A stretch of 64,000 nt of DNA from IMG/VR virus record IMGVR_UViG_3300034198_030914, positions 1 through 64,000 of that record; one strand, written 5' to 3'. Of this stretch, positions 1 to 64,000 are shown piece by piece. A program made the translations under genes and the position numbers. The first letter of the stretch is position 1. Every line of letters begins with the position of its first letter. Under the pieces are notes generated by a model. The model searched no databases and was not told the DNA's origin. It was given only the letters and a program-made list of their open reading frames with translations. This DNA comes from a virus.

Positions 1-434
1 TAAGCCGGAACTGTAATAACTGCTTTAGTCACGGGTTGCCCTAAAAAGTCCTCAGCTGTTTGTTTCAGTTTCTGAAGAATCATAGCTGAAATTTCTTGTG
101 GTGTGTAGTGTTTATCATCGATAAGTACACCTGGAACATTGTTCCCAATTTTCTCTACTTTGTAAGGTACTCTGGTAATTTCATCTTTGCAATTAGAGAA
201 ATCTTTGCCGATGAAACGCTTGATTGAATAAACTGTTTTGGTTGGATTTGTAACAGCTTGTCTTTTTGCTGAATCCCCAATTTTTCTGTCAGTTCCAGTG
301 AATCCAACTACAGATGGTGTTGTTCTTCTACCTTCACTGTTTGTGATAACCACTGGTTCACCATTTTGAACAACACAAAGGGCCGAATTTGTAGTCCCCA
401 AATCAATACCCAATACATACTCTTTTTTACTCAT
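1..434 (-). CDS. dnaK: DnaK (Hsp70) chaperone, N-terminal part, runs off window
   Basis: The reverse strand from an ATG at 434 gives 144 residues beginning [18 protein letters not shown], the Hsp70 phosphate-1 loop, followed by an Hsp70-type segment ([21 protein letters not shown]) and ending at AVITVPA. This is the start of the actin-like ATPase domain of DnaK; the rest lies beyond position 1. Hsp70 is an ATP-dependent foldase working with J-proteins, and a J-domain protein is encoded at 51807-52406. The gene has its own leader, with a palindrome at 485-505. Family assignment is very secure. A phage-encoded DnaK is unusual; capture from a host is an inference. Confidence 0.96.
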
Positions 435-484
435 AATTTAAATTTTTTTTATTTTAAATTTTTCAATAAGTGTGCCAAAAATTA

Positions 485-505
485 AAACTGACAAATTGTC
501 AGTTT
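485..505. promoter_or_regulatory. Perfect inverted repeat in the dnaK leader
   Basis: AAACTGACA-AAT-TGTCAGTTT is a perfect 9-bp inverted repeat with a 3-base spacer, about 50 bases upstream of the dnaK start; a further TGTCA half-site lies at about 510. It has no T-tract typical of a terminator, so an operator or heat-shock-type control site is more likely. It is not the CIRCE sequence. The role is inferred from position only. Confidence 0.45.
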
Positions 506-574
506 AAGTTGTCACTTTACATAATGTTATATGTTAGTAGAGAATAAAGTTTAAGAAAAAATTGAAAAAATTTT

Positions 575-1849
575 CTAATATAGTCCATCCAGCTCACCAC
601 CGGTGTCTCTCATTTCATATTCAGCTCCACGCATTACATTTGAAATAGTATTATTTGATTTATTTAAATAGGGGAGACTATCCACAAATGGATAATAATC
701 AAAATTTACCTCATCTAAAGTAACGTAATAAGCAGCACTTTTAGTTTGTGAACCGTTACTAACTTTAAAACCCATGGATGAGCCAGATGTTTTAGAGTCT
801 TGATATACTTTATACCACCAACCATTCCTTTCAGCAAATCTTTTGAACAAATCTATATCCGAATCATAATTTGTGTAAATTCTATCCATAAACATATCTC
901 CTCCATCGGTTTTCCATAGAAGTGCTCTTCCCCTTATCTTATCACTAGCCCACTTTCCATTTTGCAGTTTGCCAAAATTACTATAGAGAATGACCAATTG
1001 GCAAACATCATCATTATACCTATAAATATCAAAATATTCGCTATTTACATCTGCCATACAAGAAAGGCCAAGAGTCGAACTACCTCCATGTTCATATCTT
1101 CGATAATTATACCAATAAGGAATATCTCTTTCTGAAACAATATCAAACTTCAAAAAGGCATCATTCATTATATCAAATGAAGATTTATAAGCATTAACAA
1201 AGTCTTCTAATTCTTTATCTGTAAATTGTATTCCAGCCGCAGTCAAGATACTTCTTATGGCTCTACCAATGTTTATAGGATTTTTAGTAAGTTGCCAAAC
1301 CTTTTCAGCTCTATCATCTCTAACACTCAATGCTTCCCTATCATAAATAGAATAGTTATCACCATTGAATTTAAATAAGACATAGGTTTTACCTGGTGTG
1401 TCTTTAGAGGGTGTCTCTGCAAGAATTTCACCTACTTGTCCTTGATTAGGTTTAACATAATCCATAGTTTCAGGATCGAAACCTAATTCATCAAAAATTA
1501 GTTGATTTATATAATTACCATCTGAATCTTTATTCAGAGTGAATCTTCTGTAAACATGGGTTTGATTTACTTGATATTTCAGAGATTCCTGTCCTAATAT
1601 TTCTTGAGCCTTTTTATCTTGAACAAAGAAAATTTTATCTTTTTCAGGATGTATATCGAAAAAGTTTTGAGATATTGCCAAGTCCCTACCTGTTCTAATA
1701 ACTTGCAATAATTCTTTTTTTAATCTTGATTCTGTTAAAGAGTCAATTAGATTCTGTAACTTATTAGAAAGAACAAGTTTACTTTCTAATATTAGAGATT
1801 CTAATAGTGAATCCAATTTGAAGTCTAAAAATTTACTTAATTTATTCAT
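575..1849 (-). CDS. Conserved phage protein with SCM / FDIY / GRALLW motifs
   Basis: A 424-residue protein. The N-terminal 60 residues are leucine/serine-rich helix. The second half carries a chain of motifs I recognise from a widespread hypothetical family of large phages: GLSCM (about residue 262), YFDIYRY, LVILYS, GRALLW and MDRIYT, followed by an NGWWYK segment. No catalytic function is known to me; the invariant Ser-Cys and Trp-rich blocks suggest a compact enzyme or binding fold. It ends 140 bases upstream of dnaK and starts one base after the end of the next gene, so 575-2929 reads as one minus-strand operon. The start MNKLSKFLDF weakly resembles the N-terminal tag seen elsewhere in the window. 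Confidence 0.75.
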   Translation of the reverse strand: MNKLSKFLDFKLDSLLESLILESKLVLSNKLQNLIDSLTESRLKKELLQVIRTGRDLAISQNFFDIHPEKDKIFFVQDKKAQEILGQESLKYQVNQTHVYRRFTLNKDSDGNYINQLIFDELGFDPETMDYVKPNQGQVGEILAETPSKDTPGKTYVLFKFNGDNYSIYDREALSVRDDRAEKVWQLTKNPINIGRAIRSILTAAGIQFTDKELEDFVNAYKSSFDIMNDAFLKFDIVSERDIPYWYNYRRYEHGGSSTLGLSCMADVNSEYFDIYRYNDDVCQLVILYSNFGKLQNGKWASDKIRGRALLWKTDGGDMFMDRIYTNYDSDIDLFKRFAERNGWWYKVYQDSKTSGSSMGFKVSNGSQTKSAAYYVTLDEVNFDYYPFVDSLPYLNKSNNTISNVMRGAEYEMRDTGGELDGLY

Positions 1850-1850
1850 G

Positions 1851-2366
1851 TTATTTGACTTTTAATCTTTCATATCTTTGTTGCTCCATATAGGCCAGGA
1901 GATCTTCATAGGTTGCCGCACCTGGATTTTTAATTACATTTTCAGGATTAGCTTTGACACTCTTCTTTATTTCAACTTCTTCTTCTTTTTTCCTTAGTCT
2001 GTCTTGATATTCGGTTTCTATTGTTTTAATCAAGTGACCTAAATAAAAGTCAATTCCCTTTTCTTTTACCAATTTAAAATCAAAATCAAATATAAATTCC
2101 TCTCTATCAAAATAGAAAGCCAATTTATCTTCCAAGATGTAGTGATCCGAATAGAATTTTATATTTCCGATATTTCCCTGTCCGGATATGGTAGTGCGAT
2201 ACATAGTATTGTAAAAATAAGCAAACTCATCTTTTTGACTCAATACTCTTTCGGAGTTATTAGCTTCTAGCGTAGCTGAATAACCAAGATTTACTCGGTA
2301 ATATTTACTACCAGATTTAAAAATTTGTATGATTTTATAATTTGTAACAATGTTATAAGTATTCAT
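1851..2366 (-). CDS. Hypothetical protein
   Basis: A 171-residue protein I do not recognise. The N-terminal two thirds are mixed beta/aromatic (NIVTNYKIIQIF, AFYFDREEFIFDFDF), and the C-terminal third is charged and helical (YQDRLRKKEEEVEIKK), ending in a basic tail. It sits 2 bases from the gene on either side, so it is probably translated from the same message as 575-1849 and 2369-2929. No signal peptide or membrane segment is visible. Confidence 0.7.
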   Translation of the reverse strand: MNTYNIVTNYKIIQIFKSGSKYYRVNLGYSATLEANNSERVLSQKDEFAYFYNTMYRTTISGQGNIGNIKFYSDHYILEDKLAFYFDREEFIFDFDFKLVKEKGIDFYLGHLIKTIETEYQDRLRKKEEEVEIKKSVKANPENVIKNPGAATYEDLLAYMEQQRYERLKVK

Positions 2367-2368
2367 AA

Positions 2369-2929
2369 TTATTCTTCTGTTTCTATCTCGAAATCCTCTT
2401 CGCTTTCACCACCAGATTCTTCCAATTCTATTTTAAGTTCTATCAAAAACTCTTCATCTATTTTTTCTAATTCAACTGTTTTCATAAGGGGTCCAGCCAC
2501 TAATTCAAAATCATCTAATGAATATTTCTTGAATTTAATTTGACAATTTTTAATTTCTTCGTCTGAATAGTCTTTATCTTTGGACTTTGGTAGGGCATCT
2601 TTCAAGTCAATCGTAAAAAGTATATCATATAGAAATTCTTCATCAGTGAATTTTAATTTCAGGTTATCATATATCTTCGAGTATTTAGATAATTCAAGAC
2701 TTTGCATTTGTAAACCCAAGTCCATAAAACTCAATTCACCTTTTTCTTTTCTATCTAAGTCCTGTTTTTCGCCATATCTTTTCACTTCACCATCTTCGAC
2801 TTGGGCACTAGTAAACATCTTTTCAATTCTCTTCTGAAGTTTTTTCAAGGCTAATTGAACATAAGTTTCTGGTGTATCATGATTATTTTCTTTAAGAAAC
2901 TCTAAATACTTATAAATTTTTTCAATCAT
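2369..2929 (-). CDS. Hypothetical acidic protein
   Basis: A 186-residue protein of unknown function. It is helical at the N-terminus (IEKIYKYLEFLKENN), and its last 25 residues are strongly acidic (ESGGESEEDFEIETEE), a style common in phage scaffolding or DNA-mimic-like proteins, though nothing else supports either role. It is the first gene of the 575-2929 operon and is preceded by a good copy of the TTTTAATATATAG box at 2951-2966, about 20 bases from the ATG. Confidence 0.7.
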   Translation of the reverse strand: MIEKIYKYLEFLKENNHDTPETYVQLALKKLQKRIEKMFTSAQVEDGEVKRYGEKQDLDRKEKGELSFMDLGLQMQSLELSKYSKIYDNLKLKFTDEEFLYDILFTIDLKDALPKSKDKDYSDEEIKNCQIKFKKYSLDDFELVAGPLMKTVELEKIDEEFLIELKIELEESGGESEEDFEIETEE

Positions 2930-2950
2930 TTGGAAAAATATTTTTATTAT

Positions 2951-2966
2951 CTATATATTAAAAAAA
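2951..2966 (-). promoter_or_regulatory. Putative phage promoter box (TTTTAATATATAG type)
   Basis: Read on the minus strand this is TTTTTTTAATATATAG, about 20 bases upstream of the ATG at 2929. The same core precedes many other genes in the window at a similar distance. It may be a late-type promoter, analogous in position and composition to the T4 late TATAAATA box. This is an inference from recurrence. Confidence 0.45.
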
Positions 2967-3032
2967 TAAACCACTTAAAATTTTTTATTTATAAAATTTT
3001 ATAGTATTTTTACAATCTAATCTAAACGAACT

Positions 3033-3950
3033 ATGAACAACATTGGTTACTGCTGTATCAACCTCTCGATGAATGAGGGTCTAAAAAAGAAAGACTATAT
3101 CTCCGTAAATCGAGGTATGACGAAAAAAACATTTGAATCTAAAGGTTTAGATTATGTCTCTGAACTAACACTGAAGAATCTTGACGATCTTCAAAAAATT
3201 CTCGAATGGAACCTGAAGAATGATATTTCAGTCTACAGGATGTCAAGTGATATGTTTCCTTGTCTTGGTTTTTATAAAATAGAAGACTTACCTAACATAA
3301 AACTAATAGAGTCTAAACTCAGAAAATCTGGCAAATTTGCCATGGATAATGGATTTAGGCTTTCATTTCACCCATCTCATTTTTGTATATTAGCTAGTGA
3401 GAACGAAAGGGTAGTTTTGAATGCTATTGATGAATTAGATAAGCACTCTCAAATTTTAGACTTGATGGGTTTAGAGCAGTCTACTTTCTATCCTGTAAAC
3501 ATACACATTGGTACAACCAAACCCGGTAGAGAAGAAGCTTGTCAAAAATTCTGTCAGAACTTTGAGTTATTATCTGATTCTTGTAAAAAACGATTGACTG
3601 TTGAAAATGATGATAGTCCAAATCAATATTCTGTGAAGATGTTGTATGATTGGGTTCACACGAAAATAAACATCCCTATTGTTTTCGATAGCTTTCACCA
3701 TAAATTAAATTCAGGTGGTTACTCTGAAAAAGATGCACTTAATTTAGCAATTTCAACCTGGAAAACAAAACCACTGTGTCATCATTCAAGTTCAAGAAAA
3801 GAATTTGAGGATATATCTGCTAAATCTGAAGCACACTCCGATTTTCTCTACGAGAAATTTAATGACTATGACAATTCATTGGATATCGAAATGGAGTGTA
3901 AAATGAAGGATATAGCACTAAAAAAATATATTTCCGATTTCATGAAATAA
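3033..3950 (+). CDS. uvsE: UV-damage endonuclease (UVDE/UvsE family)
   Basis: A 305-residue protein with the signature string of UVDE: NIGYCCINLSM at the N-terminus, YRMSSDMFP near 75, SFHPSHF near 108, VNIHIGTT, LTVENDD, IVFDSFHHKLN, CHHSSS and a terminal DIEMECKMKDIAL. These supply the His/Asp/Glu metal ligands of the TIM-barrel nuclease, which nicks DNA 5' to UV photoproducts and abasic sites. Length is normal for the family. It starts a short plus-strand run, divergent from 2929, and is followed 48 bases later by a mobile endonuclease. T4 uses a different UV enzyme (DenV), so this is an alternative repair route. Very likely intact. Confidence 0.93.
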   Translation: MNNIGYCCINLSMNEGLKKKDYISVNRGMTKKTFESKGLDYVSELTLKNLDDLQKILEWNLKNDISVYRMSSDMFPCLGFYKIEDLPNIKLIESKLRKSGKFAMDNGFRLSFHPSHFCILASENERVVLNAIDELDKHSQILDLMGLEQSTFYPVNIHIGTTKPGREEACQKFCQNFELLSDSCKKRLTVENDDSPNQYSVKMLYDWVHTKINIPIVFDSFHHKLNSGGYSEKDALNLAISTWKTKPLCHHSSSRKEFEDISAKSEAHSDFLYEKFNDYDNSLDIEMECKMKDIALKKYISDFMK

Positions 3951-3998
3951 TATATATAGGAATACCAATCGTATTGGATAAAATTATTTCAAAAATAA

Positions 3999-5021
3999 AT
4001 GGAAGATATATTGTTGATTGAAAATGAGTTATTTACTAATGAAAATTTTATTAGAATTTGGAAGAAAATCAAAACTAATGGTATACTTGGCTTAATTATT
4101 AATAAATTTCCCTTCCTTGAAGGAAAGAAAATTTCACAAATAATGTACCATTTCAGTAATAAAATTTATTCAGAAATCAAATGTCATTGTTGTAATAAAA
4201 ATGTACGTTATATTAATTTCAATAAAGGTTATGTAAAATATTGTTCAAACAGCTGTCAGTCTAAAGATTTCTGGAATAATGTTTCTGAGGATAAATTAAA
4301 ATTGAGAAGTCTTCGATCTAAAGAAACTTGTATGAAAAAGTATGGTGTTGATAATCCTCAAAAATCAGAAAAAGTGAAGCTAAAGTCGAAAAATACAAAT
4401 ATTCAGAAATACGGAGTTGAACATCACTTAAAAACCACAGAGGGTAAATTAAAAATACAAGAATCAGTGACAAAGAAATATGGTGTACATAATATATCAA
4501 AGTTGGAATCAGTAAAATCAAAAAAATTGATGAAATCTCTGTCTAAAACAGAAAATGAAAAGAAATCCATTTCAGAAAAATATAAGAAAACATGTTTAGA
4601 AAAATATGGTGTCACACACTTAAGTAAGGATGCAGACTTTTTAGAAGAAAATTTGAAAAAATCATTCTCACATAAAATGTATAGTCTTCCGAGTGGAAAA
4701 ATTATATCATTACAGGGGTATGAACCAATGGCATTGGATTATTTATTAATCAATTACAAAGAATCTGATATCTTCACTAAAAATTCCGACATAGAGAAAT
4801 TAATTGGTAAATTTATTTACAAAGGTGATGATTTGAAAGATCATCGTTATTTTCCTGATATTTACATAGAATCTGAGAATAGAATCATTGAAGTCAAAAG
4901 TGACTTCACATATGAATTAGACTTAGATAATAACTTAAAAAAGAAACAATCTGTAATTGATAGGAATATCAGATTCAATTTTTTTATAATTTATTCTGAT
5001 GGAAATATTAAAGAGATATGA
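3999..5021 (+). CDS. Mobile endonuclease with KYGV repeats and PD-(D/E)XK-like domain
   Basis: A 340-residue protein. It opens with a Cys-rich finger-like segment (CHCCNKNVRY, then YCSNSCQSK). Residues about 105-215 hold at least four repeats of the KYGVxxxxKxxxxxxKxxxT type, the DNA-binding repeats of phage Hef-like homing endonucleases. The C-terminus (HRYFPDIYIESENRIIEVKSDF) has the D...ExK spacing of a PD-(D/E)XK nuclease. It is related to 61867-62607 and, in the repeats, to 55698-57347. Such genes are intergenic parasites that spread by cutting related phage genomes. The exact subfamily is uncertain. Confidence 0.75.
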   Translation: MEDILLIENELFTNENFIRIWKKIKTNGILGLIINKFPFLEGKKISQIMYHFSNKIYSEIKCHCCNKNVRYINFNKGYVKYCSNSCQSKDFWNNVSEDKLKLRSLRSKETCMKKYGVDNPQKSEKVKLKSKNTNIQKYGVEHHLKTTEGKLKIQESVTKKYGVHNISKLESVKSKKLMKSLSKTENEKKSISEKYKKTCLEKYGVTHLSKDADFLEENLKKSFSHKMYSLPSGKIISLQGYEPMALDYLLINYKESDIFTKNSDIEKLIGKFIYKGDDLKDHRYFPDIYIESENRIIEVKSDFTYELDLDNNLKKKQSVIDRNIRFNFFIIYSDGNIKEI

Positions 5022-5039
5022 ACAAAACCACTTACACAT

Positions 5040-5186
5040 ATGAGTTCTTCTAAAAAGTTAGAAGATGAAAAGTCTGTTGCTATTGCTCATGCTGATTATA
5101 TCTATGAAAAGATTGAGACTTTCGGTTTAGAATTTGATACGGAAGTGGAGGCAAAAGCCAAAGAAATGGCAGTTTTGAAATATAGA
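5040..5186 (+). CDS. Small ORF, possibly frameshifted near its 3' end
   Basis: The ATG at 5040 opens 48 codons (MSSSKKLEDEKSVAIAHADY...), helical and acidic. The final residues look unnatural (KRNGSFEI). Moving one base at the AAAA run near 5160 would instead give KEMAVLKYRKDF with a stop at 5197-5199, just before the terminator at 5217. That pattern suggests a single-base insertion in a real small gene, or a sequencing slip. Function unknown. Confidence 0.3.
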
Positions 5187-5216
5187 AAGGATTTTTAATA
5201 AAAAATAATTAATATA

Positions 5217-5253
5217 AAAAAGTGAATAGTTTTAAACTATTCACTTTTTTTTT
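5217..5253. terminator. Bidirectional intrinsic terminator
   Basis: An 11-bp arm GTGAATAGTTT / AAACTATTCAC with one central base (5222-5244), flanked by A5 on the left and T9 on the right, so it can end transcription from both strands. It lies between the end of the plus-strand run and the end of the minus-strand gene at 5237, whose stop codon lies within the hairpin. Confidence 0.85.
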
Positions 5254-5668
5254 CTGAATCTACATATTTATAATCAATGTAGAATAGTTGAGCCGTGGGT
5301 GCCCCTAATGGTGATACACCTTTAGACTTCAATTTTTTATATTCTTCATCCTCTTCTAATCTTTTCTCAACAAAAACTTCATCCTCTAAAATAGAACCTA
5401 ATTTACCATCACGATTTTCTTGTACCACTCTATCCTTCACAGATTTAATTTCTTCATCCGATGCGAAAAATAAATCGTTGGATATGGGTTTAGCGGCGAG
5501 TTTCATAGCCATTGGTAATAAAGTAGTAAACTCTTCAGTTTTGGTTTCTTCTAATATTTGATTCGATTGATTTTCAGCTAACTGAGATATATTCTCTAAT
5601 TGAGAACCAGTTAATCCAATTTTACCAAGAACCCTCTCCCACTTTTCTATAATCTTTTGTTTATCCAT
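5237..5668 (-). CDS. Hypothetical protein downstream of nusG
   Basis: A 143-residue protein starting at the ATG at 5668 (MDKQKIIEKWERVLGKIGL); an upstream TTG at 5677 would add three residues and overlap nusG. Mostly helical and acidic, ending with an aromatic strand APTAQLFYIDYKY and a charged tail. I do not recognise it. It is the last gene of the minus-strand run 5237-7936 and its stop lies in the terminator hairpin. Tight spacing to nusG (one base) suggests co-translation. Confidence 0.65.
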   Translation of the reverse strand: MDKQKIIEKWERVLGKIGLTGSQLENISQLAENQSNQILEETKTEEFTTLLPMAMKLAAKPISNDLFFASDEEIKSVKDRVVQENRDGKLGSILEDEVFVEKRLEEDEEYKKLKSKGVSPLGAPTAQLFYIDYKYVDSEKKSE

Positions 5669-5669
5669 T

Positions 5670-6209
5670 TTAGTCAACTATTTTTATAATTTCATTTAGG
5701 GTTAAGTCAACTGTAGTAGGTCTTCCGAAAATTAGGACTTCTACACGAACCTTACCATTTTCTTCTATTCTATCAATTGTACCTTTGAAATTTTGAAATG
5801 GTCCTGTGATTACCTCAACTCTTTCACCTTTAATTAAAGTTGATTCAACTACTTCTTTAGTTTTTTCTTTCTCAACAATCATTTTATCAATCTCTGATTG
5901 TTTTAGTGGTTGTGCTAAACCTCTAGCATCTTTTAAGACATTAGTTGCCCCATTCGTACCTTTTACTAAGTGTTCTACTTTATCAATAGAATCTGTTTGT
6001 ACAAAAACATAACCGGGATAGAGTATTTGTTCTTTGACAACTTTTTTGCCGTTTTTAACAGAGGCTACCGCTTTTGTTGGTATAAGGAAGTTGAGTTCCA
6101 TATTGTAATATCTCATCATATCAGTTTTGATTCTCTCAGATACTGATTTTTCTCTGTTGTTTTGTACTTTGATTGTGTACCATTTTGTTTTACTTAGTTC
6201 TGCTATCAT
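5670..6209 (-). CDS. nusG: NusG-like transcription elongation/antitermination factor
   Basis: A 179-residue protein with an N-terminal NGN domain (KWYTIKVQNNREKSVSERI at residues 9-27, then LYPGYVFVQTD near 63-73) and a C-terminal KOW domain (KGERVEVITGPFQNFKGTI near 127-145, then RVEVLIFGRPTTVDL). This is the full NusG architecture and length. NusG binds the RNA polymerase clamp and links it to ribosomes or Rho; a phage copy could recruit host polymerase for phage transcripts or block host termination, which is inference. Its ATG overlaps the previous stop as ATGA. It could also be a specialised UpxY/RfaH-like paralogue. Confidence 0.93.
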   Translation of the reverse strand: MIAELSKTKWYTIKVQNNREKSVSERIKTDMMRYYNMELNFLIPTKAVASVKNGKKVVKEQILYPGYVFVQTDSIDKVEHLVKGTNGATNVLKDARGLAQPLKQSEIDKMIVEKEKTKEVVESTLIKGERVEVITGPFQNFKGTIDRIEENGKVRVEVLIFGRPTTVDLTLNEIIKIVD

Positions 6210-6565
6210 AATAAAATATTTAATTTTGCTTGTCTATTGTTTTCTTTAATTTTTGCCATTATCTTTTCCTTATCAAGAAAATATCTAATTAGATTTTTAA
6301 CTTCTTCCTCTGTCGCAGGCTTTAGATATTTAATTTTAAGTCTGATAAAGTTATTTCCACGAAATGAAATGCCACTTGATGTTACGCCATTTTCATTCTC
6401 TTTATATGCAAAAAATAATAATTTGTGTTCTTCGTCTAAAGCTTCAATTATATAAAGATTGCCAGTAGATTTCTCTTGAACTAAGAGTGTAGTCCACCAC
6501 CTAGAAGTACCCAAGGTAGATTCTGACATTCGTATAATCTCAAATTCATTTTTTGGATTTTTCAT
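6206..6565 (-). CDS. Hypothetical protein between clamp-loader-like gene and nusG
   Basis: A 119-residue protein from the ATG at 6565 (MKNPKNEFEIIRMSE). The open frame extends further upstream, but that part overlaps the preceding gene by about 90 bases. Beta-rich centre (TSRWWTTLLVQEK, NLYIIEALDEEHKLLFFAY) and a helical C-terminus (EEEVKNLIRYFLDKEKIM). Not recognised. It overlaps the previous gene by 20 bases and the next by 4, consistent with translational coupling in the DNA-metabolism operon 5237-7936. Confidence 0.65.
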   Translation of the reverse strand: MKNPKNEFEIIRMSESTLGTSRWWTTLLVQEKSTGNLYIIEALDEEHKLLFFAYKENENGVTSSGISFRGNNFIRLKIKYLKPATEEEVKNLIRYFLDKEKIMAKIKENNRQAKLNILL

Positions 6566-6947
6566 TGGCTTCAATATATTGAATTTCCTCCCTAATTTCT
6601 TCAGGATAATATTTAAGTATAAAATCAAATTCATCTCTTTTCAAATCATATGTTTCTAAAATTTTATTGATATGTTTTTCAGAAATTTCACCTTTATCAG
6701 TTTTCTTTTCAGATTTAGACCAGAACCATTGTGGATAAGGTTTATCTTTCATGAAATTGAACCATATATCCATTCCGAGTGATTTATCAATTTCTTTTGA
6801 ATTTAGTAATTGTGAGAAATTTGGATATTTTTTGGAGAAGTACCTATTGAATATAAAAAAGTAAACCGATTTTTCCTCATCGGTCACTTTTCCCCAATTT
6901 GGCTTATCTTTAAACATTATATTAGAAACTTCTAATAGGTTTTTCAT
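6546..6947 (-). CDS. Probable clamp-loader small subunit (T4 gp62-like)
   Basis: A 133-residue protein whose pattern (FFIFNRYFSKKYP, SQLLNSKEIDK, WFNFMKDKPYPQWFW followed by SK, then a helical tail INKILETYDLKRDEFDFIL) matches the phage clamp-loader A family as I know it: an FxINR-(F/L)S block, a short LN block, a W/FxxxM block with a following KW-like motif, and a Y-x-R/K-E helix. In T4, gp62 with gp44 loads the sliding clamp. The gene sits directly upstream of RNase H with a 4-base overlap, a replication context. No gp44 or gp45 is in this window. Identification is by pattern, not search. Confidence 0.5.
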   Translation of the reverse strand: MKNLLEVSNIMFKDKPNWGKVTDEEKSVYFFIFNRYFSKKYPNFSQLLNSKEIDKSLGMDIWFNFMKDKPYPQWFWSKSEKKTDKGEISEKHINKILETYDLKRDEFDFILKYYPEEIREEIQYIEANEKSKK

Positions 6948-7936
6948 ACTTTAATAAAATTTTTAGATTCTTGATAAAGTGTATCCATTTTAGTAAATAT
7001 TTCTTCTGGTAGATTATCCATCTTCAGATAAATTAATTTCAAGTTTTTGTCTAAATTCTTTTGTATGTTTAGGATATTTGACTTTGAAACCTTTTTCTTT
7101 TCACAAATTAAGTCTGCAATATTCTCCAACAAATCTGGATCATTTAGTTCAGGCTCACCAAAATTAATTATATACTCATCAAAAAGATTCTTTGCTCCTT
7201 TTTCAGCGATTCCCCTCTTCTTACCATTTTTAATTATTGAAAAAGCAGAAGAAATATTATCAGATGTATCGCCGGCTACAATTTTAATTATAAGTGATTC
7301 TACTGGATTGACTTCTTGAATTTCGTATTTTTCTATGAATGAAGTTACTAAATTGTAGAAGTCTTGATTATCATTCAGATTGAATATATCGTTATTATCA
7401 ATTTTGGAAAAACTGTTTAAGAATAGTTGGTAGTTTTTTGGTAGAAACAACTTTTGTTTGTTATAGAATTCATTAGACATAATGTTTATGAATAGAGGGT
7501 CTAATGAAAAATTTAAGAGTTGTTTAATATCATAGTCATTACTTACTATGATGGTGGAACGATCCTCAGAGTTTCCCCTTTCAACAAGGAAAGAAATCCA
7601 ATCATCACCTTCTACATGCGGTGCCTCTAATATCTTTATACCTTTTCCTCTGATAGAATCTTTAAACTCATTGTAACAAGTGAAAACAAAATCCCAATCG
7701 ATATCAGTATCTTTTTTTCTATGGGCTTTATAGTTCGGGTTAAGTTTTTTTCTCCAAGATTTTTCTTTTGAATCAGAAACTAAATAAACATTTGCAAATG
7801 GATACCATCTCTTATATGTGGTAATTGCATTTTCTAAACTAGTATGTAAAGCTCCAAACAGTAAATTATTCTTATGTAAGGTGAAAACAAGTCTATTCAA
7901 GACAAAATTTCCATCTATTATTAAATCGCATAACAT
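6944..7936 (-). CDS. rnh: T4-type RNase H / 5'-3' exonuclease (FEN-like)
   Basis: A 330-residue PIN/FEN nuclease. It opens with LCDLIIDGNFVLNRL (first acidic ligand) and has WRKKLNPNYKAHRKK near 61-75, the helical arch segment, EGDDWISFLVE near 108-118, VSNDYDIKQLL near 130-140 and the metal/helix-hairpin-helix motif AGDTSDNI near 220. T4 RNase H removes RNA primers and flaps from Okazaki fragments. Length is close to the T4 enzyme (305 residues). First gene of the 5237-7936 operon. Functional assignment is firm. Confidence 0.9.
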   Translation of the reverse strand: MLCDLIIDGNFVLNRLVFTLHKNNLLFGALHTSLENAITTYKRWYPFANVYLVSDSKEKSWRKKLNPNYKAHRKKDTDIDWDFVFTCYNEFKDSIRGKGIKILEAPHVEGDDWISFLVERGNSEDRSTIIVSNDYDIKQLLNFSLDPLFINIMSNEFYNKQKLFLPKNYQLFLNSFSKIDNNDIFNLNDNQDFYNLVTSFIEKYEIQEVNPVESLIIKIVAGDTSDNISSAFSIIKNGKKRGIAEKGAKNLFDEYIINFGEPELNDPDLLENIADLICEKKKVSKSNILNIQKNLDKNLKLIYLKMDNLPEEIFTKMDTLYQESKNFIKV

Positions 7937-7984
7937 AGACTTTTATTATTTTTTATTTATACAAAAAAAAGTCTGGAATGTTCT

Positions 7985-9508
7985 TTAAAGAACTCTTACA
8001 TACATAGGACAAACAAACTGACTGTTTTCTATTGCCAGTGCGTAATACATCATTAATTGGCACATTCTATCACTTGCTTGTACAAAATAATAAAGATTTT
8101 TTGCTATTAGTAAAGCTTGTAATTTTGAAATCAATCTTGTCTTGGTTCCAAGTTTATCGGTTTTGATTTCTTTACTTTTATCACCTAATTTCCCAATGGC
8201 ATCATTCAAAATTTCGACTTGTGTATTTAATTCATCCTCTGATAAGCTTTCAAAGTATTTATGGTTTGGAATTGGGGGTATTTCGATTTTATATTCTTGC
8301 GATACTTTACTGAAAATAGAATTAATTTCTATAAGAGAAATTTTTCCATGTCTGGAAGTCTTACCTAAAACTTCACCCTGTACGTCCTGTATCTTTTCTT
8401 TACCACCAAAAGTTCTAACTACCATCATAATATCTCTATTTTCAGATTCTAAGTCTGATTTCTGATTCATTAGTATATTAACACCCAACGAATTAGTTGC
8501 TTTGAATGAAGTTCTAACTTTCAAGAAAGAATATCTCGGTCTTTCTGTAACCTTATTTATTAGTAGATTCGCAGACTCAAGGTTTCTTACTTTTTTAAGT
8601 GATACACTCACTATGTCTCTACGCATAAAATTTTCGTCAACTAATTTATTCAATTCTTCAATTGTTTGACAACCCTCTATATCACTAAGTAATTCTTGGA
8701 TTTTTATAGAATTGACAATCCACATATCACTTGGATTCCATTTAGCTGGTTGCATACCCCTTGCCAATTCTACAAATTTTTTTTTAATTGTAGACATAAT
8801 CCCACCAGTGAAACCTACTTGGTGAAATACATACCTCTTTCTATCATCTAAAATAGATTTTTTCCCACCCTTAGAAGTATAAATTTCTCTATATTCGTAT
8901 AGTGCATTTGCAGTTGTCACAAAGGTAGTGCTCCAATTTTTTCTATAATTTTCAAGAATTTCAGGACTCAAATATACTTCTGTCTTGATTATATCTAAAA
9001 GTTCTTCTCTTATATATCCAAGAATATCAAAGAGTAAATCATAATCTTTATCTGTGATGTTTCTTCTTAAATCTTGTCTCAGTGCACAATACAAACATTG
9101 TATTGATTCTACAATTCTTGTTTCTTTACTTCCCAGCGAACTACCACCACTTGAGCCAAACTCAGCCGTTTTTTCTATATCATTGAGTTTATAGACTTTA
9201 TCATCTGTGTTAAAGATTTCTTTGTATCTATTACCTCTGAATAAAAAATCTTTAGCTTTCTCAATGTCATAACTCTTTTTACTACCATCAGTAATACCAT
9301 TAATTATGTCTTCTGGATTATTTATGGCTGATTTTTTTGGTTTACTATCTTTTGGTAAAAAATTGAGATGTCCATCGACATTTTCTGAATCTTCTACTTG
9401 TTGCTTTAACTTTCTAACAAGCACATCACCTCTCAAGCCACCTTCTTCGCTTGATTTTTCTAACTCACCTAAGTTTAGGTTTGCTTCGTGAAATTTTAAT
9501 ATTCTCAT
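7985..9508 (-). CDS. Conserved phage protein, possible PD-(D/E)XK-type nuclease
   Basis: A 507-residue protein. After a hydrophilic N-terminus comes a Gly/Ser stretch (EFGSSGGSSLGSKETRI near 116-132) and ESIQCLYCALRQ. The middle holds KWNPSDMWIVNS (near 250) and, about 40 residues later, VSVSLKKV. An acidic residue followed by a (S/E)xK triplet is the layout of restriction-like folds, so a nuclease is a fair guess and no more. The N-terminus MRILKFHEANLNLGELE is a divergent member of the tag family seen at 19750-19929 and 47766-51814. It has its own promoter-like box at 9513-9525. Confidence 0.6.
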   Translation of the reverse strand: MRILKFHEANLNLGELEKSSEEGGLRGDVLVRKLKQQVEDSENVDGHLNFLPKDSKPKKSAINNPEDIINGITDGSKKSYDIEKAKDFLFRGNRYKEIFNTDDKVYKLNDIEKTAEFGSSGGSSLGSKETRIVESIQCLYCALRQDLRRNITDKDYDLLFDILGYIREELLDIIKTEVYLSPEILENYRKNWSTTFVTTANALYEYREIYTSKGGKKSILDDRKRYVFHQVGFTGGIMSTIKKKFVELARGMQPAKWNPSDMWIVNSIKIQELLSDIEGCQTIEELNKLVDENFMRRDIVSVSLKKVRNLESANLLINKVTERPRYSFLKVRTSFKATNSLGVNILMNQKSDLESENRDIMMVVRTFGGKEKIQDVQGEVLGKTSRHGKISLIEINSIFSKVSQEYKIEIPPIPNHKYFESLSEDELNTQVEILNDAIGKLGDKSKEIKTDKLGTKTRLISKLQALLIAKNLYYFVQASDRMCQLMMYYALAIENSQFVCPMYVRVL

Positions 9509-9512
9509 AAAT

Positions 9513-9525
9513 CTATATATTAAAA
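9513..9525 (-). promoter_or_regulatory. Putative phage promoter box
   Basis: Coding-strand sequence TTTTAATATATAG, 4 bases upstream of the ATG at 9508; the same core as at 2951 and 36441. The very short leader suggests a start codon close to the 5' end of the message if this box is used. Confidence 0.4.
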
Positions 9526-9528
9526 TTT

Positions 9529-9933
9529 CTATTCATCAATTTTATTTATCTTTAGGTCTCTTATTAAGGAAACTATAGGTAGAATCAAGTCGAATTCTTG
9601 GATTTCAAAATCAATTATATTAAATTTTAAATTTATATGACTATTTGTTTGAATCTCGGAAAACTCATTATATAGCAAGAGTTTTACTTTAGCGATTTTT
9701 CTTACCTTTATTTCTTCATCTGTGGCAGTATCAACTACAATATATTCGATATCACCAAAATTATAGTCTTCTAAATAATCAGCATTTGTTTTTATATAAA
9801 ATCTTTTTTTGGAATTCTCCTCATCAATTTTAATTTCAAAAGAGTCTACAAATAATTCTTTGTATTCGAGATCATTATAAATCAGTGTTACTCTGTCTTT
9901 ATAGAGTTTCGAAAAGCGATGTTGTATGGGCAT
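9529..9933 (-). CDS. Hypothetical protein coupled to topoisomerase
   Basis: A 134-residue protein starting at the ATG at 9933 (MPIQHRFSKLYKDRVTLIY), which overlaps the topoisomerase stop as TAATG. Beta-rich throughout with alternating hydrophobics (RVTLIYNDLEYKELFVDSF, IEYIVVDTATDEEI, LDLILPIVSLIRD-like end). Not recognised. Coupling to the topoisomerase gene suggests a DNA-metabolism or structural accessory role, but nothing in the sequence shows it. Confidence 0.6.
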   Translation of the reverse strand: MPIQHRFSKLYKDRVTLIYNDLEYKELFVDSFEIKIDEENSKKRFYIKTNADYLEDYNFGDIEYIVVDTATDEEIKVRKIAKVKLLLYNEFSEIQTNSHINLKFNIIDFEIQEFDLILPIVSLIRDLKINKIDE

Positions 9934-11777
9934 TATTTTAACATTTCTTTTTTTCTTAGTTCGGAGTCTTTTCCGAACCATATGTTCAAACTATCTTTTG
10001 AAATATCATCAGATGTAATTCTTGTTAAGATAGGATTTTGTATAATTTCTGAGTACTCATCATCAACAAGAGCTGCTAAACCCTTTTTATATTCTATTTC
10101 GTATACTTTTGGATCTATTTTTTGTAACCATTTTTCATATTCTTCTTGTGAGTAAAAAGAGGTTTTCTTTTTAGTTTTAGTGTTCTTAACCACGACTATT
10201 GGTGTTTCAGCCTTGAATATGATTGGGTTATCAAATAATTCAGGCCAGAACTTATAAAAAAAATTCAAAAGAAGTCCAACGATAGATGATCCATCAAAAT
10301 CAGCATCACAGAAAAATAAAATTCTACCGAATCTCATATTTGTTAAGTTAGCCTTCTGTCCTAATTTTAAACCTAAAGCAGCCATCAAGTTGATTACTTC
10401 ATTATTTTGTGTTAGCTTTTGAGTTGTTATTTCTGCAGCATTTATAAACTTACCTCTAAGTGAGAAAGCGCCTTGTGTATTAGTATCTCTATACTTTCTA
10501 AAGCTAGCGGCTGCTGAATCACCCTCAAATATACTAAGACTACACTTCCATCTTTCTTTAGCTTTGGCATCAATGAGTTTCTCAACCTTAATTTTACTCA
10601 AGTTTTTATTCAATTCTCTTGTTAATTTAGACTCATCAGCACTCTTTTTCTTCTGTATCCAATCTAGAATAGAATCAACTATTTCTGATTTCAGAATCCA
10701 CTTAATTAATTTTTCCGATACTTCAAATGTGTGTCCAAAATCTTTAACCTCTGTAATTAGTTTTTCTTTAGTTTGTGAGGAAAAACTCGGATTAATAATT
10801 GTAGAATTGATATAGATTGAAATATGATTCTTTATTTCAGATGGTTTTATATCCACTTTGTGTTTCTTTTGGAAAAATTCTCTTATTTGCACTATAATTT
10901 GACTCATCACATAATCAACGTGTGTACCGCCATCCCAAGTTTCGGTTGAATTAGCAAAACTAATTTGTTGAAATCCATCACTTGAAGCGGCAATCGCAGC
11001 GCTCCAACTCCTATCACTGGTAGTTTCAAAATAGAAATCCGTTTTATAGAATTTTATATAATCTTGAAAAGATTTTATTTTTATTTCTTCATCATTGAAG
11101 AAAACTTGTAGACTTGGATTACACCCTGCAATATCAATAACTCTTTTTTGAATCAATTGAAAATGAGACTCATCTAATCCTGTCATGCCGAATCTCTCAT
11201 AGTCTGGAAGATAAGTAATCTGTGTATGATTAGTCTTAGATTTTTTAACTACAGGTTTAGTTCTCTCCATCATATTGTTTGAAAAAGTTTGAAGAAAACT
11301 TTTTTTACCATCACAGGTTGAGACTGTAAATTTTTTTGAAAAAATATTTACGCAAACCGATCCTATACCATTTGTTCCACTCCAAGTTCTATCTTCAGTT
11401 TCATCGAAATTCGATCCCGATTTTGTCTCCGAGAATAACATTTCCGGAACCCACATATTCTGCTCTTTATGTTCTGCGACAACTATACCACCGTTATCCC
11501 AGACAGATATTTCATTTTCGTTTATTGAAACCTTAATTGTATTTAATTGAGAACCTTCTCTTTTTGATTCATCTACACTATTCATCAGAATTTCGTCAAA
11601 AAGCTTTAAAAAACCATTTACATGGGTAACTTCTCTGAAAATCATTTTATTATCTTCTACCAACCATTTATATCCGATTGTTGGCTTGGTTGATGAAATA
11701 TACATACCAGGACGAAGTAGTATATGTTCAATGTCTGTTAACTTTTTGTATTTTTCTTCTATGCTTTTATCTTTCAT
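9933..11777 (-). CDS. Type II DNA topoisomerase, ATPase/TOPRIM subunit (T4 gp39-like)
   Basis: A 614-residue GyrB/ParE-type subunit. GHKL ATPase motifs are visible: DEILMNSVDE (61-70), WDNGGI (93-98) and GTNGIGS (134-140). The TOPRIM centre has EGDSAAASF (418-426) and DADFDG (491-496), the metal-binding acidic residues. T4 splits this subunit between genes 39 and 60; here it is one uninterrupted ORF including the TOPRIM half. Its partner is transcribed divergently at 11908. Phage type II topoisomerases support replication and DNA-delay phenotypes. Assignment is very secure. Confidence 0.95.
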   Translation of the reverse strand: MKDKSIEEKYKKLTDIEHILLRPGMYISSTKPTIGYKWLVEDNKMIFREVTHVNGFLKLFDEILMNSVDESKREGSQLNTIKVSINENEISVWDNGGIVVAEHKEQNMWVPEMLFSETKSGSNFDETEDRTWSGTNGIGSVCVNIFSKKFTVSTCDGKKSFLQTFSNNMMERTKPVVKKSKTNHTQITYLPDYERFGMTGLDESHFQLIQKRVIDIAGCNPSLQVFFNDEEIKIKSFQDYIKFYKTDFYFETTSDRSWSAAIAASSDGFQQISFANSTETWDGGTHVDYVMSQIIVQIREFFQKKHKVDIKPSEIKNHISIYINSTIINPSFSSQTKEKLITEVKDFGHTFEVSEKLIKWILKSEIVDSILDWIQKKKSADESKLTRELNKNLSKIKVEKLIDAKAKERWKCSLSIFEGDSAAASFRKYRDTNTQGAFSLRGKFINAAEITTQKLTQNNEVINLMAALGLKLGQKANLTNMRFGRILFFCDADFDGSSIVGLLLNFFYKFWPELFDNPIIFKAETPIVVVKNTKTKKKTSFYSQEEYEKWLQKIDPKVYEIEYKKGLAALVDDEYSEIIQNPILTRITSDDISKDSLNIWFGKDSELRKKEMLK

Positions 11778-11907
11778 CTGTGTCTAAAATTATATTCATT
11801 TTTTTATCTATATATCTTTTTTGACTTTTCATAAGAAAGGTTTAGAAAAATAATCTAAAACAAGAATAAGTCTTATCCATATATAATTTCAAAGGATTGA
11901 AAAAAAA

Positions 11908-13248
11908 ATGTCACAGAAATCAATTACAGACTTTTTATCGAATGAATACAAAGATTTTGCTATGTACACGATTGAGAATCGTGCGATTCCCTCATTAGTT
12001 GATGGGTTCAAACCTGTACAAAGAAAAATAATACACATATCCAATCAACTTTGGAAGAATAGTGATGAAAAAACAAAAAAAGTTTTTCAATTAGCGGGAT
12101 TAGTAGCAGATAAAGCATTCTATCATCACGGAAACGCTAGTCTTGAAAATGCCATTATCACAATGGCTCAGAGTTTCAAAAACAATATGCCTCTTTTAGA
12201 GGAAATCGGACAATTCGGATCACTTCGTTCACCAGAGCCCGGCGCTGCCAGATACATTGGTACAAAACTAAATAGTAATTTCAGACATTTATATAAAGAC
12301 TTTGAACTACTTAATTTCAAAGAAGAGGAAGGAGAGATAATTGAGCCAAATTACTTTTTACCAATCATCCCAACCGTCTTGATAAATGGTTCTTCTGGAA
12401 TTGCAGTTGGTTTTTCTTCAAATATTTTAAATAGAAATCCAAGAGAAGTAGTTGACGCTTGTTTACTTGCTCTATCTGGTAGGAAAATATCTGATGTTAA
12501 ACCATTCAATAATTTTTTCAAAGGTGACTATATTCAAGATGAAAATAATCCCAAAAAATGGATTATCAGAGGTAGAGTTCAAATAGTTAATACCACTACG
12601 GTAAAGATAACAGAATTGCCACCTTCTATGACATTTGAAAAGTATGAAGCTATTTTAGATTCATTACTTGATAGTAAGACTATTGTTTCATATGATGATA
12701 ATTGCAAAGATAATATTGACTATACAATTAAATTCACCAGAGAGTCACTTTCTACTCTTGATGAGGAAAAATTAATTAAGTTATTGAAACTTGAAGAATC
12801 ATCTACTGAAATTTTTACGACATTAGATGAAAGTGGAAGCCTTAAGATTTTCGAAAGCTCATCAGAAATTATTTCTTATTTTGTTAATTTCAGATTAGAA
12901 TATTATGTTAAGAGAAAAGAATATATTCTAAATAAACTCAATAGTGAATTAGGAGTATTATCTAATAAAGGTAAATTTATTCGAGCAATACTTGAAGGTA
13001 AAATTGAAATTAAAAATGTCACAAAGACTAAGATTGTTTCAGAGATTGAATCTTTAGGAATAGACAAAATTGATGATAGTTACGATTATCTTTTAAGAAT
13101 GCCTATTTATTCACTAACAAAAGAGTTATATGATAAACTCAAAGAAGATTATAAGAATAAAAAGTTAGAAATTGAGAGTGTTCAGAAAACTGAATCTCGA
13201 GATATGTATAAATCAGATTTGGTTGAACTAAAGAAAAAACTAAAATAA
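11908..13248 (+). CDS. Type II DNA topoisomerase, DNA-cleaving subunit (T4 gp52-like)
   Basis: A 446-residue GyrA/ParC-type protein. RAIPSLVDGFKPVQRKI (25-41) is the conserved entry into the winged-helix domain, FYHHGNASLENAI lies at 71-83, and AARYIGTK (113-120) carries the catalytic tyrosine at 116. SSGIAVGFSSNI follows near 165. It stops after the coiled-coil tower/C-gate with no GyrA-type beta-pinwheel, as in T4 gp52 (441 residues), so no negative-supercoiling activity is expected. Divergent from the ATPase subunit with about 130 bases between. Confidence 0.95.
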   Translation: MSQKSITDFLSNEYKDFAMYTIENRAIPSLVDGFKPVQRKIIHISNQLWKNSDEKTKKVFQLAGLVADKAFYHHGNASLENAIITMAQSFKNNMPLLEEIGQFGSLRSPEPGAARYIGTKLNSNFRHLYKDFELLNFKEEEGEIIEPNYFLPIIPTVLINGSSGIAVGFSSNILNRNPREVVDACLLALSGRKISDVKPFNNFFKGDYIQDENNPKKWIIRGRVQIVNTTTVKITELPPSMTFEKYEAILDSLLDSKTIVSYDDNCKDNIDYTIKFTRESLSTLDEEKLIKLLKLEESSTEIFTTLDESGSLKIFESSSEIISYFVNFRLEYYVKRKEYILNKLNSELGVLSNKGKFIRAILEGKIEIKNVTKTKIVSEIESLGIDKIDDSYDYLLRMPIYSLTKELYDKLKEDYKNKKLEIESVQKTESRDMYKSDLVELKKKLK

Positions 13249-13249
13249 G

Positions 13250-13280
13250 TTTTTTTATTCAAAATTTTTTAGTATATTTG
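13250..13280 (+). promoter_or_regulatory. Bacteroidota-type promoter upstream of rhomboid gene
   Basis: TTTT at 13250, 19 bases, then TATATTTG at 13273-13280, close to the TTTG-N19/21-TAnnTTTG consensus of the Bacteroidota housekeeping sigma factor. The rhomboid ATG is 17 bases downstream. The -7 box is perfect; the -33 box has one mismatch. Confidence 0.55.
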
Positions 13281-13296
13281 TAAAGTAATTCCTCAC

Positions 13297-13848
13297 ATGA
13301 TATTCAAATTAATTAGAAATTATAAACAGACTATAATACTAGTCTTGTTAAATATAATTATTTTTTGCTTTTCAAATCAAGTTGATTTGAATTATTTTTA
13401 CTATTTTTCAGCTTGGAAATTAGATTCGGGTCTTTTTTCGCCACATCAACTGCTAACTTATCAGTTTCTACACGCAAATGTTGACCACCTCTATTTCAAT
13501 ATGTGTTTTTTAATTTATTTTGCCACCAGCATAGAGAAAAATTATAAATATCCAATTCTTCTATATAATTTTTTAATATTTGGTGTTTTCGCTGGAATTA
13601 CGCATTTATTATTATCACCAAGTCAATTGCCGCTAATAGGGGCATCTGGTTCAGTAATGGGAATCTCAGTATTAGCTGCACTATTATCTAGATCATGGTT
13701 TATAAAGTTTTTTGTTTTTGCCTTTGTGTTGTCTGATATTTTCTGTATAATATTATCCAATGCTGATAACATTGCCTATTGGGCGCATATAGGGGGGTCT
13801 CTGTCAGCTTTACTTACTTACTTATTAAATAATCAAGTGAAAAAATAA
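13297..13848 (+). CDS. Rhomboid-family intramembrane serine protease
   Basis: A 183-residue polytopic membrane protein. TM1 is at about 12-26. The L1/TM2 region YQFLHANVDHLYFNM (55-69) matches the rhomboid HxxxH-N motif, GASGSVMG (115-122) holds the catalytic Ser117, and YWAHIGG (161-167) holds the catalytic His164. This is a minimal six-TM rhomboid with the full Ser-His dyad, so it should be active. Rhomboids cleave transmembrane helices of substrate proteins. A phage copy might process host envelope proteins or modulate lysis; that is inference. It has its own host-type promoter, suggesting early expression. Confidence 0.88.
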   Translation: MIFKLIRNYKQTIILVLLNIIIFCFSNQVDLNYFYYFSAWKLDSGLFSPHQLLTYQFLHANVDHLYFNMCFLIYFATSIEKNYKYPILLYNFLIFGVFAGITHLLLSPSQLPLIGASGSVMGISVLAALLSRSWFIKFFVFAFVLSDIFCIILSNADNIAYWAHIGGSLSALLTYLLNNQVKK

Positions 13849-13853
13849 AATTT

Positions 13854-14192
13854 ATGAATTTTCTAAAAAATGATGATAAATCTAAGGTGTGTTTTTCTCA
13901 TATCGATACACAAATATCCTCCTACATTAAGAATAATTGGGATATAGACGAAGTAATTTTAGAACTTAGTAATAAAATTTCTAAATTCCAAAATTTATTA
14001 CAAAACTTATCTGAAAATGAGCCAAGATTTAAATTTCTAACGGCACATAATTTGGTTTGCAAAAAAAGAATCTCTGATTTCGAATTAATATTAAGAATTA
14101 GTAAAAAAGATAATTTTCAAGAATACAACTTAGAAAAGTTATTTAATTTGATAAAGTTCAGAGATAAATTTTCAAGACAACTGCTTGGCTGA
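13854..14192 (+). CDS. Hypothetical protein
   Basis: A 112-residue helical, Asn/Lys/Leu-rich protein starting 6 bases after the rhomboid stop, so almost certainly co-transcribed with it. No signal peptide, membrane segment or recognisable motif (a single HNLVCKKR segment in the middle). Its last 21 bases overlap the end of the convergent gene at 14172. Function unknown. Confidence 0.6.
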   Translation: MNFLKNDDKSKVCFSHIDTQISSYIKNNWDIDEVILELSNKISKFQNLLQNLSENEPRFKFLTAHNLVCKKRISDFELILRISKKDNFQEYNLEKLFNLIKFRDKFSRQLLG

Positions 14193-15317
14193 TATCAATA
14201 TTTTTCTCACCCTTGGTATGAAAATAGTTTCATATGAAGGTTCATTGAAATTTATTTTTTTCTCAGTTTCTAATATCTGTTCAATTGCTTCAACACTAAC
14301 GTATCTGTCCCATTTTGACTTCATGTCTAATTCCGTTTTTTCTAATCTATTTGATAGTTCCAATAAATTTATTTCTTCATCGTTCAAGTCTGATTCCTTC
14401 TTTGTTAAGTCAACCTGCAATTTCTTTAGCTCTGAGTCTTTTTGTGTAAGCATCTTTTCTTGACTCAGTAAGAAGAATTCTTTTGTTTTTACTTCATCTA
14501 AGTCTTTTGCTAATTGTTTTTCTTTTAATTCTAACTTTTTTGCAAGAGTCTCAAGATTTATTTCCTTATATGCTAAATCATCAATGTCTATATCTTTAAA
14601 CTGAGATTCTTTCAGTTTAAATTCCTTTTCTCTTTTATTTAGTTCATCAATCTTTATATTTAAATCGTTTTGTTCCTGCTGAATTTTTCTTTCTTTGATT
14701 TCGAGCATTTCTAATTTAGTCTCCTTTTCAAATAGTTCTTTTTCTTTCGTCAATAACTCTAAATGTTTTTTCTGTAAGTCTTCTAAATCCTTATTCAACT
14801 TCATTTCAGTGAAGTTATTGGATTCTATACCCTTTAGTTTTTCTGAGTAATTTTTTTCTTTTCTCAAAAATTCTAATTCTTTGTCGGACATTTTTTGTTG
14901 TTCCTCTAATAATTGTTTTTCTAGAAGATCAAGTCTTTTTGATTTTGCATCCAATTGACTCTCTTTGAATTTAATTTCTTCTTCTGAAATGGTATTAATT
15001 ATTTCCTGCTTCTGCTCAACTTTTGGCTGATTTGCAATAAACATATCCTCGATGAAAGGTGCAATTTTTTTAGCAAGAATAGCAGGTTGCGGTATTTTAT
15101 TCGTCTTGATAAACGAATGTAATTCTTCTTTCCAATCAACTGATTTAAAAAAAGAAGTATTGTTTTCTATGATTTCTTTTTCAATTTTAATGGAATCACT
15201 GGAACCTTTTGGTGTATAAGTATAGTTTTCTAAAATAGTATTAGTTTTTAAAACTATAATTTTTTTATCTTCAGTGATAAATTGATAGTCTTGTATTACT
15301 TTGTGTTTTATATTCAT
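14172..15317 (-). CDS. Long coiled-coil protein
   Basis: A 381-residue protein. Residues 1-95 are mixed (KHKVIQDYQFITEDKKIIVLK at the start). Residues about 105-335 are an almost continuous Lys/Glu/Leu coiled coil with heptad spacing (for example ELNKREKEFKLKESQF), and a short globular tail ends the protein. It may be a structural spacer, scaffold-like or cytoskeletal protein; I cannot choose. It has its own AT-box promoter-like sequence (TTTTTAATATATAA) about 35 bases upstream and is convergent with 13854-14192. Confidence 0.65.
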   Translation of the reverse strand: MNIKHKVIQDYQFITEDKKIIVLKTNTILENYTYTPKGSSDSIKIEKEIIENNTSFFKSVDWKEELHSFIKTNKIPQPAILAKKIAPFIEDMFIANQPKVEQKQEIINTISEEEIKFKESQLDAKSKRLDLLEKQLLEEQQKMSDKELEFLRKEKNYSEKLKGIESNNFTEMKLNKDLEDLQKKHLELLTKEKELFEKETKLEMLEIKERKIQQEQNDLNIKIDELNKREKEFKLKESQFKDIDIDDLAYKEINLETLAKKLELKEKQLAKDLDEVKTKEFFLLSQEKMLTQKDSELKKLQVDLTKKESDLNDEEINLLELSNRLEKTELDMKSKWDRYVSVEAIEQILETEKKINFNEPSYETIFIPRVRKILISAKQLS

Positions 15318-15364
15318 AATTTTCAGGAAATTTCAAGTTTTTTCATAATTATATATTAAAAACA

Positions 15365-15395
15365 TTTGATTCTATCAAAAAAATACTTATATTTA
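15365..15395 (+). promoter_or_regulatory. Bacteroidota-type promoter
   Basis: TTTG at 15365-15368, 19 bases, then TATATTTA at 15388-15395, matching TTTG-N19-TAnnTTTG with one mismatch. It is placed 21 bases upstream of the ATG at 15417, and supports that start rather than the longer open frame from 15366. Confidence 0.55.
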
Positions 15396-15416
15396 CATAA
15401 TAATTCAATTAAAAAA

Positions 15417-16568
15417 ATGGAACAAATCAAAAAAACAGGTGAATTCAAACCAAAAGAAAAATTTATAGAATTTATTGGTGCTAAAGGTAATATCAATTTT
15501 ATTTCTACTGAAGCGCTTATTTCCGGTAAATTACTATCAGGACTTGGATTTGAGAATCAAACATTTAAACTAAAAATTTATGAGGATGGTACAGTCGATT
15601 TTTCCGACACAGAAAATCAAACCAACTCAAAAGAACAAAGAGAGAGACTACTTGATGTTATTCTTGAAAAAACAATCACCCCCTTTAGAAAAAGAATGGT
15701 TGTAAAAGAATTAGAATTTACTTCAATATCGGAAGTAAGTGGTAAAAAAATATCACTATATCTAGCAGTTGAATATACAACACCAATAGAAAAACTATCT
15801 TCAATTTTTGATGAAGAAGTTGAAGTTTCCCAAAGTCAAATGAATAAACTCGATGAGCTTATGTCACTCTTTGATGATATAGTCGATGAGGGTATAGACG
15901 AATATGAATCAGATGAAGTTGTAGAGTCTAAAGAAGAAGATAATTCAAATGCACTCAACCACAATGTCTTCTTAGAAGATCAGTTCAGTAAATTGAAAGA
16001 AGAGAAAATTAAAAAATTAAAAAGTGATTTAGAAAATTCGAAGTCTAACCTATTGAAATATGGAAGGGATAAAAAATTTGCAGAATCTAAAGTCGAAGAA
16101 TTTACTTCTGAAATTAGACTTTTAGAATCTAGATTGGACACTCTACAGCCAATCGCACCAGAAAATGGATATTACTTCAATGTTTCCCAAAGACTAAATG
16201 AAGAGATAGTTTTAGAAAAAGAAATCTATGAATTGATTAAATCAAAAGTAGATAAAGTAAAAGGAATCAATGGTGAAGCATTTATGAAACTATTTGAAGA
16301 GGGTCAGTTTCAAATTAGATTAGCTCAAAAAATAGATGGTGAATTCGTTGAAGTTACCGATTTCGAAAATTTACCTACTGAACTTTTAGATTGTATGAGT
16401 GATTTAAATCTAAAGATAGATGAAGGTAAACTCTTCTATATTGGTGAGATGATTTGGGCGGTATTAGTCAACAAGTTTATTAAACTCGGATTTATTCAAG
16501 ATTCTGAATGGGACAAGTTTTGTAATTCAAATTCCTATTCTGCAAAATTAGATGAAAGTATACTTTAA
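15417..16568 (+). CDS. Hypothetical acidic protein with central coiled coil
   Basis: A 383-residue protein from the ATG at 15417 (MEQIKKTGEFKPKEKFIEF). The longer open frame from 15366 would include the promoter and is rejected. N-terminal 130 residues are beta-rich (KLKIYEDGTVDFSDTEN), an acidic linker follows (DEGIDEYESDEVVESKEED), then a coiled coil (about 195-250) and a mixed C-terminal domain. Not recognised. Its host-type promoter suggests early expression; 16608 follows with its own AT box. Confidence 0.6.
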   Translation: MEQIKKTGEFKPKEKFIEFIGAKGNINFISTEALISGKLLSGLGFENQTFKLKIYEDGTVDFSDTENQTNSKEQRERLLDVILEKTITPFRKRMVVKELEFTSISEVSGKKISLYLAVEYTTPIEKLSSIFDEEVEVSQSQMNKLDELMSLFDDIVDEGIDEYESDEVVESKEEDNSNALNHNVFLEDQFSKLKEEKIKKLKSDLENSKSNLLKYGRDKKFAESKVEEFTSEIRLLESRLDTLQPIAPENGYYFNVSQRLNEEIVLEKEIYELIKSKVDKVKGINGEAFMKLFEEGQFQIRLAQKIDGEFVEVTDFENLPTELLDCMSDLNLKIDEGKLFYIGEMIWAVLVNKFIKLGFIQDSEWDKFCNSNSYSAKLDESIL

Positions 16569-16607
16569 AAAATTTTATATATAGATAATAAAAATAATAT
16601 TTAGAGT

Positions 16608-17219
16608 ATGTTCAATCAAACTATCAAATCCAATATAAATAAAATCGACTATGATTTAAAAGAATTATTTTCAAATGTAACAATTAACGAAAGAACCCAT
16701 TTCAATAAATATTTCTTTGAGATTAAATCTGAAGGTATATTCCAAAATCTACTGGAGTCAAATTCACATAGAATGGCTAAGTCACTAGTCATAATCGAGA
16801 AAAAAGATTTAGAGTCAGACTTAATATCTTGGAAATATAGTGTTAACCCAACAGATAATAAATCACACTTTATTGAAAGAATATCAAATATTGAAAACAT
16901 CGCTGAGGATATTTATAATACTATTGCGAAAAAACAGATGGATAGAGAATATCTACAGGGATTACCAGAAGTTGAATTAGAAGAAGAAATAGTCGATGTA
17001 GAAGGTTCGTTCGAAGAAGATATTATTGAGGTTGTAGAAAAATTTGATTTACTGATTAGTGATATTCGAATTACAAGAAATATATCTAAGAATATAATTA
17101 TACAACATCAAGGGATTGAAACATCCGAGATGTTTAAATTGGAATCCAAACTTCTTAAATTAGAAAGAGTTAATTATGTTTCATTCGATAACGACTTAAT
17201 AAAAATAAATTATAATTAA
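16608..17219 (+). CDS. Hypothetical protein
   Basis: A 203-residue protein with no motif I recognise. N-terminal helical segment (SNINKIDYDLKELFSNVTI), an acidic stretch (EVELEEEIVDVEGSFEEDI) and a mixed C-terminus. Preceded by TTTTATATATAG about 30 bases upstream and followed directly by the perfect palindromic terminator at 17222. Probably a single-gene transcript or the end of the 15417 transcript. Confidence 0.6.
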   Translation: MFNQTIKSNINKIDYDLKELFSNVTINERTHFNKYFFEIKSEGIFQNLLESNSHRMAKSLVIIEKKDLESDLISWKYSVNPTDNKSHFIERISNIENIAEDIYNTIAKKQMDREYLQGLPEVELEEEIVDVEGSFEEDIIEVVEKFDLLISDIRITRNISKNIIIQHQGIETSEMFKLESKLLKLERVNYVSFDNDLIKINYN

Positions 17220-17221
17220 AT

Positions 17222-17253
17222 AAAAACCTCTCTTGATATCAAGAGAGGTTTTT
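17222..17253. terminator. Perfectly palindromic bidirectional terminator
   Basis: A5-CCTCTCTTGAT and its exact complement ending in T5 make a 32-base perfect palindrome between two convergent genes. It can fold on either transcript and provides a T-tract for both. Confidence 0.85.
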
Positions 17254-17255
17254 AT

Positions 17256-17555
17256 TTAAGAATTAATTTGTTGAGTGTTACTTACAGGTTCTGGAGTTGG
17301 TTCTACTACATTTTCAGGTTTTTTTGCTAATAGTTTACGTGCACCAAGAAGTGTAGCACCAATACCAACAAAAACTATCGACTGTGTGATAATATCTATA
17401 CCTTTAGATATAAACATTTTATCAATACATCCAAGTAAAAAACAAAGTGTACCTACCATGCAGATTACTACACCAGCAAAACCTGAACCTGATGTTTTAC
17501 CATCACTATTTGCGAAAAGCTCAGGCCAACTAAATTTTGACATATTTGGTTTCAT
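17256..17555 (-). CDS. Small membrane protein with two hydrophobic segments
   Basis: A 99-residue protein from the ATG at 17555 (a TTG at 17561 would add two residues). Soluble N-terminus with KFSWPELFANSDGKTSGSGF, TM1 about 25-45 (GVVICMVGTLCFLLG), TM2 about 55-75 (SIVFVGIGATLLGARK) and a Pro-rich tail. Small two-TM proteins of this kind occur in many phages; a holin is possible but no lysis gene is adjacent, so I leave the function open. It ends at the 17222 terminator. Confidence 0.65.
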   Translation of the reverse strand: MKPNMSKFSWPELFANSDGKTSGSGFAGVVICMVGTLCFLLGCIDKMFISKGIDIITQSIVFVGIGATLLGARKLLAKKPENVVEPTPEPVSNTQQINS

Positions 17556-17611
17556 AAACAAATAATTATTTTTTTTATATATTATTATGAAAAAGTGTAC
17601 TAATTCAAAAA

Positions 17612-18079
17612 ATGCTATCTAACCTTAAGAATCTATTATTTTCCAATGAAGAACATTATTTATTCATAGAACATAATCTCTACAAGAGATGGTGGCCATT
17701 AATTAAAATTTTGGTTTTTTTTAATCCCTTTTATAAAACCTGTTGCTTTTACAGACAAAAATATAAATTTTATAAAAATGTTGTGGTTGTCGGTGTTAAA
17801 AAAATCGATAAAAAAATAAGAAGAAGAACGAAGGGGTTTTCTAAATCTTTTGTAGACAAGAATATAAATTCAAAATGTATTTATTGTGAATGTAAATTAA
17901 ATCACGAAAATGCCTCAGCGGACCACATCGTTCCAATATCTAAGGGGGGAAATAATAATCAATTGAATTTAATCGTGGTGTGTAAAAAATGTAATAATGA
18001 AAGGGGAAATTTGGATTTTCTTACATATCTAAGACTTAAGAATCCAAACTTCAAAAATGAGAAATGTCCATTCGTTTAA
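17612..18079 (+). CDS. Freestanding HNH endonuclease
   Basis: A 155-residue protein. The C-terminal half is a classic HNH domain: CIYCECKLNHEN (zinc Cys pair) near 91-102, SADHIVPISKGG near 104-115 (DH catalytic pair), NLIVVCKKCNNERG near 121-134 (second Cys pair and Asn). The N-terminal half is basic and aromatic, probably DNA-binding. Such genes are mobile homing-type elements in T4-like phages. It overlaps the primase end by 4 bases on the opposite strand, suggesting insertion right at the gene boundary. Confidence 0.85.
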   Translation: MLSNLKNLLFSNEEHYLFIEHNLYKRWWPLIKILVFFNPFYKTCCFYRQKYKFYKNVVVVGVKKIDKKIRRRTKGFSKSFVDKNINSKCIYCECKLNHENASADHIVPISKGGNNNQLNLIVVCKKCNNERGNLDFLTYLRLKNPNFKNEKCPFV

Positions 18080-19227
18080 AACTTTTTAAATAATTTGCGT
18101 TCCCTTTTAGGAATCCACCTCAAGTCTAAAGCATCTAAACTGAAATAGTTTTCTAAATTTAATTTAGAATAAGGTTCTTGAACTAATTCAGCCAACTTAT
18201 TCAAATCTTTAACCTTATTGATTCTCCACATTAGATTATATGGATCATCAGATTTTTTCTGATTGACAATATCCTCAAATAATTTCTTCCATAAAAAAAC
18301 CCTTCTACCTTCCCTGATTTTAGTTTCAGCATTCTTATGCCCAACCTCGTCATTGTCATAGAAATATTGAATATCCAAATTGTTTGTTTCAATAAATCTC
18401 AAATCAGTATTAACACCAATAACACCTAAACTATTCGGATAAAAAAGTGAATCTAAATAACCTTCAAAAATTGTAATTCGTTCAGAGAAATTTATATTCA
18501 AAATATTGAAATAGTAGGATAATTTGTTATAAATGACTAATTCACTGATATCAATATCAGTTACTTCTTCAACATCTTTTACCCATTTATAAAGAGTTTC
18601 AAAGTTATAAATTTTGAATAGTCTTGCCTTCCCGATTTTAAGGTTTCTGATTTGAGCACCTAATACCTTTTCACCCCTTCTGTTCAAGATTATTATTACT
18701 GGTTCCCATCTATCAGAACTTGTCCAGTATTTACCTTCCCAAATATTCTTCTGTAAATTTTTTGAGATAGCTCTTGAAATCAAATATTGATAGACTTTAC
18801 TATTATCCGCAACAGGTTTAAAATCTGTGATTACGTGTTGAGAGTCGTTAAAGATTCTCTCGATTTCCCCTAAATCTATTAACTTATCAAATTTATGGTC
18901 AAATATGTCATCTTCGACATCTTGATAAGATATTTGTTCATTCAGATAGTTTATTAACTCTAATTTCTTTTGGGGATCTATAGTTAGAGAGAAATCTTTG
19001 AGCATTCTATCCAGTGTAGTTTTTTTACCACATCTGAAACAAACATAAATCATTTTGTCAAAATAAAGATTACCTCTCTTTTTAGTTTTAGTCCTACCTT
19101 CATGGCAATAAGGACATCTTAAGTTCAAATTTTTACCGTGATTGAAAATTTTTCTTTCTACTGATGTGGAAAATTCTGCATCAACAATCTGTTGTAAGAG
19201 TGATGTTATGTAATTTGTGTCTAACAT
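18076..19227 (-). CDS. DnaG-type DNA primase (T4 gp61-like)
   Basis: A 383-residue primase. A zinc-binding domain is at the N-terminus (CPYC at 38-41, CFRCGKKT at 63-70). A TOPRIM domain follows with TIFEGYLDSLFYP near 248 and YFYDNDEVGHKNA near 285, the acidic metal sites. The arrangement and size fit phage gp61-type primases, which lay RNA primers for lagging-strand synthesis together with the gp41 helicase (not in this window). Standalone gene with no neighbour on the same strand. Confidence 0.88.
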   Translation of the reverse strand: MLDTNYITSLLQQIVDAEFSTSVERKIFNHGKNLNLRCPYCHEGRTKTKKRGNLYFDKMIYVCFRCGKKTTLDRMLKDFSLTIDPQKKLELINYLNEQISYQDVEDDIFDHKFDKLIDLGEIERIFNDSQHVITDFKPVADNSKVYQYLISRAISKNLQKNIWEGKYWTSSDRWEPVIIILNRRGEKVLGAQIRNLKIGKARLFKIYNFETLYKWVKDVEEVTDIDISELVIYNKLSYYFNILNINFSERITIFEGYLDSLFYPNSLGVIGVNTDLRFIETNNLDIQYFYDNDEVGHKNAETKIREGRRVFLWKKLFEDIVNQKKSDDPYNLMWRINKVKDLNKLAELVQEPYSKLNLENYFSLDALDLRWIPKRERKLFKKF

Positions 19228-19299
19228 TATTGACTAATTAAGGTAAATTTACTAAACTTATAGTAATAGATTTTAATAAAGTTAAATAATATATTAAAA

Positions 19300-19701
19300 A
19301 TGGTTTTTAAAAACGGTGATAAATTAATTTGTATCTTAAATTTTAATTCATCTCTCAAGATTGGTAAAGAATATACTCTATATAGTTCAGTAGATGATTA
19401 CTTAATAATAGAAAATGATAAGGGGGATTTGAGATGGTATGATCCGTGTAGATTCATCACAAGGGATAAATTTAGAAATTATTTGATAGATGATGTACTT
19501 GATAAAAATTCATCTCTACTCAAAACATATAAAGGAGTATCAAGACTTTTAGAACTGAGAAATGATAATGTTCTGACTTATGGAGAAACTCTCTCAGAGT
19601 TCTACGAACTGATAGAAAAAACAAAAAAAGAAATAGAATTTGGTGAGGAAATTTTTGAGCGACATTTTATTCTGAAATTGACCGAAGAAAAACCAATTTA
19701 G
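19300..19701 (+). CDS. Hypothetical protein with small beta-barrel module
   Basis: A 133-residue protein. Residues 1-50 form an SH3-like strand pattern (NGDKLICILNFN, IGKEYTLYSSVDDYLIIEN, LRWYDPCRFITRDKFRNYLIDDVL), and the rest is helical. The same module, ending in the same FIDDIL/LIDDVL helix, closes the protein at 40944-41894, so this is a phage-specific domain used twice. An AATATATTA box lies 8 bases upstream of the ATG. Function unknown. Confidence 0.6.
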   Translation: MVFKNGDKLICILNFNSSLKIGKEYTLYSSVDDYLIIENDKGDLRWYDPCRFITRDKFRNYLIDDVLDKNSSLLKTYKGVSRLLELRNDNVLTYGETLSEFYELIEKTKKEIEFGEEIFERHFILKLTEEKPI

Positions 19702-19711
19702 TTCCAAAAAT

Positions 19712-19754
19712 AATAATAAAAAAGACTCACAAATTGTGAGTCTTTTTTATTATT
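19712..19754. terminator. 20-bp-stem bidirectional terminator
   Basis: A perfect 20-bp inverted repeat with loop AAT: the core GACTCACA/TGTGAGTC is flanked by A6 and T6 tracts and matching AATAAT/ATTATT ends. It separates the convergent genes 19300-19701 and 19750-19929 and overlaps the latter's stop codon. Confidence 0.88.
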
Positions 19755-19929
19755 TCCATTTTTTTCTTTCTGCAATTTCAACCGGTAATTCAGAACAAAG
19801 ATTCTGAAGTTCTAATTCTTCCATCATTTCAAGCTCTTCTCTTTCCCAACCATTGTTACAAAGTTGTTGGATCATTTCTTCTTTAGACATTGATGTATGA
19901 AACGATTCAAATTTAATTAGGTATTTCAT
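19750..19929 (-). CDS. Small protein with MKxLxxFExF N-terminal tag
   Basis: A 59-residue acidic helical protein (MKYLIKFESFHTSMSKEEMI...) ending ERKKWK. Its ATG overlaps the upstream stop (ATGA), so it is co-translated with 19926-21071. The first ten residues match the N-termini encoded at 47766, 48985, 49396, 49686, 51167 and 59855. It is barely longer than a tag plus a helix, comparable in style to small internal head proteins. Function unknown. Confidence 0.7.
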   Translation of the reverse strand: MKYLIKFESFHTSMSKEEMIQQLCNNGWEREELEMMEELELQNLCSELPVEIAERKKWK

Positions 19930-21071
19930 TTCTTTTTCTTTCTTTTGTATGCAAATTCTTTATATAAATCCTTTGCTACATTTACATGATTTTTCATCTG
20001 ATTGTGATAATCATCTGTTGGAGCGGCTTTACTATTAGGGTAAAGTCTTTGTGTCATATTGTTCCATTTTGTGAATGGTAAGACAGAACTTTCTAATCCT
20101 GGTGTTTGATGGGAAGTTTCAGTAAAACTCTCTACATCTGTTATCTCTTTTTTGAAGTCAGTTTTCACCACCGCTTTAGGATCTGTAGTCTGATAATATT
20201 TTAAGGAAATATATTTAGACAATTCTGTATCTTCATTAGTGATATCACTGAATAGTTGTATTATGCTTCTAGATGTCTTAGGATCATCATCAGACATCCC
20301 ATAAGTAACTCTAATAGTTCTGTTCATAATTGACTCAAGTTGTTTAGCAAATTCAAAACACTTGTTAATTGAATACAATAATCCCTGTTTTTTGCTTTCT
20401 TCTGGAGCTTGAACACTACCACCACTGAACTTTTTTGCAAAACTATCTGAGCTCACACCAAAGTAGTCACAATGATTAAGATATTCTTGCACTAAAGGAT
20501 TTTGTGAAGGAGTGCTACCGATTTTGTATTGTTCACCACCTTGACCTTCAAACCAATATTTGAACTTTTTTAGATTTTGAAACATTTCATCAACCATCGT
20601 CATACCACTCACTGAACCAGGTCTCGAAGCTAAAACATTATCAATTACATATTCAACACCTTGTCTAATAGATTCAGGTTTGTGACCGCGTGCTGTAACT
20701 ATCGAAAATATACCACCTTCTGATAGACATTTGAGGAATTTTTCAAAGGCAGGACCAAAGTGCCCCTCCTGTATACAATGTTCAACATCCTCTATAAATG
20801 CTGAGTCACCTCTCGATCCAGTATCTCTGAATTCGGAAAAAGCTTCAGCAGCACTGTTGTTTCGAATTCTGTAATTCTCAACATCTGTCCTGACTTTGGC
20901 AAATTCAGCGGTAGATACCTCGATCGGCAACCAATTATCTCCAACTTTCTGATCCATCAATATCTTAGTTGGCATATCTAATATATTGTCATCCCAGTCG
21001 AATGCCCAATATCTCAGCGTTATAGTTTCATAATCTGAATTTTCATTTAGTCTTTTAAATCTACGATTCAT
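19926..21071 (-). CDS. HAD-like phosphohydrolase-type phage protein
   Basis: A 381-residue protein. YWAFDWDDNILDMPTKI (21-37) carries the HAD motif I pattern DxDxN/T, and SIVTARGHKPESI (about 123-135) looks like HAD motif II (S/T). A later SGGSVQAPEESKKQG segment may supply the Lys region. The FDWDDNIL plus STAEFA pattern is one I associate with conserved T4-like hypothetical proteins. The substrate is unknown: a nucleotide or DNA end phosphatase are both possible. The N-terminus MNRRFKRLNE is a weak match to the tag family. Confidence 0.65.
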   Translation of the reverse strand: MNRRFKRLNENSDYETITLRYWAFDWDDNILDMPTKILMDQKVGDNWLPIEVSTAEFAKVRTDVENYRIRNNSAAEAFSEFRDTGSRGDSAFIEDVEHCIQEGHFGPAFEKFLKCLSEGGIFSIVTARGHKPESIRQGVEYVIDNVLASRPGSVSGMTMVDEMFQNLKKFKYWFEGQGGEQYKIGSTPSQNPLVQEYLNHCDYFGVSSDSFAKKFSGGSVQAPEESKKQGLLYSINKCFEFAKQLESIMNRTIRVTYGMSDDDPKTSRSIIQLFSDITNEDTELSKYISLKYYQTTDPKAVVKTDFKKEITDVESFTETSHQTPGLESSVLPFTKWNNMTQRLYPNSKAAPTDDYHNQMKNHVNVAKDLYKEFAYKRKKKK

Positions 21072-21083
21072 GTTATTTTTATA

Positions 21084-21593
21084 TTAACGTCTTTTTTTGA
21101 TAAAGTTAGAAAATGACTCTAATTGAGCTTCCTTCTGAGCTTGACTTTGAGCCTGTGACTGACTTTGAGATTGAGGTTTTCTTTGACTTTGAGCCTGTGA
21201 CTGACTTTGAGATTGAGATTTTCTTTGACTTTGAGCCTGTGACTGACCTTGAGATTGAGGTTTTCTTTGAGCTTGTGCTTGTCCCTGCATCTGAGATTGA
21301 GGTTTTCTTTGCATTTGAGAGAAATCTTCATCATCTTCATCCTCAAAATCTTCTTCATCCTCGTCTTCCTCATCATCTTCGAATTCTTCATCATCTTCGA
21401 ATTCTTCATCATCATCTTCATCATATTCCTCAAAGTCTTGTACATCATCTTCCTCTTCGTCTTCGAAGTCTTTTTCACCACCAACTTCCATTTCGTCGAT
21501 AACTTCGCCATCTTTTTCAACAGAGATCATAACAACTCCGTCCATTTCTTCAATTTTGATTTCATAATCATTTATTTCAATCGTCGTTTTCAT
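21084..21593 (-). CDS. Low-complexity protein: acidic block plus Gln/Ser repeats
   Basis: A 169-residue protein in three parts: a small beta N-terminus (TTIEINDYEIKIEEMDG), an extreme Asp/Glu block (about 40-92), then tandem 14-residue repeats of the RKPQSQSQSQAQSQ type, ending SFSNFIKKRR. Residue bias this strong opens long shadow frames on both strands in the same stretch. It may be a disordered DNA-mimic or scaffold-like protein; function unknown. It starts the minus-strand run that includes the HAD-like gene. Confidence 0.6.
   Translation of the reverse strand: MKTTIEINDYEIKIEEMDGVVMISVEKDGEVIDEMEVGGEKDFEDEEEDDVQDFEEYDEDDDEEFEDDEEFEDDEEDEDEEDFEDEDDEDFSQMQRKPQSQMQGQAQAQRKPQSQGQSQAQSQRKSQSQSQSQAQSQRKPQSQSQSQAQSQAQKEAQLESFSNFIKKRR
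21142..21267. repeat. Tandem 42-bp repeat inside the Gln/Ser-rich gene
   Basis: About three near-identical 42-base units starting GACTTTGAGCCTGTGACTGA, encoding 14-residue Gln/Ser/Ala/Lys repeats on the minus strand. Shorter partial units flank it. Expansion and contraction by slippage is likely. Confidence 0.8.
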
Positions 21594-21691
21594 ATCAAAT
21601 TAATTTATTTTTTATTATATATTATTTTTCCATTTTACTTTTTTCAACTTTATACATTTATTTTCTAAAAAAGAAAAAGAATAGACCTAAT

Positions 21692-22360
21692 ATGAATCGA
21701 AACGATTTTCAAAAATTTGCCGTAAGTTCCAGAATAAGTTCTTCCAATCTTGATTATTATACAAGAAGAATCGGATTGACTCAACACATAATAGAGGATG
21801 CAAACAACGGAATAATGGTAGATGTGTTCTCAAAGTTAATCGATGAAAGAGTAATATTCCTCTGTACAGAATTAAATGCAGATGTTTGTAATATAATTAA
21901 AGCCCAACTTCTCTACCTCGAACAAATTGATAATAGTAAGGATATCAAAATATATCTTGATTCACCAGGTGGTTCGGTCTACTCTGGATTAGGATTATTA
22001 GACACAATAGAATACATAAAACCCGATGTTATGACAATTAATACGGGACTGGCGGCATCAATGGCTGCAGTAATTCTTTGTTCTGGGACAAAAGGTAAAA
22101 GAAAAGCTTTGAAAAGAAGTAGAACAATGATACATCAACCTTTAGGATATTTAGGTTTCTCACAAGCATCTGACATCGAAATAGATGCAAAAGAAATAAA
22201 CTCTCTCAAAAAAGAACTACACCAAATAATTTCAGAACGCACCGGACAAAATTACGAAAAAGTAGAAAAGGATTCTGATAGAGATTACTGGATGAATGCT
22301 GAAGAAGCACTGAAATATGGGATGATTGATGAAATAGTTAAAGTAAAAACCACTCTATAA
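21692..22360 (+). CDS. clpP: ClpP-type serine protease
   Basis: A 222-residue ClpP-fold protein. IKIYLDSPGGSVYSGL (85-100) forms the oxyanion loop, NTGLAASMAAVI (117-128) holds the nucleophile Ser123, and TMIHQPLG (145-152) holds the catalytic His148; an Asp in the DRDYWMNAEEALKYG region completes the triad. Full-length relative to bacterial ClpP, which forms a tetradecamer with AAA+ unfoldases. No Clp ATPase is in the window, so it may borrow the host's, or process head proteins as ClpP-like phage prohead proteases do. Ends within a terminator hairpin. Confidence 0.9.
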   Translation: MNRNDFQKFAVSSRISSSNLDYYTRRIGLTQHIIEDANNGIMVDVFSKLIDERVIFLCTELNADVCNIIKAQLLYLEQIDNSKDIKIYLDSPGGSVYSGLGLLDTIEYIKPDVMTINTGLAASMAAVILCSGTKGKRKALKRSRTMIHQPLGYLGFSQASDIEIDAKEINSLKKELHQIISERTGQNYEKVEKDSDRDYWMNAEEALKYGMIDEIVKVKTTL

Positions 22361-22374
22361 GGAGTGGTTTTTTT
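22345..22374. terminator. Bidirectional terminator at clpP end
   Basis: Stem AAAAACCACTC / GAGTGGTTTTT with loop TATAAG; the clpP stop codon lies in the loop. The convergent gene at 22376 ends just beyond it. Confidence 0.85.
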
Positions 22375-22375
22375 G

Positions 22376-22756
22376 TTACTTAGACTTCTTTGGCTTTTGA
22401 GGTTTTGGCTTATCAGATTTTTTTGGTTCGATTTCTGATTTAGAATTTTTTGTCTTGGCATCTGCCTTTTTTGGCTGAGTTTCAGTCTTAGAACTTTTCA
22501 CTTTCTTCTCTGCCTTTTTTTCTGCCTTTTTCTCGATATTAGAAGGTTCCTCAATTTTAACTTCTTCTATAACCGATATTTCGACTTCCACAACTTCAAC
22601 TTCCTGTGAAATTACTACTTCTGTAGTTTCTTCCACAGTTTGTGTAGCTTCATCAGGCAATTGTGTGTGTGACAATTCTTTCGATTCTTCCTGTTTAGTT
22701 TCATCCTGTTTTGGTTTCTTCCCAAATAAGTTTTTCAAAGCATTTAAAATATTCAT
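22376..22756 (-). CDS. Lys/Glu-rich low-complexity protein
   Basis: A 126-residue protein. It begins MNILNALKNLFGKKPKQ, followed by an acidic Val/Glu stretch (about 40-75) and a Lys/Pro/Ser-rich C-terminus (AEKKAEKKVKSSK, KPQKPKKSK). Likely disordered with a basic nucleic-acid-binding tail, resembling histone-like tails in composition. Function unknown. An ATATATATAA-type box lies about 20 bases upstream. Confidence 0.55.
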   Translation of the reverse strand: MNILNALKNLFGKKPKQDETKQEESKELSHTQLPDEATQTVEETTEVVISQEVEVVEVEISVIEEVKIEEPSNIEKKAEKKAEKKVKSSKTETQPKKADAKTKNSKSEIEPKKSDKPKPQKPKKSK

Positions 22757-22856
22757 TTTTGTAGATAATTTTATTATATATATTTAATTTTAAAACTCAA
22801 AAAAGTCAAAAAATTGAGTATAAAACATTAATTTTTTTTTTAATATAATTATTAAC

Positions 22857-24356
22857 ATGAATTTTAAATATGATACAAATCAAGAAAAATTAATAGTTTC
22901 AAAATCCACCAGAGTGGAATATCACCAAGTGAAAATTTGGTTAACTAGAAAAATAAAAGGTTGGAGATTCCTACCCGCTGTAAAGATGGGAGTATGGAAT
23001 GGTGATGTTTCACATTTCGAAAATGGTAAAGTTAATCTCGGTCTATGGAGAGAATGTCTAAAAGCCTGTAAAGAAATAGGTGTAACATTCAATATTGATA
23101 ATAGGGAAGAATTCCCACTAAATAGAAATATAACATTAGAGTCAGTAAAGGATTTCTGTCAAGAATTTTTTAAAGACCATAAAATGAAAGATAAGAAAAC
23201 AGGCAATTGGATCCCTTTTATGCCTTATGACTACCAAATAGAAACAGCTTATAAAATATTGAAGAATAGATATTGTATGGCGGAAGTTGCTACATCAGGT
23301 GGTAAATCTTTAGTTATATCAATCGTTATGTTTTATATACTAAGAAATATGGATGAAGGTGCCAAATTTTTGATAATTGTGCCTTCGATAACATTAGTAA
23401 CCCAATTTTACGAAAATATTTTGGAATATAATTATGGATTTAACTTCTTAGATAAATATTCCGATAAAGTTGATTTTAGAGAACGTAAACTCGATTTGAT
23501 ATTAGAAGAAAATCCCAATTATAATCCGTGTCAAATAAGAATGGAGGAAATTATGTCTGATAAACCGAGAAAGTATTTCGGACCCGAACAACCAAATGTT
23601 TATATCGGTTGTTATCAATCATTAGAAAAATTCCCAAAAGAATTCTTTCAACAATTCCATACTGTTGCCTGCGATGAAGCACATTTAGCAAAGGCAGCAA
23701 CCTTAACAACAATTCTTAAAAGAACATTCGGTCACGCTTATAACAGGTTTGGTGTATCAGGTACTTTTCCCTCTGATGATAGTTTAGAGATACTAACTAT
23801 ACAAAGTGTCTTAGGACCAAATGTAACCAAGATAGAAGCCTCCACCCTAGTTGAATCCGGAACAATTACACCAATGACAATTAAAGCAGTCATACTAAAT
23901 CACGCTAACTCAGATATTTCAGAGAAATTGAATTATATTAAGAAGATGGGAGCTGGTGCAGATGCTTTTAGATTAGAAAAAGAAATCATTCAGTCTTCAG
24001 ATAAAAGGATAGAGTTTATTAAGAAATTGGTAGATAAATGTGATTCAAACACATTACTACTATTCCACACGATTGATTATGGTACTAAGATTTATAATAA
24101 GTTGAAAGAGGACTTAAAGAACAAAGATATTTATTATATTGATGGTGAAGTTAATAATAAGAAGAGGGAGGAGATTAAGAAGCAAATGGAGGTGACAAAA
24201 GTGGAAGTAGAATATACTATTTTAAACTTTGGTGATTATGAAGTTGAAGTTGAATCCGATTTTAAAATTTTATTAAGTAATGGTAAATATAAATTAGCAA
24301 AAGATATTGATTCTGATGATGATATAGATGATGATTTTATTAAGAAATTTAGATAA
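22857..24356 (+). CDS. uvsW: UvsW-type SF2 helicase, 5' portion of an interrupted gene
   Basis: A 499-codon frame. Residues 1-448 match UvsW: an N-terminal domain, PYDYQIETAYKIL (Q motif), EVATSGGKSLV (Walker A), IVPSITLVTQF (Ia), ACDEAHLAKA (DEAH box II), GVSGTFPSDD (III) and IEFIKKLVDKCDSNTLLLFH entering domain 2. After KKQMEVTK (ending at 24200) the frame runs into unrelated sequence (VEVEYTILNFG...DDFIKKFR) and stops. The missing motifs V and VI are encoded at 24745-25042 in other frames. UvsW unwinds branched DNA and drives the switch to recombination-dependent replication in T4. Whether a functional protein is made depends on what happens to the insert. Confidence 0.85.
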   Translation: MNFKYDTNQEKLIVSKSTRVEYHQVKIWLTRKIKGWRFLPAVKMGVWNGDVSHFENGKVNLGLWRECLKACKEIGVTFNIDNREEFPLNRNITLESVKDFCQEFFKDHKMKDKKTGNWIPFMPYDYQIETAYKILKNRYCMAEVATSGGKSLVISIVMFYILRNMDEGAKFLIIVPSITLVTQFYENILEYNYGFNFLDKYSDKVDFRERKLDLILEENPNYNPCQIRMEEIMSDKPRKYFGPEQPNVYIGCYQSLEKFPKEFFQQFHTVACDEAHLAKAATLTTILKRTFGHAYNRFGVSGTFPSDDSLEILTIQSVLGPNVTKIEASTLVESGTITPMTIKAVILNHANSDISEKLNYIKKMGAGADAFRLEKEIIQSSDKRIEFIKKLVDKCDSNTLLLFHTIDYGTKIYNKLKEDLKNKDIYYIDGEVNNKKREEIKKQMEVTKVEVEYTILNFGDYEVEVESDFKILLSNGKYKLAKDIDSDDDIDDDFIKKFR

Positions 24357-24753
24357 TATTTACCACAGGGGTTTAGAATAGATTTCAGAAATAAAATGGA
24401 GAAAATTAATAAAGATGAAGAAAAGAGAAGAGATGCTGGGGAGAAAATAAAACTACTTTGGAAATCTGAAAATTATTTGAATAAAATGAAAAATAGAAAG
24501 AAGAGAGAAGGTGTCAAACTAAAATTAATTCATATAAATGGTACAGAGGTCGTAATTGAGTCTATGAGAAAGTTTAAAGAAATATATAATTTCAGTGAGC
24601 ATTTAATAAGAAAATATAGAAATACAAACAAATTTATATCAATAGATGATTTAAATGAGTCAAATATTGAATTAAAAAACTATAAGATAGAAACTATAAA
24701 TGGCTAAAATTATAGATAAAAGAAAAATAATCAAGGAGAAGGGGGTGACTAAG
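24201..24753 (+). mobile_element. Insertion splitting uvsW
   Basis: About 553 bases lie between two copies of a Val-Thr-Lys coding triplet (GTGACAAAA at 24192-24200 and GTGACTAAG at 24745-24753). The insert continues the uvsW frame as a hint/endonuclease-like stretch (KILLSNGKYKLAKDI), meets one TAA at 24354, and stays in the same frame through the ORF at 24396-24707. The flanking sequence before the second triplet (KRKIIKEKG) resembles the uvsW sequence before the first (KREEIKKQM), as though the element carried a copy of its flank. I could not find clear group I intron core sequences, so splicing is unproven. Confidence 0.6.
24396..24707 (+). CDS. Homing-endonuclease-like ORF inside the uvsW insert
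   Basis: A 103-residue frame, in phase with uvsW and separated from it only by the stop at 24354. It starts with a charged helix (DEEKRRDAGEKIKLLW, a NUMOD-like or linker segment) and then LIHINGTEVVIESMRKFKE followed by IRKYRNTNKFISIDDL, a pattern like the NUMOD1 DNA-binding module at the C-terminus of homing endonucleases. No nuclease catalytic motif remains. Probably a degenerate mobile-element ORF. Confidence 0.45.
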   Translation: MEKINKDEEKRRDAGEKIKLLWKSENYLNKMKNRKKREGVKLKLIHINGTEVVIESMRKFKEIYNFSEHLIRKYRNTNKFISIDDLNESNIELKNYKIETING

Positions 24754-25042
24754 ATTTTAGTCGCCTCCTACTGAGTAGGGTACACTAGGGACAGGTGTGA
24801 GTATCACCGCTATATTCAATGTAATATTTGCTGATTCTTTTAAATCGGAACAGATAATTATTCAATCAATTGGTCGCGCACTCAGGAAACATTCGGATAA
24901 AAAAATCGCAACTATATTTGACATTGTAGATGTGTTCGAACCATCTAATATGAATAATATTCTTTATAAGCACTATAAAGAAAGAGAAAAGTTCTATAAA
25001 AATAGAAAATATCCTTATAAGGAAATCAAGATTAATTTATGA
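24745..25042 (+). pseudogene. uvsW: UvsW helicase 3' portion, displaced and frameshifted
   Basis: 24745-24771 reads VTKILVASY, helicase motif V approach, then TGA. Seven bases later, in another frame from 24779, GTLGTGVSITAIFNVIFA continues exactly where UvsW should, followed by SIGRALRKH (motif VI) and the C-terminal tail to a stop at 25040-25042. The 7-base TGAGTAG forms a short hairpin CCTAC-TGA-GTAGG with its surroundings. So the helicase tail is present but needs both removal of the insert and correction of the 7-base offset. It is dead, or rescued by splicing, bypass or independent translation from GTG 24797. Confidence 0.7.
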
Positions 25043-25050
25043 TGTTAATG

Positions 25051-26718
25051 TTATTTGATAATATCTTTAAAATTTTTTGGAAAAACTGAAGACTCCGCTG
25101 AATCGGGAACACTAATCAGGCTTCTTTCCTCCATTAATGTATAGCTAAATTTATTTCCATATTTTTCTTTATGTTTATCACAAATAACAAAAAAGTCATC
25201 CATGTCTGTTTTTGAATTGAAGACTTGACATCCTTCTGACCAGTTATCAACTGAAAAACCACCTGGATATCCTCTATGTACATACATAGCTGCATTGTAT
25301 TCGCCCTCAGAAGTATACTTAATAATTTTTCCAGGGGTTTTATCTCTATAAAACTTTTGATTTCCTAGTGTTAACATTGCTGGAGCGCCTATGAATGTAC
25401 CTATGGTATAAATATTTATATATTGAGCGGGTTTTAGTATACCCATCCCACCTCTGCTTTGCATCACTGATGTTAATTTTATATCGATTGGTTTGCCATC
25501 CTTTGTATTACCTGCCCAAGATTCACCTGCCCCTAATCTAAAATAGCTCGCAGGTGCCAATTTAAGCTGCCCATTAGCATTTTTATATTCATATGCCAGA
25601 TAATATCCAGGCATAGTTGATATTTTATATTTCCTTACAACCCAATTTTCGGATGAATCGATTTTATAAATAAGGAATAAATCATCTCTGAAAGAATTCG
25701 AATATTGCATACCTTCATAGTCTCTTCTTATGGCAACAATATTCAATTCATAAGGTCTTGTGTAAATAACATATTTTTTACTTCTCATGGTTTCGAGTAT
25801 TTGCAGTGCGCTCGGATTGGTTGATGGTGAAATCGGACCTGGATCGATGGCTGCTACATTTTGAGCATCAGATCCAGACTGTGATGTCAAATCGCCATTC
25901 CTTGGAATTGGATTATTTGATGATAAACCGAGGTTAGAACCGAAGTTAACATTTTCCTGCCCAGCTAAGTCATTACCTTTTACGGTAGACTTCCAACTAT
26001 CACCGATTTGTCCTTCTGCAATTCTTTCTTGTAGATTTACATAATCGTTATCAACTATATTTACATGTTTAGATAAGTATTTTGATAGAATTCTACCATT
26101 TTGGTATTCGACAACGTCTGCTAACAATTGTATTGTAGGAACTAGTGGGGAGGCTTGTCCGTCAAGAAAGCCATTTGTGAGTAAATTATTCAAAAATCTA
26201 TCAAACCAATCAAAAAAGTTATTACCGAGTACTGATTGTTGTTGTGCAACGCTAGATCCTAGATTCAATTTTGCGAAGTTGTCTTTAAGATTTAAATTTA
26301 TAGAATCACTAGTTATATTGATATTGTTAAATTTGTAATCTAATTTCAAACCTTCACTGTCATTAGAATAAATTTGTGTTTTATGATCGAATAGTAATGC
26401 TCTCATAGATATGTAGTCAGTACCAGATAGACTGGCTAATTTTTTTTCTAAGTTTGCATTATAGTGCTCAGAGCAAATATATTCAGGTTTATATATGTTA
26501 CCATCATCAAAAACTACTGAAACAACTTTACCCTTTTCTGGTAAAATGAATTGATTTCCGTTAAGATCTTTCCAAGGTGATGCCCAAGGTAGATCCTCAG
26601 CCGGCAAATCGTCGAATACGTTCAAAACTCTACATCGGCATCTACCCAACTTTTTCGGATCGTTATTATCTTCTACAACACCTATGAAAATATTCTTTTT
26701 TAGCTCAGATGGACTCAT
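25051..26718 (-). CDS. Baseplate hub/spike protein with C-terminal L,D-transpeptidase-like domain
   Basis: A 555-residue protein. Residues about 9-75 resemble the gp5/VgrG OB-fold (NDPKKLGRCRCRVLNVF, DLPWASPW, GKVVSVVFDDGN). The C-terminal domain has AMYVHRGYPGG (His481) and NWSEGCQVF (Cys497), the H...SxGC layout of L,D-transpeptidase-like or related peptidoglycan enzymes. This suggests a tail-tip protein that locally remodels the wall. It is the last gene of the minus-strand baseplate operon 25051-36422 and lies 9 bases from the convergent uvsW end. Structural role confident; enzyme class tentative. Confidence 0.65.
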   Translation of the reverse strand: MSPSELKKNIFIGVVEDNNDPKKLGRCRCRVLNVFDDLPAEDLPWASPWKDLNGNQFILPEKGKVVSVVFDDGNIYKPEYICSEHYNANLEKKLASLSGTDYISMRALLFDHKTQIYSNDSEGLKLDYKFNNINITSDSINLNLKDNFAKLNLGSSVAQQQSVLGNNFFDWFDRFLNNLLTNGFLDGQASPLVPTIQLLADVVEYQNGRILSKYLSKHVNIVDNDYVNLQERIAEGQIGDSWKSTVKGNDLAGQENVNFGSNLGLSSNNPIPRNGDLTSQSGSDAQNVAAIDPGPISPSTNPSALQILETMRSKKYVIYTRPYELNIVAIRRDYEGMQYSNSFRDDLFLIYKIDSSENWVVRKYKISTMPGYYLAYEYKNANGQLKLAPASYFRLGAGESWAGNTKDGKPIDIKLTSVMQSRGGMGILKPAQYINIYTIGTFIGAPAMLTLGNQKFYRDKTPGKIIKYTSEGEYNAAMYVHRGYPGGFSVDNWSEGCQVFNSKTDMDDFFVICDKHKEKYGNKFSYTLMEERSLISVPDSAESSVFPKNFKDIIK

Positions 26719-26733
26719 ATTTATTTCTAATCA

Positions 26734-29700
26734 TTATTTTGGTTTTGTAAAAAATCCTCTCAAGGATTGTCCTACAAAATTTTGAACTTTGTTTGTTGCG
26801 CTGTTTGTTAGTGGTTTTGTGGAAATAGGAACTACATTAGATATGTTTGCCAGAGTCTTATTCAGTAGAGAAGCTTGACTAGTCATTATATTATTTACTG
26901 TAGTCTTGTTTGGTTTTCCGGATGGAGCACCGCCAATTATATCTTGAGCGAATCCCTTAACTGAAGGTGATATAGCTGAGGACTTTAATTTGTCTAGCTG
27001 ATCTATAACGAATTGTTGATTCACTTGTTTAGATAGACTTTTCAATGTTTCATCAATTGGTTTATTATTTATTACTGAATTTACTACATTACCGACTGTT
27101 GAACCTAAATCAACTCCTTGAATTGCACCCCCAACTAAATTTTTAGTGAAGGCTCCTATTTGAGGGGCTATCGCAGAAGCGTTGATACTTTTTAGAGCAT
27201 CTGTTACCTTTCCGAGATTCAAATTACCCGGTAATGAATTTAAGATATTGCCTCCCTGTAAAGTACCACCGATTAAATTTTTAGTGAAAGCCCCCAATTG
27301 AGGTACTATTGCAGATGTGTTAATACTTTTCAGCGCTTCACCGATATTACCTAAATTTAAATTCTTAGGTATGGCATTTAGTAGATCACCACCTTTCAGG
27401 GCACCGCCAACTAAGTTCTTGGTAAAATTACCTATTGTCGGAGCTATTGCTGAGGCGTTTATACTTTTTAGGGCATTTGTGACAGAACCTAAATTTAAAT
27501 TCTTAGGTATGGCATTAAGTAGATTACCGCCCTTTAGTGCACCACCAACTAAATTTTTTGTGAAATTGCCTAGTGTTGGGGCTATTGCTGAAGCGTTTAT
27601 ACTTTTTAAGGCATTTGTGACAGAACCTAAATTTAAATTCTTAGGTATGGAATTTAGTAGATCACCACCTTTCAGAGCACCACCAACTAGATTTTTAGTG
27701 AAATTACCAATTGTTGGGACTATTGCTGAAGCGTTTATACTTTTTAAGGCATTTGTAACAGAACCTAAATTTAAATTTTTGGGTATAGCATTAAGTAGAT
27801 TACCACCTTTCAGGGCACCACCAACTAAGTTCTTAGTGAAATTACCCAGTGTTGGAGCTATTGCTGAAGCGTTTATACTTTTTAGAGCATTTGTGACAGA
27901 ACCTAAATTTAAATTCTTAGGTATGGCATTTAGTAGATTACCGCCTTGTAAGGTACCACCTATTAGATTTTTAGTGAAAGCTCCAATCTGAGGTGCTATC
28001 GCAGATGTGTTAATGCGTTTTAGTGCATCACCAACACTACCCAAATTTAAATTCTTAGGTATGGAATTTAGTAGATTACCACCTTTCAGGGAACCACCGA
28101 TTAAATTTTTAGTGAATGCTCCTAATTGAGGTGCTATAGCTGACGCATTGATACTTTTTAGGGCATTTGTAACTGACCCAAGATTTAAATTTCCTGGTAG
28201 AGCATTAAGAAGGTTACCTCCTTTTAGGGCACCACCAACTAAATTTTTAGTGAAGTTACCAATTGTTGGGGCTATCGCAGAAGCGTTGATACTTTTTAGT
28301 GCATTTGTGACCGAGCTAATATTTAAATTCTTAGGTATGGCATTTAGTAGGTTACCGCCTTGTAGTGATCCACCAACTAAATTTTTAGTAAATGCTCCTA
28401 ATTGAGGTGCTATAGCAGAGGCATTAATTTTTCCAAGTGCATTTCCAATATTAGATATATTCAGGTTACTTGTAAGTGCTCCAATATTCCCACCTATCAG
28501 TCCGCCACCAACTAGGTTTTTAGTGAATGCTCCCATAGTTGGGGATATGGCAGAACTTTTAATTTTTTCAAGCGCACCTGCCACAAAACCAAAATTCGGA
28601 TTCTGAGATGGGTTAGTTGCTTCACTTAAAAAGTTAGTTGAGGATTTTGCTAATTGAGCACCGATATTTCCTAAATCCGGTTTGGATTCAAGTGCAGCAT
28701 TTGTTGTATCCTTAATTAAGGCAGTTGGTGCGGCTGCTTCTTGTGGTAAATTTTTTGCAGCCTCTATTGTTGATTCTAAATCTCCGCCTTTAGAAATTGA
28801 TACCTCAACTTTTTGATTCGTTTCTAAATTCACAGCTCCTGCCTCTTTAAGTGGCTCTTTTGCTGGCTCACTTACAATTTTTGCATCTTGTATTGAATTA
28901 TTCGTTGTTGAATCACTCATTACCTGTGATGGTAATAGTTGTTTATTATCAATTTTCTCTTTTGATACATTTTCTGGAGTATTCGACTGTGTAGATTGTG
29001 ACATAGGCGGTATTTTATCGAATCTCAGGGTTGACCATTTATAATTGAATTTGAATTCAAACTCATCAGTGGTTTTCAAATCCCACATATCTATAGAATC
29101 CCCATGCGGTAGAGTCGGGAAGAAAAATTGACATTCATATAATGTGTAAACATACTTTGATATTTTATCAACAACTATATCTAATTTATTATCCAATAAG
29201 TTTTTAAATACTCTATTGTATTTTTTAACTTCGGTAATTGTGATATCCACATCAAATCTTAGAACATTTCCTGGAATTATTTGTTTACCATTTAGACGTG
29301 AGTAGGCAAGTGATTTATATAATGATGCCAAATAACCTAAATTTTGTGTAACATCTTCGTAGAAACCTAAAGTGATGAATGTTTTACCATAATCAACAAA
29401 TTGTTTACTTTCATTTCCATCGCTTTGGTCATTTAATCCATTTAGTCCACCAATTTTTTTAAGGTAATATGTTTTTGTACCACTTGTTCCATCGAAAACT
29501 GGACTATTTTGACTGCTGGGTTGGTCATTTTTAAAAAATTTAAAGAACTGTTCTTTGAACTTACCATAGATTTCCAGTCTTGTGGCGATTTCTGAATTAC
29601 CATATCCAGCAAATTGTTTTATGAATGATTCTACTGTACCATTGAAAAGTGGTGACTGGTCTATTTTTATAGTCAAATCATATCCTAGCATGGTTGGATC

Positions 29701-30336
29701 TTCGTTTTCGTCGAAGGTTTTTATGAAGGATCCGAGATAGATATCTTTAATACCTGCTGTCACAGGATCTGGAATCGGTCTAAAATCACCAATCCCCTTT
29801 TGTGCGCTAAAATAATCAAGTAGATGTGTAAACTGTTTACCTGAAAAGTCTTCAAAGTTGTTATAGTACTGTTTTCTAACCTTAATTTGTTCTTGTGCCG
29901 GCTGACTTACTGTTTTTAAATTAGTTGGATCATAATTGAATTTAGAGTATTCAGTTGGATAAACCGGTGGCTTCGTGAATCCAGTTTTAAAATCAACACC
30001 AGGATAGTTAATATTTTTATAATTTTGTCTCCAATCACCAAGTCCATCTAAGGCACCCTCAACTATTTGATTAGGTGTCTCTTTCATAATACCTGGTGGT
30101 AGGGGATCCTCACCAATCTTTTTAGATGACTTGGCTCTATCAATTATATCTTGATATACTGTTGGGTCTTGAAATCTATTTCTCTCAAAGGTTTTTTTCC
30201 AAATAATGGGATCATCAATTGGTAGTTCGTTATCCACTTCTCCAACACCTCGTAAAAAATTGAGTCGAGAAAATTGAGCTTTATTCCTGCGATTATATTG
30301 TTCAATGTTATCTCTGATTTGGTCTTCACCTGCCAT
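26734..30336 (-). CDS. Large baseplate/tail protein with ten 46-residue repeats
   Basis: A 1200-residue protein. Residues 1-450 are globular; the pattern YVYTLYECQFFFPTLPHGD, then EFEFKFNYKWSTLRF, is typical of T4-like baseplate/tube-cap proteins. A Ser/Thr/Pro linker follows. Residues about 580-1075 consist of roughly ten 46-residue repeats (VTNALKSINASAIAP...FTKNLVGGALKGG) with degenerate units at each end, then a short unique tail. The repeats alternate Gly/Leu/Ala/Asn, suggesting a helical or solenoid fibre-like stalk. Placed between two hydrolase-bearing hub proteins in the same operon. Exact T4 counterpart unclear. Confidence 0.65.
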   Translation of the reverse strand: MAGEDQIRDNIEQYNRRNKAQFSRLNFLRGVGEVDNELPIDDPIIWKKTFERNRFQDPTVYQDIIDRAKSSKKIGEDPLPPGIMKETPNQIVEGALDGLGDWRQNYKNINYPGVDFKTGFTKPPVYPTEYSKFNYDPTNLKTVSQPAQEQIKVRKQYYNNFEDFSGKQFTHLLDYFSAQKGIGDFRPIPDPVTAGIKDIYLGSFIKTFDENEDPTMLGYDLTIKIDQSPLFNGTVESFIKQFAGYGNSEIATRLEIYGKFKEQFFKFFKNDQPSSQNSPVFDGTSGTKTYYLKKIGGLNGLNDQSDGNESKQFVDYGKTFITLGFYEDVTQNLGYLASLYKSLAYSRLNGKQIIPGNVLRFDVDITITEVKKYNRVFKNLLDNKLDIVVDKISKYVYTLYECQFFFPTLPHGDSIDMWDLKTTDEFEFKFNYKWSTLRFDKIPPMSQSTQSNTPENVSKEKIDNKQLLPSQVMSDSTTNNSIQDAKIVSEPAKEPLKEAGAVNLETNQKVEVSISKGGDLESTIEAAKNLPQEAAAPTALIKDTTNAALESKPDLGNIGAQLAKSSTNFLSEATNPSQNPNFGFVAGALEKIKSSAISPTMGAFTKNLVGGGLIGGNIGALTSNLNISNIGNALGKINASAIAPQLGAFTKNLVGGSLQGGNLLNAIPKNLNISSVTNALKSINASAIAPTIGNFTKNLVGGALKGGNLLNALPGNLNLGSVTNALKSINASAIAPQLGAFTKNLIGGSLKGGNLLNSIPKNLNLGSVGDALKRINTSAIAPQIGAFTKNLIGGTLQGGNLLNAIPKNLNLGSVTNALKSINASAIAPTLGNFTKNLVGGALKGGNLLNAIPKNLNLGSVTNALKSINASAIVPTIGNFTKNLVGGALKGGDLLNSIPKNLNLGSVTNALKSINASAIAPTLGNFTKNLVGGALKGGNLLNAIPKNLNLGSVTNALKSINASAIAPTIGNFTKNLVGGALKGGDLLNAIPKNLNLGNIGEALKSINTSAIVPQLGAFTKNLIGGTLQGGNILNSLPGNLNLGKVTDALKSINASAIAPQIGAFTKNLVGGAIQGVDLGSTVGNVVNSVINNKPIDETLKSLSKQVNQQFVIDQLDKLKSSAISPSVKGFAQDIIGGAPSGKPNKTTVNNIMTSQASLLNKTLANISNVVPISTKPLTNSATNKVQNFVGQSLRGFFTKPK
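27115..28600. repeat. Tandem 138-bp repeats (about ten units)
   Basis: In-frame 138-base units within the 26734-30336 gene, each encoding a 46-residue repeat. Two classes alternate (PTxGNFTKNLVGGALKGG and PQxGAFTKNLxGGxLQGG), and adjacent units are nearly identical at the DNA level, which points to recent duplication or gene conversion. Confidence 0.9.
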
Positions 30337-30366
30337 TTTAAAAAAATAATTTACCTTATATATAAA

Positions 30367-33300
30367 TTATAACCTCAGTCTTTTGAAAAAGTTTATAAGT
30401 CTTGGTGTTGGTGCAATATCTACCTTACCTACCTCTATTGAGCAATGTGAATAGATTTCTGTTGTGCCTTGCTTCCAAGATGCGAGTCCGAATGAACCCT
30501 TTCTTACACCAGCTTGTGGAAATAGTATATCATAATGTTCCCTTGTTAAACCTTTATAACTTGGCAGAGTCGGAAATTTATTTTTCAATTGTTTGAGTAG
30601 TTTTTCCAGTGCTACGATTTGTGCCACACTGACTTCCTGACAAGATGTAAATCCTCTATATTTTTTTTCATTTCCATCAAAATCAACTAATTTAACATAG
30701 TCTTCATTTTTGCCATAAAGCGACTTTTTATAACTGTTTGAAGACTTTCTCAATGTGTCAACTTGGTCATTTGCCCCTTTAACACCATAACTATCAAATG
30801 TTGTACCTAGACTACTTAGAGAGATACCTATAGAAACTTCATTAATTGGAAACCCACTATGTGCTGCTTGATATTTCGGATCAACAACATTCTCTATATG
30901 TCCATCCACTGAAATAATGTAGTGATAAGATAGTCCACCTGGAGCATCGGTTCGGCCATTCATTAAAAAATCAATGGTACCAGCACCTTTATCTAAAACT
31001 TGCCATCCAGCTGTATAATGTATAACTATCTGTGTAGGGTTTCTTTCTATTTTTTTGAATGAAGTAGCCTTGACAGGGAAATTAGAAGGTGAAGATTTAG
31101 TAGGAGTTTGTGGCGGTGGTGGTACAGTGAAATTCATCCCCGCTGTTTCATTAGTTGTTTCAGGAACACTTTCCACAGGTTTAGTAGTATCTCCGCCACT
31201 TTGAGTACCAGCAGTTGTTTGTGTAATGCTAGTCTGAGTCTGTGATGTTGTTGTATCTGATGGGTCCGGATTTTCTGAAGTGCCTCTACCTGTATCTCTC
31301 TTTTTCTTTTGTGTAACTTCTTGTGGCTTTTCATTAGGACCTGTTTCTAATTCTCGTTTAACAACTTTTATAACTTGTGTGAATCTACCACTTTCATATC
31401 TATACGTGATATCTACTATTAACCATTCACCGGTTAATCTCGCATTCATTTGTCCTGAAGTGATATTCGGGGACTGATTAGATATAGTTACTAAGATTTT
31501 TTGATATCGATAGAGATTGAAATTTGGACTTTTCATGTAAATCTCAATCGATATCTTACCGAGTTCTACTAAATTTCTATAATTTTGTACATAAGAATAA
31601 TGGTAATTAGCAAACATATTATCTTCGTCTAACTTTCCAAAATAGACAACTTCGGTATTTTCTTTATAAAATCCTTCATCTTGGGGTTTACCCTTGAGTA
31701 TGATTTTATCTTCTTCTGAGGATGTCAAAGAATCAATATCAAAAACCAGGAATTCCTTTTTTATTTGGTCATAGTACTTTATTTTTGTTGAATATCCTTC
31801 TCTTAGTGAAATAGAGGTGGAGTTATTCATAACCCTATGTTCAGCAAAGTAGTTATTAGTATCTCTAAATGCTTTATCATTTGTTAATAGTAATCTGCTT
31901 AAAATTTCTTTTTTTTCTTTGGCTAATTCATTTAATCCGATATTACCAACTCCCAACTCTTCTCTAATATTTCTTGAATTTTCTTTTTCAACATCAACAT
32001 ATATTAAGTTATAGTAAAAGTCGATATAGGCACTTAGATATGTCTCATCGGATTTATAAGAATTATTAACTATACTTTCGATAAACTCAACATATCTTTG
32101 TCCTGTGCAAATCCAACTCATTTTATCATTTGTTGTGTCAATATTCGAAGCAAAACCTAAACCTACTTCTCCACTAATATCTTTTAAAGCGTCATAGCTT
32201 GTTCTATTTGAAAACGATTTAAACTTTTTTGTGTAGAGTCCATTAGCATCGAGTGTTCCAGTAATCGTATATGTCCTTTTATCTACTGAAAAATTAATGA
32301 TTTTAAAATCCAAGTGTATTGGTTTTAATTGTTCTGAACGAGGATTAATAAAAACAGTGATTATAGTATCATCTAATGGGAAAGCGCTGTCTTTCATTAA
32401 ATTGAAAGTATCGAGAAATACCATTTTTAATGCAGGTATGCCCGAGGAAGTATATAACTGCAAAAACTCTATATTTTTGTATTCTATCTGATAAGATCCA
32501 TACCAAACAAAAGGCACTAGTGCGATTGTTTGTTGATATTCTTTTTTAGTTTGCTCACCAGGTGGAATTTGCATTTTTATTACAGTTGGCTTCAATCTTG
32601 GCTCAGCTATTTGTATAATGTTTTTCTTTAGTTCCCCCTCAGTTTTTTGTGTAGACGGATTAGATGTGTTCCCTTCTTGTCCTTGTATATCGCCCCTACT
32701 TTTATCCTGAGCAATAGCTGTTGAGTCGGATGCTACTGATGATGTTCCTGATGATGTTCCACCTTGTGTTGTTTGAGGTCCACTACTACTTGAGGGAGTA
32801 GAAGTGATACCTGGGTCTACTATACCCTCCTTTTTAAGGATCCATTCGTAGAATTCGGCAGCGTATTCATTCGCTCTCTTCCATCCAGTAGGAACTAAAT
32901 CAATGACTGCTTGTTTGGAGTATCCGGCACCACCAGTAGCATGGTAAGGAAGACCTACCCCGTCTAGTAAATTATTAACGTTATTGATTGTGTCTTTAAC
33001 ACCCCATTTTGCCAAAAGTGCCTTGCTTTGGAAGCTTGAAACCATATAGGCAACTAATACTTTGGCGGCAACATCTGGCTTCAGCATTGAGTCGGGATTA
33101 GTGACAATATCTACCTTGATTAATTTTGAATAAAATTCATAATTACCTTTGAAGGTTAATTGGTTATATCCGCGACCTCTATATTTGTATCCTTCACTTC
33201 TTGGTAATTTTCTATTCAGTGCATTGAATTTTTTTAGTGCTTGAGAATTACCAGCTTGTCCTCCATATAAATAATCGAACCAATCTTCTGGGTCATTTTT

Positions 33301-33549
33301 CAATTCTATTATTTGTTTATCTGTCAACTCGGCTAGTTTACTTCCGAATATAGAACGAATATACTTTGGATCTTTAGTGCTTCTCCAATCTAACTCCGCA
33401 ACGAGAGTAAACCCAGATTCTTTTGCACAAACTGCAAGAATACCAGCTTGAACAAATTTGTTTTTAATGGTACTATTCTTAATTGCGGTATAGAGAGACT
33501 CCAAATTAGATAGTCTTGTGCGGTCAAGTGTTGGAATTATTTTACCCAT
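30367..33549 (-). CDS. Baseplate hub with N-terminal GH19-type lysozyme and C-terminal amidase
   Basis: A 1060-residue three-part protein. Residues 1-205 look like a GH19 chitinase/lysozyme (AVCAKESGF near 39-47, YRGRGYNQLTFKGNYEFY near 120-137, NPDSMLKPDVA). After a Ser/Thr-rich linker, residues about 330-730 are hub-like beta sheet (VPFVWYGSYQIEYKN onward). After another linker, residues about 830-1020 are an N-acetylmuramoyl-L-alanine amidase of the Amidase_2 type (QIVIHYTAGW, GLSYHYIISVDG, AAHSGFPINEVSIGISL, REHYDI, HCSIEVGKVD). It would cut both glycan and peptide links during injection. Confidence 0.85.
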   Translation of the reverse strand: MGKIIPTLDRTRLSNLESLYTAIKNSTIKNKFVQAGILAVCAKESGFTLVAELDWRSTKDPKYIRSIFGSKLAELTDKQIIELKNDPEDWFDYLYGGQAGNSQALKKFNALNRKLPRSEGYKYRGRGYNQLTFKGNYEFYSKLIKVDIVTNPDSMLKPDVAAKVLVAYMVSSFQSKALLAKWGVKDTINNVNNLLDGVGLPYHATGGAGYSKQAVIDLVPTGWKRANEYAAEFYEWILKKEGIVDPGITSTPSSSSGPQTTQGGTSSGTSSVASDSTAIAQDKSRGDIQGQEGNTSNPSTQKTEGELKKNIIQIAEPRLKPTVIKMQIPPGEQTKKEYQQTIALVPFVWYGSYQIEYKNIEFLQLYTSSGIPALKMVFLDTFNLMKDSAFPLDDTIITVFINPRSEQLKPIHLDFKIINFSVDKRTYTITGTLDANGLYTKKFKSFSNRTSYDALKDISGEVGLGFASNIDTTNDKMSWICTGQRYVEFIESIVNNSYKSDETYLSAYIDFYYNLIYVDVEKENSRNIREELGVGNIGLNELAKEKKEILSRLLLTNDKAFRDTNNYFAEHRVMNNSTSISLREGYSTKIKYYDQIKKEFLVFDIDSLTSSEEDKIILKGKPQDEGFYKENTEVVYFGKLDEDNMFANYHYSYVQNYRNLVELGKISIEIYMKSPNFNLYRYQKILVTISNQSPNITSGQMNARLTGEWLIVDITYRYESGRFTQVIKVVKRELETGPNEKPQEVTQKKKRDTGRGTSENPDPSDTTTSQTQTSITQTTAGTQSGGDTTKPVESVPETTNETAGMNFTVPPPPQTPTKSSPSNFPVKATSFKKIERNPTQIVIHYTAGWQVLDKGAGTIDFLMNGRTDAPGGLSYHYIISVDGHIENVVDPKYQAAHSGFPINEVSIGISLSSLGTTFDSYGVKGANDQVDTLRKSSNSYKKSLYGKNEDYVKLVDFDGNEKKYRGFTSCQEVSVAQIVALEKLLKQLKNKFPTLPSYKGLTREHYDILFPQAGVRKGSFGLASWKQGTTEIYSHCSIEVGKVDIAPTPRLINFFKRLRL

Positions 33550-33563
33550 GATTTATTTGTAAT

Positions 33564-34025
33564 TTATAATCCTAAAACAATTTTATCCCCCTCGAATGAA
33601 ATAGAAGATTTTGGTTGTGGTAGAACGGTAGGTGGTAGTGAAAAATTATCTTCAACGTATTTCTCTCTATTTTTATCTTTTTTAGTTGTTTTGTTTTGAT
33701 TAGTTAATTGATTTCTAATTTCTTTCTTATCTACCTCATTTAATTTAAAGTCATTCAAAGCTTCTTCTGATGTAAAATAAATTGTGTCATTTTCCATTAT
33801 ATTGAGAGGATTATCTATATCATTCAAGTGTAGAATACCATCGAGCGAATTGACTCTATTGAATATTTTATCACAAACAATATCCATTCTCATTTCACAG
33901 TCCCTATCAGCTACAAAAATGTTCTGCTGATAATTCTGGAGTACTCTGAAAGTAGGCTCAAATAAATTATACAAATTATTTTGTTCTGGGTCTTTTCTCA
34001 GTGAATCTAAATCAAATAATTTCAT
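33564..34025 (-). CDS. Probable baseplate wedge protein (gp53-like)
   Basis: A 153-residue protein. The central motif CEMRMDIVCDKIFNRV followed by LHLNDIDNPLNIMENDTI resembles the RxDLI...LxxNxIxNPxxIxxGDxI pattern of gp53-type wedge proteins, which end in a LysM-like module. It lies inside the baseplate operon, 15 bases from the hub gene on one side and 16 from the tube-cap-like gene on the other. The C-terminus is Pro/Ser-rich. The gp53 assignment is by pattern only. Confidence 0.5.
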   Translation of the reverse strand: MKLFDLDSLRKDPEQNNLYNLFEPTFRVLQNYQQNIFVADRDCEMRMDIVCDKIFNRVNSLDGILHLNDIDNPLNIMENDTIYFTSEEALNDFKLNEVDKKEIRNQLTNQNKTTKKDKNREKYVEDNFSLPPTVLPQPKSSISFEGDKIVLGL

Positions 34026-34040
34026 AAATTATAATTTTTT

Positions 34041-36422
34041 TTATTTTGGAACTTGTCCTTGTACATAGAACCTACCATCATTACCAACAACACCAAATGA
34101 AATTTCAGCTCTCGCTGCATTTAGAGCACTTTCTGTAGTAAATGTGACTGAACTAAAATCCTGTTTTTTTATAACCTTACCATTATTTAATATCAACACT
34201 CTTATTGCAGTTAATTGACCATCATCATCAAAAACATTATCAGTAAGTGTTGTAAGAACAGATGGAGGTTCAGTTATACTTGTAGTTGCTGCTGTAACAG
34301 TTGGCTGAGCTGGTATATTTTGAGGTGGTGGAGGTGTTGAAGATTGAGTAGTAGTATCAGGTGTAATCGTTGAAAACCGAGATTGTATAGCCAGTGTTGT
34401 TGTCGCATTAGTTGGTAATACAGCAGGTGATGAAGACGCACCAGGTACAGTCAGAGGTAACCCTGTTGATGGTGGTAAAAATTCAGGTGGGTTAGTACCA
34501 AAAGTGAGTGGCGTTGAGGCAAGACCCGGTATTGATGGTGCCAATGGAACTATTGAAGAATCCGTTGCTTGTGCCAAAATTGACGTAGGTGTACTTGGAT
34601 TATTACTTGATTGATTTGAGGATGTTACACCTACAGGTTGTGTTGTGATAGGTGTAGTGCTATCACCAGTAACTGTTCTATTTCCAACTGGTGGTTCTGT
34701 TTGTTTAACACCCCATTCAACTCCAGTATTAGAGAAATCAACTAAATAAGGATCTTTAGTCACCGCAGGTGGTGTAACTATTACGATCCCGTTATTTACA
34801 CCCTCTGTAGCTTGGTTCTTATTCGAGCTACCATCAGCAGGTGAAGTTTGTGCGGTTGCGCTACTCGATGGTGCAGGTTTTTGAGTTTCAGCATTATTTT
34901 CTTTATTCAATTGATCTACTTTCTTAACAACTTCATTTTGAATAAGCGCATCGTTAGTTTCCACAAATGAAAGATTTGTTCTAACATAACTTCTACCTCT
35001 TCCCGTATTAAATCTATTAAATATTTCTTGTGCACCAAGTGGTCGAGCATTAGATAGATCTATATCCAATTTTATGGATGATGGTAAGTCGTTAAAAGCT
35101 AATGTTGGTCCAAGTGTGAGAGTAACTTTGGTACATTCCATATCACCAGAGCTGAATATCGGTTTTTTAGGATTTCCGATTGTTACATGCCAAGGTGTTG
35201 ATGGTGCCCCAGTCAGTGCATTAGCTATACCCAGTAGTCGAACTTTATATCTTGATACAATTGTACCTATTGTCGCACTTGTAATTGAATTTAATTTATC
35301 TAAAAATAAATTTTGTGACTTCGCGATCTGCTCCTTTTCTTTTTTGTTTTTATCATCTGATTGCTCTGGTTCTTTACTTGCTTGTTCTAACTCTGTAATT
35401 AATTGATTTGCAAATTGTACAACTATATCCTTCATAGCAGTTATTAGACTAGTTATAAACTGTGTTATAGCTGAAACAATAGCATTTACATTACCAGATA
35501 TCAGATCTTTTATAAATCCAGTGACACCTGTGCCAAAGGCACTACTAAATTGAAAAACTGAATCTGAAGTCCCAAATGTTAATGCATTTTGTATTAAGTC
35601 TAAATAAACCAATGTTGGATCCACACCATTTATAAATTTCTGCTCATATTCTACTGTCATTGTTACTGTAAATTTAGCCGCTAAGGCTGAACCCGCTTTA
35701 CCCTTACCAGGAATGTCTCTTTGTTTAGCTTCTCTTATTAAATTTGGGTTGCCAAGTGGTGAATCACCAGGGCCACCTATATTAGAAAGTCCAAGTTTAT
35801 TTAAGACGATGTGCTGCACACCTTCCATTATACCCGGTAGAGGTATTACACCGAATCCACCTGCAGCTTCAGTACCAAGTTTACCGCCCTTATTATCACC
35901 CATAAGAACATCATCACCAATATCATTTAGTACTTCCTCAAAAGAACCCTCCGATTCTTTATAGACTTCATTAAAAGTAATTGTAAAACATTCCTCTTGG
36001 TCACTAAAATAAGTCACAATCGTTGAAAGTGGTGGACCTGCAATAGCTGTTAAATCATTTCCTACACCAGCGCTGAATCTTCTTGCTATTATAAGCCTAT
36101 TATTTGGAAAAACACCTACGTTTTTCAGGTAGGCAAAATGTGAATAGTCTAATTTCATAGCTGAGTGTTTTGAACAATATTCGATTATCGAAGAAATTGA
36201 AATATCATTTCTTTCATCAGCATGTATTTCAGTTGGGCCACTCATTTTTTCTACATTACCTGTGGCAGCATTTGAAGATAGTGGATAGGGTGAAAATTGC
36301 CCTGAACCGAAAATTGATTGTACTGCTTTACCCTGTACAACTCGGTAGTTGACGCTTCTTCCATTTATAGATGGTAAACCATTATTTTCATTCTTAAAAC
36401 TTAAACCTAAGGGTGATGCCAT
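34041..36422 (-). CDS. Baseplate/tail-tube protein with long Pro/Ser/Thr tail
   Basis: A 793-residue protein. Residues 1-480 are globular: KLDYSHFAYLKNVGVFPNNR near 92-111, then IVTYFSDQEECFTITFNEV and DPTLVYLDLIQNALTFG, a combination I associate with T4-like gp48/gp54-type tube initiator and cap proteins. Hydrophobic helices occur near 300-340. Residues about 510-720 are a disordered Pro/Ser/Thr/Gln linker, and the last 70 residues form a small beta domain that may bind a partner. First gene of the baseplate operon 25051-36422, preceded by a strong AT-box promoter-like sequence. Confidence 0.65.
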   Translation of the reverse strand: MASPLGLSFKNENNGLPSINGRSVNYRVVQGKAVQSIFGSGQFSPYPLSSNAATGNVEKMSGPTEIHADERNDISISSIIEYCSKHSAMKLDYSHFAYLKNVGVFPNNRLIIARRFSAGVGNDLTAIAGPPLSTIVTYFSDQEECFTITFNEVYKESEGSFEEVLNDIGDDVLMGDNKGGKLGTEAAGGFGVIPLPGIMEGVQHIVLNKLGLSNIGGPGDSPLGNPNLIREAKQRDIPGKGKAGSALAAKFTVTMTVEYEQKFINGVDPTLVYLDLIQNALTFGTSDSVFQFSSAFGTGVTGFIKDLISGNVNAIVSAITQFITSLITAMKDIVVQFANQLITELEQASKEPEQSDDKNKKEKEQIAKSQNLFLDKLNSITSATIGTIVSRYKVRLLGIANALTGAPSTPWHVTIGNPKKPIFSSGDMECTKVTLTLGPTLAFNDLPSSIKLDIDLSNARPLGAQEIFNRFNTGRGRSYVRTNLSFVETNDALIQNEVVKKVDQLNKENNAETQKPAPSSSATAQTSPADGSSNKNQATEGVNNGIVIVTPPAVTKDPYLVDFSNTGVEWGVKQTEPPVGNRTVTGDSTTPITTQPVGVTSSNQSSNNPSTPTSILAQATDSSIVPLAPSIPGLASTPLTFGTNPPEFLPPSTGLPLTVPGASSSPAVLPTNATTTLAIQSRFSTITPDTTTQSSTPPPPQNIPAQPTVTAATTSITEPPSVLTTLTDNVFDDDGQLTAIRVLILNNGKVIKKQDFSSVTFTTESALNAARAEISFGVVGNDGRFYVQGQVPK

Positions 36423-36440
36423 TATTCTTACTATGTTTTA

Positions 36441-36456
36441 AAATATATATTAAAAC
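36441..36456 (-). promoter_or_regulatory. Putative phage promoter box for the baseplate operon
   Basis: Coding-strand TTTTAATATATATTT about 20 bases upstream of the ATG at 36422. It is the only such box for the six-gene baseplate block apart from one before 30336, so these structural genes may be driven from here. That fits a late promoter. Confidence 0.5.
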
Positions 36457-36473
36457 TTGAATAATTCCTAAGA

Positions 36474-36866
36474 TTAATAATCTCTGATTATTTGTGATGA
36501 GTTGAATTTAGAAAGATTTGAAAATAACTCATCCAGAGTTTCCTGATTTCTTCTAAATTCATTGTAAAAAAGTAGAACATTGAAACCATTTTTTTCTCCG
36601 AGAATTTTTCTTATATTAATTAACTTTTCAATTGAAAAATCGCTGTCGAAATCAGGCACATAATAAATATCCTTCTTTTTTTCAATAGCCTGTTGTATTT
36701 TTTGAAAAATAATTATCTTGAGATAGGTTTTCTCTACATCGAAAGCAATTTCTTCTTCCTCTATTATCTTCTTTATATCTATGATATATTTGTTTCTAAT
36801 TCGATTCACTTTGATATATTTATCAAGCTTCTTTCTCGTTTTTACATAAACACAAAAAAATTCCAT
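36474..36866 (-). CDS. Hypothetical protein
   Basis: A 130-residue basic/acidic helical protein (MEFFCVYVKTRKKLDKYIKVN at the start, TLDELFSNLSKFNSSQI at the end). The central FQKIQQAIEKKKDIYYVPDF is followed by LINIRKILGEKNGF and NVLLFYNEFRRN, a P-loop-less alpha/beta pattern. Not recognised. It stands alone between the baseplate operon and the DHH gene. Confidence 0.55.
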   Translation of the reverse strand: MEFFCVYVKTRKKLDKYIKVNRIRNKYIIDIKKIIEEEEIAFDVEKTYLKIIIFQKIQQAIEKKKDIYYVPDFDSDFSIEKLINIRKILGEKNGFNVLLFYNEFRRNQETLDELFSNLSKFNSSQIIRDY

Positions 36867-36954
36867 TAATTTAATTAAATAGTGATATTTTACAATTTAA
36901 TTTGTAAATACATATTATTTATTTATTTTTACTCTTCCTCTTTAGAAAAAAAAG

Positions 36955-36981
36955 AAAAACCACAGAGATTCTGTGGTTTTT
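36955..36981. terminator. Intrinsic terminator after the DHH gene
   Basis: Perfect 12-bp stem AAAAACCACAGA / TCTGTGGTTTTT with loop GAT. It sits just beyond the stop at 36985 and would end the minus-strand transcript of the DHH phosphoesterase; its symmetry lets it work on both strands. Confidence 0.85.
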
Positions 36982-36984
36982 ATG

Positions 36985-38478
36985 TTAAAAAGTTGTCACA
37001 TTTCCATATTTGTCTAGTTTAGTGACTTGACTAGTTGGTATCACCTTGTAATCCTGTTCAGGTTCTTTCATTTTGCTCTCAGTAGCATCACCCCATTTGA
37101 GATTTATATTAAAGACAACTCCAGATAAGTCAGTAATAATTTTATTCTTGAACATATCAATGAATCTAGATCCATTACAACTAGATACCTTACATTCACC
37201 AAAAATATTTGAAATCGATCCAATACCCCCATGCCCACCCGATACGGTGATTTCATCTTGTCCGGTTGATGTATCAGGATCGTAGTAACCCAAATGTTGT
37301 CTGAAATTATCCAATAAACTAGTCATATATACACCTAAATCGTTAACAACCGCACCACTTTTCAATATAGGTAATTGTTGTATTTCGGACATTTTTTTGT
37401 ATGAACAAACTTGTAATGTACCTCCATATTGTAGTAGTATAAAATCAGGTTCTTGAGAAATTAATCCATCTTGAAAATCCTTTTCAATTATAGACCTAGC
37501 TCTTAAAGCGTTTGCCCAAGTTCCAGTAGGTACAAAGGCTAATTTACCAACTATTTGATAGCCAGGTAATTTTATTTTTGTTCCTTGTTGAAAGTCTCCC
37601 AAAAATTCTGCTTGACTCTTATAAATCTTTTTCATCTTCATTATTTCCCCAGTCTCTGTTTCAACGTCTGAGTATTCACCTCTAGTCATCTTTTGCATTT
37701 TAGCTAACCTACCTTGAGCATCTGTTCTAAAATCAACAATTTCCCCAGCCATCGGTCCTCTTTTAGGAATGTTGTGATAGGGTGATACTTTAGACATTAC
37801 ATTATAGATTGAGTAAATTGAAACGTCTTTACAATTGTCAATTACTGAAATAATTGTTTTAGTATCGCTTCTTTTTAGGAACTGGTTAAAGGCAGCAGCG
37901 AATTCTAATCTTACTTTTGGAGACTTCTTTATTTCAGATAAATTGAAATCCAAAAGTCTCTGCCAAGACACACCATACTCAGTATATTTTGCTGCGTCAA
38001 TCATTTTTATTACCGATGCAACTAAATCATCTTGTGGTGTACCTAAAGCTAAACACACTGCTTCATAAGCTGAATCAGATTTGATTTTCTGTACAGGTTT
38101 ATCTCTATACTTCAATTTATCCTCTTCACTGAAAAGTCCGTGGTGATCTAAGTAGTAATCAACTAATTCATCTCTTTCATCACCAGGCATATTTGCAAAG
38201 TCCAAAACAACATTAATTAGTGTTGGATCTAGAGTTGTGTATTTCCAACCATCTGAATAATTTAAGATGCCATATTTTACAATTGTAAATCCTTTGTTTA
38301 GGAGCCACTTTTTCATTTCTAACGCGCTGAAAATACCATCTAGATCATCGTGGGTGTATAAAGCTACATTTTTACCACTCTTACCTTTAGCTTTCCAGTA
38401 TGATTCCGATACAGGCATTCTAGCAGCAGCCTCTTCTTCTTGAATTAAGTAGAATTTACCAAATTTTTTTATTTCCAT
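36985..38478 (-). CDS. DHH-family phosphoesterase (RecJ/NrnA-like)
   Basis: A 497-residue protein. LYTHDDLDGIFSALEMKKW (about 39-57) is DHH motif I with two Asp ligands, VVLDFANMP is motif II and YYLDHHG (about 107-113) is the DHH motif itself. A C-terminal TVSGGHGGIGSI corresponds to the GGH motif of DHHA1 domains. Such enzymes are 5'-3' ssDNA exonucleases, nanoRNases or cyclic-dinucleotide phosphodiesterases. In a phage, RNA or DNA end degradation or turnover of signalling dinucleotides are all possible; the sequence does not decide. Confidence 0.85.
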   Translation of the reverse strand: MEIKKFGKFYLIQEEEAAARMPVSESYWKAKGKSGKNVALYTHDDLDGIFSALEMKKWLLNKGFTIVKYGILNYSDGWKYTTLDPTLINVVLDFANMPGDERDELVDYYLDHHGLFSEEDKLKYRDKPVQKIKSDSAYEAVCLALGTPQDDLVASVIKMIDAAKYTEYGVSWQRLLDFNLSEIKKSPKVRLEFAAAFNQFLKRSDTKTIISVIDNCKDVSIYSIYNVMSKVSPYHNIPKRGPMAGEIVDFRTDAQGRLAKMQKMTRGEYSDVETETGEIMKMKKIYKSQAEFLGDFQQGTKIKLPGYQIVGKLAFVPTGTWANALRARSIIEKDFQDGLISQEPDFILLQYGGTLQVCSYKKMSEIQQLPILKSGAVVNDLGVYMTSLLDNFRQHLGYYDPDTSTGQDEITVSGGHGGIGSISNIFGECKVSSCNGSRFIDMFKNKIITDLSGVVFNINLKWGDATESKMKEPEQDYKVIPTSQVTKLDKYGNVTTF

Positions 38479-38550
38479 TTTAATAATTTTTTTTATAAGA
38501 CTATATATAAAAAAATTATTTTATTTTTATTTTAAAATCCATCAGGAACA

Positions 38551-39454
38551 TTGTGCGAATTTATATATATGTTTATGATAATATCAATTTACAAACCAAT
38601 AAAAGAAAAAAAGAAGATTTTAGGATACGAAATTTTACCATTGAGTTCATTATATGATAGAGGATCTCAAAGATACAAAGTATCCTATATTTGCGATAAA
38701 ATTGAATGTAGAACACCAAATAAAGTTTACAACATAACCAGAGAGCACTTGAGTGAGAAGAGATCCAGTACTGTAAATGAAAAAATACAAATTTGTCGAA
38801 CTTGTCAAATGACAGGTGAGAAAAATCCAAGATTCGGAGATAAAAGAACTTGGTCAGAATTATTTGATAGTAGTAAAATGTATAAGATGAAAGAATCTCT
38901 TAGAGAAAGAAATCGTGGTGAGAACAATCCTTCAAAAAAAGATTCTGTCAAAAATAAAAAGAATCAATTCATCATATTTTGAGAACGTCAGTAATTCAGT
39001 CAAAGAATTTGATTTCATATTAAATTCAATAAAAGGCTCCAATAAGTTTGCCGAATTGAATTTGACTTGTTGTAATGGACACAATTTTGAAATTAAATGG
39101 TGTAGCTTCAGAGTCAGGAGAATTTGTAGATATTGTTATTATGAATCACAGAGAATACCAATTGAAAAAATTAAAAGGTTTAAAATATACAATAAAAAAG
39201 TGAGATATTTAACTAGATTCAATTTCAATAAAAATTTAGAAAAAATTGAAAATAGTAAATTGAAATTAAATGACTCAAAAAAATTTCATATAGATCACAT
39301 ATATTCCATATCGGATGGATTTATCAATAACATAGACTATAGAATAATAGCATCTCATCACAATCTTAGAGTTATTACCAAAGATGAAAATCTGAAAAAG
39401 GGTTCGAAATCTGATATAACATCAGATGAATTATTAAAAAGATATAATTCATAA
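38551..39454 (+). pseudogene. HNH endonuclease split by a frameshift
   Basis: Two overlapping frames make one recognisable mobile endonuclease. The first (38551-38982; likely start 38575, MIISIYKPIKEKKK) carries a Cys-finger segment (YICDKIECRTPNK, CRTCQMTG) and NUMOD3-like GEKNPRFGDK and GENNPSKKDSVK repeats. The second (38915-39454) continues with a CNGH...CRYC zinc segment and an intact HNH core (FHIDHIYSISDGF, SHHNLRVITKDENLKKGSKS). The switch falls in A-runs at 38934-38960. It could be a disabled gene, a sequencing indel, or a nuclease half made from its own ATG at 38915. Confidence 0.7.
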
Positions 39455-39456
39455 GT

Positions 39457-40848
39457 CTATTTTTTAAAGGCACTAATCACACCTTTATCTTTTTTGTAGT
39501 CATATTTTTCATCATCGTCATAACTCGTATCAAAGAAATTACCACCCTGTGTCACAATCTTGGTCTCAGAGCTGATGTTTGCATAAGGGCCTAATTTGCC
39601 ACTTCTAAATACACCACCAATCATATCACTATTCAAATAACCATTCATGAAAAAACAGTCTTTGATTATTGAAGCTTCGACATTACAATTGAGTAGTTTT
39701 GTTTTATTTACTTCTGTACCATGTAGTTTTGATTTTACAATCTGACAATTATTAATTTCTGAGTTAACAAAATGGCAATTTTCGAATATCCCATCCTGTA
39801 TTGTACAGTTTATAAAATCAAAATCATTGATATTTTGTGTAATTTTGACTTGAGCATCAACAATTTCAAATCTTTGAGTTGCTGTAGTGTAGTTAATAAT
39901 GCAATCTTTCAATGAATCAGTAGAATCTATCAGTGTAAATAATTTTGAATACATTCTTGGGTAATAAGCATTTATCAAGTCATAAATATAATTTTGATCT
40001 ACTTGTAAAACAATACCCGGAAAATCAATGATGAAGTTGTCATATTTAGAAAGATTCTTAAAATTACTTATATTCATACTTAAAATTTCTTCTAGTTCCA
40101 ACATTTCATCATTTGTAAAACTTGTTCCAATAGATTTATAAGTATCTATTATAAATCTATCCATAAAATAAATTAACTGCCCTGTGTTTTTTTCATATTC
40201 CTTTCCACCAATATAGCGAAACTCTAATCTTTGACTGTCTCTGGAATTATTAATATGTAAAAAGTTTATACCATAATATTTATCATTTGGTAGTCTGAGT
40301 GTGTTTTTTACAATCTCAGTGCTTATACTGTTGAAGTCAAATTCCTTGAATGGGATAATTTTCTTTACACTCTTGGCATAAACATTACCTTTTCTTGATG
40401 GATAAACCCTATAAATCTCATCTTCGTCAATCGAAAGTATTAATTTAAGTATGTTTAAGCTATTTAGATTTTTATCAATACTCTCGTCGAAGGAAATATT
40501 AAAGTGAATAGATGATTTCTCATTTGTGTATCCATAGTCTTGTATAAATTTGATTATCTTGACAAGGTAATGTTTAGCTGAAAAATAATCCATCGGTCCT
40601 GTTACTAACTCAACCATATTTGATCCACCAGACAAATCTGGTTCAATTTTGAAATTTTGAGCATCAGGCGTAAAGTCTGAGTGATATTGTCTAAATCCCC
40701 AAACCTTTACGGGTGCTAAATATTGATTTAGAAGTTCGAGTGTTTTATAATAAGACAGGTCTGTCATATAGAACTCGAATTCCATACCAATACGAGCATG
40801 TTTGAGTACATCAATGTTATTAATAAAAGTTTCAGAATACTTTTTCAT
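39457..40848 (-). CDS. Putative amidoligase with C-terminal pentapeptide-like repeats
   Basis: A 463-residue protein. ARIGMEFEFYMTD (18-30) and KIEPDLSGGSNMVELVTGP (67-85) followed by SSIHFNISFD match the GxExEF...D-S...ELVT signature of glutamine-synthetase-like amidoligases, predicted to join carboxyl and amino groups in peptide or protein tags. The C-terminal 110 residues have pentapeptide-like spacing (FINCTIQDGIFENCHFVNSE, then INNCQIV), a beta-helix that often mimics DNA or mediates binding. I know of no close phage gene with this fusion, but cannot search. Preceded by an AT-box promoter-like site. Confidence 0.6.
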   Translation of the reverse strand: MKKYSETFINNIDVLKHARIGMEFEFYMTDLSYYKTLELLNQYLAPVKVWGFRQYHSDFTPDAQNFKIEPDLSGGSNMVELVTGPMDYFSAKHYLVKIIKFIQDYGYTNEKSSIHFNISFDESIDKNLNSLNILKLILSIDEDEIYRVYPSRKGNVYAKSVKKIIPFKEFDFNSISTEIVKNTLRLPNDKYYGINFLHINNSRDSQRLEFRYIGGKEYEKNTGQLIYFMDRFIIDTYKSIGTSFTNDEMLELEEILSMNISNFKNLSKYDNFIIDFPGIVLQVDQNYIYDLINAYYPRMYSKLFTLIDSTDSLKDCIINYTTATQRFEIVDAQVKITQNINDFDFINCTIQDGIFENCHFVNSEINNCQIVKSKLHGTEVNKTKLLNCNVEASIIKDCFFMNGYLNSDMIGGVFRSGKLGPYANISSETKIVTQGGNFFDTSYDDDEKYDYKKDKGVISAFKK

Positions 40849-40854
40849 ATTTAG

Positions 40855-40864
40855 TATATATTAA
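40855..40864 (-). promoter_or_regulatory. Putative phage promoter box
   Basis: Coding-strand TTAATATATA, 6 bases upstream of the ATG at 40848. It lies back to back with a host-type promoter on the other strand (40899-40930), a direct contrast of the two promoter styles in one short intergenic space. Confidence 0.4.
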
Positions 40865-40898
40865 GATTTACAGATGGTAAATTAAACTTTGAAAAAAA

Positions 40899-40930
40899 TT
40901 TGGTAGTTTGGTAAATAATAAATATATTTG
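40899..40930 (+). promoter_or_regulatory. Consensus Bacteroidota promoter
   Basis: TTTG at 40899-40902, exactly 20 bases, then TATATTTG at 40923-40930, a perfect match to TTTG-N19/21-TAnnTTTG. The expected start of transcription is near 40936, which makes the ATG at 40908 unusable and supports the start at 40944. Confidence 0.7.
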
Positions 40931-40943
40931 TAAAAAATTACAC

Positions 40944-41894
40944 ATGAAACTTACATCAGAAATTATACAATTGAATTTAATAAAATTGGAAAAGTCAATC
41001 AAACTATTCCCAATACTTGAAGAATACAAAAATCTGAATCAAAAAAAATATGAGTTCATTGCAAATGGTATTTTGTATACGGCAGCCTATAATCAAAATG
41101 AAGATTTAATCCGGAATGTTAGAGACGAAGCAAGAACCTATAAATTGCACATTTATTTAGATTTCATTGATTTTATTTTGAATACACAAAGATTCGAACA
41201 AGAAGTTTTTTATAAGAAAAAAATAAAAAATTTGGATTTACAAAATATTCTACTGAAATTTTCTATCGATGAAGATGCGAAAAAAGTTTTCAGAAATAAA
41301 ACTAAAGCTAGTTTCCAAAAATTCATCAATTCACCTAGATGGCTCACACTAAGTGGCGAAAATCCTAATAGAAGGAGTAAGAAAAGATATGGTGACAATC
41401 TATTCCGTTCTTCTGCTATAATCGCAAACTATTGCATTCAGAATGAAATTGAAATAGAGGAGCAAAATATTGGTAGAGTAAAGAATTGGTATACTAAACT
41501 TTTATCAGATCCAGACTTGTCTATTTCTAAAGAAGTCCAAAGAACTAAATCAATTATTGATTTTGTAGTTGAGAAGTTAAGCGAAGGTGACTCTGATTTT
41601 AGAAAAGTGAATTTAGAGCATCTAAGTCTGACTTTGAAGAATGAATTAAGAAAGAGAATTCTTTCAATTCAAAATGGTGATAGAGTAAAATGTATAAGTG
41701 TAAATTCCGAGAATTTGGAAGAATTAACATTGAATAATGTCTATGAAGTGTTATCATCTAGTTTAGATGGCGGATCTCTAAGGATTGAAATCAAGAATGA
41801 TTTTGATAAAAACAGATTCTACTATTTTAGAGACTTTGAGACAATTAGCGTATTAAGAGATTCTTTTATCGATGATATATTAAATGATTTGTAA
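40944..41894 (+). CDS. Hypothetical protein with C-terminal beta-barrel module
   Basis: A 316-residue protein starting at the ATG at 40944 (MKLTSEIIQLNLIKLEKSI), chosen because the perfect host promoter overlaps the longer frame. Residues 1-235 are helical and basic. The C-terminal 75 residues (NGDRVKCISVNSENLEEL, then NNVYEVLSSSLDGGSLRIEI) form the same SH3-like module as 19300-19701, ending in the matching FIDDIL helix. Host-type promoter suggests early expression. Function unknown. Its end overlaps the convergent gene by 15 bases. Confidence 0.6.
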   Translation: MKLTSEIIQLNLIKLEKSIKLFPILEEYKNLNQKKYEFIANGILYTAAYNQNEDLIRNVRDEARTYKLHIYLDFIDFILNTQRFEQEVFYKKKIKNLDLQNILLKFSIDEDAKKVFRNKTKASFQKFINSPRWLTLSGENPNRRSKKRYGDNLFRSSAIIANYCIQNEIEIEEQNIGRVKNWYTKLLSDPDLSISKEVQRTKSIIDFVVEKLSEGDSDFRKVNLEHLSLTLKNELRKRILSIQNGDRVKCISVNSENLEELTLNNVYEVLSSSLDGGSLRIEIKNDFDKNRFYYFRDFETISVLRDSFIDDILNDL

Positions 41895-42467
41895 TTCAGT
41901 GATTTCGGTGTTTTCCAACAGTGTATAACCAACTTCAAGTTCGTTTTCTATTTTTACCAGGATTGTAGCCGAATCATAATTACCAAAGATGAGTTTATCA
42001 GATTCCACATTTGGATTAAGATATAGATTCAAATTTTCAAACTTACCAACACAACTTATTAGTGGGTTGTGTGATAGTCTGTTTTCACTATTTTCGACGT
42101 AAAAGTCAGATTTGGTAATTATATTCAGATGTTTTGTTGGAATGATTATCCATGAATAATTCTGTGATATTAACTTGATTTTTTTGAAAATATTTGTGTA
42201 ATCATTCTTAAAAAGAATTTTTTCAATAAAATTTCGTTTATCGAATCTTGATTTAATCTTATTGATTTTTTTGAAATTACTTAAGTCCTTGATTAAATTT
42301 TGGAATATTGTATCAAGTTTTATTGTATCTAATTTATATTCAACATATTCGTCTACTATCTTGAAAGAGTTTTTGTTCTTTATTGTCTTAGAAAAATTAA
42401 GTTTACCTTCTAATTTTTCAACAAAAATTAAATCAAAAAACTGATTGAGTAGATTTATCTGTTGCAA
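41880..42467 (-). CDS. Hypothetical protein with probable TTG start
   Basis: A 195-residue protein (MQQINLLNQFFDLIFVEKL at the start). The only in-frame start near the N-terminus is TTG at 42467, four bases after the upstream stop, and there is no later methionine, so TTG initiation by coupling is likely. Beta/Leu-Ile-rich with a C-terminal SATILVKIENELEVGYTLL. Not recognised. Second gene of a pair with 42471-43049. Confidence 0.5.
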   Translation of the reverse strand: MQQINLLNQFFDLIFVEKLEGKLNFSKTIKNKNSFKIVDEYVEYKLDTIKLDTIFQNLIKDLSNFKKINKIKSRFDKRNFIEKILFKNDYTNIFKKIKLISQNYSWIIIPTKHLNIITKSDFYVENSENRLSHNPLISCVGKFENLNLYLNPNVESDKLIFGNYDSATILVKIENELEVGYTLLENTEITELQII

Positions 42468-42470
42468 CTT

Positions 42471-43049
42471 TTAGGAAATTCTTTTTTTGAAAATTTGTAT
42501 CAGACTTTTGATTTTATCCTTTTGAATCCTATTATATTTTGTGTCATTAAGGATAGATTCTGCTACAATAATTCTATTCTGAATTTCTCTATTGTTTTTA
42601 ATTCTTTTTGAATAGTTTTCAGCAATTACTTCAAATTCTCTATCATCACTATAAATTTCTAAAAATGAGATTAATTTTTTTTCGAGATTCAAGTCTTTTT
42701 GATTTTTTTCATTGATGATTCCCTCGTTAATCTGATGAATTTTACTATCTAGTGTGTACCAGTCATTGATTTCAAATTTAAGAGACTCTAATAGGTTAAT
42801 TTTCTCTTCCCCGAATTCATTTGATATCAAATCAATTATTGCATCAGCTAAGTTTTCTTGACCAGTTATTGAAATAGCACTATTTACTAGCTCGCTACGA
42901 GCTGCACCCGAACCTTGAATTTTGAGAAAATCATTCATCAATTTTACTAGCTTCTCTCTTAATAAATTAATTTTTTGTTCCTGAACATTTATTTGTGGTC
43001 TTGGTTCTTCAGATATTTTCTGATTTATGACAGTGCTGAATTTTTTCAT
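42471..43049 (-). CDS. Hypothetical helical protein
   Basis: A 192-residue, predominantly helical, Lys/Glu/Ile-rich protein (MKKFSTVINQKISEEPRPQ at the start; SLIQIFKKRIS at the end). No recognisable motif. A TTTTATATATAG box lies about 30 bases upstream. It is followed immediately by 41880-42467, with which it presumably forms a two-gene operon. Confidence 0.55.
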   Translation of the reverse strand: MKKFSTVINQKISEEPRPQINVQEQKINLLREKLVKLMNDFLKIQGSGAARSELVNSAISITGQENLADAIIDLISNEFGEEKINLLESLKFEINDWYTLDSKIHQINEGIINEKNQKDLNLEKKLISFLEIYSDDREFEVIAENYSKRIKNNREIQNRIIVAESILNDTKYNRIQKDKIKSLIQIFKKRIS

Positions 43050-43086
43050 CTTGAATTATAATTTGATTTTGTTTCTATATATAAAA

Positions 43087-43120
43087 AAATAAAACTCCAC
43101 AAATTTGTGGAGTTTTATTT
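43087..43120. terminator. Perfectly palindromic terminator
   Basis: A 34-base perfect palindrome (AAATAAAACTCCACAAA and its complement). It ends the minus-strand gene at 43120 and would also act on rightward transcripts; no convergent gene is present on its left, where the next gene starts at 43049. Confidence 0.8.
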
Positions 43121-43350
43121 TAGATGTCTTTTTTGTAATTCTGAATATCTTTTCTGATATTTTCGGCTTTCTTTCTTAAAAATTGCATAATTTTTCTGAC
43201 TCTTGTTCCAGCAGTTTTGTTACCTTTGACAAAAAACTTTTCGAATTCTTCTTTGAGGTAAACTTTTTTTCCATCAACTTCAACTTCGTTTATCAAAATA
43301 GCTAACAATTCGTCATAGTTATCTAAATGGTCGACATTTTCTTTCAACAT
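43120..43350 (-). CDS. Histone H1-like (Hc1-type) small DNA-binding protein
   Basis: A 76-residue protein. EEFEKFFVKGNKTAGTRVRK (34-53) followed by a basic helix (IMQFLRKKAENIRKDIQ) matches the short histone-H1/Hc1-like proteins common in Bacteroidota, whose signature is a helix then GNKxAGTRARK. These bind DNA non-specifically. A phage copy could condense phage DNA, displace host nucleoid proteins or influence transcription; the choice is inference. Single-gene transcript with an AT box upstream (TTTTAATATATAAAA) and a palindromic terminator at its end. Confidence 0.65.
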   Translation of the reverse strand: MLKENVDHLDNYDELLAILINEVEVDGKKVYLKEEFEKFFVKGNKTAGTRVRKIMQFLRKKAENIRKDIQNYKKDI

Positions 43351-43400
43351 AGCTTAATATTTTTTTTTTATATATTAAAATATGTTTCTCTCACTCATTT

Positions 43401-44525
43401 TTAATCAATTTTGAAATATATTCTTAAAGATTCTTGTGAATTTTCTTTCGATTTTGATATATATTTACTACTACCAGAAGTCTTAACTATACCTAAGGAA
43501 ACAAAAAGCTTGGTGAGTTCTATCATATCTTTATTCAATAATATCAATCCATTCACCTTACATAACTCTTGAATTGTTTTATTTGATGGTAATCTGTCGT
43601 TTATTTTAGTCTCAGAACTAAATATCACATCTAATACTATGTTATAGTTTATCCATTTTTGGAAATTTGGATCCTTCTCAATCTTCTTTCTATAATCATC
43701 ATAACTTCTGTAAATATAGTATTGGTTAAAATATACACCACTAAGAATTAAAATTTCTATTAATGTCGATATTATAACAAACAAAAATGAGTTGGTGCTA
43801 TTTTCCCTTTTCTCATCCTTTACTTTGGAGTCTATGTTGTTCTTGTAATCTTCAATCTCTACTATTGATCCATCTTTGATTGCCTTTTTTGAGTCTTCTA
43901 ATTTGGTAATTTCTAATTTAATTTCAGATTTTTCTTGTTTTAAATCTTTTACACGGTTTCTTTGTTGATAACTCATAGGTTCGGAAGATTCAATATCAGT
44001 TTGTTCCTTATCCTTCTCATTTATTTTTGATTTCAGAAGTGTTATTTCATCGTCAACTTTTGCCAAGTCATTATTCAACTTCAGTGTCAGACTATCTTCA
44101 TATTTTTTCAATGTTGTGTCTGCTTTTATTTCTATTTCCTCAGCCTTTGATGAGAACTCCTCTGCTCCCTTTAAGGATGAGTAAAATGAAAGTGATATCA
44201 AGAAAGTACTTGTTATAAGTAGAGGCAAAACATCTTTAGTGAAAAAGCTTTTTGTTTTAAGTTGATTTAAACTAAACTTGTCGAAGACTTCTCTCTTAAG
44301 TAATTCAAGTCCACCCAATAAAATTACAGAGGCAATAGAAACTAAAACCGGACTTTCGATGGCACTAGATAGGACTTTTGATACTAAGAAATAAGCAAGA
44401 AAAATTGAGGCAAACTGTCCAAAAATAGACAGGTAAAGCATCACCTGATTGATGTTCTTGTAATTTCTATTAAAATCTTGATTTTGAATGGTATTTTCTA
44501 ATTTTTTAAATTCGTCTAATTTCAT
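43401..44525 (-). CDS. Four-TM membrane protein with long coiled coil
   Basis: A 374-residue protein. TM segments at about 28-50, 58-77, 98-116 and 244-266. Between TM3 and TM4 lies a Lys/Glu-rich coiled coil of about 120 residues, which with TM pairing would place it outside or inside as one antiparallel arm. The C-terminal 105 residues (LPSNKTIQELCKVNGLILLN followed by LFVSLGIVKTSGSSKYIS) look like a winged-helix. It may be a membrane-anchored organiser or superinfection-exclusion protein; unproven. Overlaps the upstream gene by 20 bases. Confidence 0.65.
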   Translation of the reverse strand: MKLDEFKKLENTIQNQDFNRNYKNINQVMLYLSIFGQFASIFLAYFLVSKVLSSAIESPVLVSIASVILLGGLELLKREVFDKFSLNQLKTKSFFTKDVLPLLITSTFLISLSFYSSLKGAEEFSSKAEEIEIKADTTLKKYEDSLTLKLNNDLAKVDDEITLLKSKINEKDKEQTDIESSEPMSYQQRNRVKDLKQEKSEIKLEITKLEDSKKAIKDGSIVEIEDYKNNIDSKVKDEKRENSTNSFLFVIISTLIEILILSGVYFNQYYIYRSYDDYRKKIEKDPNFQKWINYNIVLDVIFSSETKINDRLPSNKTIQELCKVNGLILLNKDMIELTKLFVSLGIVKTSGSSKYISKSKENSQESLRIYFKID

Positions 44526-44844
44526 TTTCTTGTATAATAATTTTTCCTTTTATTCTTTCTTTCCAAGTAAGTTTTCTATTTATCAATTGATTATATTTTT
44601 TTTCACTTCTCCATATTTCGGTGTTGAGATTATCTATCTCTTTTCTTGTAATGATTTCTTTTTCATCCAATGATCTTTTCGATCCATCTAATTCAACCCT
44701 TAGATTCTGATTAATACCATAAATTACTCGATAGTGATATCTAAATCTAAGTAATAAAAATTTGAACTCATCTGGGGTTAAACCCTCGTTGAATTCGGAT
44801 GTCATCAAGTAGTCCAGTATGTCTTTATCCGAAAGATTTTTCAC
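44506..44844 (-). CDS. Hypothetical protein, GTG start
   Basis: A 112-residue protein starting with GTG at 44844 (residues KNLSDKDILDYLMTSEFN follow). The first half has an FKFLLLRFRYHYRVIYG hydrophobic/basic helix; the second half is a charged coiled coil (DEKEIITRKEIDNLNTEIW). It overlaps the start of the coiled-coil membrane protein by 20 bases and may partner with it through the coils. An AAATATATATA box lies just upstream. Function unknown. Confidence 0.55.
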   Translation of the reverse strand: MKNLSDKDILDYLMTSEFNEGLTPDEFKFLLLRFRYHYRVIYGINQNLRVELDGSKRSLDEKEIITRKEIDNLNTEIWRSEKKYNQLINRKLTWKERIKGKIIIQENEIRRI

Positions 44845-44928
44845 TTTATGTATATATATTTTATATTACTAATCGTAAAACACACAAATATTTAGATTGT
44901 GTGATGAATTTGTTAATTATTTTACTGA

Positions 44929-45117
44929 ATAATTCAAAAAAGTTTAAAAAGTACTAAATTAGATAGAGATTTAAACGCAAGTAAAAATATCCTTAAAGAA
45001 GGAATTAAAAATATATCGTTGGGAACCAACGATTACAGACGTGGAGATGAAATAAGACCAGTTTTAACAGGCAAAATCGGCGAAACGTCCAAAAAAGAAG
45101 GAGCTGAAGTCTCCTGA
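44929..45117 (+). pseudogene. tnpB: C-terminal remnant of IS200/IS605 TnpB
   Basis: An open frame without a start codon reads STKLDRDLNASKNILKEGI, then GTNDYRRGDEIRP and ends EGAEVS. The DRDLNASKNIL block is the last RuvC motif of TnpB/OrfB-type proteins, and the remaining residues match their usual C-terminal tail. Everything upstream (zinc ribbon, first two RuvC motifs) is gone, and a stop lies at 44926. A right-end-like hairpin follows at 45119. This is a fossil of an IS605-type element, with no intact nuclease left. Confidence 0.75.
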
Positions 45118-45118
45118 A

Positions 45119-45143
45119 ACTTATCAGTCTTTAACCGATAAGT
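45119..45143. repeat. Right-end hairpin of the decayed IS605-type element
   Basis: ACTTATC (45119-45125) pairs perfectly with GATAAGT (45137-45143) two bases after the TnpB stop. Subterminal hairpins at this distance are the right-end recognition structures of IS200/IS605 elements. The neighbouring gene's stop codon begins four bases beyond it. Confidence 0.55.
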
Positions 45144-45146
45144 AGT

Positions 45147-46238
45147 TCATTTGAAACCTAGTTCCACATTCGTGGACTTAGAAACTCTATTTTTTAAAAA
45201 ATCTATTATTTTATTCTTACCCTTGAGGTAACTCTTATGATCCAGGAATTCACACAACTCTTTACCTTTGTTTTCTGATAGTTTACCGACTTCGATTATA
45301 TCTAATAGAGAATTAGATTCCAAAAGATTTTTATCAATTTCTTCTATACTACAATTCAGAGATAAAATAATATTTATATCCAAATCTTTTGCAGATATCC
45401 CATCTACTAATTGAAGTAGATTATTGGTGTAAGAATTTGATTTTGAATAAATCTTACTGAAATATAACTCTACGTCATCTAATAAAAGTATCACATTTTT
45501 ATTTTTCTTCAAAAACTTTCTGAATTCAAAATTGTTAATTGAATTTTCTATAAGGGTACTTGGTATAAATATTTTATTCTTCTTGGAATTTGATGCAATA
45601 TATGAAAGCAATGTTGTCTTACCACACCCTCTTTCTCCACAGAGTATAGTTAGTCCACTCTTACTCTTATTTATACTCTTAATAACCCTTTTTGTGTCCT
45701 TGAGTATAGAGTCTTCGAAAAAGTATTCTATATTTTCGTAATTCTCAGTATCGTTGAGCTTTTCTAATTCAAAACCATTTTGACCATAATCAAGTATATT
45801 TAAATCACTTTTGATATTATCTTGTAAATCTTCTTCTTCATCCACATTTTGAAGCGATAAACTAGATATTTGATTTACAATTTCAGTTACTTTTTCTTCT
45901 GAGTGTCGTGTATAAAAAATAGACAAATCGGTTATTAAACTTTGTTCATGTATTTTATCAAGATGTGTATATGTTAAAAATATACCATTCTGAAAGTTCA
46001 AAAATGTCCTTTGATTAATAATAGATATATCATCATTTGGTATTATGTCTGTGAAATTAGATATTTCGAATTTATCAAAATTATCTTCGATATATTTTAA
46101 AAATTTCTCAGAATCAAAAAATCCGTGTATAGAAGTTTTACTAGGTCTTGTTCCTAACTCTGACCAGGTATAAAGATAATCATTCAAATTCTCATCATCT
46201 TTATTTATATTAAGATTAACTTTGATATTAGACTTCAT
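45147..46238 (-). CDS. AAA+/P-loop ATPase
   Basis: A 363-residue protein. The N-terminal 175 residues are an unrecognised domain. LTILCGERGCGKTTLLSYI (about 199-217) is Walker A, NVILLLDDVELYFSK (about 249-263) is Walker B, and DINIILSLNCS resembles sensor 1. No clear sensor 2 is seen, and the C-terminus stops 30 residues after the NKGKELCEFLDHKSYL helix. The IS fossil lies directly against its stop, so its end may have been trimmed by the insertion. A loader, motor or regulatory ATPase; partner unknown. Confidence 0.7.
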   Translation of the reverse strand: MKSNIKVNLNINKDDENLNDYLYTWSELGTRPSKTSIHGFFDSEKFLKYIEDNFDKFEISNFTDIIPNDDISIINQRTFLNFQNGIFLTYTHLDKIHEQSLITDLSIFYTRHSEEKVTEIVNQISSLSLQNVDEEEDLQDNIKSDLNILDYGQNGFELEKLNDTENYENIEYFFEDSILKDTKRVIKSINKSKSGLTILCGERGCGKTTLLSYIASNSKKNKIFIPSTLIENSINNFEFRKFLKKNKNVILLLDDVELYFSKIYSKSNSYTNNLLQLVDGISAKDLDINIILSLNCSIEEIDKNLLESNSLLDIIEVGKLSENKGKELCEFLDHKSYLKGKNKIIDFLKNRVSKSTNVELGFK

Positions 46239-46246
46239 TTCAATAT

Positions 46247-46462
46247 TTAAATTTGTGGTCCAGAATAATTTGTTGTGGTATCAACACTCGGTTCTTGAGG
46301 TAATGGTTGTACTGGGTTATTGAATAAACCTTTTTCTTTTTCTTTTTGTATCATTCTCATAAGAAAATCCATAGCATATTTTTCTTGAACTTTTTTGGAT
46401 TCACTAATTTTTTGATTTCTTTTAGCTACTTTTTTTCTATGTTCTTTTGCATTTTTTCCCAT
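46247..46462 (-). CDS. Small basic conserved phage protein
   Basis: A 71-residue protein beginning MGKNAKEHRKKVAKRNQKI, a highly basic helix, then QEKYAMDFLMRMIQKEKEK and a Pro/Thr-rich tail. Small proteins with this basic start occur in other large phages to my recollection, with no assigned role. Eight bases upstream of the ATPase gene, so probably in one message with it. Confidence 0.6.
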   Translation of the reverse strand: MGKNAKEHRKKVAKRNQKISESKKVQEKYAMDFLMRMIQKEKEKGLFNNPVQPLPQEPSVDTTTNYSGPQI

Positions 46463-46558
46463 AATATAAATATTTTTTTTATTTATATTATTTTTAATTA
46501 TTAAGTTCTAAAATTAACTTATAGTTGAAAGAAAAGATAATCAAAATATATATAAGGT

Positions 46559-47785
46559 ATGATTGAATTTACCAAACTACTAAAGAATGTAGAAAAACTA
46601 CAAGAACTCGGATTTAATAGTGAATTTGATATAAGTCCCTTTTTACTACCAGTTGATGATGTTATAAAGAAAATTTTAAAGCAAAAAAATCCAAAATTTT
46701 CCGCGATAGAAATTGATTTAATAGTCGATTCTGAAGATATATCTCTGAGTAAATCAATAGCTAAAATTGATGAAGAGTTTAAAAAAAAGAGATCTAGTAA
46801 TTTGAATTTAACACCTGAAGAAAAAAAGGCAAGAAAGGAACAGTTAAATACCGAAAAAGAAAGGCGTAAACAAGCAGCGACAGAACAAGTTAAACAAATA
46901 AAAAATATTTATAAAGATAAAATTGTTGAGTTGAAATCTGAAGCTAAAAAGACTATCAAAGAAATAAAGATAGGTTCCTACAATTTTATAAGAGAGACTA
47001 AAACAATCGTCAAGAAGTCAACTACATCTCTAATTCAAGCTGGTTCATCTTTAGGAGCTATATCCGTAATCATAGCTGCTCCACCTTGGAATATACCTTT
47101 AGCAATTTCATATACGATGTCAATAGTTGATATATTATTATCTTTAGTATCTCAATTAAAAAATATTATATCATATACTGTAGTTTTTGAAAAACTAAAT
47201 CTTATCGTGGATTCAAAAAATCTTTCGATTCTATCAATAATTTTTAACTCATTTATGAATATAATTTTAGGTATCTGGTCAAAATTAACTGGAATAGAAA
47301 GTTTAGTAAAAAAATTATTAGATTTCATAATTAAACTGATAAGTGGTGCAAACAAACAGAAGATTTTTAAAAAAGTGACTAGTAAACTTAGAAAACTGGG
47401 AAATTTCAAGGATGAGAATAAAACATTTGTAATAGATGGTGTAAGTGTAAGGGCTAATAGTGAAGATGATGCAATAGAAGTCAAAGATTTTTTAGAAACA
47501 TATAAAGTTGACTATGGTAAAAAGAAAGTCAGTGATTACAAAAATAACTCTGATAGTTCAATAAACCCAGAGCAGTTATTAACACAGCTATCGAATGATA
47601 TCAATAGGACTCAAGAAATCGAAATACCTAGTGAGGTGGAAGATAGTTATATCAATCTATATGAGGTAAAATTACCAAACGGTACAATCTTAATTAATCA
47701 GACTGAAAAAGACTTAGAAGATTTACAGAGTGCTTATAATTTGGTTATCCAGAAAATTGATAATATTACAGTCGATCAAACTTAG
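46559..47785 (+). CDS. Hypothetical protein with central hydrophobic domain
   Basis: A 408-residue protein. Residues 60-155 are Lys/Glu-rich coiled coil. Residues about 160-285 are hydrophobic (SLGAISVIIAAPPWNIPLAI, SILSIIFNSFMNIILGIW), enough for several membrane helices. The C-terminal part is soluble and acidic. It could be a virion or membrane-associated structural protein; I recognise no family. An ATATATATA box precedes the ATG. Its end overlaps the convergent metalloprotease-like gene by 20 bases. Confidence 0.55.
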   Translation: MIEFTKLLKNVEKLQELGFNSEFDISPFLLPVDDVIKKILKQKNPKFSAIEIDLIVDSEDISLSKSIAKIDEEFKKKRSSNLNLTPEEKKARKEQLNTEKERRKQAATEQVKQIKNIYKDKIVELKSEAKKTIKEIKIGSYNFIRETKTIVKKSTTSLIQAGSSLGAISVIIAAPPWNIPLAISYTMSIVDILLSLVSQLKNIISYTVVFEKLNLIVDSKNLSILSIIFNSFMNIILGIWSKLTGIESLVKKLLDFIIKLISGANKQKIFKKVTSKLRKLGNFKDENKTFVIDGVSVRANSEDDAIEVKDFLETYKVDYGKKKVSDYKNNSDSSINPEQLLTQLSNDINRTQEIEIPSEVEDSYINLYEVKLPNGTILINQTEKDLEDLQSAYNLVIQKIDNITVDQT

Positions 47786-48668
47786 ACTTAAATTCATCAA
47801 CAATATTTTTGATGACTTCCTCCTCTTCATTCCTTCTGAGTTTGGAAATATATCGTTGTTTGATGAACCACTGTCTAACAATATCTTCAAATTTAACTGA
47901 TTTGTCCCTAACTCTTTTTAAATCAAATAATCTTTTGAATCCAACAACTTGTGCTGGTAATTCATCTGGCAATGTGTAGTAAGTAAATCCAGTCGCATCT
48001 TCATCTCTGTCGAACTCTTCACCATAATACTCTTGCAGAAGATGTTCCATTTCATGAGCTATATCTATATTGAGTTCACCAACCATTTCATATAAGTGTG
48101 GCTTTATGTCCTCTTGGAAATTTCTTTGTATTTCTACTTGGATATCATAGTAAGCGACTCTATCCCCCTTTTCTAGTCTGTAATGACTTCCTGCTGAAGC
48201 ATTGATTCTAAATCCTTTTATTTTCTTATTATGTTGAATTGTTAACTCAACCGAGAATTTTACTGGAAAATCATTAAAAACATATTTATGTGTTGAAAGT
48301 AATTCAGTGTTGTCATCATCCTCGTCTTCATATCCAGCATCCGGCATCCCGTAATAGTACTCGCTCTCATCTTCTACGTCTTTCGGAACTTCCCTAACAA
48401 AGCTTGAACCCACCATTTGAAGTCTTGTTTTAATAGGGCGAGGGGGTATATAATGAAATTTACCACCTTTCATTTTTGGTTTTCTATTAGGATCTGCCGC
48501 CTTTTTGGCTTCAGCATCGGTCAATGCGTGATAAGGAAGTGAGAATCTACCATACGCATTATCCTTAACAAAATAAATAATATCCCTCACTACTGTTTTA
48601 ACTGCTTGAGCACTTCCCCTTTCTTCATTTAGAGAATCAAAATTTTCGAAGGTGAATAAGTATTTCAT
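47766..48668 (-). CDS. Tagged protein with HExxH zinc-metalloprotease motif
   Basis: A 300-residue protein. The N-terminus MKYLFTFENFDSLNEERGSA is the clearest copy of the window's shared tag. The C-terminal domain has DIAHEMEHLLQEYYGE with HEMEH at 205-209, two zinc His plus the catalytic Glu, and PDELPAQVVG with Glu236 as candidate third ligand, the gluzincin-type spacing. The middle is beta-rich. A tag plus protease reads like a head-packaged enzyme released into the host at infection; this is inference. Zinc-protease class likely, substrate unknown. First residues suggest a cleavage near LNEE. Confidence 0.65.
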   Translation of the reverse strand: MKYLFTFENFDSLNEERGSAQAVKTVVRDIIYFVKDNAYGRFSLPYHALTDAEAKKAADPNRKPKMKGGKFHYIPPRPIKTRLQMVGSSFVREVPKDVEDESEYYYGMPDAGYEDEDDDNTELLSTHKYVFNDFPVKFSVELTIQHNKKIKGFRINASAGSHYRLEKGDRVAYYDIQVEIQRNFQEDIKPHLYEMVGELNIDIAHEMEHLLQEYYGEEFDRDEDATGFTYYTLPDELPAQVVGFKRLFDLKRVRDKSVKFEDIVRQWFIKQRYISKLRRNEEEEVIKNIVDEFKSKFDRL

Positions 48669-48670
48669 AA

Positions 48671-49399
48671 TTATAAATATTTTTGTATTGTAGCTGGTTT
48701 ATAAACTGGTATAGACATTTTCCAGATACCTGTTCTCAGACCCGATGGTACTTTATGAAACTGACCTCTCAATCTTCCATTTTGTAAATCTGTTAAGTAA
48801 ACATGAAATTGATTTGCGTATAGACTACTATCTTCAGGATTGTTAAAATAATTTGAATCATTTTCGAAATCATCAAAGTATTGTGAACATCCATTACCCC
48901 AACCGTTTGTCTTCTTCAAGATTCTCAAAATCATATCATAATCATAGTTAGTACCAAAATTTTCAAAGTATTTTAGATGTTTCATTTTTTGATATACAGG
49001 GATTACCTCAACATTTTTTGGTATATTATAGTTTTTTGAAAATGTATATATTTCACCAATGATACTATCTGATTTGATATGATGTTCTTGTCTATTTTTA
49101 AGATTGTCAATACAAGCTTTTGGATTATTTTCGAACCAATACTCAGTTAATTCATAATCATTGTTACCTTCTAAAATCTGATTTAATTTTAAAAAATTAT
49201 TACCTATAAATAAATAACTTTCAAAGTATGGTGAAGTAAGTATTATATTTTCACCATCTTCCATTAGATTTTGAATTTGGCTAATATTAGCAATGTCATC
49301 TAAAAGTGCGAAATCCGTATTTTCAGATTTTATCTTATTGGCTAAAAAACTTTTACCCGATCCAGGCAATCCATGAATCCATATAAATTGTTTTTTCAT
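48671..49399 (-). CDS. P-loop kinase-like domain fused to a tagged domain
   Basis: A 242-residue frame made of two parts. Residues 1-138 are a P-loop kinase-like domain (FIWIHGLPGSGKSFLANKI with Walker A at 9-17). At residue 139 (position 48985) an internal MKHLKYFENFGTNYDYD begins, a full copy of the tag that elsewhere starts proteins, leading a 104-residue domain with QFHVYLTDLQNGRLRGQF. The join QKMKHL looks like two neighbouring genes fused by loss of a stop. Either the fusion is real, or the second part is made separately from ATG 48985. Confidence 0.65.
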   Translation of the reverse strand: MKKQFIWIHGLPGSGKSFLANKIKSENTDFALLDDIANISQIQNLMEDGENIILTSPYFESYLFIGNNFLKLNQILEGNNDYELTEYWFENNPKACIDNLKNRQEHHIKSDSIIGEIYTFSKNYNIPKNVEVIPVYQKMKHLKYFENFGTNYDYDMILRILKKTNGWGNGCSQYFDDFENDSNYFNNPEDSSLYANQFHVYLTDLQNGRLRGQFHKVPSGLRTGIWKMSIPVYKPATIQKYL

Positions 49400-49689
49400 A
49401 TAGATTTCAAATATTGTTTTATCAATTGTGTATCAGAAACAATATCTGTAATTAAATTATCTGATTGTAAAATATTAAGTAACACTTGCTTTATTCTGTT
49501 ATAACCATAGCTAGGATTCCCTTTTTCATCGAAAGAATAATAATAGACATCGCCGTCGATATTTATATAATACCTTTTTCTGCCAAATAAATCTAAATAT
49601 TTGGTATCAAGCTCGATTGGAAATTTAGCCTTTAGATAATCTAATGTAAGTTCTTCCCCAAAATTTTCAAAAAGTCTTAAATGTTTCAT
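49396..49689 (-). CDS. Small tagged protein
   Basis: A 97-residue protein starting MKHLRLFENFGEELTLDYL, a strong tag copy. The rest contains beta strands (RKRYYINIDGDVYYYSFDEK) and a helix (IKQVLLNILQSDN). It overlaps both neighbours by 4 bases (ATGA), so the tagged genes 47766-51107 form a tightly coupled operon. Function unknown. Confidence 0.7.
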   Translation of the reverse strand: MKHLRLFENFGEELTLDYLKAKFPIELDTKYLDLFGRKRYYINIDGDVYYYSFDEKGNPSYGYNRIKQVLLNILQSDNLITDIVSDTQLIKQYLKSI

Positions 49690-51107
49690 CTTTCAGATTC
49701 TTTCATTTTTTCAGTTACTAAATAATTAAAATTGTCAGCTGGTTCAAATTTATAAGAAGCGGATAATTTGCTGCTCAGCTCAGAACCAGTAAACTTTACC
49801 GTTATTATACAATCAATAAGAGGATTCTCATCTAACTCAACAAGAACTTTGAATTTAAAGTTATTATCTTCTAATTCATCAGAATCTATTAATCTAACAT
49901 GATAATCAAATTTAACAATAATAGAATCGTAAAATTCTCTAAAAAATTCCCTTGATGGTAGTAGATTAAACGAATTTCCTTTGTTGCCTAAATAATAAAT
50001 ATCCCTCTCAACACAACCCATTTTTTCAACGATGTTTTTAATTAATTTCATCTTGATGTTACCAGAAACAGATTTCATACCATCTTTCAATTTTTTAACA
50101 TCAGATTTATTTGTCTTTAGAATTGATTGTGTCAAGATGTGTTCCAAAATTTTAGAATTTAAAAGAAAATTCTTCTTTTCGTTCCATTCCTTCACCGCCT
50201 TATCGACTGATGCGAAATATCTTTCTTTATTATCCCAAACTTCATCCAAAAAGTCAGAGAAGTAAACAATATTTTTATCAAAATCTTTGAAATACTCACC
50301 CAAGTTTTTGAACTTAGGATCTTGATGTTTTATTTCAAAGTAATCAAACCAAGTGATATCACCCAATCTACTCGGTTGAATAAATTTTTCAAACTGAGCT
50401 TGTATCATTTCGTTTGAATTATCATAAATAATTCTTACCCAGTTCTGAACTAGCTTATTCCATTTCTTTAACATTTCTTCTCCGTACAAACGTTCTACCT
50501 CGCTTCCGATTAAATCATCAGCTAGTGTAAGAAATGAAGAAGTCTTAGTGGTGCTTAAATTTTTATTTAGATAGAATCCGAATTGTTTACCATCTTCAGT
50601 TTCGATTACTATATCTTCGCCAACCTCTTTACTTTTATTCGGTCCAATCCAATATATCTTTCTAATTAAATCAGATTCTAATTTTTCGGTCATTAGGAGT
50701 TTGTCTACAATGTTTCTGGCTGTGATTCTAGCACTGTTCAAAATACTCCAATCTTCGTCTATAGAAAACTCAACCTCTTCGAATATACCATTTATTTTTG
50801 AGATTTCTACGTCCTCTACAAATTTATCATTTTCAAGTTTACCTAAACAAAGTCTATTTTTAGCCATCAATAAATTTTTCAAATCAGTAAGAAAAACTTG
50901 TGAGTTCTCGGAGTATCTTGCTTTTAATCCCCTGTCTAAAATATTATCTAAGAATTCGTTGTTCAATAAAATCATAGACACACAAATTTCTGATACTAAA
51001 TTTGTAGGTTTGTAAATACTTTTAGGTTTTTGTATTTCATTTTGTGCTTGTACTTTATTTACAAATGAGGACTCTCTGAATAGTTGAAAGCTTTTGAAAA
51101 GTTTCAT
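49686..51107 (-). CDS. Tagged large protein, possible nuclease fold
   Basis: A 473-residue protein starting MKLFKSFQLFRESSF, a tag variant. A central block reads IYWIGPNKSKEVGEDIVIET followed by DGKQFGFYLNKNLST, similar in layout to restriction-like folds where an acidic strand precedes an (S/N)xK strand; 7985-9508 has a comparable block. The rest is helical and unrecognised. First gene of the tagged operon, with the symmetric AT box at 51126 shared with the divergent tagged gene at 51167. Nuclease idea is tentative. Confidence 0.55.
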   Translation of the reverse strand: MKLFKSFQLFRESSFVNKVQAQNEIQKPKSIYKPTNLVSEICVSMILLNNEFLDNILDRGLKARYSENSQVFLTDLKNLLMAKNRLCLGKLENDKFVEDVEISKINGIFEEVEFSIDEDWSILNSARITARNIVDKLLMTEKLESDLIRKIYWIGPNKSKEVGEDIVIETEDGKQFGFYLNKNLSTTKTSSFLTLADDLIGSEVERLYGEEMLKKWNKLVQNWVRIIYDNSNEMIQAQFEKFIQPSRLGDITWFDYFEIKHQDPKFKNLGEYFKDFDKNIVYFSDFLDEVWDNKERYFASVDKAVKEWNEKKNFLLNSKILEHILTQSILKTNKSDVKKLKDGMKSVSGNIKMKLIKNIVEKMGCVERDIYYLGNKGNSFNLLPSREFFREFYDSIIVKFDYHVRLIDSDELEDNNFKFKVLVELDENPLIDCIITVKFTGSELSSKLSASYKFEPADNFNYLVTEKMKESER

Positions 51108-51125
51108 TATATTGCTGTTGTTTAA

Positions 51126-51145
51126 TTTTAATATATATATTAAAA
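51126..51145. promoter_or_regulatory. Symmetric AT box between two divergent tagged genes
   Basis: TTTTAATATATATATTAAAA is its own complement, so both strands carry the TTTTAATATATA box seen before many genes. It lies 18 bases from the ATG at 51107 and 21 bases from the ATG at 51167, well placed to fire both ways. Confidence 0.5.
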
Positions 51146-51166
51146 TATTTTAATTGAAAATATAAA

Positions 51167-51814
51167 ATGAAGCACTTAAAAAATTTTAGTAGTTTTTTTG
51201 AATCTTACTTAATAACAGTAGAATATCCAGAAACATCTATTTCAAATTTAGATTTAAATGAATCTTTGAATCTATTCTATGAAAATATTTTAAAATCAAT
51301 TGGCGCAGAAGAATCAGATTTATTTCAATCTTTCAATTTACCAAAAGACGAATACAAAAATAAAGTAAATTTAGATATATTATCCGACAATATTGAATTT
51401 ATAAATTCTTTATCAAGCATAGGGTTGAAAAAATCATTTTTACAGTCCACTGATGATTTAGAAACTTTTGTTAATAAACCTTGTCGCTTCTTAATGATTT
51501 ATAGAATTGAAGCTAATGAGTTAGAAAATCCAGATTATATCTTATTTCAATCTTGGAATGATACACTAGGTAAATGGGAAGATACTAAACTTTATAAAAT
51601 TACTGGGAATATAAAAAGTTTTTATGACAAATTATCCTCTAAGGTAATTGAAATTATACACGATGATGAAAGTTATATTTATCAATCATCAAACAAAAAT
51701 GAATGGGAATTACAGAACTTAGATAGGGCAAATGACACTTTCAAAAAATATTTTAGGAAAGAAGAATTTGAAAAATTTATTAATGATAATAAATTTACCT
51801 TCGACATTAAATAA
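51167..51814 (+). CDS. Tagged protein, unknown function
   Basis: A 215-residue protein starting MKHLKNFSSFFESYLITVEY, another tag copy, here on the opposite strand. Followed by an acidic helical region (NLDLNESLNLFYENILKSIG) and a beta-rich C-terminal half (CRFLMIYRIEANELENPDYI, LFQSWNDTLGKWEDT). No known fold recognised. It overlaps the convergent J-domain gene by 8 bases. Confidence 0.65.
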   Translation: MKHLKNFSSFFESYLITVEYPETSISNLDLNESLNLFYENILKSIGAEESDLFQSFNLPKDEYKNKVNLDILSDNIEFINSLSSIGLKKSFLQSTDDLETFVNKPCRFLMIYRIEANELENPDYILFQSWNDTLGKWEDTKLYKITGNIKSFYDKLSSKVIEIIHDDESYIYQSSNKNEWELQNLDRANDTFKKYFRKEEFEKFINDNKFTFDIK

Positions 51815-52406
51815 TTAAATTTTTTATGTAGTTGAGCGCAACCTTATTTTTTAGACTCTCATCTTCAGTTAGTTTCCACTGGTAAACATATGAAGATTCC
51901 AAGTAAAGAATTTTATTTCTAATGTCTCTAATTTCAGTCCCAAGTATCTCTCTTTCTTCATCCGACACTTCGTAAGACAAACCCAATCTATCACAGAGTA
52001 AAAGTATATCGATTTTATTACCTTCTTTAAAAGCCATATTGGCTTCATTATAGAGTGTGTTTAGGTTATCACTATTTATTTTATCCGGATGTGTTACTTT
52101 TACAATTTTTCTATAAAAGTCTTTAAGCTTTGAGTCCTGATTTGTAAGTTGTTCTTCTTCCATTGATTTATCACTTTTGTTTGGTGGTATATTATGTGAT
52201 AATTTAATACTTTTTTTATTATCGTATATTTCTCTCAGCTCTGTATTCAGGGTGAGAATCTTTTCGATCCAATTATAAAAATCAATATTGTAGGATTGAA
52301 TTAAATTTGATTTATATTCATATTCTGATTTCAAATAATTCAATTCCCTTATAAGTTTGGTGTTTTCTAAATTTCTTATCATGCAATATATATTCCTAAA
52401 TGACAT
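51807..52406 (-). CDS. J-domain (DnaJ-like) co-chaperone
   Basis: A 199-residue protein (190 if started at ATG 52382, MIRNLENTKL, which I slightly favour because the AT box lies within the longer start). A helical N-terminus precedes a C-terminal J-domain: KLKDFYRKIVKVTHPDKI has the diagnostic HPD at 106-108, then EANMAFKEGNKIDILLLC supplies helix III. No Gly/Phe or zinc-finger domain, so it is a class C J-protein. J-domains activate Hsp70; the phage's own DnaK at 1-434 is the obvious partner, though host DnaK is equally possible. Confidence 0.8.
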   Translation of the reverse strand: MSFRNIYCMIRNLENTKLIRELNYLKSEYEYKSNLIQSYNIDFYNWIEKILTLNTELREIYDNKKSIKLSHNIPPNKSDKSMEEEQLTNQDSKLKDFYRKIVKVTHPDKINSDNLNTLYNEANMAFKEGNKIDILLLCDRLGLSYEVSDEEREILGTEIRDIRNKILYLESSYVYQWKLTEDESLKNKVALNYIKNLII

Positions 52407-52437
52407 TTTTGATATTGAATTTTTAATATATAAATTT

Positions 52438-52998
52438 ATGAAATACTCAAATTTAAATTTAGACGAACTTTATCATCTAAGAACTCAGATGGTTATGAAC
52501 AATGAAGACTCCTCAGAACTAAACTTTCTAATCGACTGTGGTGAATCTGAATATTACCTTTCATTATTTGAAGACACAAGTGCTACTGGTGGACCAGCAG
52601 GTTCTTCAGGTGCTGCCTCTATAGGAATCGGTGGGGGTGGTGTCGCTTATGGTAATGCTGCCTTCGGTGGAATGGGTGCTGTAACTGCTGCCCAACCATC
52701 AAATAATGCAGGTGTTACATCAGACCCAGCCTATACATCTGGTGGTGGTAAAATCGGGAGTGGTGATGTAAGTGTTCCATACAATGCTGGTCCGAATAAA
52801 GCTTTCCAAAAAATTCCAGTTGATAATAGAAAAGGTAACAGTAAAAGGCGAAAAAATAAAATGTTGAGTAACTTAAAATCTCTTGTTTCACGTCAAGACT
52901 TTACTGCTGGTCAAGGTTCTGATAAACCAAAAAGACTTATGAGCTTCGATTCATTTTCCAAAGATGAACTGAACAAAGTAACCAAAGTCAAGGAATAA
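52438..52998 (+). CDS. Hypothetical Gly-rich protein, possibly structural
   Basis: A 187-residue protein from ATG 52438 (MKYSNLNLDELYHLRTQMV); the longer frame overlaps the divergent promoter region. After a short helical start comes a Gly/Ala/Ser-rich stretch (about 50-120: SGAASIGIGGGGVAYGNAAF), then a basic tail (NRKGNSKRRKNKMLSNL). Composition suggests a disordered virion component. An AATATATAA box precedes the start. No family recognised. Confidence 0.55.
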   Translation: MKYSNLNLDELYHLRTQMVMNNEDSSELNFLIDCGESEYYLSLFEDTSATGGPAGSSGAASIGIGGGGVAYGNAAFGGMGAVTAAQPSNNAGVTSDPAYTSGGGKIGSGDVSVPYNAGPNKAFQKIPVDNRKGNSKRRKNKMLSNLKSLVSRQDFTAGQGSDKPKRLMSFDSFSKDELNKVTKVKE

Positions 52999-53105
52999 TT
53001 CTAAAGTTTGATGTCATTACTTGGTTTGAAATATTCGAACATATATCATATGATAATTAAAACTTAATTGTAAGTTTCCTTATATAAATAAAAAAAGTTT
53101 TTTAT

Positions 53106-53636
53106 ATGACAGAAAAAACAGAAAAGTTAATTATTGTCGGTCAATCTGGTAGTGGTAAAGATTTCTTGAGGAGAGGTTTAATTAAAAAGGGTTTAAGGTA
53201 TTCACCAAAGTTTACAACAAGACCAAAAAGACAAAATGAAACAGACGGTGTGGATTATGATTTTATTGAAGTGGAAGAATTTTCGAGTTTAAAATGTGAA
53301 GACAAAATAAAATTTTATCAGACTTTTGAAATATTTGATAAAATTTGGAATTATGGTGTTACAGTTGATAATTTCGAAAAAAATCAATTATTTATTATGA
53401 CACCTTTTGAAATTTCGCAACTTTCAGATGCTGATTTATCAAAGTGCTTTGTTGTTTATCTTGATATACCGATTGATATAAGAACAAAACGACTACTAAG
53501 AAGAAACGATATCAATGACTCAATAGAAAGAAGAATAAAATCAGATTTAGTAGATTTTAAAGATTATAATTATTATGATTTAAAAATAACTGATCCTGAA
53601 TTTGACGCTGAGTCAATTTATGATTTGATGTTCTAA
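53106..53636 (+). CDS. gmk: Guanylate kinase-like nucleotide kinase
   Basis: A 176-residue protein. LIIVGQSGSGKDFLRRGL carries Walker A (12-19). YSPKFTTRPKRQNETDGVDY and DFIEVEEF is the guanylate-kinase GMP-binding signature (TTRxxRxxExxGxDYxF). The catalytic region CFVVYLDIPIDIRTKRLLRR with an Arg-rich lid follows. Slightly shorter than cellular guanylate kinases (about 200). It would phosphorylate (d)GMP for phage DNA synthesis; phage deoxynucleotide kinases (T4 gene 1) act similarly. Single plus-strand gene upstream of the baseplate wedge gene. Confidence 0.85.
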   Translation: MTEKTEKLIIVGQSGSGKDFLRRGLIKKGLRYSPKFTTRPKRQNETDGVDYDFIEVEEFSSLKCEDKIKFYQTFEIFDKIWNYGVTVDNFEKNQLFIMTPFEISQLSDADLSKCFVVYLDIPIDIRTKRLLRRNDINDSIERRIKSDLVDFKDYNYYDLKITDPEFDAESIYDLMF

Positions 53637-53694
53637 TTTTTATTTAAAGAAGTTTGTTTTTTTATATATATCATATAATAAAATAAATTTCAAT

Positions 53695-55413
53695 ATGAAC
53701 TTAACGGAAATAAGTTTTGGTACTTTAAAAGCTCAAATAGAATTATATTTAAGGCAAGAATTTTCTAAAACTGGTGTCAATTTCGACACAAGCTCACCCT
53801 ATGGACAAATACTGCTGGTTTTAGAAAATTTATTTCAACTTTCTATGTTGTATTTGAAAAATTCAATAAACCAATTCGACTTATCATCTTCAAATTCAAA
53901 CAACACCAGAGTTATTAGAAATGCGGCAATTTTCGCTGGTCATAACCCAACAAGGAGTATAAGTGCCACCGGTACTCTCAAAGTCAATATAAAAACCTCT
54001 ACTGATATAAGAACTGATATCCCAGGTGGAAGAATCACACTTTCAAATAGACAATTACTTAAAAATAAAACGAATGGGCTTTTCTATTCGATAAATTTAG
54101 GTTCTGAAAGAATAACCTACAATTTAACAAATATGACAAGTTTTACAATTGACATAATACAAGGTGAATGGCAAAGAAGAAATTTCACTGGATCCGGAAA
54201 CGAAAACCAAACTTATCAAATTACAGTCAGGGGAAATAATAGAGAAATAGAAAACTTCAACTATGAAGTACTCGTCAACGGTGAGTATTGGTCTGTGAAA
54301 AAACATATTTACGAACTCCTACCGGATGAGAAAGCTTGTGTTATTAAATCAAGTTTCAATAAAGGTATAGATTTAATTTTTGGTAATGGTGGGTTCGGCG
54401 CAAAACCTACTGTTGGGTCTTCAATAGAAGTTAATTATCTAGTGAGTGATGGCTCATCAGGTTCTATTTTCAGAAGAACAATAAATGATTGGAATTTCGT
54501 AGAAGATGCCCTCGATGGTTTTGGTAACTCGATTGATATGGCTGATTTATTTGATATATCTTTTTTTAATGATATAAATTTTGGTGCCGATAGCGAATCA
54601 ACCGCTTTCACAAAAAATATTTTACCTATTGCTAGTAATAATTTTGTTATTGGTTTACCTCAACAGTTTGCTTACCAAATCAAGAAATTAGGTGTATTTT
54701 CTCATGTAAATGCCTATTCAGAAAACGGCACAGTATTCGTTGCAGCCACCCCAAATATTAAGTTATTCAAAAGCGAAAATGCTGATTACTTTTCAATTGA
54801 TGTAAGAGCATTCGAGTTGGATAATTATGAGAAATCAAAAATTTTAAAGTATCTAAGAACAGGTGGGAATATCTTATTGACATCCAAGGTAGAAATTGTT
54901 TCACCGAATTTATCATTCTACATAATAAATATTTTTATCATCACCTATTCAGATGCTCAAGATAATTCTGTAAACTCGCAAATTTACAATAAAATTTCAG
55001 AATATTTTCTTAATTTTAACAGAATGGATAGAGTTCCGAAAAGTGATATTATTTCAGAAATTTCTTCAATATCTGATATTTATTCCGTCGACATTAGTTT
55101 CCTTAGTAAAAAGAACGAAGATTATCACAAAGCTCAAATCACATTAGATGAGAATAAAAGAAATCAATTTGCTACAAGGGAAGCTCTCAAACTAGACAAG
55201 CCAAATCCAAACTATAATCCAAAAATTACTCCAGGCTTGGATCCAATTTTAGGTGATATTGTCTTTACAGCTCAAGAAATACCTGTTATTAGGGGTGGTT
55301 GGTACGATAGATCTAATGTTTATTACTCTGATAGCATAGAAGACAAAGGATTGAAATCTGTAAATATAATCAAAAAAGGTACAGTAGATGTATCAAAAAA
55401 ACAAAAGATATAA
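53695..55413 (+). CDS. Baseplate wedge protein (gp6/Baseplate_J type)
   Basis: A 572-residue protein. SPYGQILLVLENLFQLSMLYLK (split here as SPYGQILLVLENLF and QLSMLYLK) followed by TRVIRNAAIFAGHNPTRS near 80-97 is the hallmark of gp6/gpJ wedge proteins, as is SATGTLKVNI. The C-terminus contains LGDIVFTAQEIPVIRGGWYD. T4 gp6 forms the inner baseplate ring. Preceded by TTTTATATATA. Followed 4 bases later by a short gene and then a mobile endonuclease. Confidence 0.8.
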   Translation: MNLTEISFGTLKAQIELYLRQEFSKTGVNFDTSSPYGQILLVLENLFQLSMLYLKNSINQFDLSSSNSNNTRVIRNAAIFAGHNPTRSISATGTLKVNIKTSTDIRTDIPGGRITLSNRQLLKNKTNGLFYSINLGSERITYNLTNMTSFTIDIIQGEWQRRNFTGSGNENQTYQITVRGNNREIENFNYEVLVNGEYWSVKKHIYELLPDEKACVIKSSFNKGIDLIFGNGGFGAKPTVGSSIEVNYLVSDGSSGSIFRRTINDWNFVEDALDGFGNSIDMADLFDISFFNDINFGADSESTAFTKNILPIASNNFVIGLPQQFAYQIKKLGVFSHVNAYSENGTVFVAATPNIKLFKSENADYFSIDVRAFELDNYEKSKILKYLRTGGNILLTSKVEIVSPNLSFYIINIFIITYSDAQDNSVNSQIYNKISEYFLNFNRMDRVPKSDIISEISSISDIYSVDISFLSKKNEDYHKAQITLDENKRNQFATREALKLDKPNPNYNPKITPGLDPILGDIVFTAQEIPVIRGGWYDRSNVYYSDSIEDKGLKSVNIIKKGTVDVSKKQKI

Positions 55414-55416
55414 TAT

Positions 55417-55671
55417 ATGTATTTCGAAGAAAAAGACCTCCCTGAATTACACTTCATGAAGCATAGACACGATGACGAAAAAGACTTTGTCGATTATGAG
55501 AAAAACATACTCAATAAAACAGTTTCACCATATCTTTTTTATAATGATTTAATGTTTCGTTTTTTGAATTTATTGCAAAGACCAGTCTCTATGTTTTTCG
55601 ATAATGTCAACATAATAAAAAATTTTAAAAATTATACAGTTGACAAATATTACTACAAACATAAAAACTAA
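55417..55671 (+). CDS. Short baseplate-adjacent protein, possibly truncated
   Basis: An 84-residue protein (MYFEEKDLPELHFMKHRHDD at the start, SPYLFYNDLMFRFLNLLQRP in the middle). It starts 3 bases after the wedge gene and probably belongs to the baseplate. It ends YYYKHKN, 27 bases before an inserted endonuclease gene, so its natural C-terminus may have been lost. No known family. Confidence 0.5.
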   Translation: MYFEEKDLPELHFMKHRHDDEKDFVDYEKNILNKTVSPYLFYNDLMFRFLNLLQRPVSMFFDNVNIIKNFKNYTVDKYYYKHKN

Positions 55672-55697
55672 TATATACTTATAAAATATAAGTATAT

Positions 55698-57347
55698 ATG
55701 ATTATAACAAAGGAATTAGAAATTAAAGTTCAATGTCCTACATTGAATTATTATAGAACTCTTAACTATGATGTATCAGTTGGTGATGTTATTAAGATAC
55801 CAATCGAACACTTAAAAAAATCCTCAAATTTGAGGGTTTTAGTTTCTTGTGATTCTTGTTTTATAGAAAAGGAATGTTTTTATAACGCGTATAATAAACA
55901 AGTTCAAAAATCCGATGATGGTAAATATAGGTGTATAAAGTGTTCAATTCCATATAAAAGTAATAAAAAATGGGGAGTAGATCACTATTCTAAAACTGAT
56001 GATTTTAAGAAAAAGTTTAAAGAAACGTGTGAGTCTAAATATGGTGGACATTTTAATAAATTAGATGACTTTAAGAAAAAAATAGTTAATACGAATGTTG
56101 ATAGATACGGGGTTAATTATCCAATTCAAAAAAAAGAAATAAGAGATAAAATGGAACAAAGTATGTTTCATTTGTATGGATCTACACATTCACTTCATAA
56201 CGAATTTTTAAGAAATAAATCATTAGAAAAAATGATTGAAAAATATGGTTCCGCTTATAGTATGCAAATTCCATCTATAAGAGATAAAATTATATCATCC
56301 TCAAAAATCACAAAAAAAAATATTTTCATAAATAAAAATCCGGACATAATAGAAATAGACTATGAGGAAGGGCTCTATATAGTTAAATGTGAGTCCTGTA
56401 AAAATAATTTTAAAATTACTGGGCATATGTATCATATGCGGAAAAAGTACAACACAACAATATGCACTATATGTAACAATGTTGGCAAATCCGGATCCGA
56501 ATTACAAGTCTATGAGTTCATAAAAGATAACTATAATAATGAAATTTTACAAAATAAAAGAAATATTGTGGATAATATTGAGTTAGATATTTATTTACCT
56601 GATATAAAAATAGCATTTGAATTCAATGGATTATATTGGCACTCTGAGCTGTATAAAGAGAAAAGATATCACCTTAATAAGACAAATATATGTAAAGAGA
56701 AAAATATTGAATTAATTCATATATGGGAAGATGATTGGATGTTCAAAAAGGATATAGTTAAATCAATTATACTAAATAAATTGAAAAAAACATCTAATAA
56801 AATATTTGCCAGAAATTGTAGAATTAAGGAAATATCTGATAATAAATTAATTAGAGAATTTTTAGAAACTAATCACATTCAAGGATTTGTTGGATCGAAA
56901 ATAAAAATTGGACTTTTTTATGAAGATGAATTAGTTAGTTTAATGACATTTGGTCAGTTAAGAATATCTCTTGGACAAAAGAGTGAAGAAGGAACATATG
57001 AATTACTTAGATTTTGTAATAAATTAAATACAACAGTTGTTGGTGGTGCTTCTAAGTTATTTAAGTATTTTTTAGATAAATATATTCCTAATAAAGTTAT
57101 TAGTTATAGTGATTATTCTAGATCTAATGGGAATATGTATTATAAACTTGGATTTAATTTAGAACATAACTCAGAACCAAATTACTTCTATATAATAGAT
57201 GGAATTAGAAGTCACAGATTCAATTTCAGAAAAGATAAGCTAGTTAGAGAAGGAGCTAATCCCGAAATGACAGAATTAGAAATAATGGCAAGTAAAAAAA
57301 TATATAGAATATTCGATTGTGGTACACAAAAATGGATTTTTTATTAA
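55698..57347 (+). CDS. Hef-like mobile endonuclease with KYG repeats and VSR-type domain
   Basis: A 549-residue protein. A Cys-finger segment (VSCDSCFIEKECF, YRCIKCSIPY) opens it. Residues about 90-200 hold five KWGV/KYGG/RYGV/LYGS/KYGS repeats. A second CESCKN...CTICN finger follows. The nuclease core GKSGSELQVYEFI, then ELDIYLPDIKIAFEFNGLYW (acidic-x-x-FEFNG with HSE), resembles VSR-like PD-(D/E)XK enzymes. The remaining 200 residues (RNCRIKEISDNKLIREFLE...) match the C-terminal region of phage Hef-type proteins as I know it. Intact; a parasite inserted after the baseplate wedge genes. Confidence 0.8.
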   Translation: MIITKELEIKVQCPTLNYYRTLNYDVSVGDVIKIPIEHLKKSSNLRVLVSCDSCFIEKECFYNAYNKQVQKSDDGKYRCIKCSIPYKSNKKWGVDHYSKTDDFKKKFKETCESKYGGHFNKLDDFKKKIVNTNVDRYGVNYPIQKKEIRDKMEQSMFHLYGSTHSLHNEFLRNKSLEKMIEKYGSAYSMQIPSIRDKIISSSKITKKNIFINKNPDIIEIDYEEGLYIVKCESCKNNFKITGHMYHMRKKYNTTICTICNNVGKSGSELQVYEFIKDNYNNEILQNKRNIVDNIELDIYLPDIKIAFEFNGLYWHSELYKEKRYHLNKTNICKEKNIELIHIWEDDWMFKKDIVKSIILNKLKKTSNKIFARNCRIKEISDNKLIREFLETNHIQGFVGSKIKIGLFYEDELVSLMTFGQLRISLGQKSEEGTYELLRFCNKLNTTVVGGASKLFKYFLDKYIPNKVISYSDYSRSNGNMYYKLGFNLEHNSEPNYFYIIDGIRSHRFNFRKDKLVREGANPEMTELEIMASKKIYRIFDCGTQKWIFY

Positions 57348-57405
57348 AAAATTAAAAAGCCAACAAAAAATATTAATATATAATAATATAAACATAAATT
57401 TTAAT

Positions 57406-58029
57406 ATGAGCAACAAAAACGAAAAAGAACAAATAATATCTTCATTCAAAAAATTTTCAGAGATATCTAAATCAGATAAGAATAAAATGACAGACAACTC
57501 AGATTTTACACAACTACCATTTGATGATGGTGATTTACCAGCTAATCCAAATGTACCTAAAAAGTCGGGTAGGTTTGAATCACCTATGTCCACTAAGCAT
57601 ATGATGCCATCAGGTCAGAAAGTAGAACCAGAACAAGAATTAAAAGAAGGTAAAGTAGAATTCTATGGGAAAGTCGCAAAATTACCAAAGGGAACCAAAG
57701 CATCTAAAGGTTACAACTTTTTAGAAAATGTGAAAATTTCTAAATCTTCTATCTGGTATATTATGGTGGAGAAACAAGATAATGAACTTCAAATGGTTAA
57801 GTATAACTATAAGAAAGGTGTGGATTTAGCTAAGTTCGTAGTTGACTTGAAAGAGTATTACAAATCAAAATTCAGTGGCAATCCAAAGGTTCAAAAACTG
57901 ATTGAAGCAATTGATATAGATGGTAATGATAAATACTCTTGGGTTAAGAATATTCCACTAATAGAGATCGAAGGTAGAAAAATGATTGCTAAGATTACAG
58001 AAGATTTAATTAAACTACTAAGTAAATAG
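57406..58029 (+). CDS. Hypothetical protein
   Basis: A 207-residue protein from ATG 57406 (MSNKNEKEQIISSFKKFSEI), just after a TTAATATATAA box; the longer frame from 57319 overlaps the endonuclease end. Residues 1-70 are disordered and acidic/Pro-rich (FTQLPFDDGDLPANPNVPKK). Residues 80-205 form an alpha/beta domain (GKVEFYGKVAKLPKGTKASK at its start; SIWYIMVEKQDNELQMVKY). Function unknown. A series of hairpins follows it. Confidence 0.6.
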   Translation: MSNKNEKEQIISSFKKFSEISKSDKNKMTDNSDFTQLPFDDGDLPANPNVPKKSGRFESPMSTKHMMPSGQKVEPEQELKEGKVEFYGKVAKLPKGTKASKGYNFLENVKISKSSIWYIMVEKQDNELQMVKYNYKKGVDLAKFVVDLKEYYKSKFSGNPKVQKLIEAIDIDGNDKYSWVKNIPLIEIEGRKMIAKITEDLIKLLSK

Positions 58030-58035
58030 AACCCC

Positions 58036-58083
58036 TCTTTGAGTAGTCCTCAAAGACCGACACACTCCCAAAAGAGTGTGTTT
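58036..58083. other. Two consecutive hairpins after 57406 gene
   Basis: TCTTTGAG-TAGTC-CTCAAAGA (58036-58056) and ACACACTC-N6-GAGTGTGT (58060-58083) are perfect 8-bp stems in tandem. The second ends in a weak T/C tract. With the third hairpin at 58096 they make three structures within 90 bases, more than a simple terminator needs. Confidence 0.6.
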
Positions 58084-58095
58084 CTTCTTAAAAAG

Positions 58096-58122
58096 AAAAT
58101 ACTCCGATTATTGGAGTATTTT
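58096..58122. terminator. Intrinsic terminator
   Basis: AAAATACTCC / GGAGTATTTT, a 10-bp stem with 7-base loop, followed by more Ts. It ends the plus-strand transcript from 57406 and overlaps the 3' end of the kinase-gene fossil on the minus strand. Confidence 0.75.
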
Positions 58123-58229
58123 TTTTATTATATGATTTGTTCTGCCTTTTAAATCTATTTGAGTCAAATCGTCGTAATTGATATTCTCCAAATCTAAATA
58201 TGATTTTATTAACCTATCTAATTTGGAAA
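58108..58229 (-). pseudogene. C-terminal fossil of a P-loop kinase paralogue
   Basis: The reverse strand reads KLDRLIKSYLDLENINYDDL and ends KKILQ-stop, clearly related to the end of the intact neighbouring kinase (ELDRWIKSYLELENIEHIDL). No start or upstream part is present here. Together with the N-terminal fossil at 60457-60598 it suggests a second kinase gene that once occupied this place and was broken apart. Confidence 0.65.
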
Positions 58230-58256
58230 TACTGAAATGTATTCATTTAAACTAAA

Positions 58257-58820
58257 TTATTCACCATTAAGATTGTTCAATATAAATTTAACTCTATCTA
58301 CCATGTCAACATCACTCAGATCTATATGCTCTATATTTTCTAATTCCAAATAAGATTTAATCCATCTATCTAATTCATCTATATCATCACTATTGTGATA
58401 TCTTATTCCATCATTTGTTTCAATTTTTTTCATTGGTGGAACATAAAATATCTTATCTATATCATTGATATGTTTCAATATTTCTTTTTGTAGGTGATTT
58501 ATTGTTGCAATATTCTTATTTGATAATTTAGATGGAAATAATTTTCTAAAGTAAAAATAATTTAAAATAGAACTAGAATCACATACAACAAATTCTTTAG
58601 ATTCTAAAAACATCTTTTCTTTATTTAATTGTTTATAGAAAATAACTATTTGGTCTATCGGTGAATTAGGTATTCCGTATTCGGCAATGAAATCCGTACA
58701 AACTTCTCCTACAAATATAGAATTTTCACCAATTTTCTTCAATTCGGTATGCACTTCAGAAGCCAGTGTTGATTTTCCTGATGCGGGTGCACCTAATATT
58801 TGTATTAATTTGCCTTTCAT
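58257..58820 (-). CDS. P-loop NTPase/kinase (AAA_28/NadR-like)
   Basis: A 187-residue protein. KLIQILGAPASGKSTLASEV carries Walker A (8-17). VVCDSSSILNYFYFRKL near 73-89 is a D-S-S motif like the DSP region of nicotinamide-riboside-kinase/AAA_28 proteins, and KIFYVPPMKKIETNDGIRYH follows. Size and motifs fit small phage kinases of the NadR type. With PRPP synthetase at 62776, a role in NAD or nucleotide salvage is an attractive inference. Fossils of a paralogue lie on both sides. Confidence 0.65.
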   Translation of the reverse strand: MKGKLIQILGAPASGKSTLASEVHTELKKIGENSIFVGEVCTDFIAEYGIPNSPIDQIVIFYKQLNKEKMFLESKEFVVCDSSSILNYFYFRKLFPSKLSNKNIATINHLQKEILKHINDIDKIFYVPPMKKIETNDGIRYHNSDDIDELDRWIKSYLELENIEHIDLSDVDMVDRVKFILNNLNGE

Positions 58821-58850
58821 ATAAATTATATGGGATTTGGTAAAAAATGT

Positions 58851-58866
58851 TTTTTTATATATAAAG
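58851..58866 (+). promoter_or_regulatory. Putative phage promoter box before a mobile endonuclease
   Basis: TTTTTTATATATAAAG, two bases before the ATG at 58869. It supports that start over the longer frame from 58830 and shows that the endonuclease uses the same AT-box as phage genes. Confidence 0.4.
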
Positions 58867-58868
58867 AA

Positions 58869-59783
58869 ATGTGTGGATTTTCAAAAAAATATGATAAGGA
58901 TGAATTTATAAGAAGAGCTAATATAATTCATAATAATATATATGATTATATACTCTCTGATTATAAAAATAGTCGTGATAAAATAGAAATAATATGTTCT
59001 ATACATGGTATATTTACTCAAATTCCATATAATCACTTACAGGGGAAAGGCTGCCATCATTGTTCCAGGAATCAAAAGATCTCTATTGATGATTTTATAT
59101 TAAAAGCGAAAGAAAAACACAACAGTAAATATAACTATCCTGATCGTAATTATATAAATAATGTTACTACATTAAATATAGAGTGTCCCGAACACGGTTT
59201 ATTTAAACAAGCACCTGGTGCACACTTGAAGGGTATTGGTTGCTCAAAATGTAGTGGTAATAGAAGATTAACAATTGATGAATTTATTGATTTAGCAAAT
59301 AAAAAACATAACAATTTATATAGTTATCCTGATAAAAATTATAAAAATTATGATAGTAAATTAAATATAGATTGTTCAAAACATGGCATTTTCACTCAGA
59401 CTGTAAGATATCATTTAACTGGAAGAGGTTGTCCGATTTGCAGAAACTCAAAAGGTGAGTTGAAAATATTGGAGATTTTAAAAAATAATAAGATAAAATA
59501 TAAATCACAACATACTTTCAGTGATTTAAAACATAAAAGTTTATTAAAATTTGACTTCGCTGTATTTGATAATAATGGTGAAATTAAATATCTAATAGAA
59601 TATAATGGTGAACAACATTATAAATTTAAGACTCTATTTCATAAGAATCATGACAATTTTATAATTAATCAACATAGAGACAAATTGAAAGAAGAATATT
59701 GTAATATCAATCAGATTAAATTATATATAATAACATATCAAGATAATATAGATGACAGAATGAGAGAAATTATAAAAAATTAA
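58869..59783 (+). CDS. Mobile endonuclease with three zinc-binding repeats
   Basis: A 304-residue protein from ATG 58869 (MCGFSKKYDKDEFIRRANII). Three repeats of about 65 residues each pair a D-x-F-I-x-x-A-x-x-x-H-N helix (IRRANIIHNNIYDY, ILKAKEKHNSKYNY, IDLANKKHNNLYSY) with a C-x-x-H-G...GxGCxxC finger. The C-terminus (LLKFDFAVFDNNGEIKYLIE with YNGEQHY) is a VSR-like nuclease core. This repeat-plus-nuclease design is common among freestanding endonucleases of large phages and algal viruses. Intact; inserted next to the kinase gene. Confidence 0.8.
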   Translation: MCGFSKKYDKDEFIRRANIIHNNIYDYILSDYKNSRDKIEIICSIHGIFTQIPYNHLQGKGCHHCSRNQKISIDDFILKAKEKHNSKYNYPDRNYINNVTTLNIECPEHGLFKQAPGAHLKGIGCSKCSGNRRLTIDEFIDLANKKHNNLYSYPDKNYKNYDSKLNIDCSKHGIFTQTVRYHLTGRGCPICRNSKGELKILEILKNNKIKYKSQHTFSDLKHKSLLKFDFAVFDNNGEIKYLIEYNGEQHYKFKTLFHKNHDNFIINQHRDKLKEEYCNINQIKLYIITYQDNIDDRMREIIKN

Positions 59784-59854
59784 AATTTATATTTTTCATA
59801 TTGTCGAATTAATTTTCATCATATGGTTCATGGTGATTTTGATTGGTATGAAAC

Positions 59855-60082
59855 ATGAAGAAAATAACTAAATTTGAAAATTATATGGGACAATTAATAA
59901 ACACCACAGATTTAATTAACTATGAACAACAAAGTTCTAGTTCAATTAATTATAATTCTATTCAAAACTCTTCTTGTCCAGAAAGTTTCCCTGTATTAAT
60001 GGAAAATGGAATAATTGTGCGGTACGAATTGGTAAAATTTGCTTCTGAAATTGTATCAGAACAAGGAGTTTCCAACAAATAA
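59855..60082 (+). CDS. Small tagged protein
   Basis: A 75-residue protein starting MKKITKFENYMGQLINTTD, a member of the tag family, then a Ser/Asn-rich segment (YEQQSSSSINYNSIQNSS) and IVRYELVKFASEIVSEQG. Its ATG overlaps the stop of a short upstream frame (ATGA) in phase with the endonuclease gene. It ends 4 bases before the structured element at 60086. Function unknown. Confidence 0.55.
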   Translation: MKKITKFENYMGQLINTTDLINYEQQSSSSINYNSIQNSSCPESFPVLMENGIIVRYELVKFASEIVSEQGVSNK

Positions 60083-60085
60083 CCT

Positions 60086-60192
60086 CACATAACAGCACCT
60101 ACCCAAAAGGCGGGGTTTCGTGTTCCAAAGACAGATTTTTGGTTAATCAAAATTTAGTTTTTCAAATCAAGTTATGTGGTAAAAGTCCCGCC
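60086..60192. other. Structured non-coding element with interlocked inverted repeats
   Basis: CACATAAC (60086-60093) pairs with GTTATGTG (60171-60178), and GGCGGG (60109-60114) pairs with CCCGCC (60187-60192). The two helices interleave, so as RNA they would make a pseudoknot. The element is more GC-rich than its surroundings and has no ORF. From memory it resembles GC-rich intergenic repeats of Bacteroidota, and the outer arms also recall recombination-site cores; neither is verified. It could be an RNA, a cassette boundary or a repeat. Confidence 0.5.
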
Positions 60193-60456
60193 CTTCTTGT
60201 ATATTTTTCATTCGAAACTTAATTACATCGTTTTCTAATTATGAGAAATGTAATAATCACAAAAGGCACCATCAAATTCAGTTGGTTATAGGTTTCTGTA
60301 ACACTAATTATCAATAAATTGTCATGAAAAGTTAAAAGTGATTTTTATGATGAATTAACCACTTCAAACCTTTATAATTTCTTCTTTATGAGATTCTAAA
60401 AATTAATCAAAAGAGCATAAATCAGCTAAAAATGGTGAAATTGAAGATAAAAGAGT
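60193..60456. other. Intergenic stretch without visible gene
   Basis: No credible ORF. One imperfect hairpin with arms ATTACAT / ATGTAAT lies near 60222-60258. The rest is AT-rich and looks like decayed sequence between the structured element and the kinase-gene fossil. Confidence 0.5.
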
Positions 60457-60598
60457 TTAGAAAGATATCAAAAAAACTTCAGTTATATAAATAGAATTTC
60501 TACCAAGCTTCTTAAGTTCAGTATGAACATCAGAAGCTAAGGTAGATTTTCCACTTGCGGGTGCACCAATAATTGTAATTAATTTAGATTTAGTCATC
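60457..60598 (-). pseudogene. N-terminal fossil of a P-loop kinase paralogue
   Basis: The ATG at 60598 opens KSKLITIIGAPASGKST, nearly the start of the intact kinase at 58257-58820. An extra A at 60541 shifts the frame so that translation ends TFSF-stop. In the next frame the homology continues (ASDVHTELKKLGRNSIYITE) and then disappears. Both a frameshift and a truncation show the gene is dead. Its missing end probably survives at 58108-58229. Confidence 0.8.
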
Positions 60599-60599
60599 T

Positions 60600-61775
60600 T
60601 TATTGAAAGAATTGTGCGTTAGAATTAATTTTGTTAATATCTTCTTGTGTGAAATATTGAGGATACTTTTTGATTGCATCCAGGAGTTCTTTGTAGGCAA
60701 GTTTCCCTTCGTCTTTTTTTCCGGTATAGAAACAGGATGCAGCATGTACCTCTAAGAACCTCCAAACATAAAGCGACTCATCAACAAACAACAATCTTGT
60801 TGGGTAAGGATTTTTACCGTGGAAGTTTTCTTTTGCGAATTTAGTATAAAGAAAAGCCATATGCCAATCACCTACCGTTAAGTAGTAATCAATAATTGCC
60901 TTGATAGGTTCTGCTCTAAGTGGATCCATTGAATAAGCTTTCAATAATTCTTGATGAACTTCCGGCCAAGGGAATTCCAATGCCTTTTTAATTGTACCAA
61001 CACGGAACTGTGAATAGAATCTTTCTTCTTCATACCCATCAGATCTACCAATTCTTTCCTTGTAGTATTTAAGAGCTCTTCTTAATCTCTCTTCATTCTC
61101 AGCTCTGTTATCAGGAATAGAAGCCGAATCGTGATAGGATTGAGCCGTATAGAATACCCAACGTGAGTTTCTATCTTTGTTGTCGATATAATCTTCGAGG
61201 ATTGCTGCGTGTTTCTTGTACTTATCTGGAATGTTGCCTTTCCAGGATCCACCGTCCATTTTGACATCTACGTGCAATCTTTCTGCTAATCCAGAAGTGA
61301 TATTGTTGGTTTCACAGATTATGAACTCGTGAACTGGACCAAACCATCTAAAGGGTTTTGATACTTTAAAGAAAGTGTTTCTTGTATATTTCATAGAACC
61401 TATATAGGTATTTATCATATATAAGTCATTTGTAAATTGCTTCTTATCGAATCCATCTTCGATTACTAATTGCTCATCACAATCTATCCAATATCCATGA
61501 ACATCATTAGGATTCCAACCTAATTCGTTGACTACTTCACGTAATTTCTCCATCGCATGATTTCTTGAATTTTCAAAATTGTCGAATGGTCTTTCAAAAA
61601 CATATGTAGGTATTCCGTTATCTTTACCCCATTTCTTAATAATATCTTGCGTACCATCTGATGATCCAGTATCATTACAAACTATAAGATCTACTACATT
61701 TTTATTGCTATTGAGCATTCTCTCGACTACATGTGACTCATTTTTACATATAAAGTTTAAAGCAAGTTTGTTCAT
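60600..61775 (-). CDS. Family 2 glycosyltransferase with TPR-like C-terminus
   Basis: A 391-residue protein. ALNFICKNESHVVERML at the start and CNDTGSSDGTQDII (33-46) form the GT-A nucleotide-sugar site, and YWIDCDEQLVI (95-105) holds the DxD-like metal site. A histidine/Trp-rich acceptor loop (FRWFGPVHEFI) follows. The C-terminal 180 residues are helical repeats (YYLTVGDWHMAFLYTKFAKE). Cytoplasmic; phage glycosyltransferases of this sort modify phage DNA, virion proteins or host surface glycans. Substrate unknown. It lies two bases from the kinase fossil. Confidence 0.85.
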   Translation of the reverse strand: MNKLALNFICKNESHVVERMLNSNKNVVDLIVCNDTGSSDGTQDIIKKWGKDNGIPTYVFERPFDNFENSRNHAMEKLREVVNELGWNPNDVHGYWIDCDEQLVIEDGFDKKQFTNDLYMINTYIGSMKYTRNTFFKVSKPFRWFGPVHEFIICETNNITSGLAERLHVDVKMDGGSWKGNIPDKYKKHAAILEDYIDNKDRNSRWVFYTAQSYHDSASIPDNRAENEERLRRALKYYKERIGRSDGYEEERFYSQFRVGTIKKALEFPWPEVHQELLKAYSMDPLRAEPIKAIIDYYLTVGDWHMAFLYTKFAKENFHGKNPYPTRLLFVDESLYVWRFLEVHAASCFYTGKKDEGKLAYKELLDAIKKYPQYFTQEDINKINSNAQFFQ

Positions 61776-61866
61776 ATTTATTCTTTGTTTTTATTTTATA
61801 TAAAAATATAAGATTTTTGTTGAGGACAAACTATTTTTAATATATAATTAAAAATAGTTAAATATA

Positions 61867-62607
61867 ATGATATTATCTGAAACAGTAGAAACATCGTTTC
61901 ATCAAAAAAATATAAAATTATACCATTCACTTGGTTATATTGGAAAACTGTATGAAAAAGTGATAGTAAAAGTTGAACATTTACCGAAAAATTCCAGGGT
62001 TAGAATTAACGTTAAGTGTGATACCTGTGACTCGACAAATTATATTATTTATAACAACTACAATAAGCAAATAAATAGGCAGAATTATTATTGTTGTCAC
62101 CCTTGCTCATTTGATAAAAATAAAAAAACAAATCTTGAAAAATTCGGAGTCGAACATACTTTTCAATCAGAGTTAGTAAAATCTAAAATTAAAAAGACCC
62201 TAATAGATAAGTATGGGTTCGATCATCCAACAAAGTGTCCTGAAATATTTGAGAAGGCTCAATCATCAGCTTATAAAACACATAAGTATGGAGATACTGA
62301 TATAAAATATCAAGGATCATATGAATTAGATTTTATCCAATATTGTATTAGAAATAAGATTGAATTTACTAAAGGTCCAAGCATCAGATATTTAATGGGT
62401 AATAAGAATAGAGTTTATCATTCCGACTTTTTTTTATCCAAATATAATTTAGTATGTGAGGTTAAGTCGGAATATACTTTCAATGATGATTACGAGGAAA
62501 ATATAATAAAAAAAGAATATACAATAAGTGCTGGATATAACTTTTTATTTATTATTGATAAAAATTATATTGAAATAGAAAAAATAATTTCAGAAAATGA
62601 TAAATAA
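61867..62607 (+). CDS. Mobile endonuclease with KFGV repeats and PD-(D/E)XK core
   Basis: A 246-residue protein. Cys-finger VKCDTCDSTN and YYCCHPCSFD, then two repeats (KFGVEHTFQSELVKSKIKKT and KYGFDHPTKCPEI), followed by a nuclease core NRVYHSDFFLSKYNLVCEVK with D...ExK. Close in design to 3999-5021 but with fewer repeats. Intact. An ATATATAA box precedes it, and it overlaps the small downstream gene by 11 bases. Confidence 0.75.
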   Translation: MILSETVETSFHQKNIKLYHSLGYIGKLYEKVIVKVEHLPKNSRVRINVKCDTCDSTNYIIYNNYNKQINRQNYYCCHPCSFDKNKKTNLEKFGVEHTFQSELVKSKIKKTLIDKYGFDHPTKCPEIFEKAQSSAYKTHKYGDTDIKYQGSYELDFIQYCIRNKIEFTKGPSIRYLMGNKNRVYHSDFFLSKYNLVCEVKSEYTFNDDYEENIIKKEYTISAGYNFLFIIDKNYIEIEKIISENDK

Positions 62608-62779
62608 AAATAAAAAAGTAGAATTCAAAATAGAAGAACAATTATTGAAAGAATGGAAACAAATCTGTGATAAAAACGGATATGACATGTCTAAAAGATT
62701 GAGAATCTATATTCAAAAAGAAATAGAGTTAGATTCAAAAGGGGTGAATTTGGTAAATTTGATTGAGGAATCAATCTAA
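62597..62779 (+). CDS. Small ribbon-helix-helix-like protein
   Basis: A 60-residue protein (MINKNKKVEFKIEEQLLKEW at the start). KVEFKIEEQLLKEWKQIC, then GYDMSKRLRIYIQKEIEL, has the strand-helix-helix spacing of Arc/MetJ-like regulators, where a short basic strand contacts DNA. It overlaps the endonuclease end and may regulate it or be carried with it. Assignment is tentative. Confidence 0.5.
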   Translation: MINKNKKVEFKIEEQLLKEWKQICDKNGYDMSKRLRIYIQKEIELDSKGVNLVNLIEESI

Positions 62780-62793
62780 ATTTTAGATTGATT
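62769..62793. terminator. Hairpin between convergent genes
   Basis: AATCAATCTAAA / TTTAGATTGATT, a perfect 12-bp inverted repeat with one central base, across the stop codons of 62597-62779 and 62776-63744. AT-rich with only a short T-tract, so a weak bidirectional terminator at best. Confidence 0.55.
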
Positions 62794-63744
62794 TAAACTA
62801 TCGATTTGATAAACCCTATTAATCTCATGAATTGACTTCTTTTCTACTAGAGCTGATATTGATTTTGCTATTAACTTTGCACAACTAATTATTTTAATTC
62901 GGTTATTTAACTTAGATTTATCATAAACTGAATGTAATGTGTCAATGACGATTACCTCTTCTATTTTTGAGTTGTGTAGGTTTTCTAAAGCTTTACCACT
63001 TAATATACCATGGGTAGCAACACATCTTACGGATAGTGCGCCCTTTTCTAGTAGTAGTTCGCAGGCTTTTGACATAGTTCCTAAGGTATCAGCCATATCA
63101 TCAACTATTATCACATTCTTACCTTTTACTTCACCAACTAATTCCATTGAATGAATTTCATTTGGTTTGATTCTTCTTTTATTAATAAGTGCAAATGTTG
63201 CTTCTGGGAATGCCTTACAGAAGTCTGAAGCTCTTTTTACAGCACCTTGGTCTGGTGCCACTATACAAAGATTTACTAAATCGAGTGATTTTATATAATC
63301 AATTGATACTACATTTCCGTTTAAATGTATTACTGGAAAATTGTAAAAACCTTGAATAGAGGAGGAGTGTAGATCTATTGTGATTAATCTATTGACTCCG
63401 GCTTTTTCAAAAATATCGGCTAAGAGTTTCGAACCTATGGATGATCTAAGGTGGTCTGTTTTGTCTTGTCTAGAATATCCGGAGTAGGGTGAAACTAGGG
63501 TAAAGGATTTACAACCTGCTCTTTTGGCAGCATCTACAACTAGTAGTGTTTCCATTATGGAGTCAGATGAATCACTGCTATTGATAAAAAATACATCAAT
63601 ATCTCGTATTGACTCTTTGAAACAGGGTAGGATTTCTCCATCTGAGAATTTATCTATTTGTAAATTTCCAATAGTGAAATCTTCAAAGTTTTTGGAAATG
63701 TCAAGTGCTAAGTGTAGATAATTTGTCCCTGCGAATATTTTCAT
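62776..63744 (-). CDS. prs: Ribose-phosphate pyrophosphokinase (PRPP synthetase)
   Basis: A 322-residue protein of full length. FAGTNYLHLALDISKNF at the start, FSDGEI near 33-38, SPYSGYSRQDK (85-95, ATP flexible loop), TIDLHSSSIQGFY (122-134) and the PRPP loop VIIVDDMADTLGTM near 211-224 are all present. It makes PRPP from ribose 5-phosphate and ATP for nucleotide and NAD synthesis. Phages that carry prs often pair it with a nicotinamide phosphoribosyltransferase, which may lie beyond the window. The adjacent gene at 63747 is two bases upstream. Confidence 0.93.
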   Translation of the reverse strand: MKIFAGTNYLHLALDISKNFEDFTIGNLQIDKFSDGEILPCFKESIRDIDVFFINSSDSSDSIMETLLVVDAAKRAGCKSFTLVSPYSGYSRQDKTDHLRSSIGSKLLADIFEKAGVNRLITIDLHSSSIQGFYNFPVIHLNGNVVSIDYIKSLDLVNLCIVAPDQGAVKRASDFCKAFPEATFALINKRRIKPNEIHSMELVGEVKGKNVIIVDDMADTLGTMSKACELLLEKGALSVRCVATHGILSGKALENLHNSKIEEVIVIDTLHSVYDKSKLNNRIKIISCAKLIAKSISALVEKKSIHEINRVYQIDSLNQSKI

Positions 63745-63746
63745 AG

Positions 63747-64000
63747 TTATCTATTTTGTGAGTTAATAATTAATTCTGAAGTAATAAAAATTCTTGTTGT
63801 AGTAAAGTTATCAATAGTAGTAAAAACATCGACTACGGGTATTTTTACTATATTACCAGAATATCCATTTGTATATTGTTCTTCTGAAAGATGGTACTTT
63901 GTGATTATACCGAGGGTTCTATAACTTTCCAATATCGGTAAAAAATATGAAAAGTATCCGGGGTTTATAACACCGGCTTGTAATAGATTTTTTTCGAAAC
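63747..64000 (-). CDS. Hypothetical protein, 5' end beyond window
   Basis: The open frame runs without a stop from the window edge to 63747, giving at least 84 residues ending TRIFITSELIINSQNR. Earlier residues read FEKNLLQAGVINPGYFSYFL, then ILESYRTLGIITKYHLSEEQ. A TTG at 63932 is an internal codon, not a credible start. Beta/alpha mix, unrecognised. Transcribed together with prs (two-base gap). Confidence 0.6.
   Translation of the reverse strand, partial: FEKNLLQAGVINPGYFSYFLPILESYRTLGIITKYHLSEEQYTNGYSGNIVKIPVVDVFTTIDNFTTTRIFITSELIINSQNR

Follow-up and report, generated by a model that had tools for sequence, protein, structure and literature searches.

A predicted rhomboid intramembrane protease encoded behind topoisomerase II in a probable Mahaphage-class huge phage

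Introduction

Rhomboids cleave single-pass membrane proteins with unstable helices on the periplasmic side of the inner membrane, whereas rhomboid pseudoproteases lose the catalytic dyad. The fold and the existence of phage rhomboids are already known, and the protein described here adds one more member to an established family. In phages, rhomboids have hitherto been passing annotations: one is listed among the moron genes of Stenotrophomonas phage DLP5 (PMC5834331), and gp93 of Stenotrophomonas phage DLP3 is named a rhomboid-family serine protease (PMC7326821). Both phages are siphoviruses of ~96 kb in which we saw no link to topoisomerase II, unlike the phage studied here, and their rhomboid, although likewise phage-encoded, is 26% identical to ours over 60% of the protein.

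Much larger phages are also on record. Al-Shayeb et al. (2020) described complete genomes of 634, 636, 642, and 735 kb, placed the largest in the clade Mahaphage, and predicted that the five genomes of >634 kb replicate in Bacteroidetes (PMC7162821); in a term search, the word “rhomboid” was absent from its main text. Our searches found no literature joining rhomboids with jumbo or phage-encoded contexts (the huge-phage match was off-subject by title), and, judging from titles and abstracts, the matches for rhomboid and bacteriophage genome seem to concern other subjects. As no such paper was found, the topoisomerase-rhomboid arrangement of huge phages detailed below appears unreported in the literature searched. 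The statement in an initial annotation of this locus that rhomboids are rarely reported in phages is thus fair for that literature, but the gene is common within the huge-phage clade considered here.

Results and Discussion

A phage contig, probably from a huge phage

The DNA analyzed (hereafter “the window”) comprises positions 1 to 64,000 of a linear, 102,219-bp IMG/VR virus record (IMGVR_UViG_3300034198_030914). A second record, IMGVR_UViG_3300032268_001605 (139,250 bp), derives from the same phage, with 4 mismatches when the window and the two stretches following it were matched against it. The window encodes a T4 gp52-like topoisomerase II subunit (11908..13248, + strand; PF00521, 1.2e-93; phrog_551), the large topoisomerase II subunit on the opposite strand and divergent from it (9933..11777; phrog_543, 7.7e-181), and other phage genes including an exonuclease, baseplate hub and wedge, a helicase, a clamp loader, and a homing endonuclease. 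A search of 50,697 phage records placed the nearest relatives of the gp52-like subunit in LR745206.1 (69.5% identity, genome of 634,780 bp), LR756502.1 (66.8%, 642,428 bp), and LR756504.1 (54%, 636,363 bp), and the same three came first for the baseplate wedge (63, 63, and 39%, respectively). Together, the phage neighbor genes and these huge-phage relatives rule out a non-phage contig, an origin that had been named as fatal to the initial annotation. We infer from their sizes that the three genomes are the published Mahaphage genomes of PMC7162821, and that the window, with core genes closest to those of 634-642-kb genomes, is most likely a piece of a Mahaphage-class huge-phage genome with a Bacteroidota host.

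Elsewhere in the window, a homing endonuclease-like gene (55698-57347) lies downstream of the baseplate wedge gene, and positions 62776-63744 encode a ribose-phosphate pyrophosphokinase-like protein with a weaker match to the nicotinamide phosphoribosyltransferase family, possibly a part of phage NAD+ metabolism. A tRNA search of the window found none.

An intact rhomboid active site and a predicted GlpG-like fold

Immediately behind the gp52-like gene, an open reading frame with an ATG start (13297..13848, + strand) encodes a 183-aa rhomboid-family intramembrane serine protease with six predicted membrane helices. Its match to the Pfam Rhomboid family (PF01694) covers the catalytic core (residues 50-174) and is far above chance (E-value 3.7e-20, 73 bits vs. 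a cut-off of 22.6), while the PHROG search returned a weak match to phrog_16931 (4.5e-4). The catalytic dyad proposed by the initial annotation is present in the sequence, with Ser117 in GASG and His164 in AHIGG, both at the positions claimed. The “HxxxH-N” region that it described is also conserved, but not with that spacing, which is actually H59-x4-H64-x3-N68 in the helix-2 region. We take S117, H164, H59, H64, and N68 to be the equivalents of S201, H254, H145, H150, and N154 of GlpG, respectively. Across 45 aligned rhomboids from phages and cells, H59, H64, N68, G115, S117, H164, and G167 are invariant, so that the serine and histidine, whose loss in close relatives had been the second concern, are kept in all relatives aligned. 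The GxSx serine, distal histidine, and helix-2 H..H..N of S54 rhomboids are therefore all found here.

By sequence, the match to solved structures is marginal (GlpG, E-value 0.74). An AlphaFold2 model built from the 45-sequence alignment (mean pLDDT 94, pTM 0.90) predicts the GlpG-like six-helix membrane fold of S54 rhomboids, and resembles Escherichia coli GlpG (5f5k_A) with a Z-score of 20.7 and an rmsd of 3.0 over 170 residues at 18% identity (Foldseek E-value 5e-6). Since iRhoms and derlin also fit this model (Z 13-17), and rhomboid pseudoproteases exist, the protein could conceivably be an inactive rhomboid-like membrane scaffold. We consider this highly improbable: the dyad and the oxyanion residues are among the few positions that are invariant both in the 45 sequences and in 18 topoisomerase-linked phage rhomboids (see below), and the dyad, which iRhoms and derlin have lost, is present and invariant, which rules out a pseudoprotease at the sequence level.

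The window protein shares with E. coli GlpG and bacterial S54 proteases the (predicted) six-helix fold, the Ser-His dyad and the helix-2 HxxxxHxxxN, but differs from GlpG in having no N-terminal cytoplasmic domain and in being encoded by a phage, beside topoisomerase II; against the GlpG equivalog model it scores only 22 bits (cut-off 250). The best-scoring NCBIfam model for this protein and two of its phage relatives is rhombosortase (TIGR03902, 35-52 bits), which it resembles as a small, core-only rhomboid; its own 35.2 bits are, however, below the cut-off of 84 for that family. Loop 4 is shorter than in its phage relatives (~12 alignment columns fewer than in LR745206) and the window copy forms a long branch in our 81-row tree, so its specificity or activity could differ from theirs.

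Genomic context and expression

The initial annotation also had a host-type promoter driving an early rhomboid gene. The TANNTTTG motif, a Bacteroidota -7-like motif, does match at 13273..13280 (+ strand), 16 nt 5' of the start codon. However, the match is no better than chance: the window holds 118 copies of the motif vs. 105 +/- 11 in shuffles, i.e., no enrichment, and 3 of 57 genes have one at most 70 nt upstream, where the rate over the whole window (~0.065 per 70 nt on one strand) predicts ~3.7. A dedicated or “early” promoter is thus unsupported, and we saw no sign of early expression. Only 48 nt separate the end of the topoisomerase gene from the start of the rhomboid gene, and the two are as likely to be transcribed jointly. 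An Rfam search of positions 9000-18000 detected no RNA element near the rhomboid gene. Directly downstream, a 112-aa protein (13854..14192, + strand) has relatives at 13 other rhomboid loci and at four rhomboid-less loci, at varying distance.

A conserved but dispensable gene behind topoisomerase II

The gp52-like subunit is the conserved upstream neighbor of the rhomboid. On the same strand as this subunit, the rhomboid lies 3.4 kb downstream in LR745206 and 0.9 kb downstream in LR756502; that of LR756504 is ~20 kb away from the topoisomerase. These three genes, two of them directly downstream of topoisomerase II, are 18-34% identical to the window copy at the protein level, and their records carry no annotation. 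LR756504 was the only positive in a rhomboid search of eight records, with none found in LR756500, LR756501 (735 kb), Lak-B5, pT24, SCTP-2, PAU, and MaF61.

To look more broadly, IMG/VR was scanned with the topoisomerase, which yielded 40 loci, 14 of them with a rhomboid downstream on the same strand (one being the twin of the window phage); adding L003, L004, L015, and L016 gives 44. Sixteen of these 44 loci, which are not independent because the 40 include near-copies of one phage (e.g., L028/L056, L035/L038, L033/L063), have a rhomboid 38-3493 bp behind the topoisomerase II subunit, always on the same strand. All 16 also have the large topoisomerase subunit nearby, and no rhomboid occurs at the 17 loci lacking a visible large subunit, some of which end close upstream. 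The other 28 loci have no rhomboid in the stretch covered, which includes at least 2 kb downstream in 26 of them. When whole records were searched for 16 rhomboid-less topoisomerase loci and for L025, a rhomboid scored above the cut-off in 1 of 17, that of L025. Three rhomboid queries recovered 22 distinct contigs, 20 of which have the topoisomerase subunit upstream, a count that favors the clade since the queries were mostly built from topoisomerase-linked rhomboids. The two exceptions, L025 and L171, are records without such a topoisomerase.

One of the 20 linked contigs (L163, the contig of L053) retains a rhomboid remnant only. This decayed, C-terminal piece (L053:14371-14484) keeps the last two helices in frame and occupies the syntenic place, immediately ahead of a phosphatase-like reading frame and 3 kb after the topoisomerase; the rhomboid gene can therefore be lost in place. 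This remnant and the 28 of 44 loci without a rhomboid indicate that the gene is not essential to the clade. As a separate observation, the topoisomerase II genes of several relatives occupy at least two reading frames with gaps (L033:4566-8393, L016:64-6119, L057:4888-7671, L059:8880-11149, and L062:338-3068), and look as if split by introns, inteins, or homing-endonuclease insertion.

Fast divergence under purifying selection

Evolutionarily, the 18 topoisomerase-linked rhomboids share a mean pairwise identity of 38%, compared with 75% among the topoisomerase subunits encoded at these loci. Only 11 of 170 columns are invariant among them, including H59, H64, N68, S117, and H164, and the chance of all five falling within these 11 is 4e-7 if columns are taken as independent. 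The ratio of non-synonymous to synonymous changes (NG86) is 0.11-0.29 in six pairs, values that are rough because dS reaches 0.8-1.7. The rhomboid protein thus changes several times faster than the topoisomerase, under a purifying constraint that covers the catalytic residues.

Strict co-inheritance with topoisomerase II received weak support, the rhomboid and topoisomerase distance matrices being only loosely correlated (Mantel rho 0.23, with 208 of 2000 permutations as high), so that lineages may have exchanged the rhomboid, or its fast divergence may have added noise. Recent acquisition from a host was rejected: identities to the closest cellular rhomboids lie mostly at 25-37% over the matched stretch (maximum 47%, over 80 residues). 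In a careful tree of 81 rows, the 21 rows labeled as huge phages require three changes, with LR756504, L025, and L171 falling elsewhere. A quick tree of 74 rows (the same set minus LR756504, five other phage-collection records, and one long bacterial branch) places the 18 topoisomerase-linked rhomboids on one side of a branch with a support of 94 (not starred). The window copy falls among the huge-phage rhomboids in these trees, with modest support and a long branch. A single origin of the huge-phage rhomboids is thus likely, and the rhomboid is apparently an old, fast-evolving protease, dispensable but selected. Some phage-collection hits are doubtful as phage genes: an Acinetobacter record has GlpG beside fepA, and two Salmonella records are bacterial by name.

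A probable role in host-envelope takeover

We propose, with a probability of roughly 0.6, that the window rhomboid is a catalytically competent S54 intramembrane protease of a Mahaphage-class phage, whose most likely role is the takeover of the host envelope. The protein would be inserted into the inner membrane of the host as a GlpG-like bundle of six helices. In this bundle, His164 would activate Ser117 while H64 and N68 would occupy the oxyanion site, and the enzyme would cut, close to the periplasmic face, proteins whose single transmembrane helix is unstable. During infection, host inner-membrane proteins (receptor-associated, quality-control, or defence) may in this way be cut or cleared. 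The retention of the gene at the same place with an intact active site in related giant phages suggests a use during infection. The superinfection exclusion, defence evasion, and lysis control evoked by the initial annotation are, at this stage, ideas only.

In a hydropathy survey of the 139 kb known of this phage, clear membrane proteins other than the rhomboid were few. A substrate is accordingly more likely to come from the host than from this part of the phage genome; phage substrates could be encoded in the rest of the genome, mostly unseen if it is as large as those of its relatives. It is conceivable that the rhomboid cuts a phage membrane protein (a holin, a spanin, or a tail-associated protein) at a set time, for lysis or in the virion, and some reading frames of the window do have predicted transmembrane segments, among them one of 374 aa (43401-44525) and one of 101 aa with two predicted membrane helices and no Pfam family (17256-17561, - strand), the latter being among the few further membrane proteins in the known 139 kb. 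We nevertheless hold this to be very unlikely, since the rhomboid sits among replication genes and not among lysis or tail genes, several relatives with the same core have no rhomboid, and no conserved single-pass membrane protein beside the rhomboid follows its presence and absence. More generally, no co-varying membrane substrate was found next to the rhomboid, and nearby families with transmembrane segments also occur at rhomboid-less loci.

All 14 control genomes (bacteria and archaea) encode a rhomboid of their own, and a phage copy should therefore add something, perhaps a different specificity, or activity once host synthesis has been shut down. This bears on the idea that the phage rhomboid, with no special target, simply removes orphan or misfolded inner-membrane proteins while the cell is remodeled. 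Such a function would be similar to that of Shigella GlpG and Rhom7, which cleave orphan subunits of respiratory complexes (PMC7232013), and a loose specificity would fit both the fast divergence and the easy loss of the gene. We nonetheless find it unlikely, as a redundant copy needs a reason, and as both the fixed position of the gene and its purifying selection point to a benefit specific to the phage.

The neighborhood of the rhomboid in relatives raises another alternative, in which the rhomboid, phage type IX secretion system (T9SS) proteins, and other envelope genes change the surface of the infected cell and exclude other phages, for example by processing or clearing host gliding or T9SS proteins that these need. 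In three relatives (L004:11746-16758, L040:12624-14834, and L043:15168-17864; Pfam), proteins that combine SprB repeats, PKD, and CHU_C and have a T9SS type B sorting domain begin 0.7-3.1 kb downstream from where the rhomboid starts. L048 and L049 have counterparts at 0.7 kb, assigned by homology alone, and L003 encodes a small CHU_C protein 1.1 kb downstream of the rhomboid; overall, CHU_C was matched in 5 of 11 records tested. These proteins are apparently cargo for the host's own T9SS. Other neighbors include a NIF/dullard/FCP1-like HAD phosphatase, which shares 4 nt with the end of the rhomboid gene in L003 (L003:10549-11109) and whose family occurs in five more rhomboid loci, and a subtilase 0.8 kb behind the rhomboid start in L036 (with a weak Por_Secre_tail match, 19.6 bits vs. 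a cut-off of 27).

However, surface proteins are adjacent to the rhomboid at only 6 of 18 rhomboid loci, they also occur at two rhomboid-less loci (L034 and L064, the latter at L064:14046-17663), and a CHU_C/SprB search of both records of the window phage (139 kb known) found none. In addition, the cargo of type B T9SS sorting is not known to carry a C-terminal membrane helix that a rhomboid could cut. A rhomboid dedicated to surface display thus seems rather unlikely, and it is doubtful that the rhomboid, the dullard/FCP1-like phosphatase, and the T9SS type B SprB-like proteins form an island behind topoisomerase II that would rebuild the cell exterior and shut out rival phages. With surface proteins occurring without a rhomboid and the window phage having none, we favor a general envelope-takeover protease.

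Conclusions

In a clade to which some of the largest phages on record belong, the huge-phage rhomboid is thus an old, selected, yet dispensable gene, with a fixed place and an unbroken active site. Such a gene provides an experimental entry point to the handling of the host membrane by giant phages, and the huge-phage rhomboids offer a source of sequences far from those studied so far.

What the first reader, a model, noticed from the sequence alone, without database searches (positions are those of the whole stretch)
47766..51814. Family of proteins sharing an MKxLxxFExF N-terminal tag resembling a capsid-targeting sequence
Seven proteins start almost identically: MKYLFTFENF (48668), MKHLKYFENF (48985, internal), MKHLRLFENF (49689), MKLFKSFQLF (51107), MKHLKNFSSF (51167), MKYLIKFESF (19929), MKKITKFENY (59855). 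MRILKFHEAN (9508) is a divergent member. The bodies that follow are unrelated: a zinc-protease motif, a kinase-fused domain, possible nucleases, small helical proteins. A shared N-terminus on unrelated bodies is what a sorting signal looks like. The T4 internal head proteins start MKTYQEFIAE, a capsid-targeting sequence cut by the prohead protease after a Glu; here too aromatic residues are followed by Glu. I propose a head-packaged set of effector enzymes, five of them clustered within 4 kb.
Basis: partly seen in the sequence, partly recalled or inferred. Interest (0 to 1): 0.85.

Follow-up and report, generated by a model that had tools for sequence, protein, structure and literature searches.

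The report
Head-packaging tag on giant-phage proteins
Many otherwise unrelated proteins of this giant bacterial virus, and up to one in six proteins of its larger relatives, begin with the same short 'ticket' that looks like the one phage T4 uses to load proteins into its head, which suggests that such viruses carry a large set of ready-made proteins into the cells they infect.

Summary
All named N-termini exist. Over the whole 102-kb record 9 of 122 ORFs carry the tag (0.4 expected). The phage is a T4-superfamily relative of the 634-735-kb Mahaphage genomes. In the closest complete relative, LR756502, 163 of 972 ORFs are tagged (1.9 expected), on bodies that fall into 135 separate BLAST clusters.

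The tag resembles the T4 capsid-targeting sequence (MKTYQEFIAE|A). A simple pattern taken from the tags recovers T4 ipI, ipII and ipIII among 5 hits. The stricter [FY]xx[FY][ILV]xE[AS] recurs in three huge relatives 30- to 170-fold over shuffles.

In orthologues the aromatic residues and a Glu before Ala/Ser persist while the linker varies. The 'internal' tag at 48985 is the start of a protein that stands alone in five relatives. AlphaFold leaves the tag disordered. Tags also precede a DHH phosphoesterase, SET, RNA ligase and even glutamyl-tRNA synthetase. LR756502 encodes portal, head protease and major head protein together.

Best reading: a capsid-targeting, protease-cleaved leader for a greatly expanded head cargo. 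Packaging and cleavage are inferred. Lak and MaF61 lack it.

The parts
47766..48668 (-). Tagged protein 1, 300 aa: MKYLFTFENFDSLNEE + body with an HExxH (DIAHEMEHLL) metalloprotease-like motif
   Evidence: no homologue in 50,697 phage records
48671..48985 (-). Tagged protein 2, 104 aa, starting at the internal ATG: MKHLKYFENF; fused in frame behind a P-loop ORF here, but stand-alone with its own tag in five relatives
   Evidence: L147, L148, L149, L150, L189
48986..49399 (-). Lineage-specific P-loop NTPase/kinase-like segment fused upstream of tagged protein 2
   Evidence: (AAA_33, weak); absent before the tagged protein in relatives
49396..49689 (-). Tagged protein 3, 97 aa: MKHLRLFENFGEELT
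49686..51107 (-). Tagged protein 4, 473 aa: MKLFKSFQLFRES; eight orthologues keep F10 and E12 while the linker to the body varies; residues 1-30 disordered in the model
51167..51814 (+). Tagged protein 5, 215 aa: MKHLKNFSSFFES; Glu12 invariant and Ser13 in 10 of 11 sequences of the family; residues 1-36 disordered in the model
19750..19929 (-). Tagged protein 6, 59 aa: MKYLIKFESF
59855..60082 (+). Tagged protein 7, 75 aa: MKKITKFENY
36985..38478 (-). Tagged DHH-family phosphoesterase, 497 aa: MEIKKFGKFYLIQEEEAA; DHH domain from residue 38; tag kept in orthologues with a near-invariant Glu before Ala/Ser
   Evidence: DHH in 24 of 29 members
575..1849 (-). Tagged protein (MNKLSKFLDFKLDSLLES), member of a family of unknown function with many paralogues in the huge relatives, most with their own tag variant
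7985..9508 (-). Divergent member (MRILKFHEAN); relative in L174 reads MEIIKFSKFFEAN
   Evidence: body phrog_1462, unknown function
19926..21071 (-). Candidate member (MNRRFKRLNEN, then AFDWDDN HAD-like motif); a similar-looking ORF of LR756501 reads MKKLSNIKNFELFLNEN (comparison by eye)
53695..55413 (+). Context: T4 gp6-like baseplate wedge, places the phage in the T4 superfamily near the Mahaphage genomes; untagged

Best explanation
The shared N-terminus is a capsid-targeting sequence of the T4 type. During head assembly the basic/aromatic leader (M-K-x-L/I-x-x-F/Y-x-x-F/Y) binds the scaffold core of the prohead and carries whatever protein follows it into the head. The phage's S77 prohead protease then cuts after a Glu a few residues downstream (typically E|A or E|S), freeing the cargo, which is ejected into the host with the DNA and acts at once on defence, RNA or metabolism. 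Shown: the leader, its excess over chance, its independence of the body, its conservation in orthologues, its placement outside the folded domain, its match to the T4 signal, and a T4-type head module in relatives. Inferred: binding to the core, cleavage, ejection and the task of each cargo.
For: Excess: 9/122 ORFs in this record (0.41 expected), 163/972 in LR756502 (1.9), 44/673 in LR756500 (1.5); 59/930 in LR756504 by the simple pattern (6.4). Unrelated bodies: 135 BLAST clusters among 163 tagged proteins, and 162 of 163 first-30-base sequences differ, so selection acts on the protein. T4 link: the pattern recovers T4 ipI, ipII, ipIII; [FY]xx[FY][ILV]xE[AS] occurs 17 times in LR756501 (0.1 expected), 10 in LR756502 (0.3), 9 in LR756500 (0.2), never in an internal control window, and in T4 it marks only ipII and ipIII. 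Cleavage-like site: E[SA] in residues 7-18 in 75/154 tagged against 78/803 untagged ORFs of LR756502, p=7e-27. Orthologues: F10 and E12 invariant in 9/9, E12 in 11/11, Glu in 27/29, with gapped linkers. Modularity: tags before DHH, SET, RNA ligase, NUDIX, methyltransferase, and as 26- and 45-residue extensions of two GluRS. Head machinery: portal, head maturation protease (phrog_207, 6e-28) and major head protein contiguous in LR756502. Published: Ip1-3 share only the leader that packages them (PMC12373910).
Against: No virion proteomics. No S77 protease in the 102-kb record or its 139-kb partner, both incomplete. In LR756502 the Pfam S77 score is below the curated cut-off, though PHROGs is clear. 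Only 3-4 of 9 tagged proteins of this record have the E[SA]-type site within residues 7-18; several would need a cut further on, or none. Lak-B1 has the protease but no detectable tags. Tens of tagged species per virion is far more than known in T4.
Confidence: 0.8

Rival explanations
1. The leader is a sorting signal, but to another place than the head: for example the host membrane, a replication compartment or the tail.
For: A short basic/aromatic, possibly amphipathic N-terminus on unrelated proteins fits several kinds of sorting. Some tagged proteins of LR756502 have a hydrophobic stretch after the tag (e.g. 56658, 95990, 544849, 580926), and the tagged pair 49686/51167 lies near the baseplate gene gp6 both here and in LR756502.
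Against: The specific match to T4 internal proteins including Glu before Ala/Ser; head protease in relatives; two tagged genes directly upstream of the portal gene in LR756502. No compartment signal of this shape is known in T4-type phages (own knowledge).
Confidence: 0.12
2. The similarity is ordinary: a paralogous protein family, or AT-rich start regions that favour Lys, Leu and Phe, give look-alike first helices.
For: Part of the LR756502 set is paralogous (one cluster of 14; 26 of 163 share a D-I-L-x-x-L-x-D motif), and the tagged genomes have 24-33% G+C.
Against: Shuffles of the same N-termini keep composition and give 0.4-2 hits. crAss001 (34% G+C, Bacteroides) has 1 of 110 and MaF61 (37%) 1 of 192, no more than chance. 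123 of 163 bodies are singletons. The tag is predicted disordered, not a first helix. Orthologues keep the tag across variable linkers.
Confidence: 0.03
3. The tag targets cargo to the head but is not processed in many proteins; the following Glu is part of the core-binding motif, not a cleavage site.
For: In T4, Asp at position 10 blocks processing but still allows targeting (PMC9026906); processing of giant-phage head proteins is not uniform (PMC5694885); several tagged proteins of this record lack a clear site.
Against: Glu followed by Ala/Ser is conserved in orthologues of three families, and its odds are nearly nine times higher in tagged than in untagged ORFs of LR756502.
Confidence: 0.25

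Closest known systems
T4 internal proteins IPI, IPII, IPIII and their capsid-targeting sequence
   Same: 10-19-residue N-terminal leader shared by unrelated bodies; hydrophobic or aromatic at 4, aromatic at 7; Glu then Ala at the cut; T4-type portal, protease and major head protein in relatives; 'share no homology other than the leader' (PMC12373910, PMC9026906)
   Different: Tens to over 150 tagged ORFs per genome instead of three (at least ten internal proteins reported across related phages, PMC12373910); leader usually longer, with a second aromatic; cargo includes enzymes with known domains
P1 DarB N-terminal packaging signal (Dar antirestriction system)
   Same: N-terminal 30 residues suffice to direct a foreign protein into the head (PMC9024508)
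   Different: No consensus shared among Dar N-termini (PMC9024508); no sequence match was looked for here
Propeptides of phiKZ/SPN3US ejection proteins
   Same: Cut by a homologous prohead protease after x-x-E (PMC5694885)
   Different: Mostly over 100 residues long and not a common short tag (PMC5694885)

Membership tests
T4-type capsid-targeting sequence / internal head proteins | Short leader shared by otherwise unrelated proteins of one phage | tested here: met
   9 of 122 ORFs, nine unrelated bodies; 135 clusters in LR756502
T4-type capsid-targeting sequence / internal head proteins | Sequence pattern like the T4 leader (residues 4 and 7) | tested here: met
   One pattern finds the tags and T4 ipI, ipII, ipIII
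T4-type capsid-targeting sequence / internal head proteins | Glu cleavage site with hydrophobic P3 soon after the leader | tested here: inconclusive
   Clear in relatives and orthologues; 3 of 9 in this record within residues 7-18 (0.6 expected)
T4-type capsid-targeting sequence / internal head proteins | S77 (gp21) prohead protease in the same genome | tested here: inconclusive
   Present in all four huge relatives searched; none in the 102-kb and 139-kb fragments of this phage
T4-type capsid-targeting sequence / internal head proteins | T4-superfamily structural and replication genes | tested here: met
   gp5-like and gp6-like baseplate proteins, topoisomerase II subunits
T4-type capsid-targeting sequence / internal head proteins | Leader removable from the fold (extension, not part of the domain) | tested here: met
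   Residues 1-30 and 1-36 below pLDDT 50; DHH, SET and GluRS domains begin after the tag
T4-type capsid-targeting sequence / internal head proteins | Protein found in the virion, processed and ejected | not testable with these tools
   needs proteomics

The most novel reading that the evidence does not exclude
Huge Bacteroidetes phages of the Mahaphage group pre-load their heads with tens to more than a hundred different proteins through one T4-type leader, including enzymes such as glutamyl-tRNA synthetase, RNA ligase, a SET-domain protein and DHH phosphoesterases, so that infection starts with a delivered proteome and not with DNA alone.
Probability: 0.55. Interest if true: 0.9.

Novelty: new variant of a known kind. 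Interest (0 to 1): 0.77.

Why it matters
It gives a sequence rule that predicts which of the many unknown genes of the largest phages are carried into the host, a set so far invisible because the bodies have no known relatives. It turns 'hypothetical protein' into 'predicted head cargo' for up to 17% of a genome's ORFs and points to early counter-defence and takeover enzymes. It would also extend the T4 leader, known from a few proteins, to a general delivery system in giant phages, of use for protein delivery. In the held library only 15 papers contain the phrase 'capsid targeting sequence', and none by title or abstract treats huge phages; that is not proof that it is unknown.

Tried and rejected
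Ribosomal protein S21, described with basic/aromatic N-terminal extensions in huge phages (PMC7162821), was tested as a further tagged protein: the four found carry no tag. GluRS of LR756502 has no extension. Lak-B1 was tested with TAG read as Gln: no tags. PDB profile searches for the DHH and 49686 families and Foldseek searches for the 49686 and 51167 models gave nothing significant, so those functions stay open. No phage homologue of the HExxH protein 47766-48668 or of 73593-74711. Start of 83364-83609: a TTG start giving a perfect tag was considered; the codon is TTA, so the GTG start stands. Chance, AT-richness and paralogy were rejected by shuffles, crAss001 and body clustering. Pattern-selected ORFs that are plainly not tagged (CoaD-like, Dam-like, SmpB) show the pattern's false-positive class.
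Full report
Setting. The window is bases 1-64000 of a 102,219-base viral record. It encodes a T4 gp5-like hub, a gp6-like baseplate wedge, both topoisomerase II subunits, primase, helicase and, beyond the window, part of a DNA polymerase. Its gp6 is 63% identical to that of LR756502 (642 kb) and LR745206 (635 kb) and more distant from LR756504 and LR756501 (735 kb). The 634, 636, 642 and 735-kb genomes form, with Lak, the Mahaphage clade, predicted to replicate in Bacteroidetes (PMC7162821). A second record of the same phage, 139 kb, is in IMG/VR.

Check of the observation. All named N-termini are present. With a matrix trained on LR756502, the record has 9 tagged ORFs of 122 against 0.41 in shuffles (p about 6e-10). 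The core replication and baseplate proteins identified in this record do not carry the tag. A Bacteroides phage of similar base content, crAss001, has 1 of 110 by the simple pattern, and Flavobacterium phage MaF61 1 of 192.

Scale in relatives. LR756502 has 163 tagged ORFs of 972 (1.9 expected), LR756500 44 of 673 (1.5), LR756504 59 of 930 by the simple pattern (6.4). LR756501 (first 520 kb read) uses mostly a shorter form: 17 ORFs with [FY]xx[FY][ILV]xE[AS] against 0.1 in shuffles. Body clustering in LR756502 leaves 135 clusters, 123 of them singletons; BLAST clustering cannot exclude remote homology between clusters. 162 of 163 leading 30-mers are distinct at the DNA level. An alignment of 143 tagged proteins has a consensus beginning MKxLKxYExFE and little conserved after it; one of 100 from LR756501 and LR756500 begins MxxIxxYxxFxNE.

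Relation to T4. The simple pattern, applied to T4, returns five ORFs, of which three are ipI, ipII and ipIII and one is the uncharacterised 61.1. T4 targeting needs residues 4 and 7, processing residues 8 and 10 (PMC9026906). T4 reads M-K-T-Y-Q-E-F-I-A-E|A; LR756500 proteins read M-K-Y-I-K-E-Y-E-E-F-L-L-E-A, which aligns Y4-F7-I8-E10-A11 with Y7-F10-L11-E13-A14. In residues 7-18, E[SA] occurs in 75 of 154 tagged and 78 of 803 untagged ORFs of LR756502. Ip1-3 of T4 share only their leader and block type IV restriction enzymes (PMC12373910).

Orthologues. IMG/VR scans brought ten loci of the 51167 family and 35 of the 36985 (DHH) family, each including this phage's own second record. In the 49686 family F10 and E12 are invariant in nine sequences while residues 13-31 are gapped and variable, and the body resumes with invariant residues. 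In the 51167 family E12 is invariant in 11. In the DHH family the leader varies in length but Glu is kept in 27 of 29, usually followed by Ala or Ser. Models of the 49686 and 51167 proteins put residues 1-30 and 1-36 below pLDDT 50, with folded bodies after that.

The 'internal' tag. ORF 48671-49399 joins a P-loop segment to 104 residues that begin at ATG 48985 with MKHLKYFENF. In L147, L148, L149, L150 and L189 these 104 residues are a separate gene with its own tag. So here a P-loop ORF has been fused in frame in front of a tagged gene; whether the internal start is still used is not known.

Cargo. Domains recognised behind tags: DHH phosphoesterase (24 of 29 orthologues; from residue 38), glutamine amidotransferase (83613-84875), and in relatives SET, RNA ligase 1, GNAT, HNH, lysozyme, methyltransferase, PPK2, DeoC, NUDIX. 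The class I catalytic domain of glutamyl-tRNA synthetase starts at residue 27 in LR756501 and 46 in LR756504, behind different leaders ending in MKES and LKES; in LR756502 there is no such extension. A later start codon in LR756501 cannot be excluded. The DHH protein could act on oligonucleotide signals of host defence; this is inference from the family only.

Head machinery. S77 matches occur in the four huge relatives, pT24, Lak-B1 and T4, not in MaF61 or the two fragments of this phage. In LR756502 the portal (phrog_213), head maturation protease (phrog_207) and major head protein (phrog_138) are neighbours at 222545-229167, and two tagged genes lie directly upstream of the portal. Lak-B1 has the protease without visible tags, so the protease alone does not predict this leader.

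Verdict. A T4-type capsid-targeting leader is the best explanation (0.8). That it works like one is well supported; formal membership lacks the two features that need experiments, presence in the virion and processing. Novel in degree and cargo, not in kind.

Noticed in passing
window 5237-5677 (-): 146-aa ORF resembling only the N-terminal part of a gp23-type major head protein (phrog_138, E 0.007, residues 5-66), next to a NusG-like antiterminator at 5670-6209 (phrog_6386).
   Followed up: partly
window 48671-49399 (-): In-frame fusion of a P-loop ORF with a tagged gene that is separate in five relatives; identical in the 139-kb second record.
   Followed up: yes
L003 10760-11995 (record 92760-93995, -): ORF matching only the C-terminal part of DNA polymerase (phrog_262 556-841): probably a split polymerase gene.
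   Followed up: no
window 575-1849 (-) and homologues in LR756502 and LR756501: Family of unknown function with 17 homologous ORFs in two huge phages, most with a differing tag; LR756501 has four in a row at 61904-66169.
   Followed up: partly
L123:13267-14892 (LR756501) and L236:3081-4679 (LR756504): Glutamyl-tRNA synthetases with tag-like N-terminal extensions of 26 and 45 residues.
   Followed up: partly
L105:18966-19130 (T4 gene 61.1): T4 gp61.1 begins MKTFKEFIKEDM and fits the capsid-targeting pattern although it is annotated as hypothetical.
   Followed up: no
LR756502, 26 of 163 tagged ORFs: A recurring D-I-L-x-x-L-x-D motif follows the tag in many LR756502 proteins (9 of 678 untagged): a divergent paralogous cargo family.
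   Followed up: partly
window 55698-57347 and 58257-60597: Homing endonuclease ORF (phrog_3339) behind gp6, and two ORFs at 58257-58820 and 60457-60597 that begin with a similar P-loop sequence (GAPASGKSTLAS), apparently a repeated gene start.
   Followed up: no
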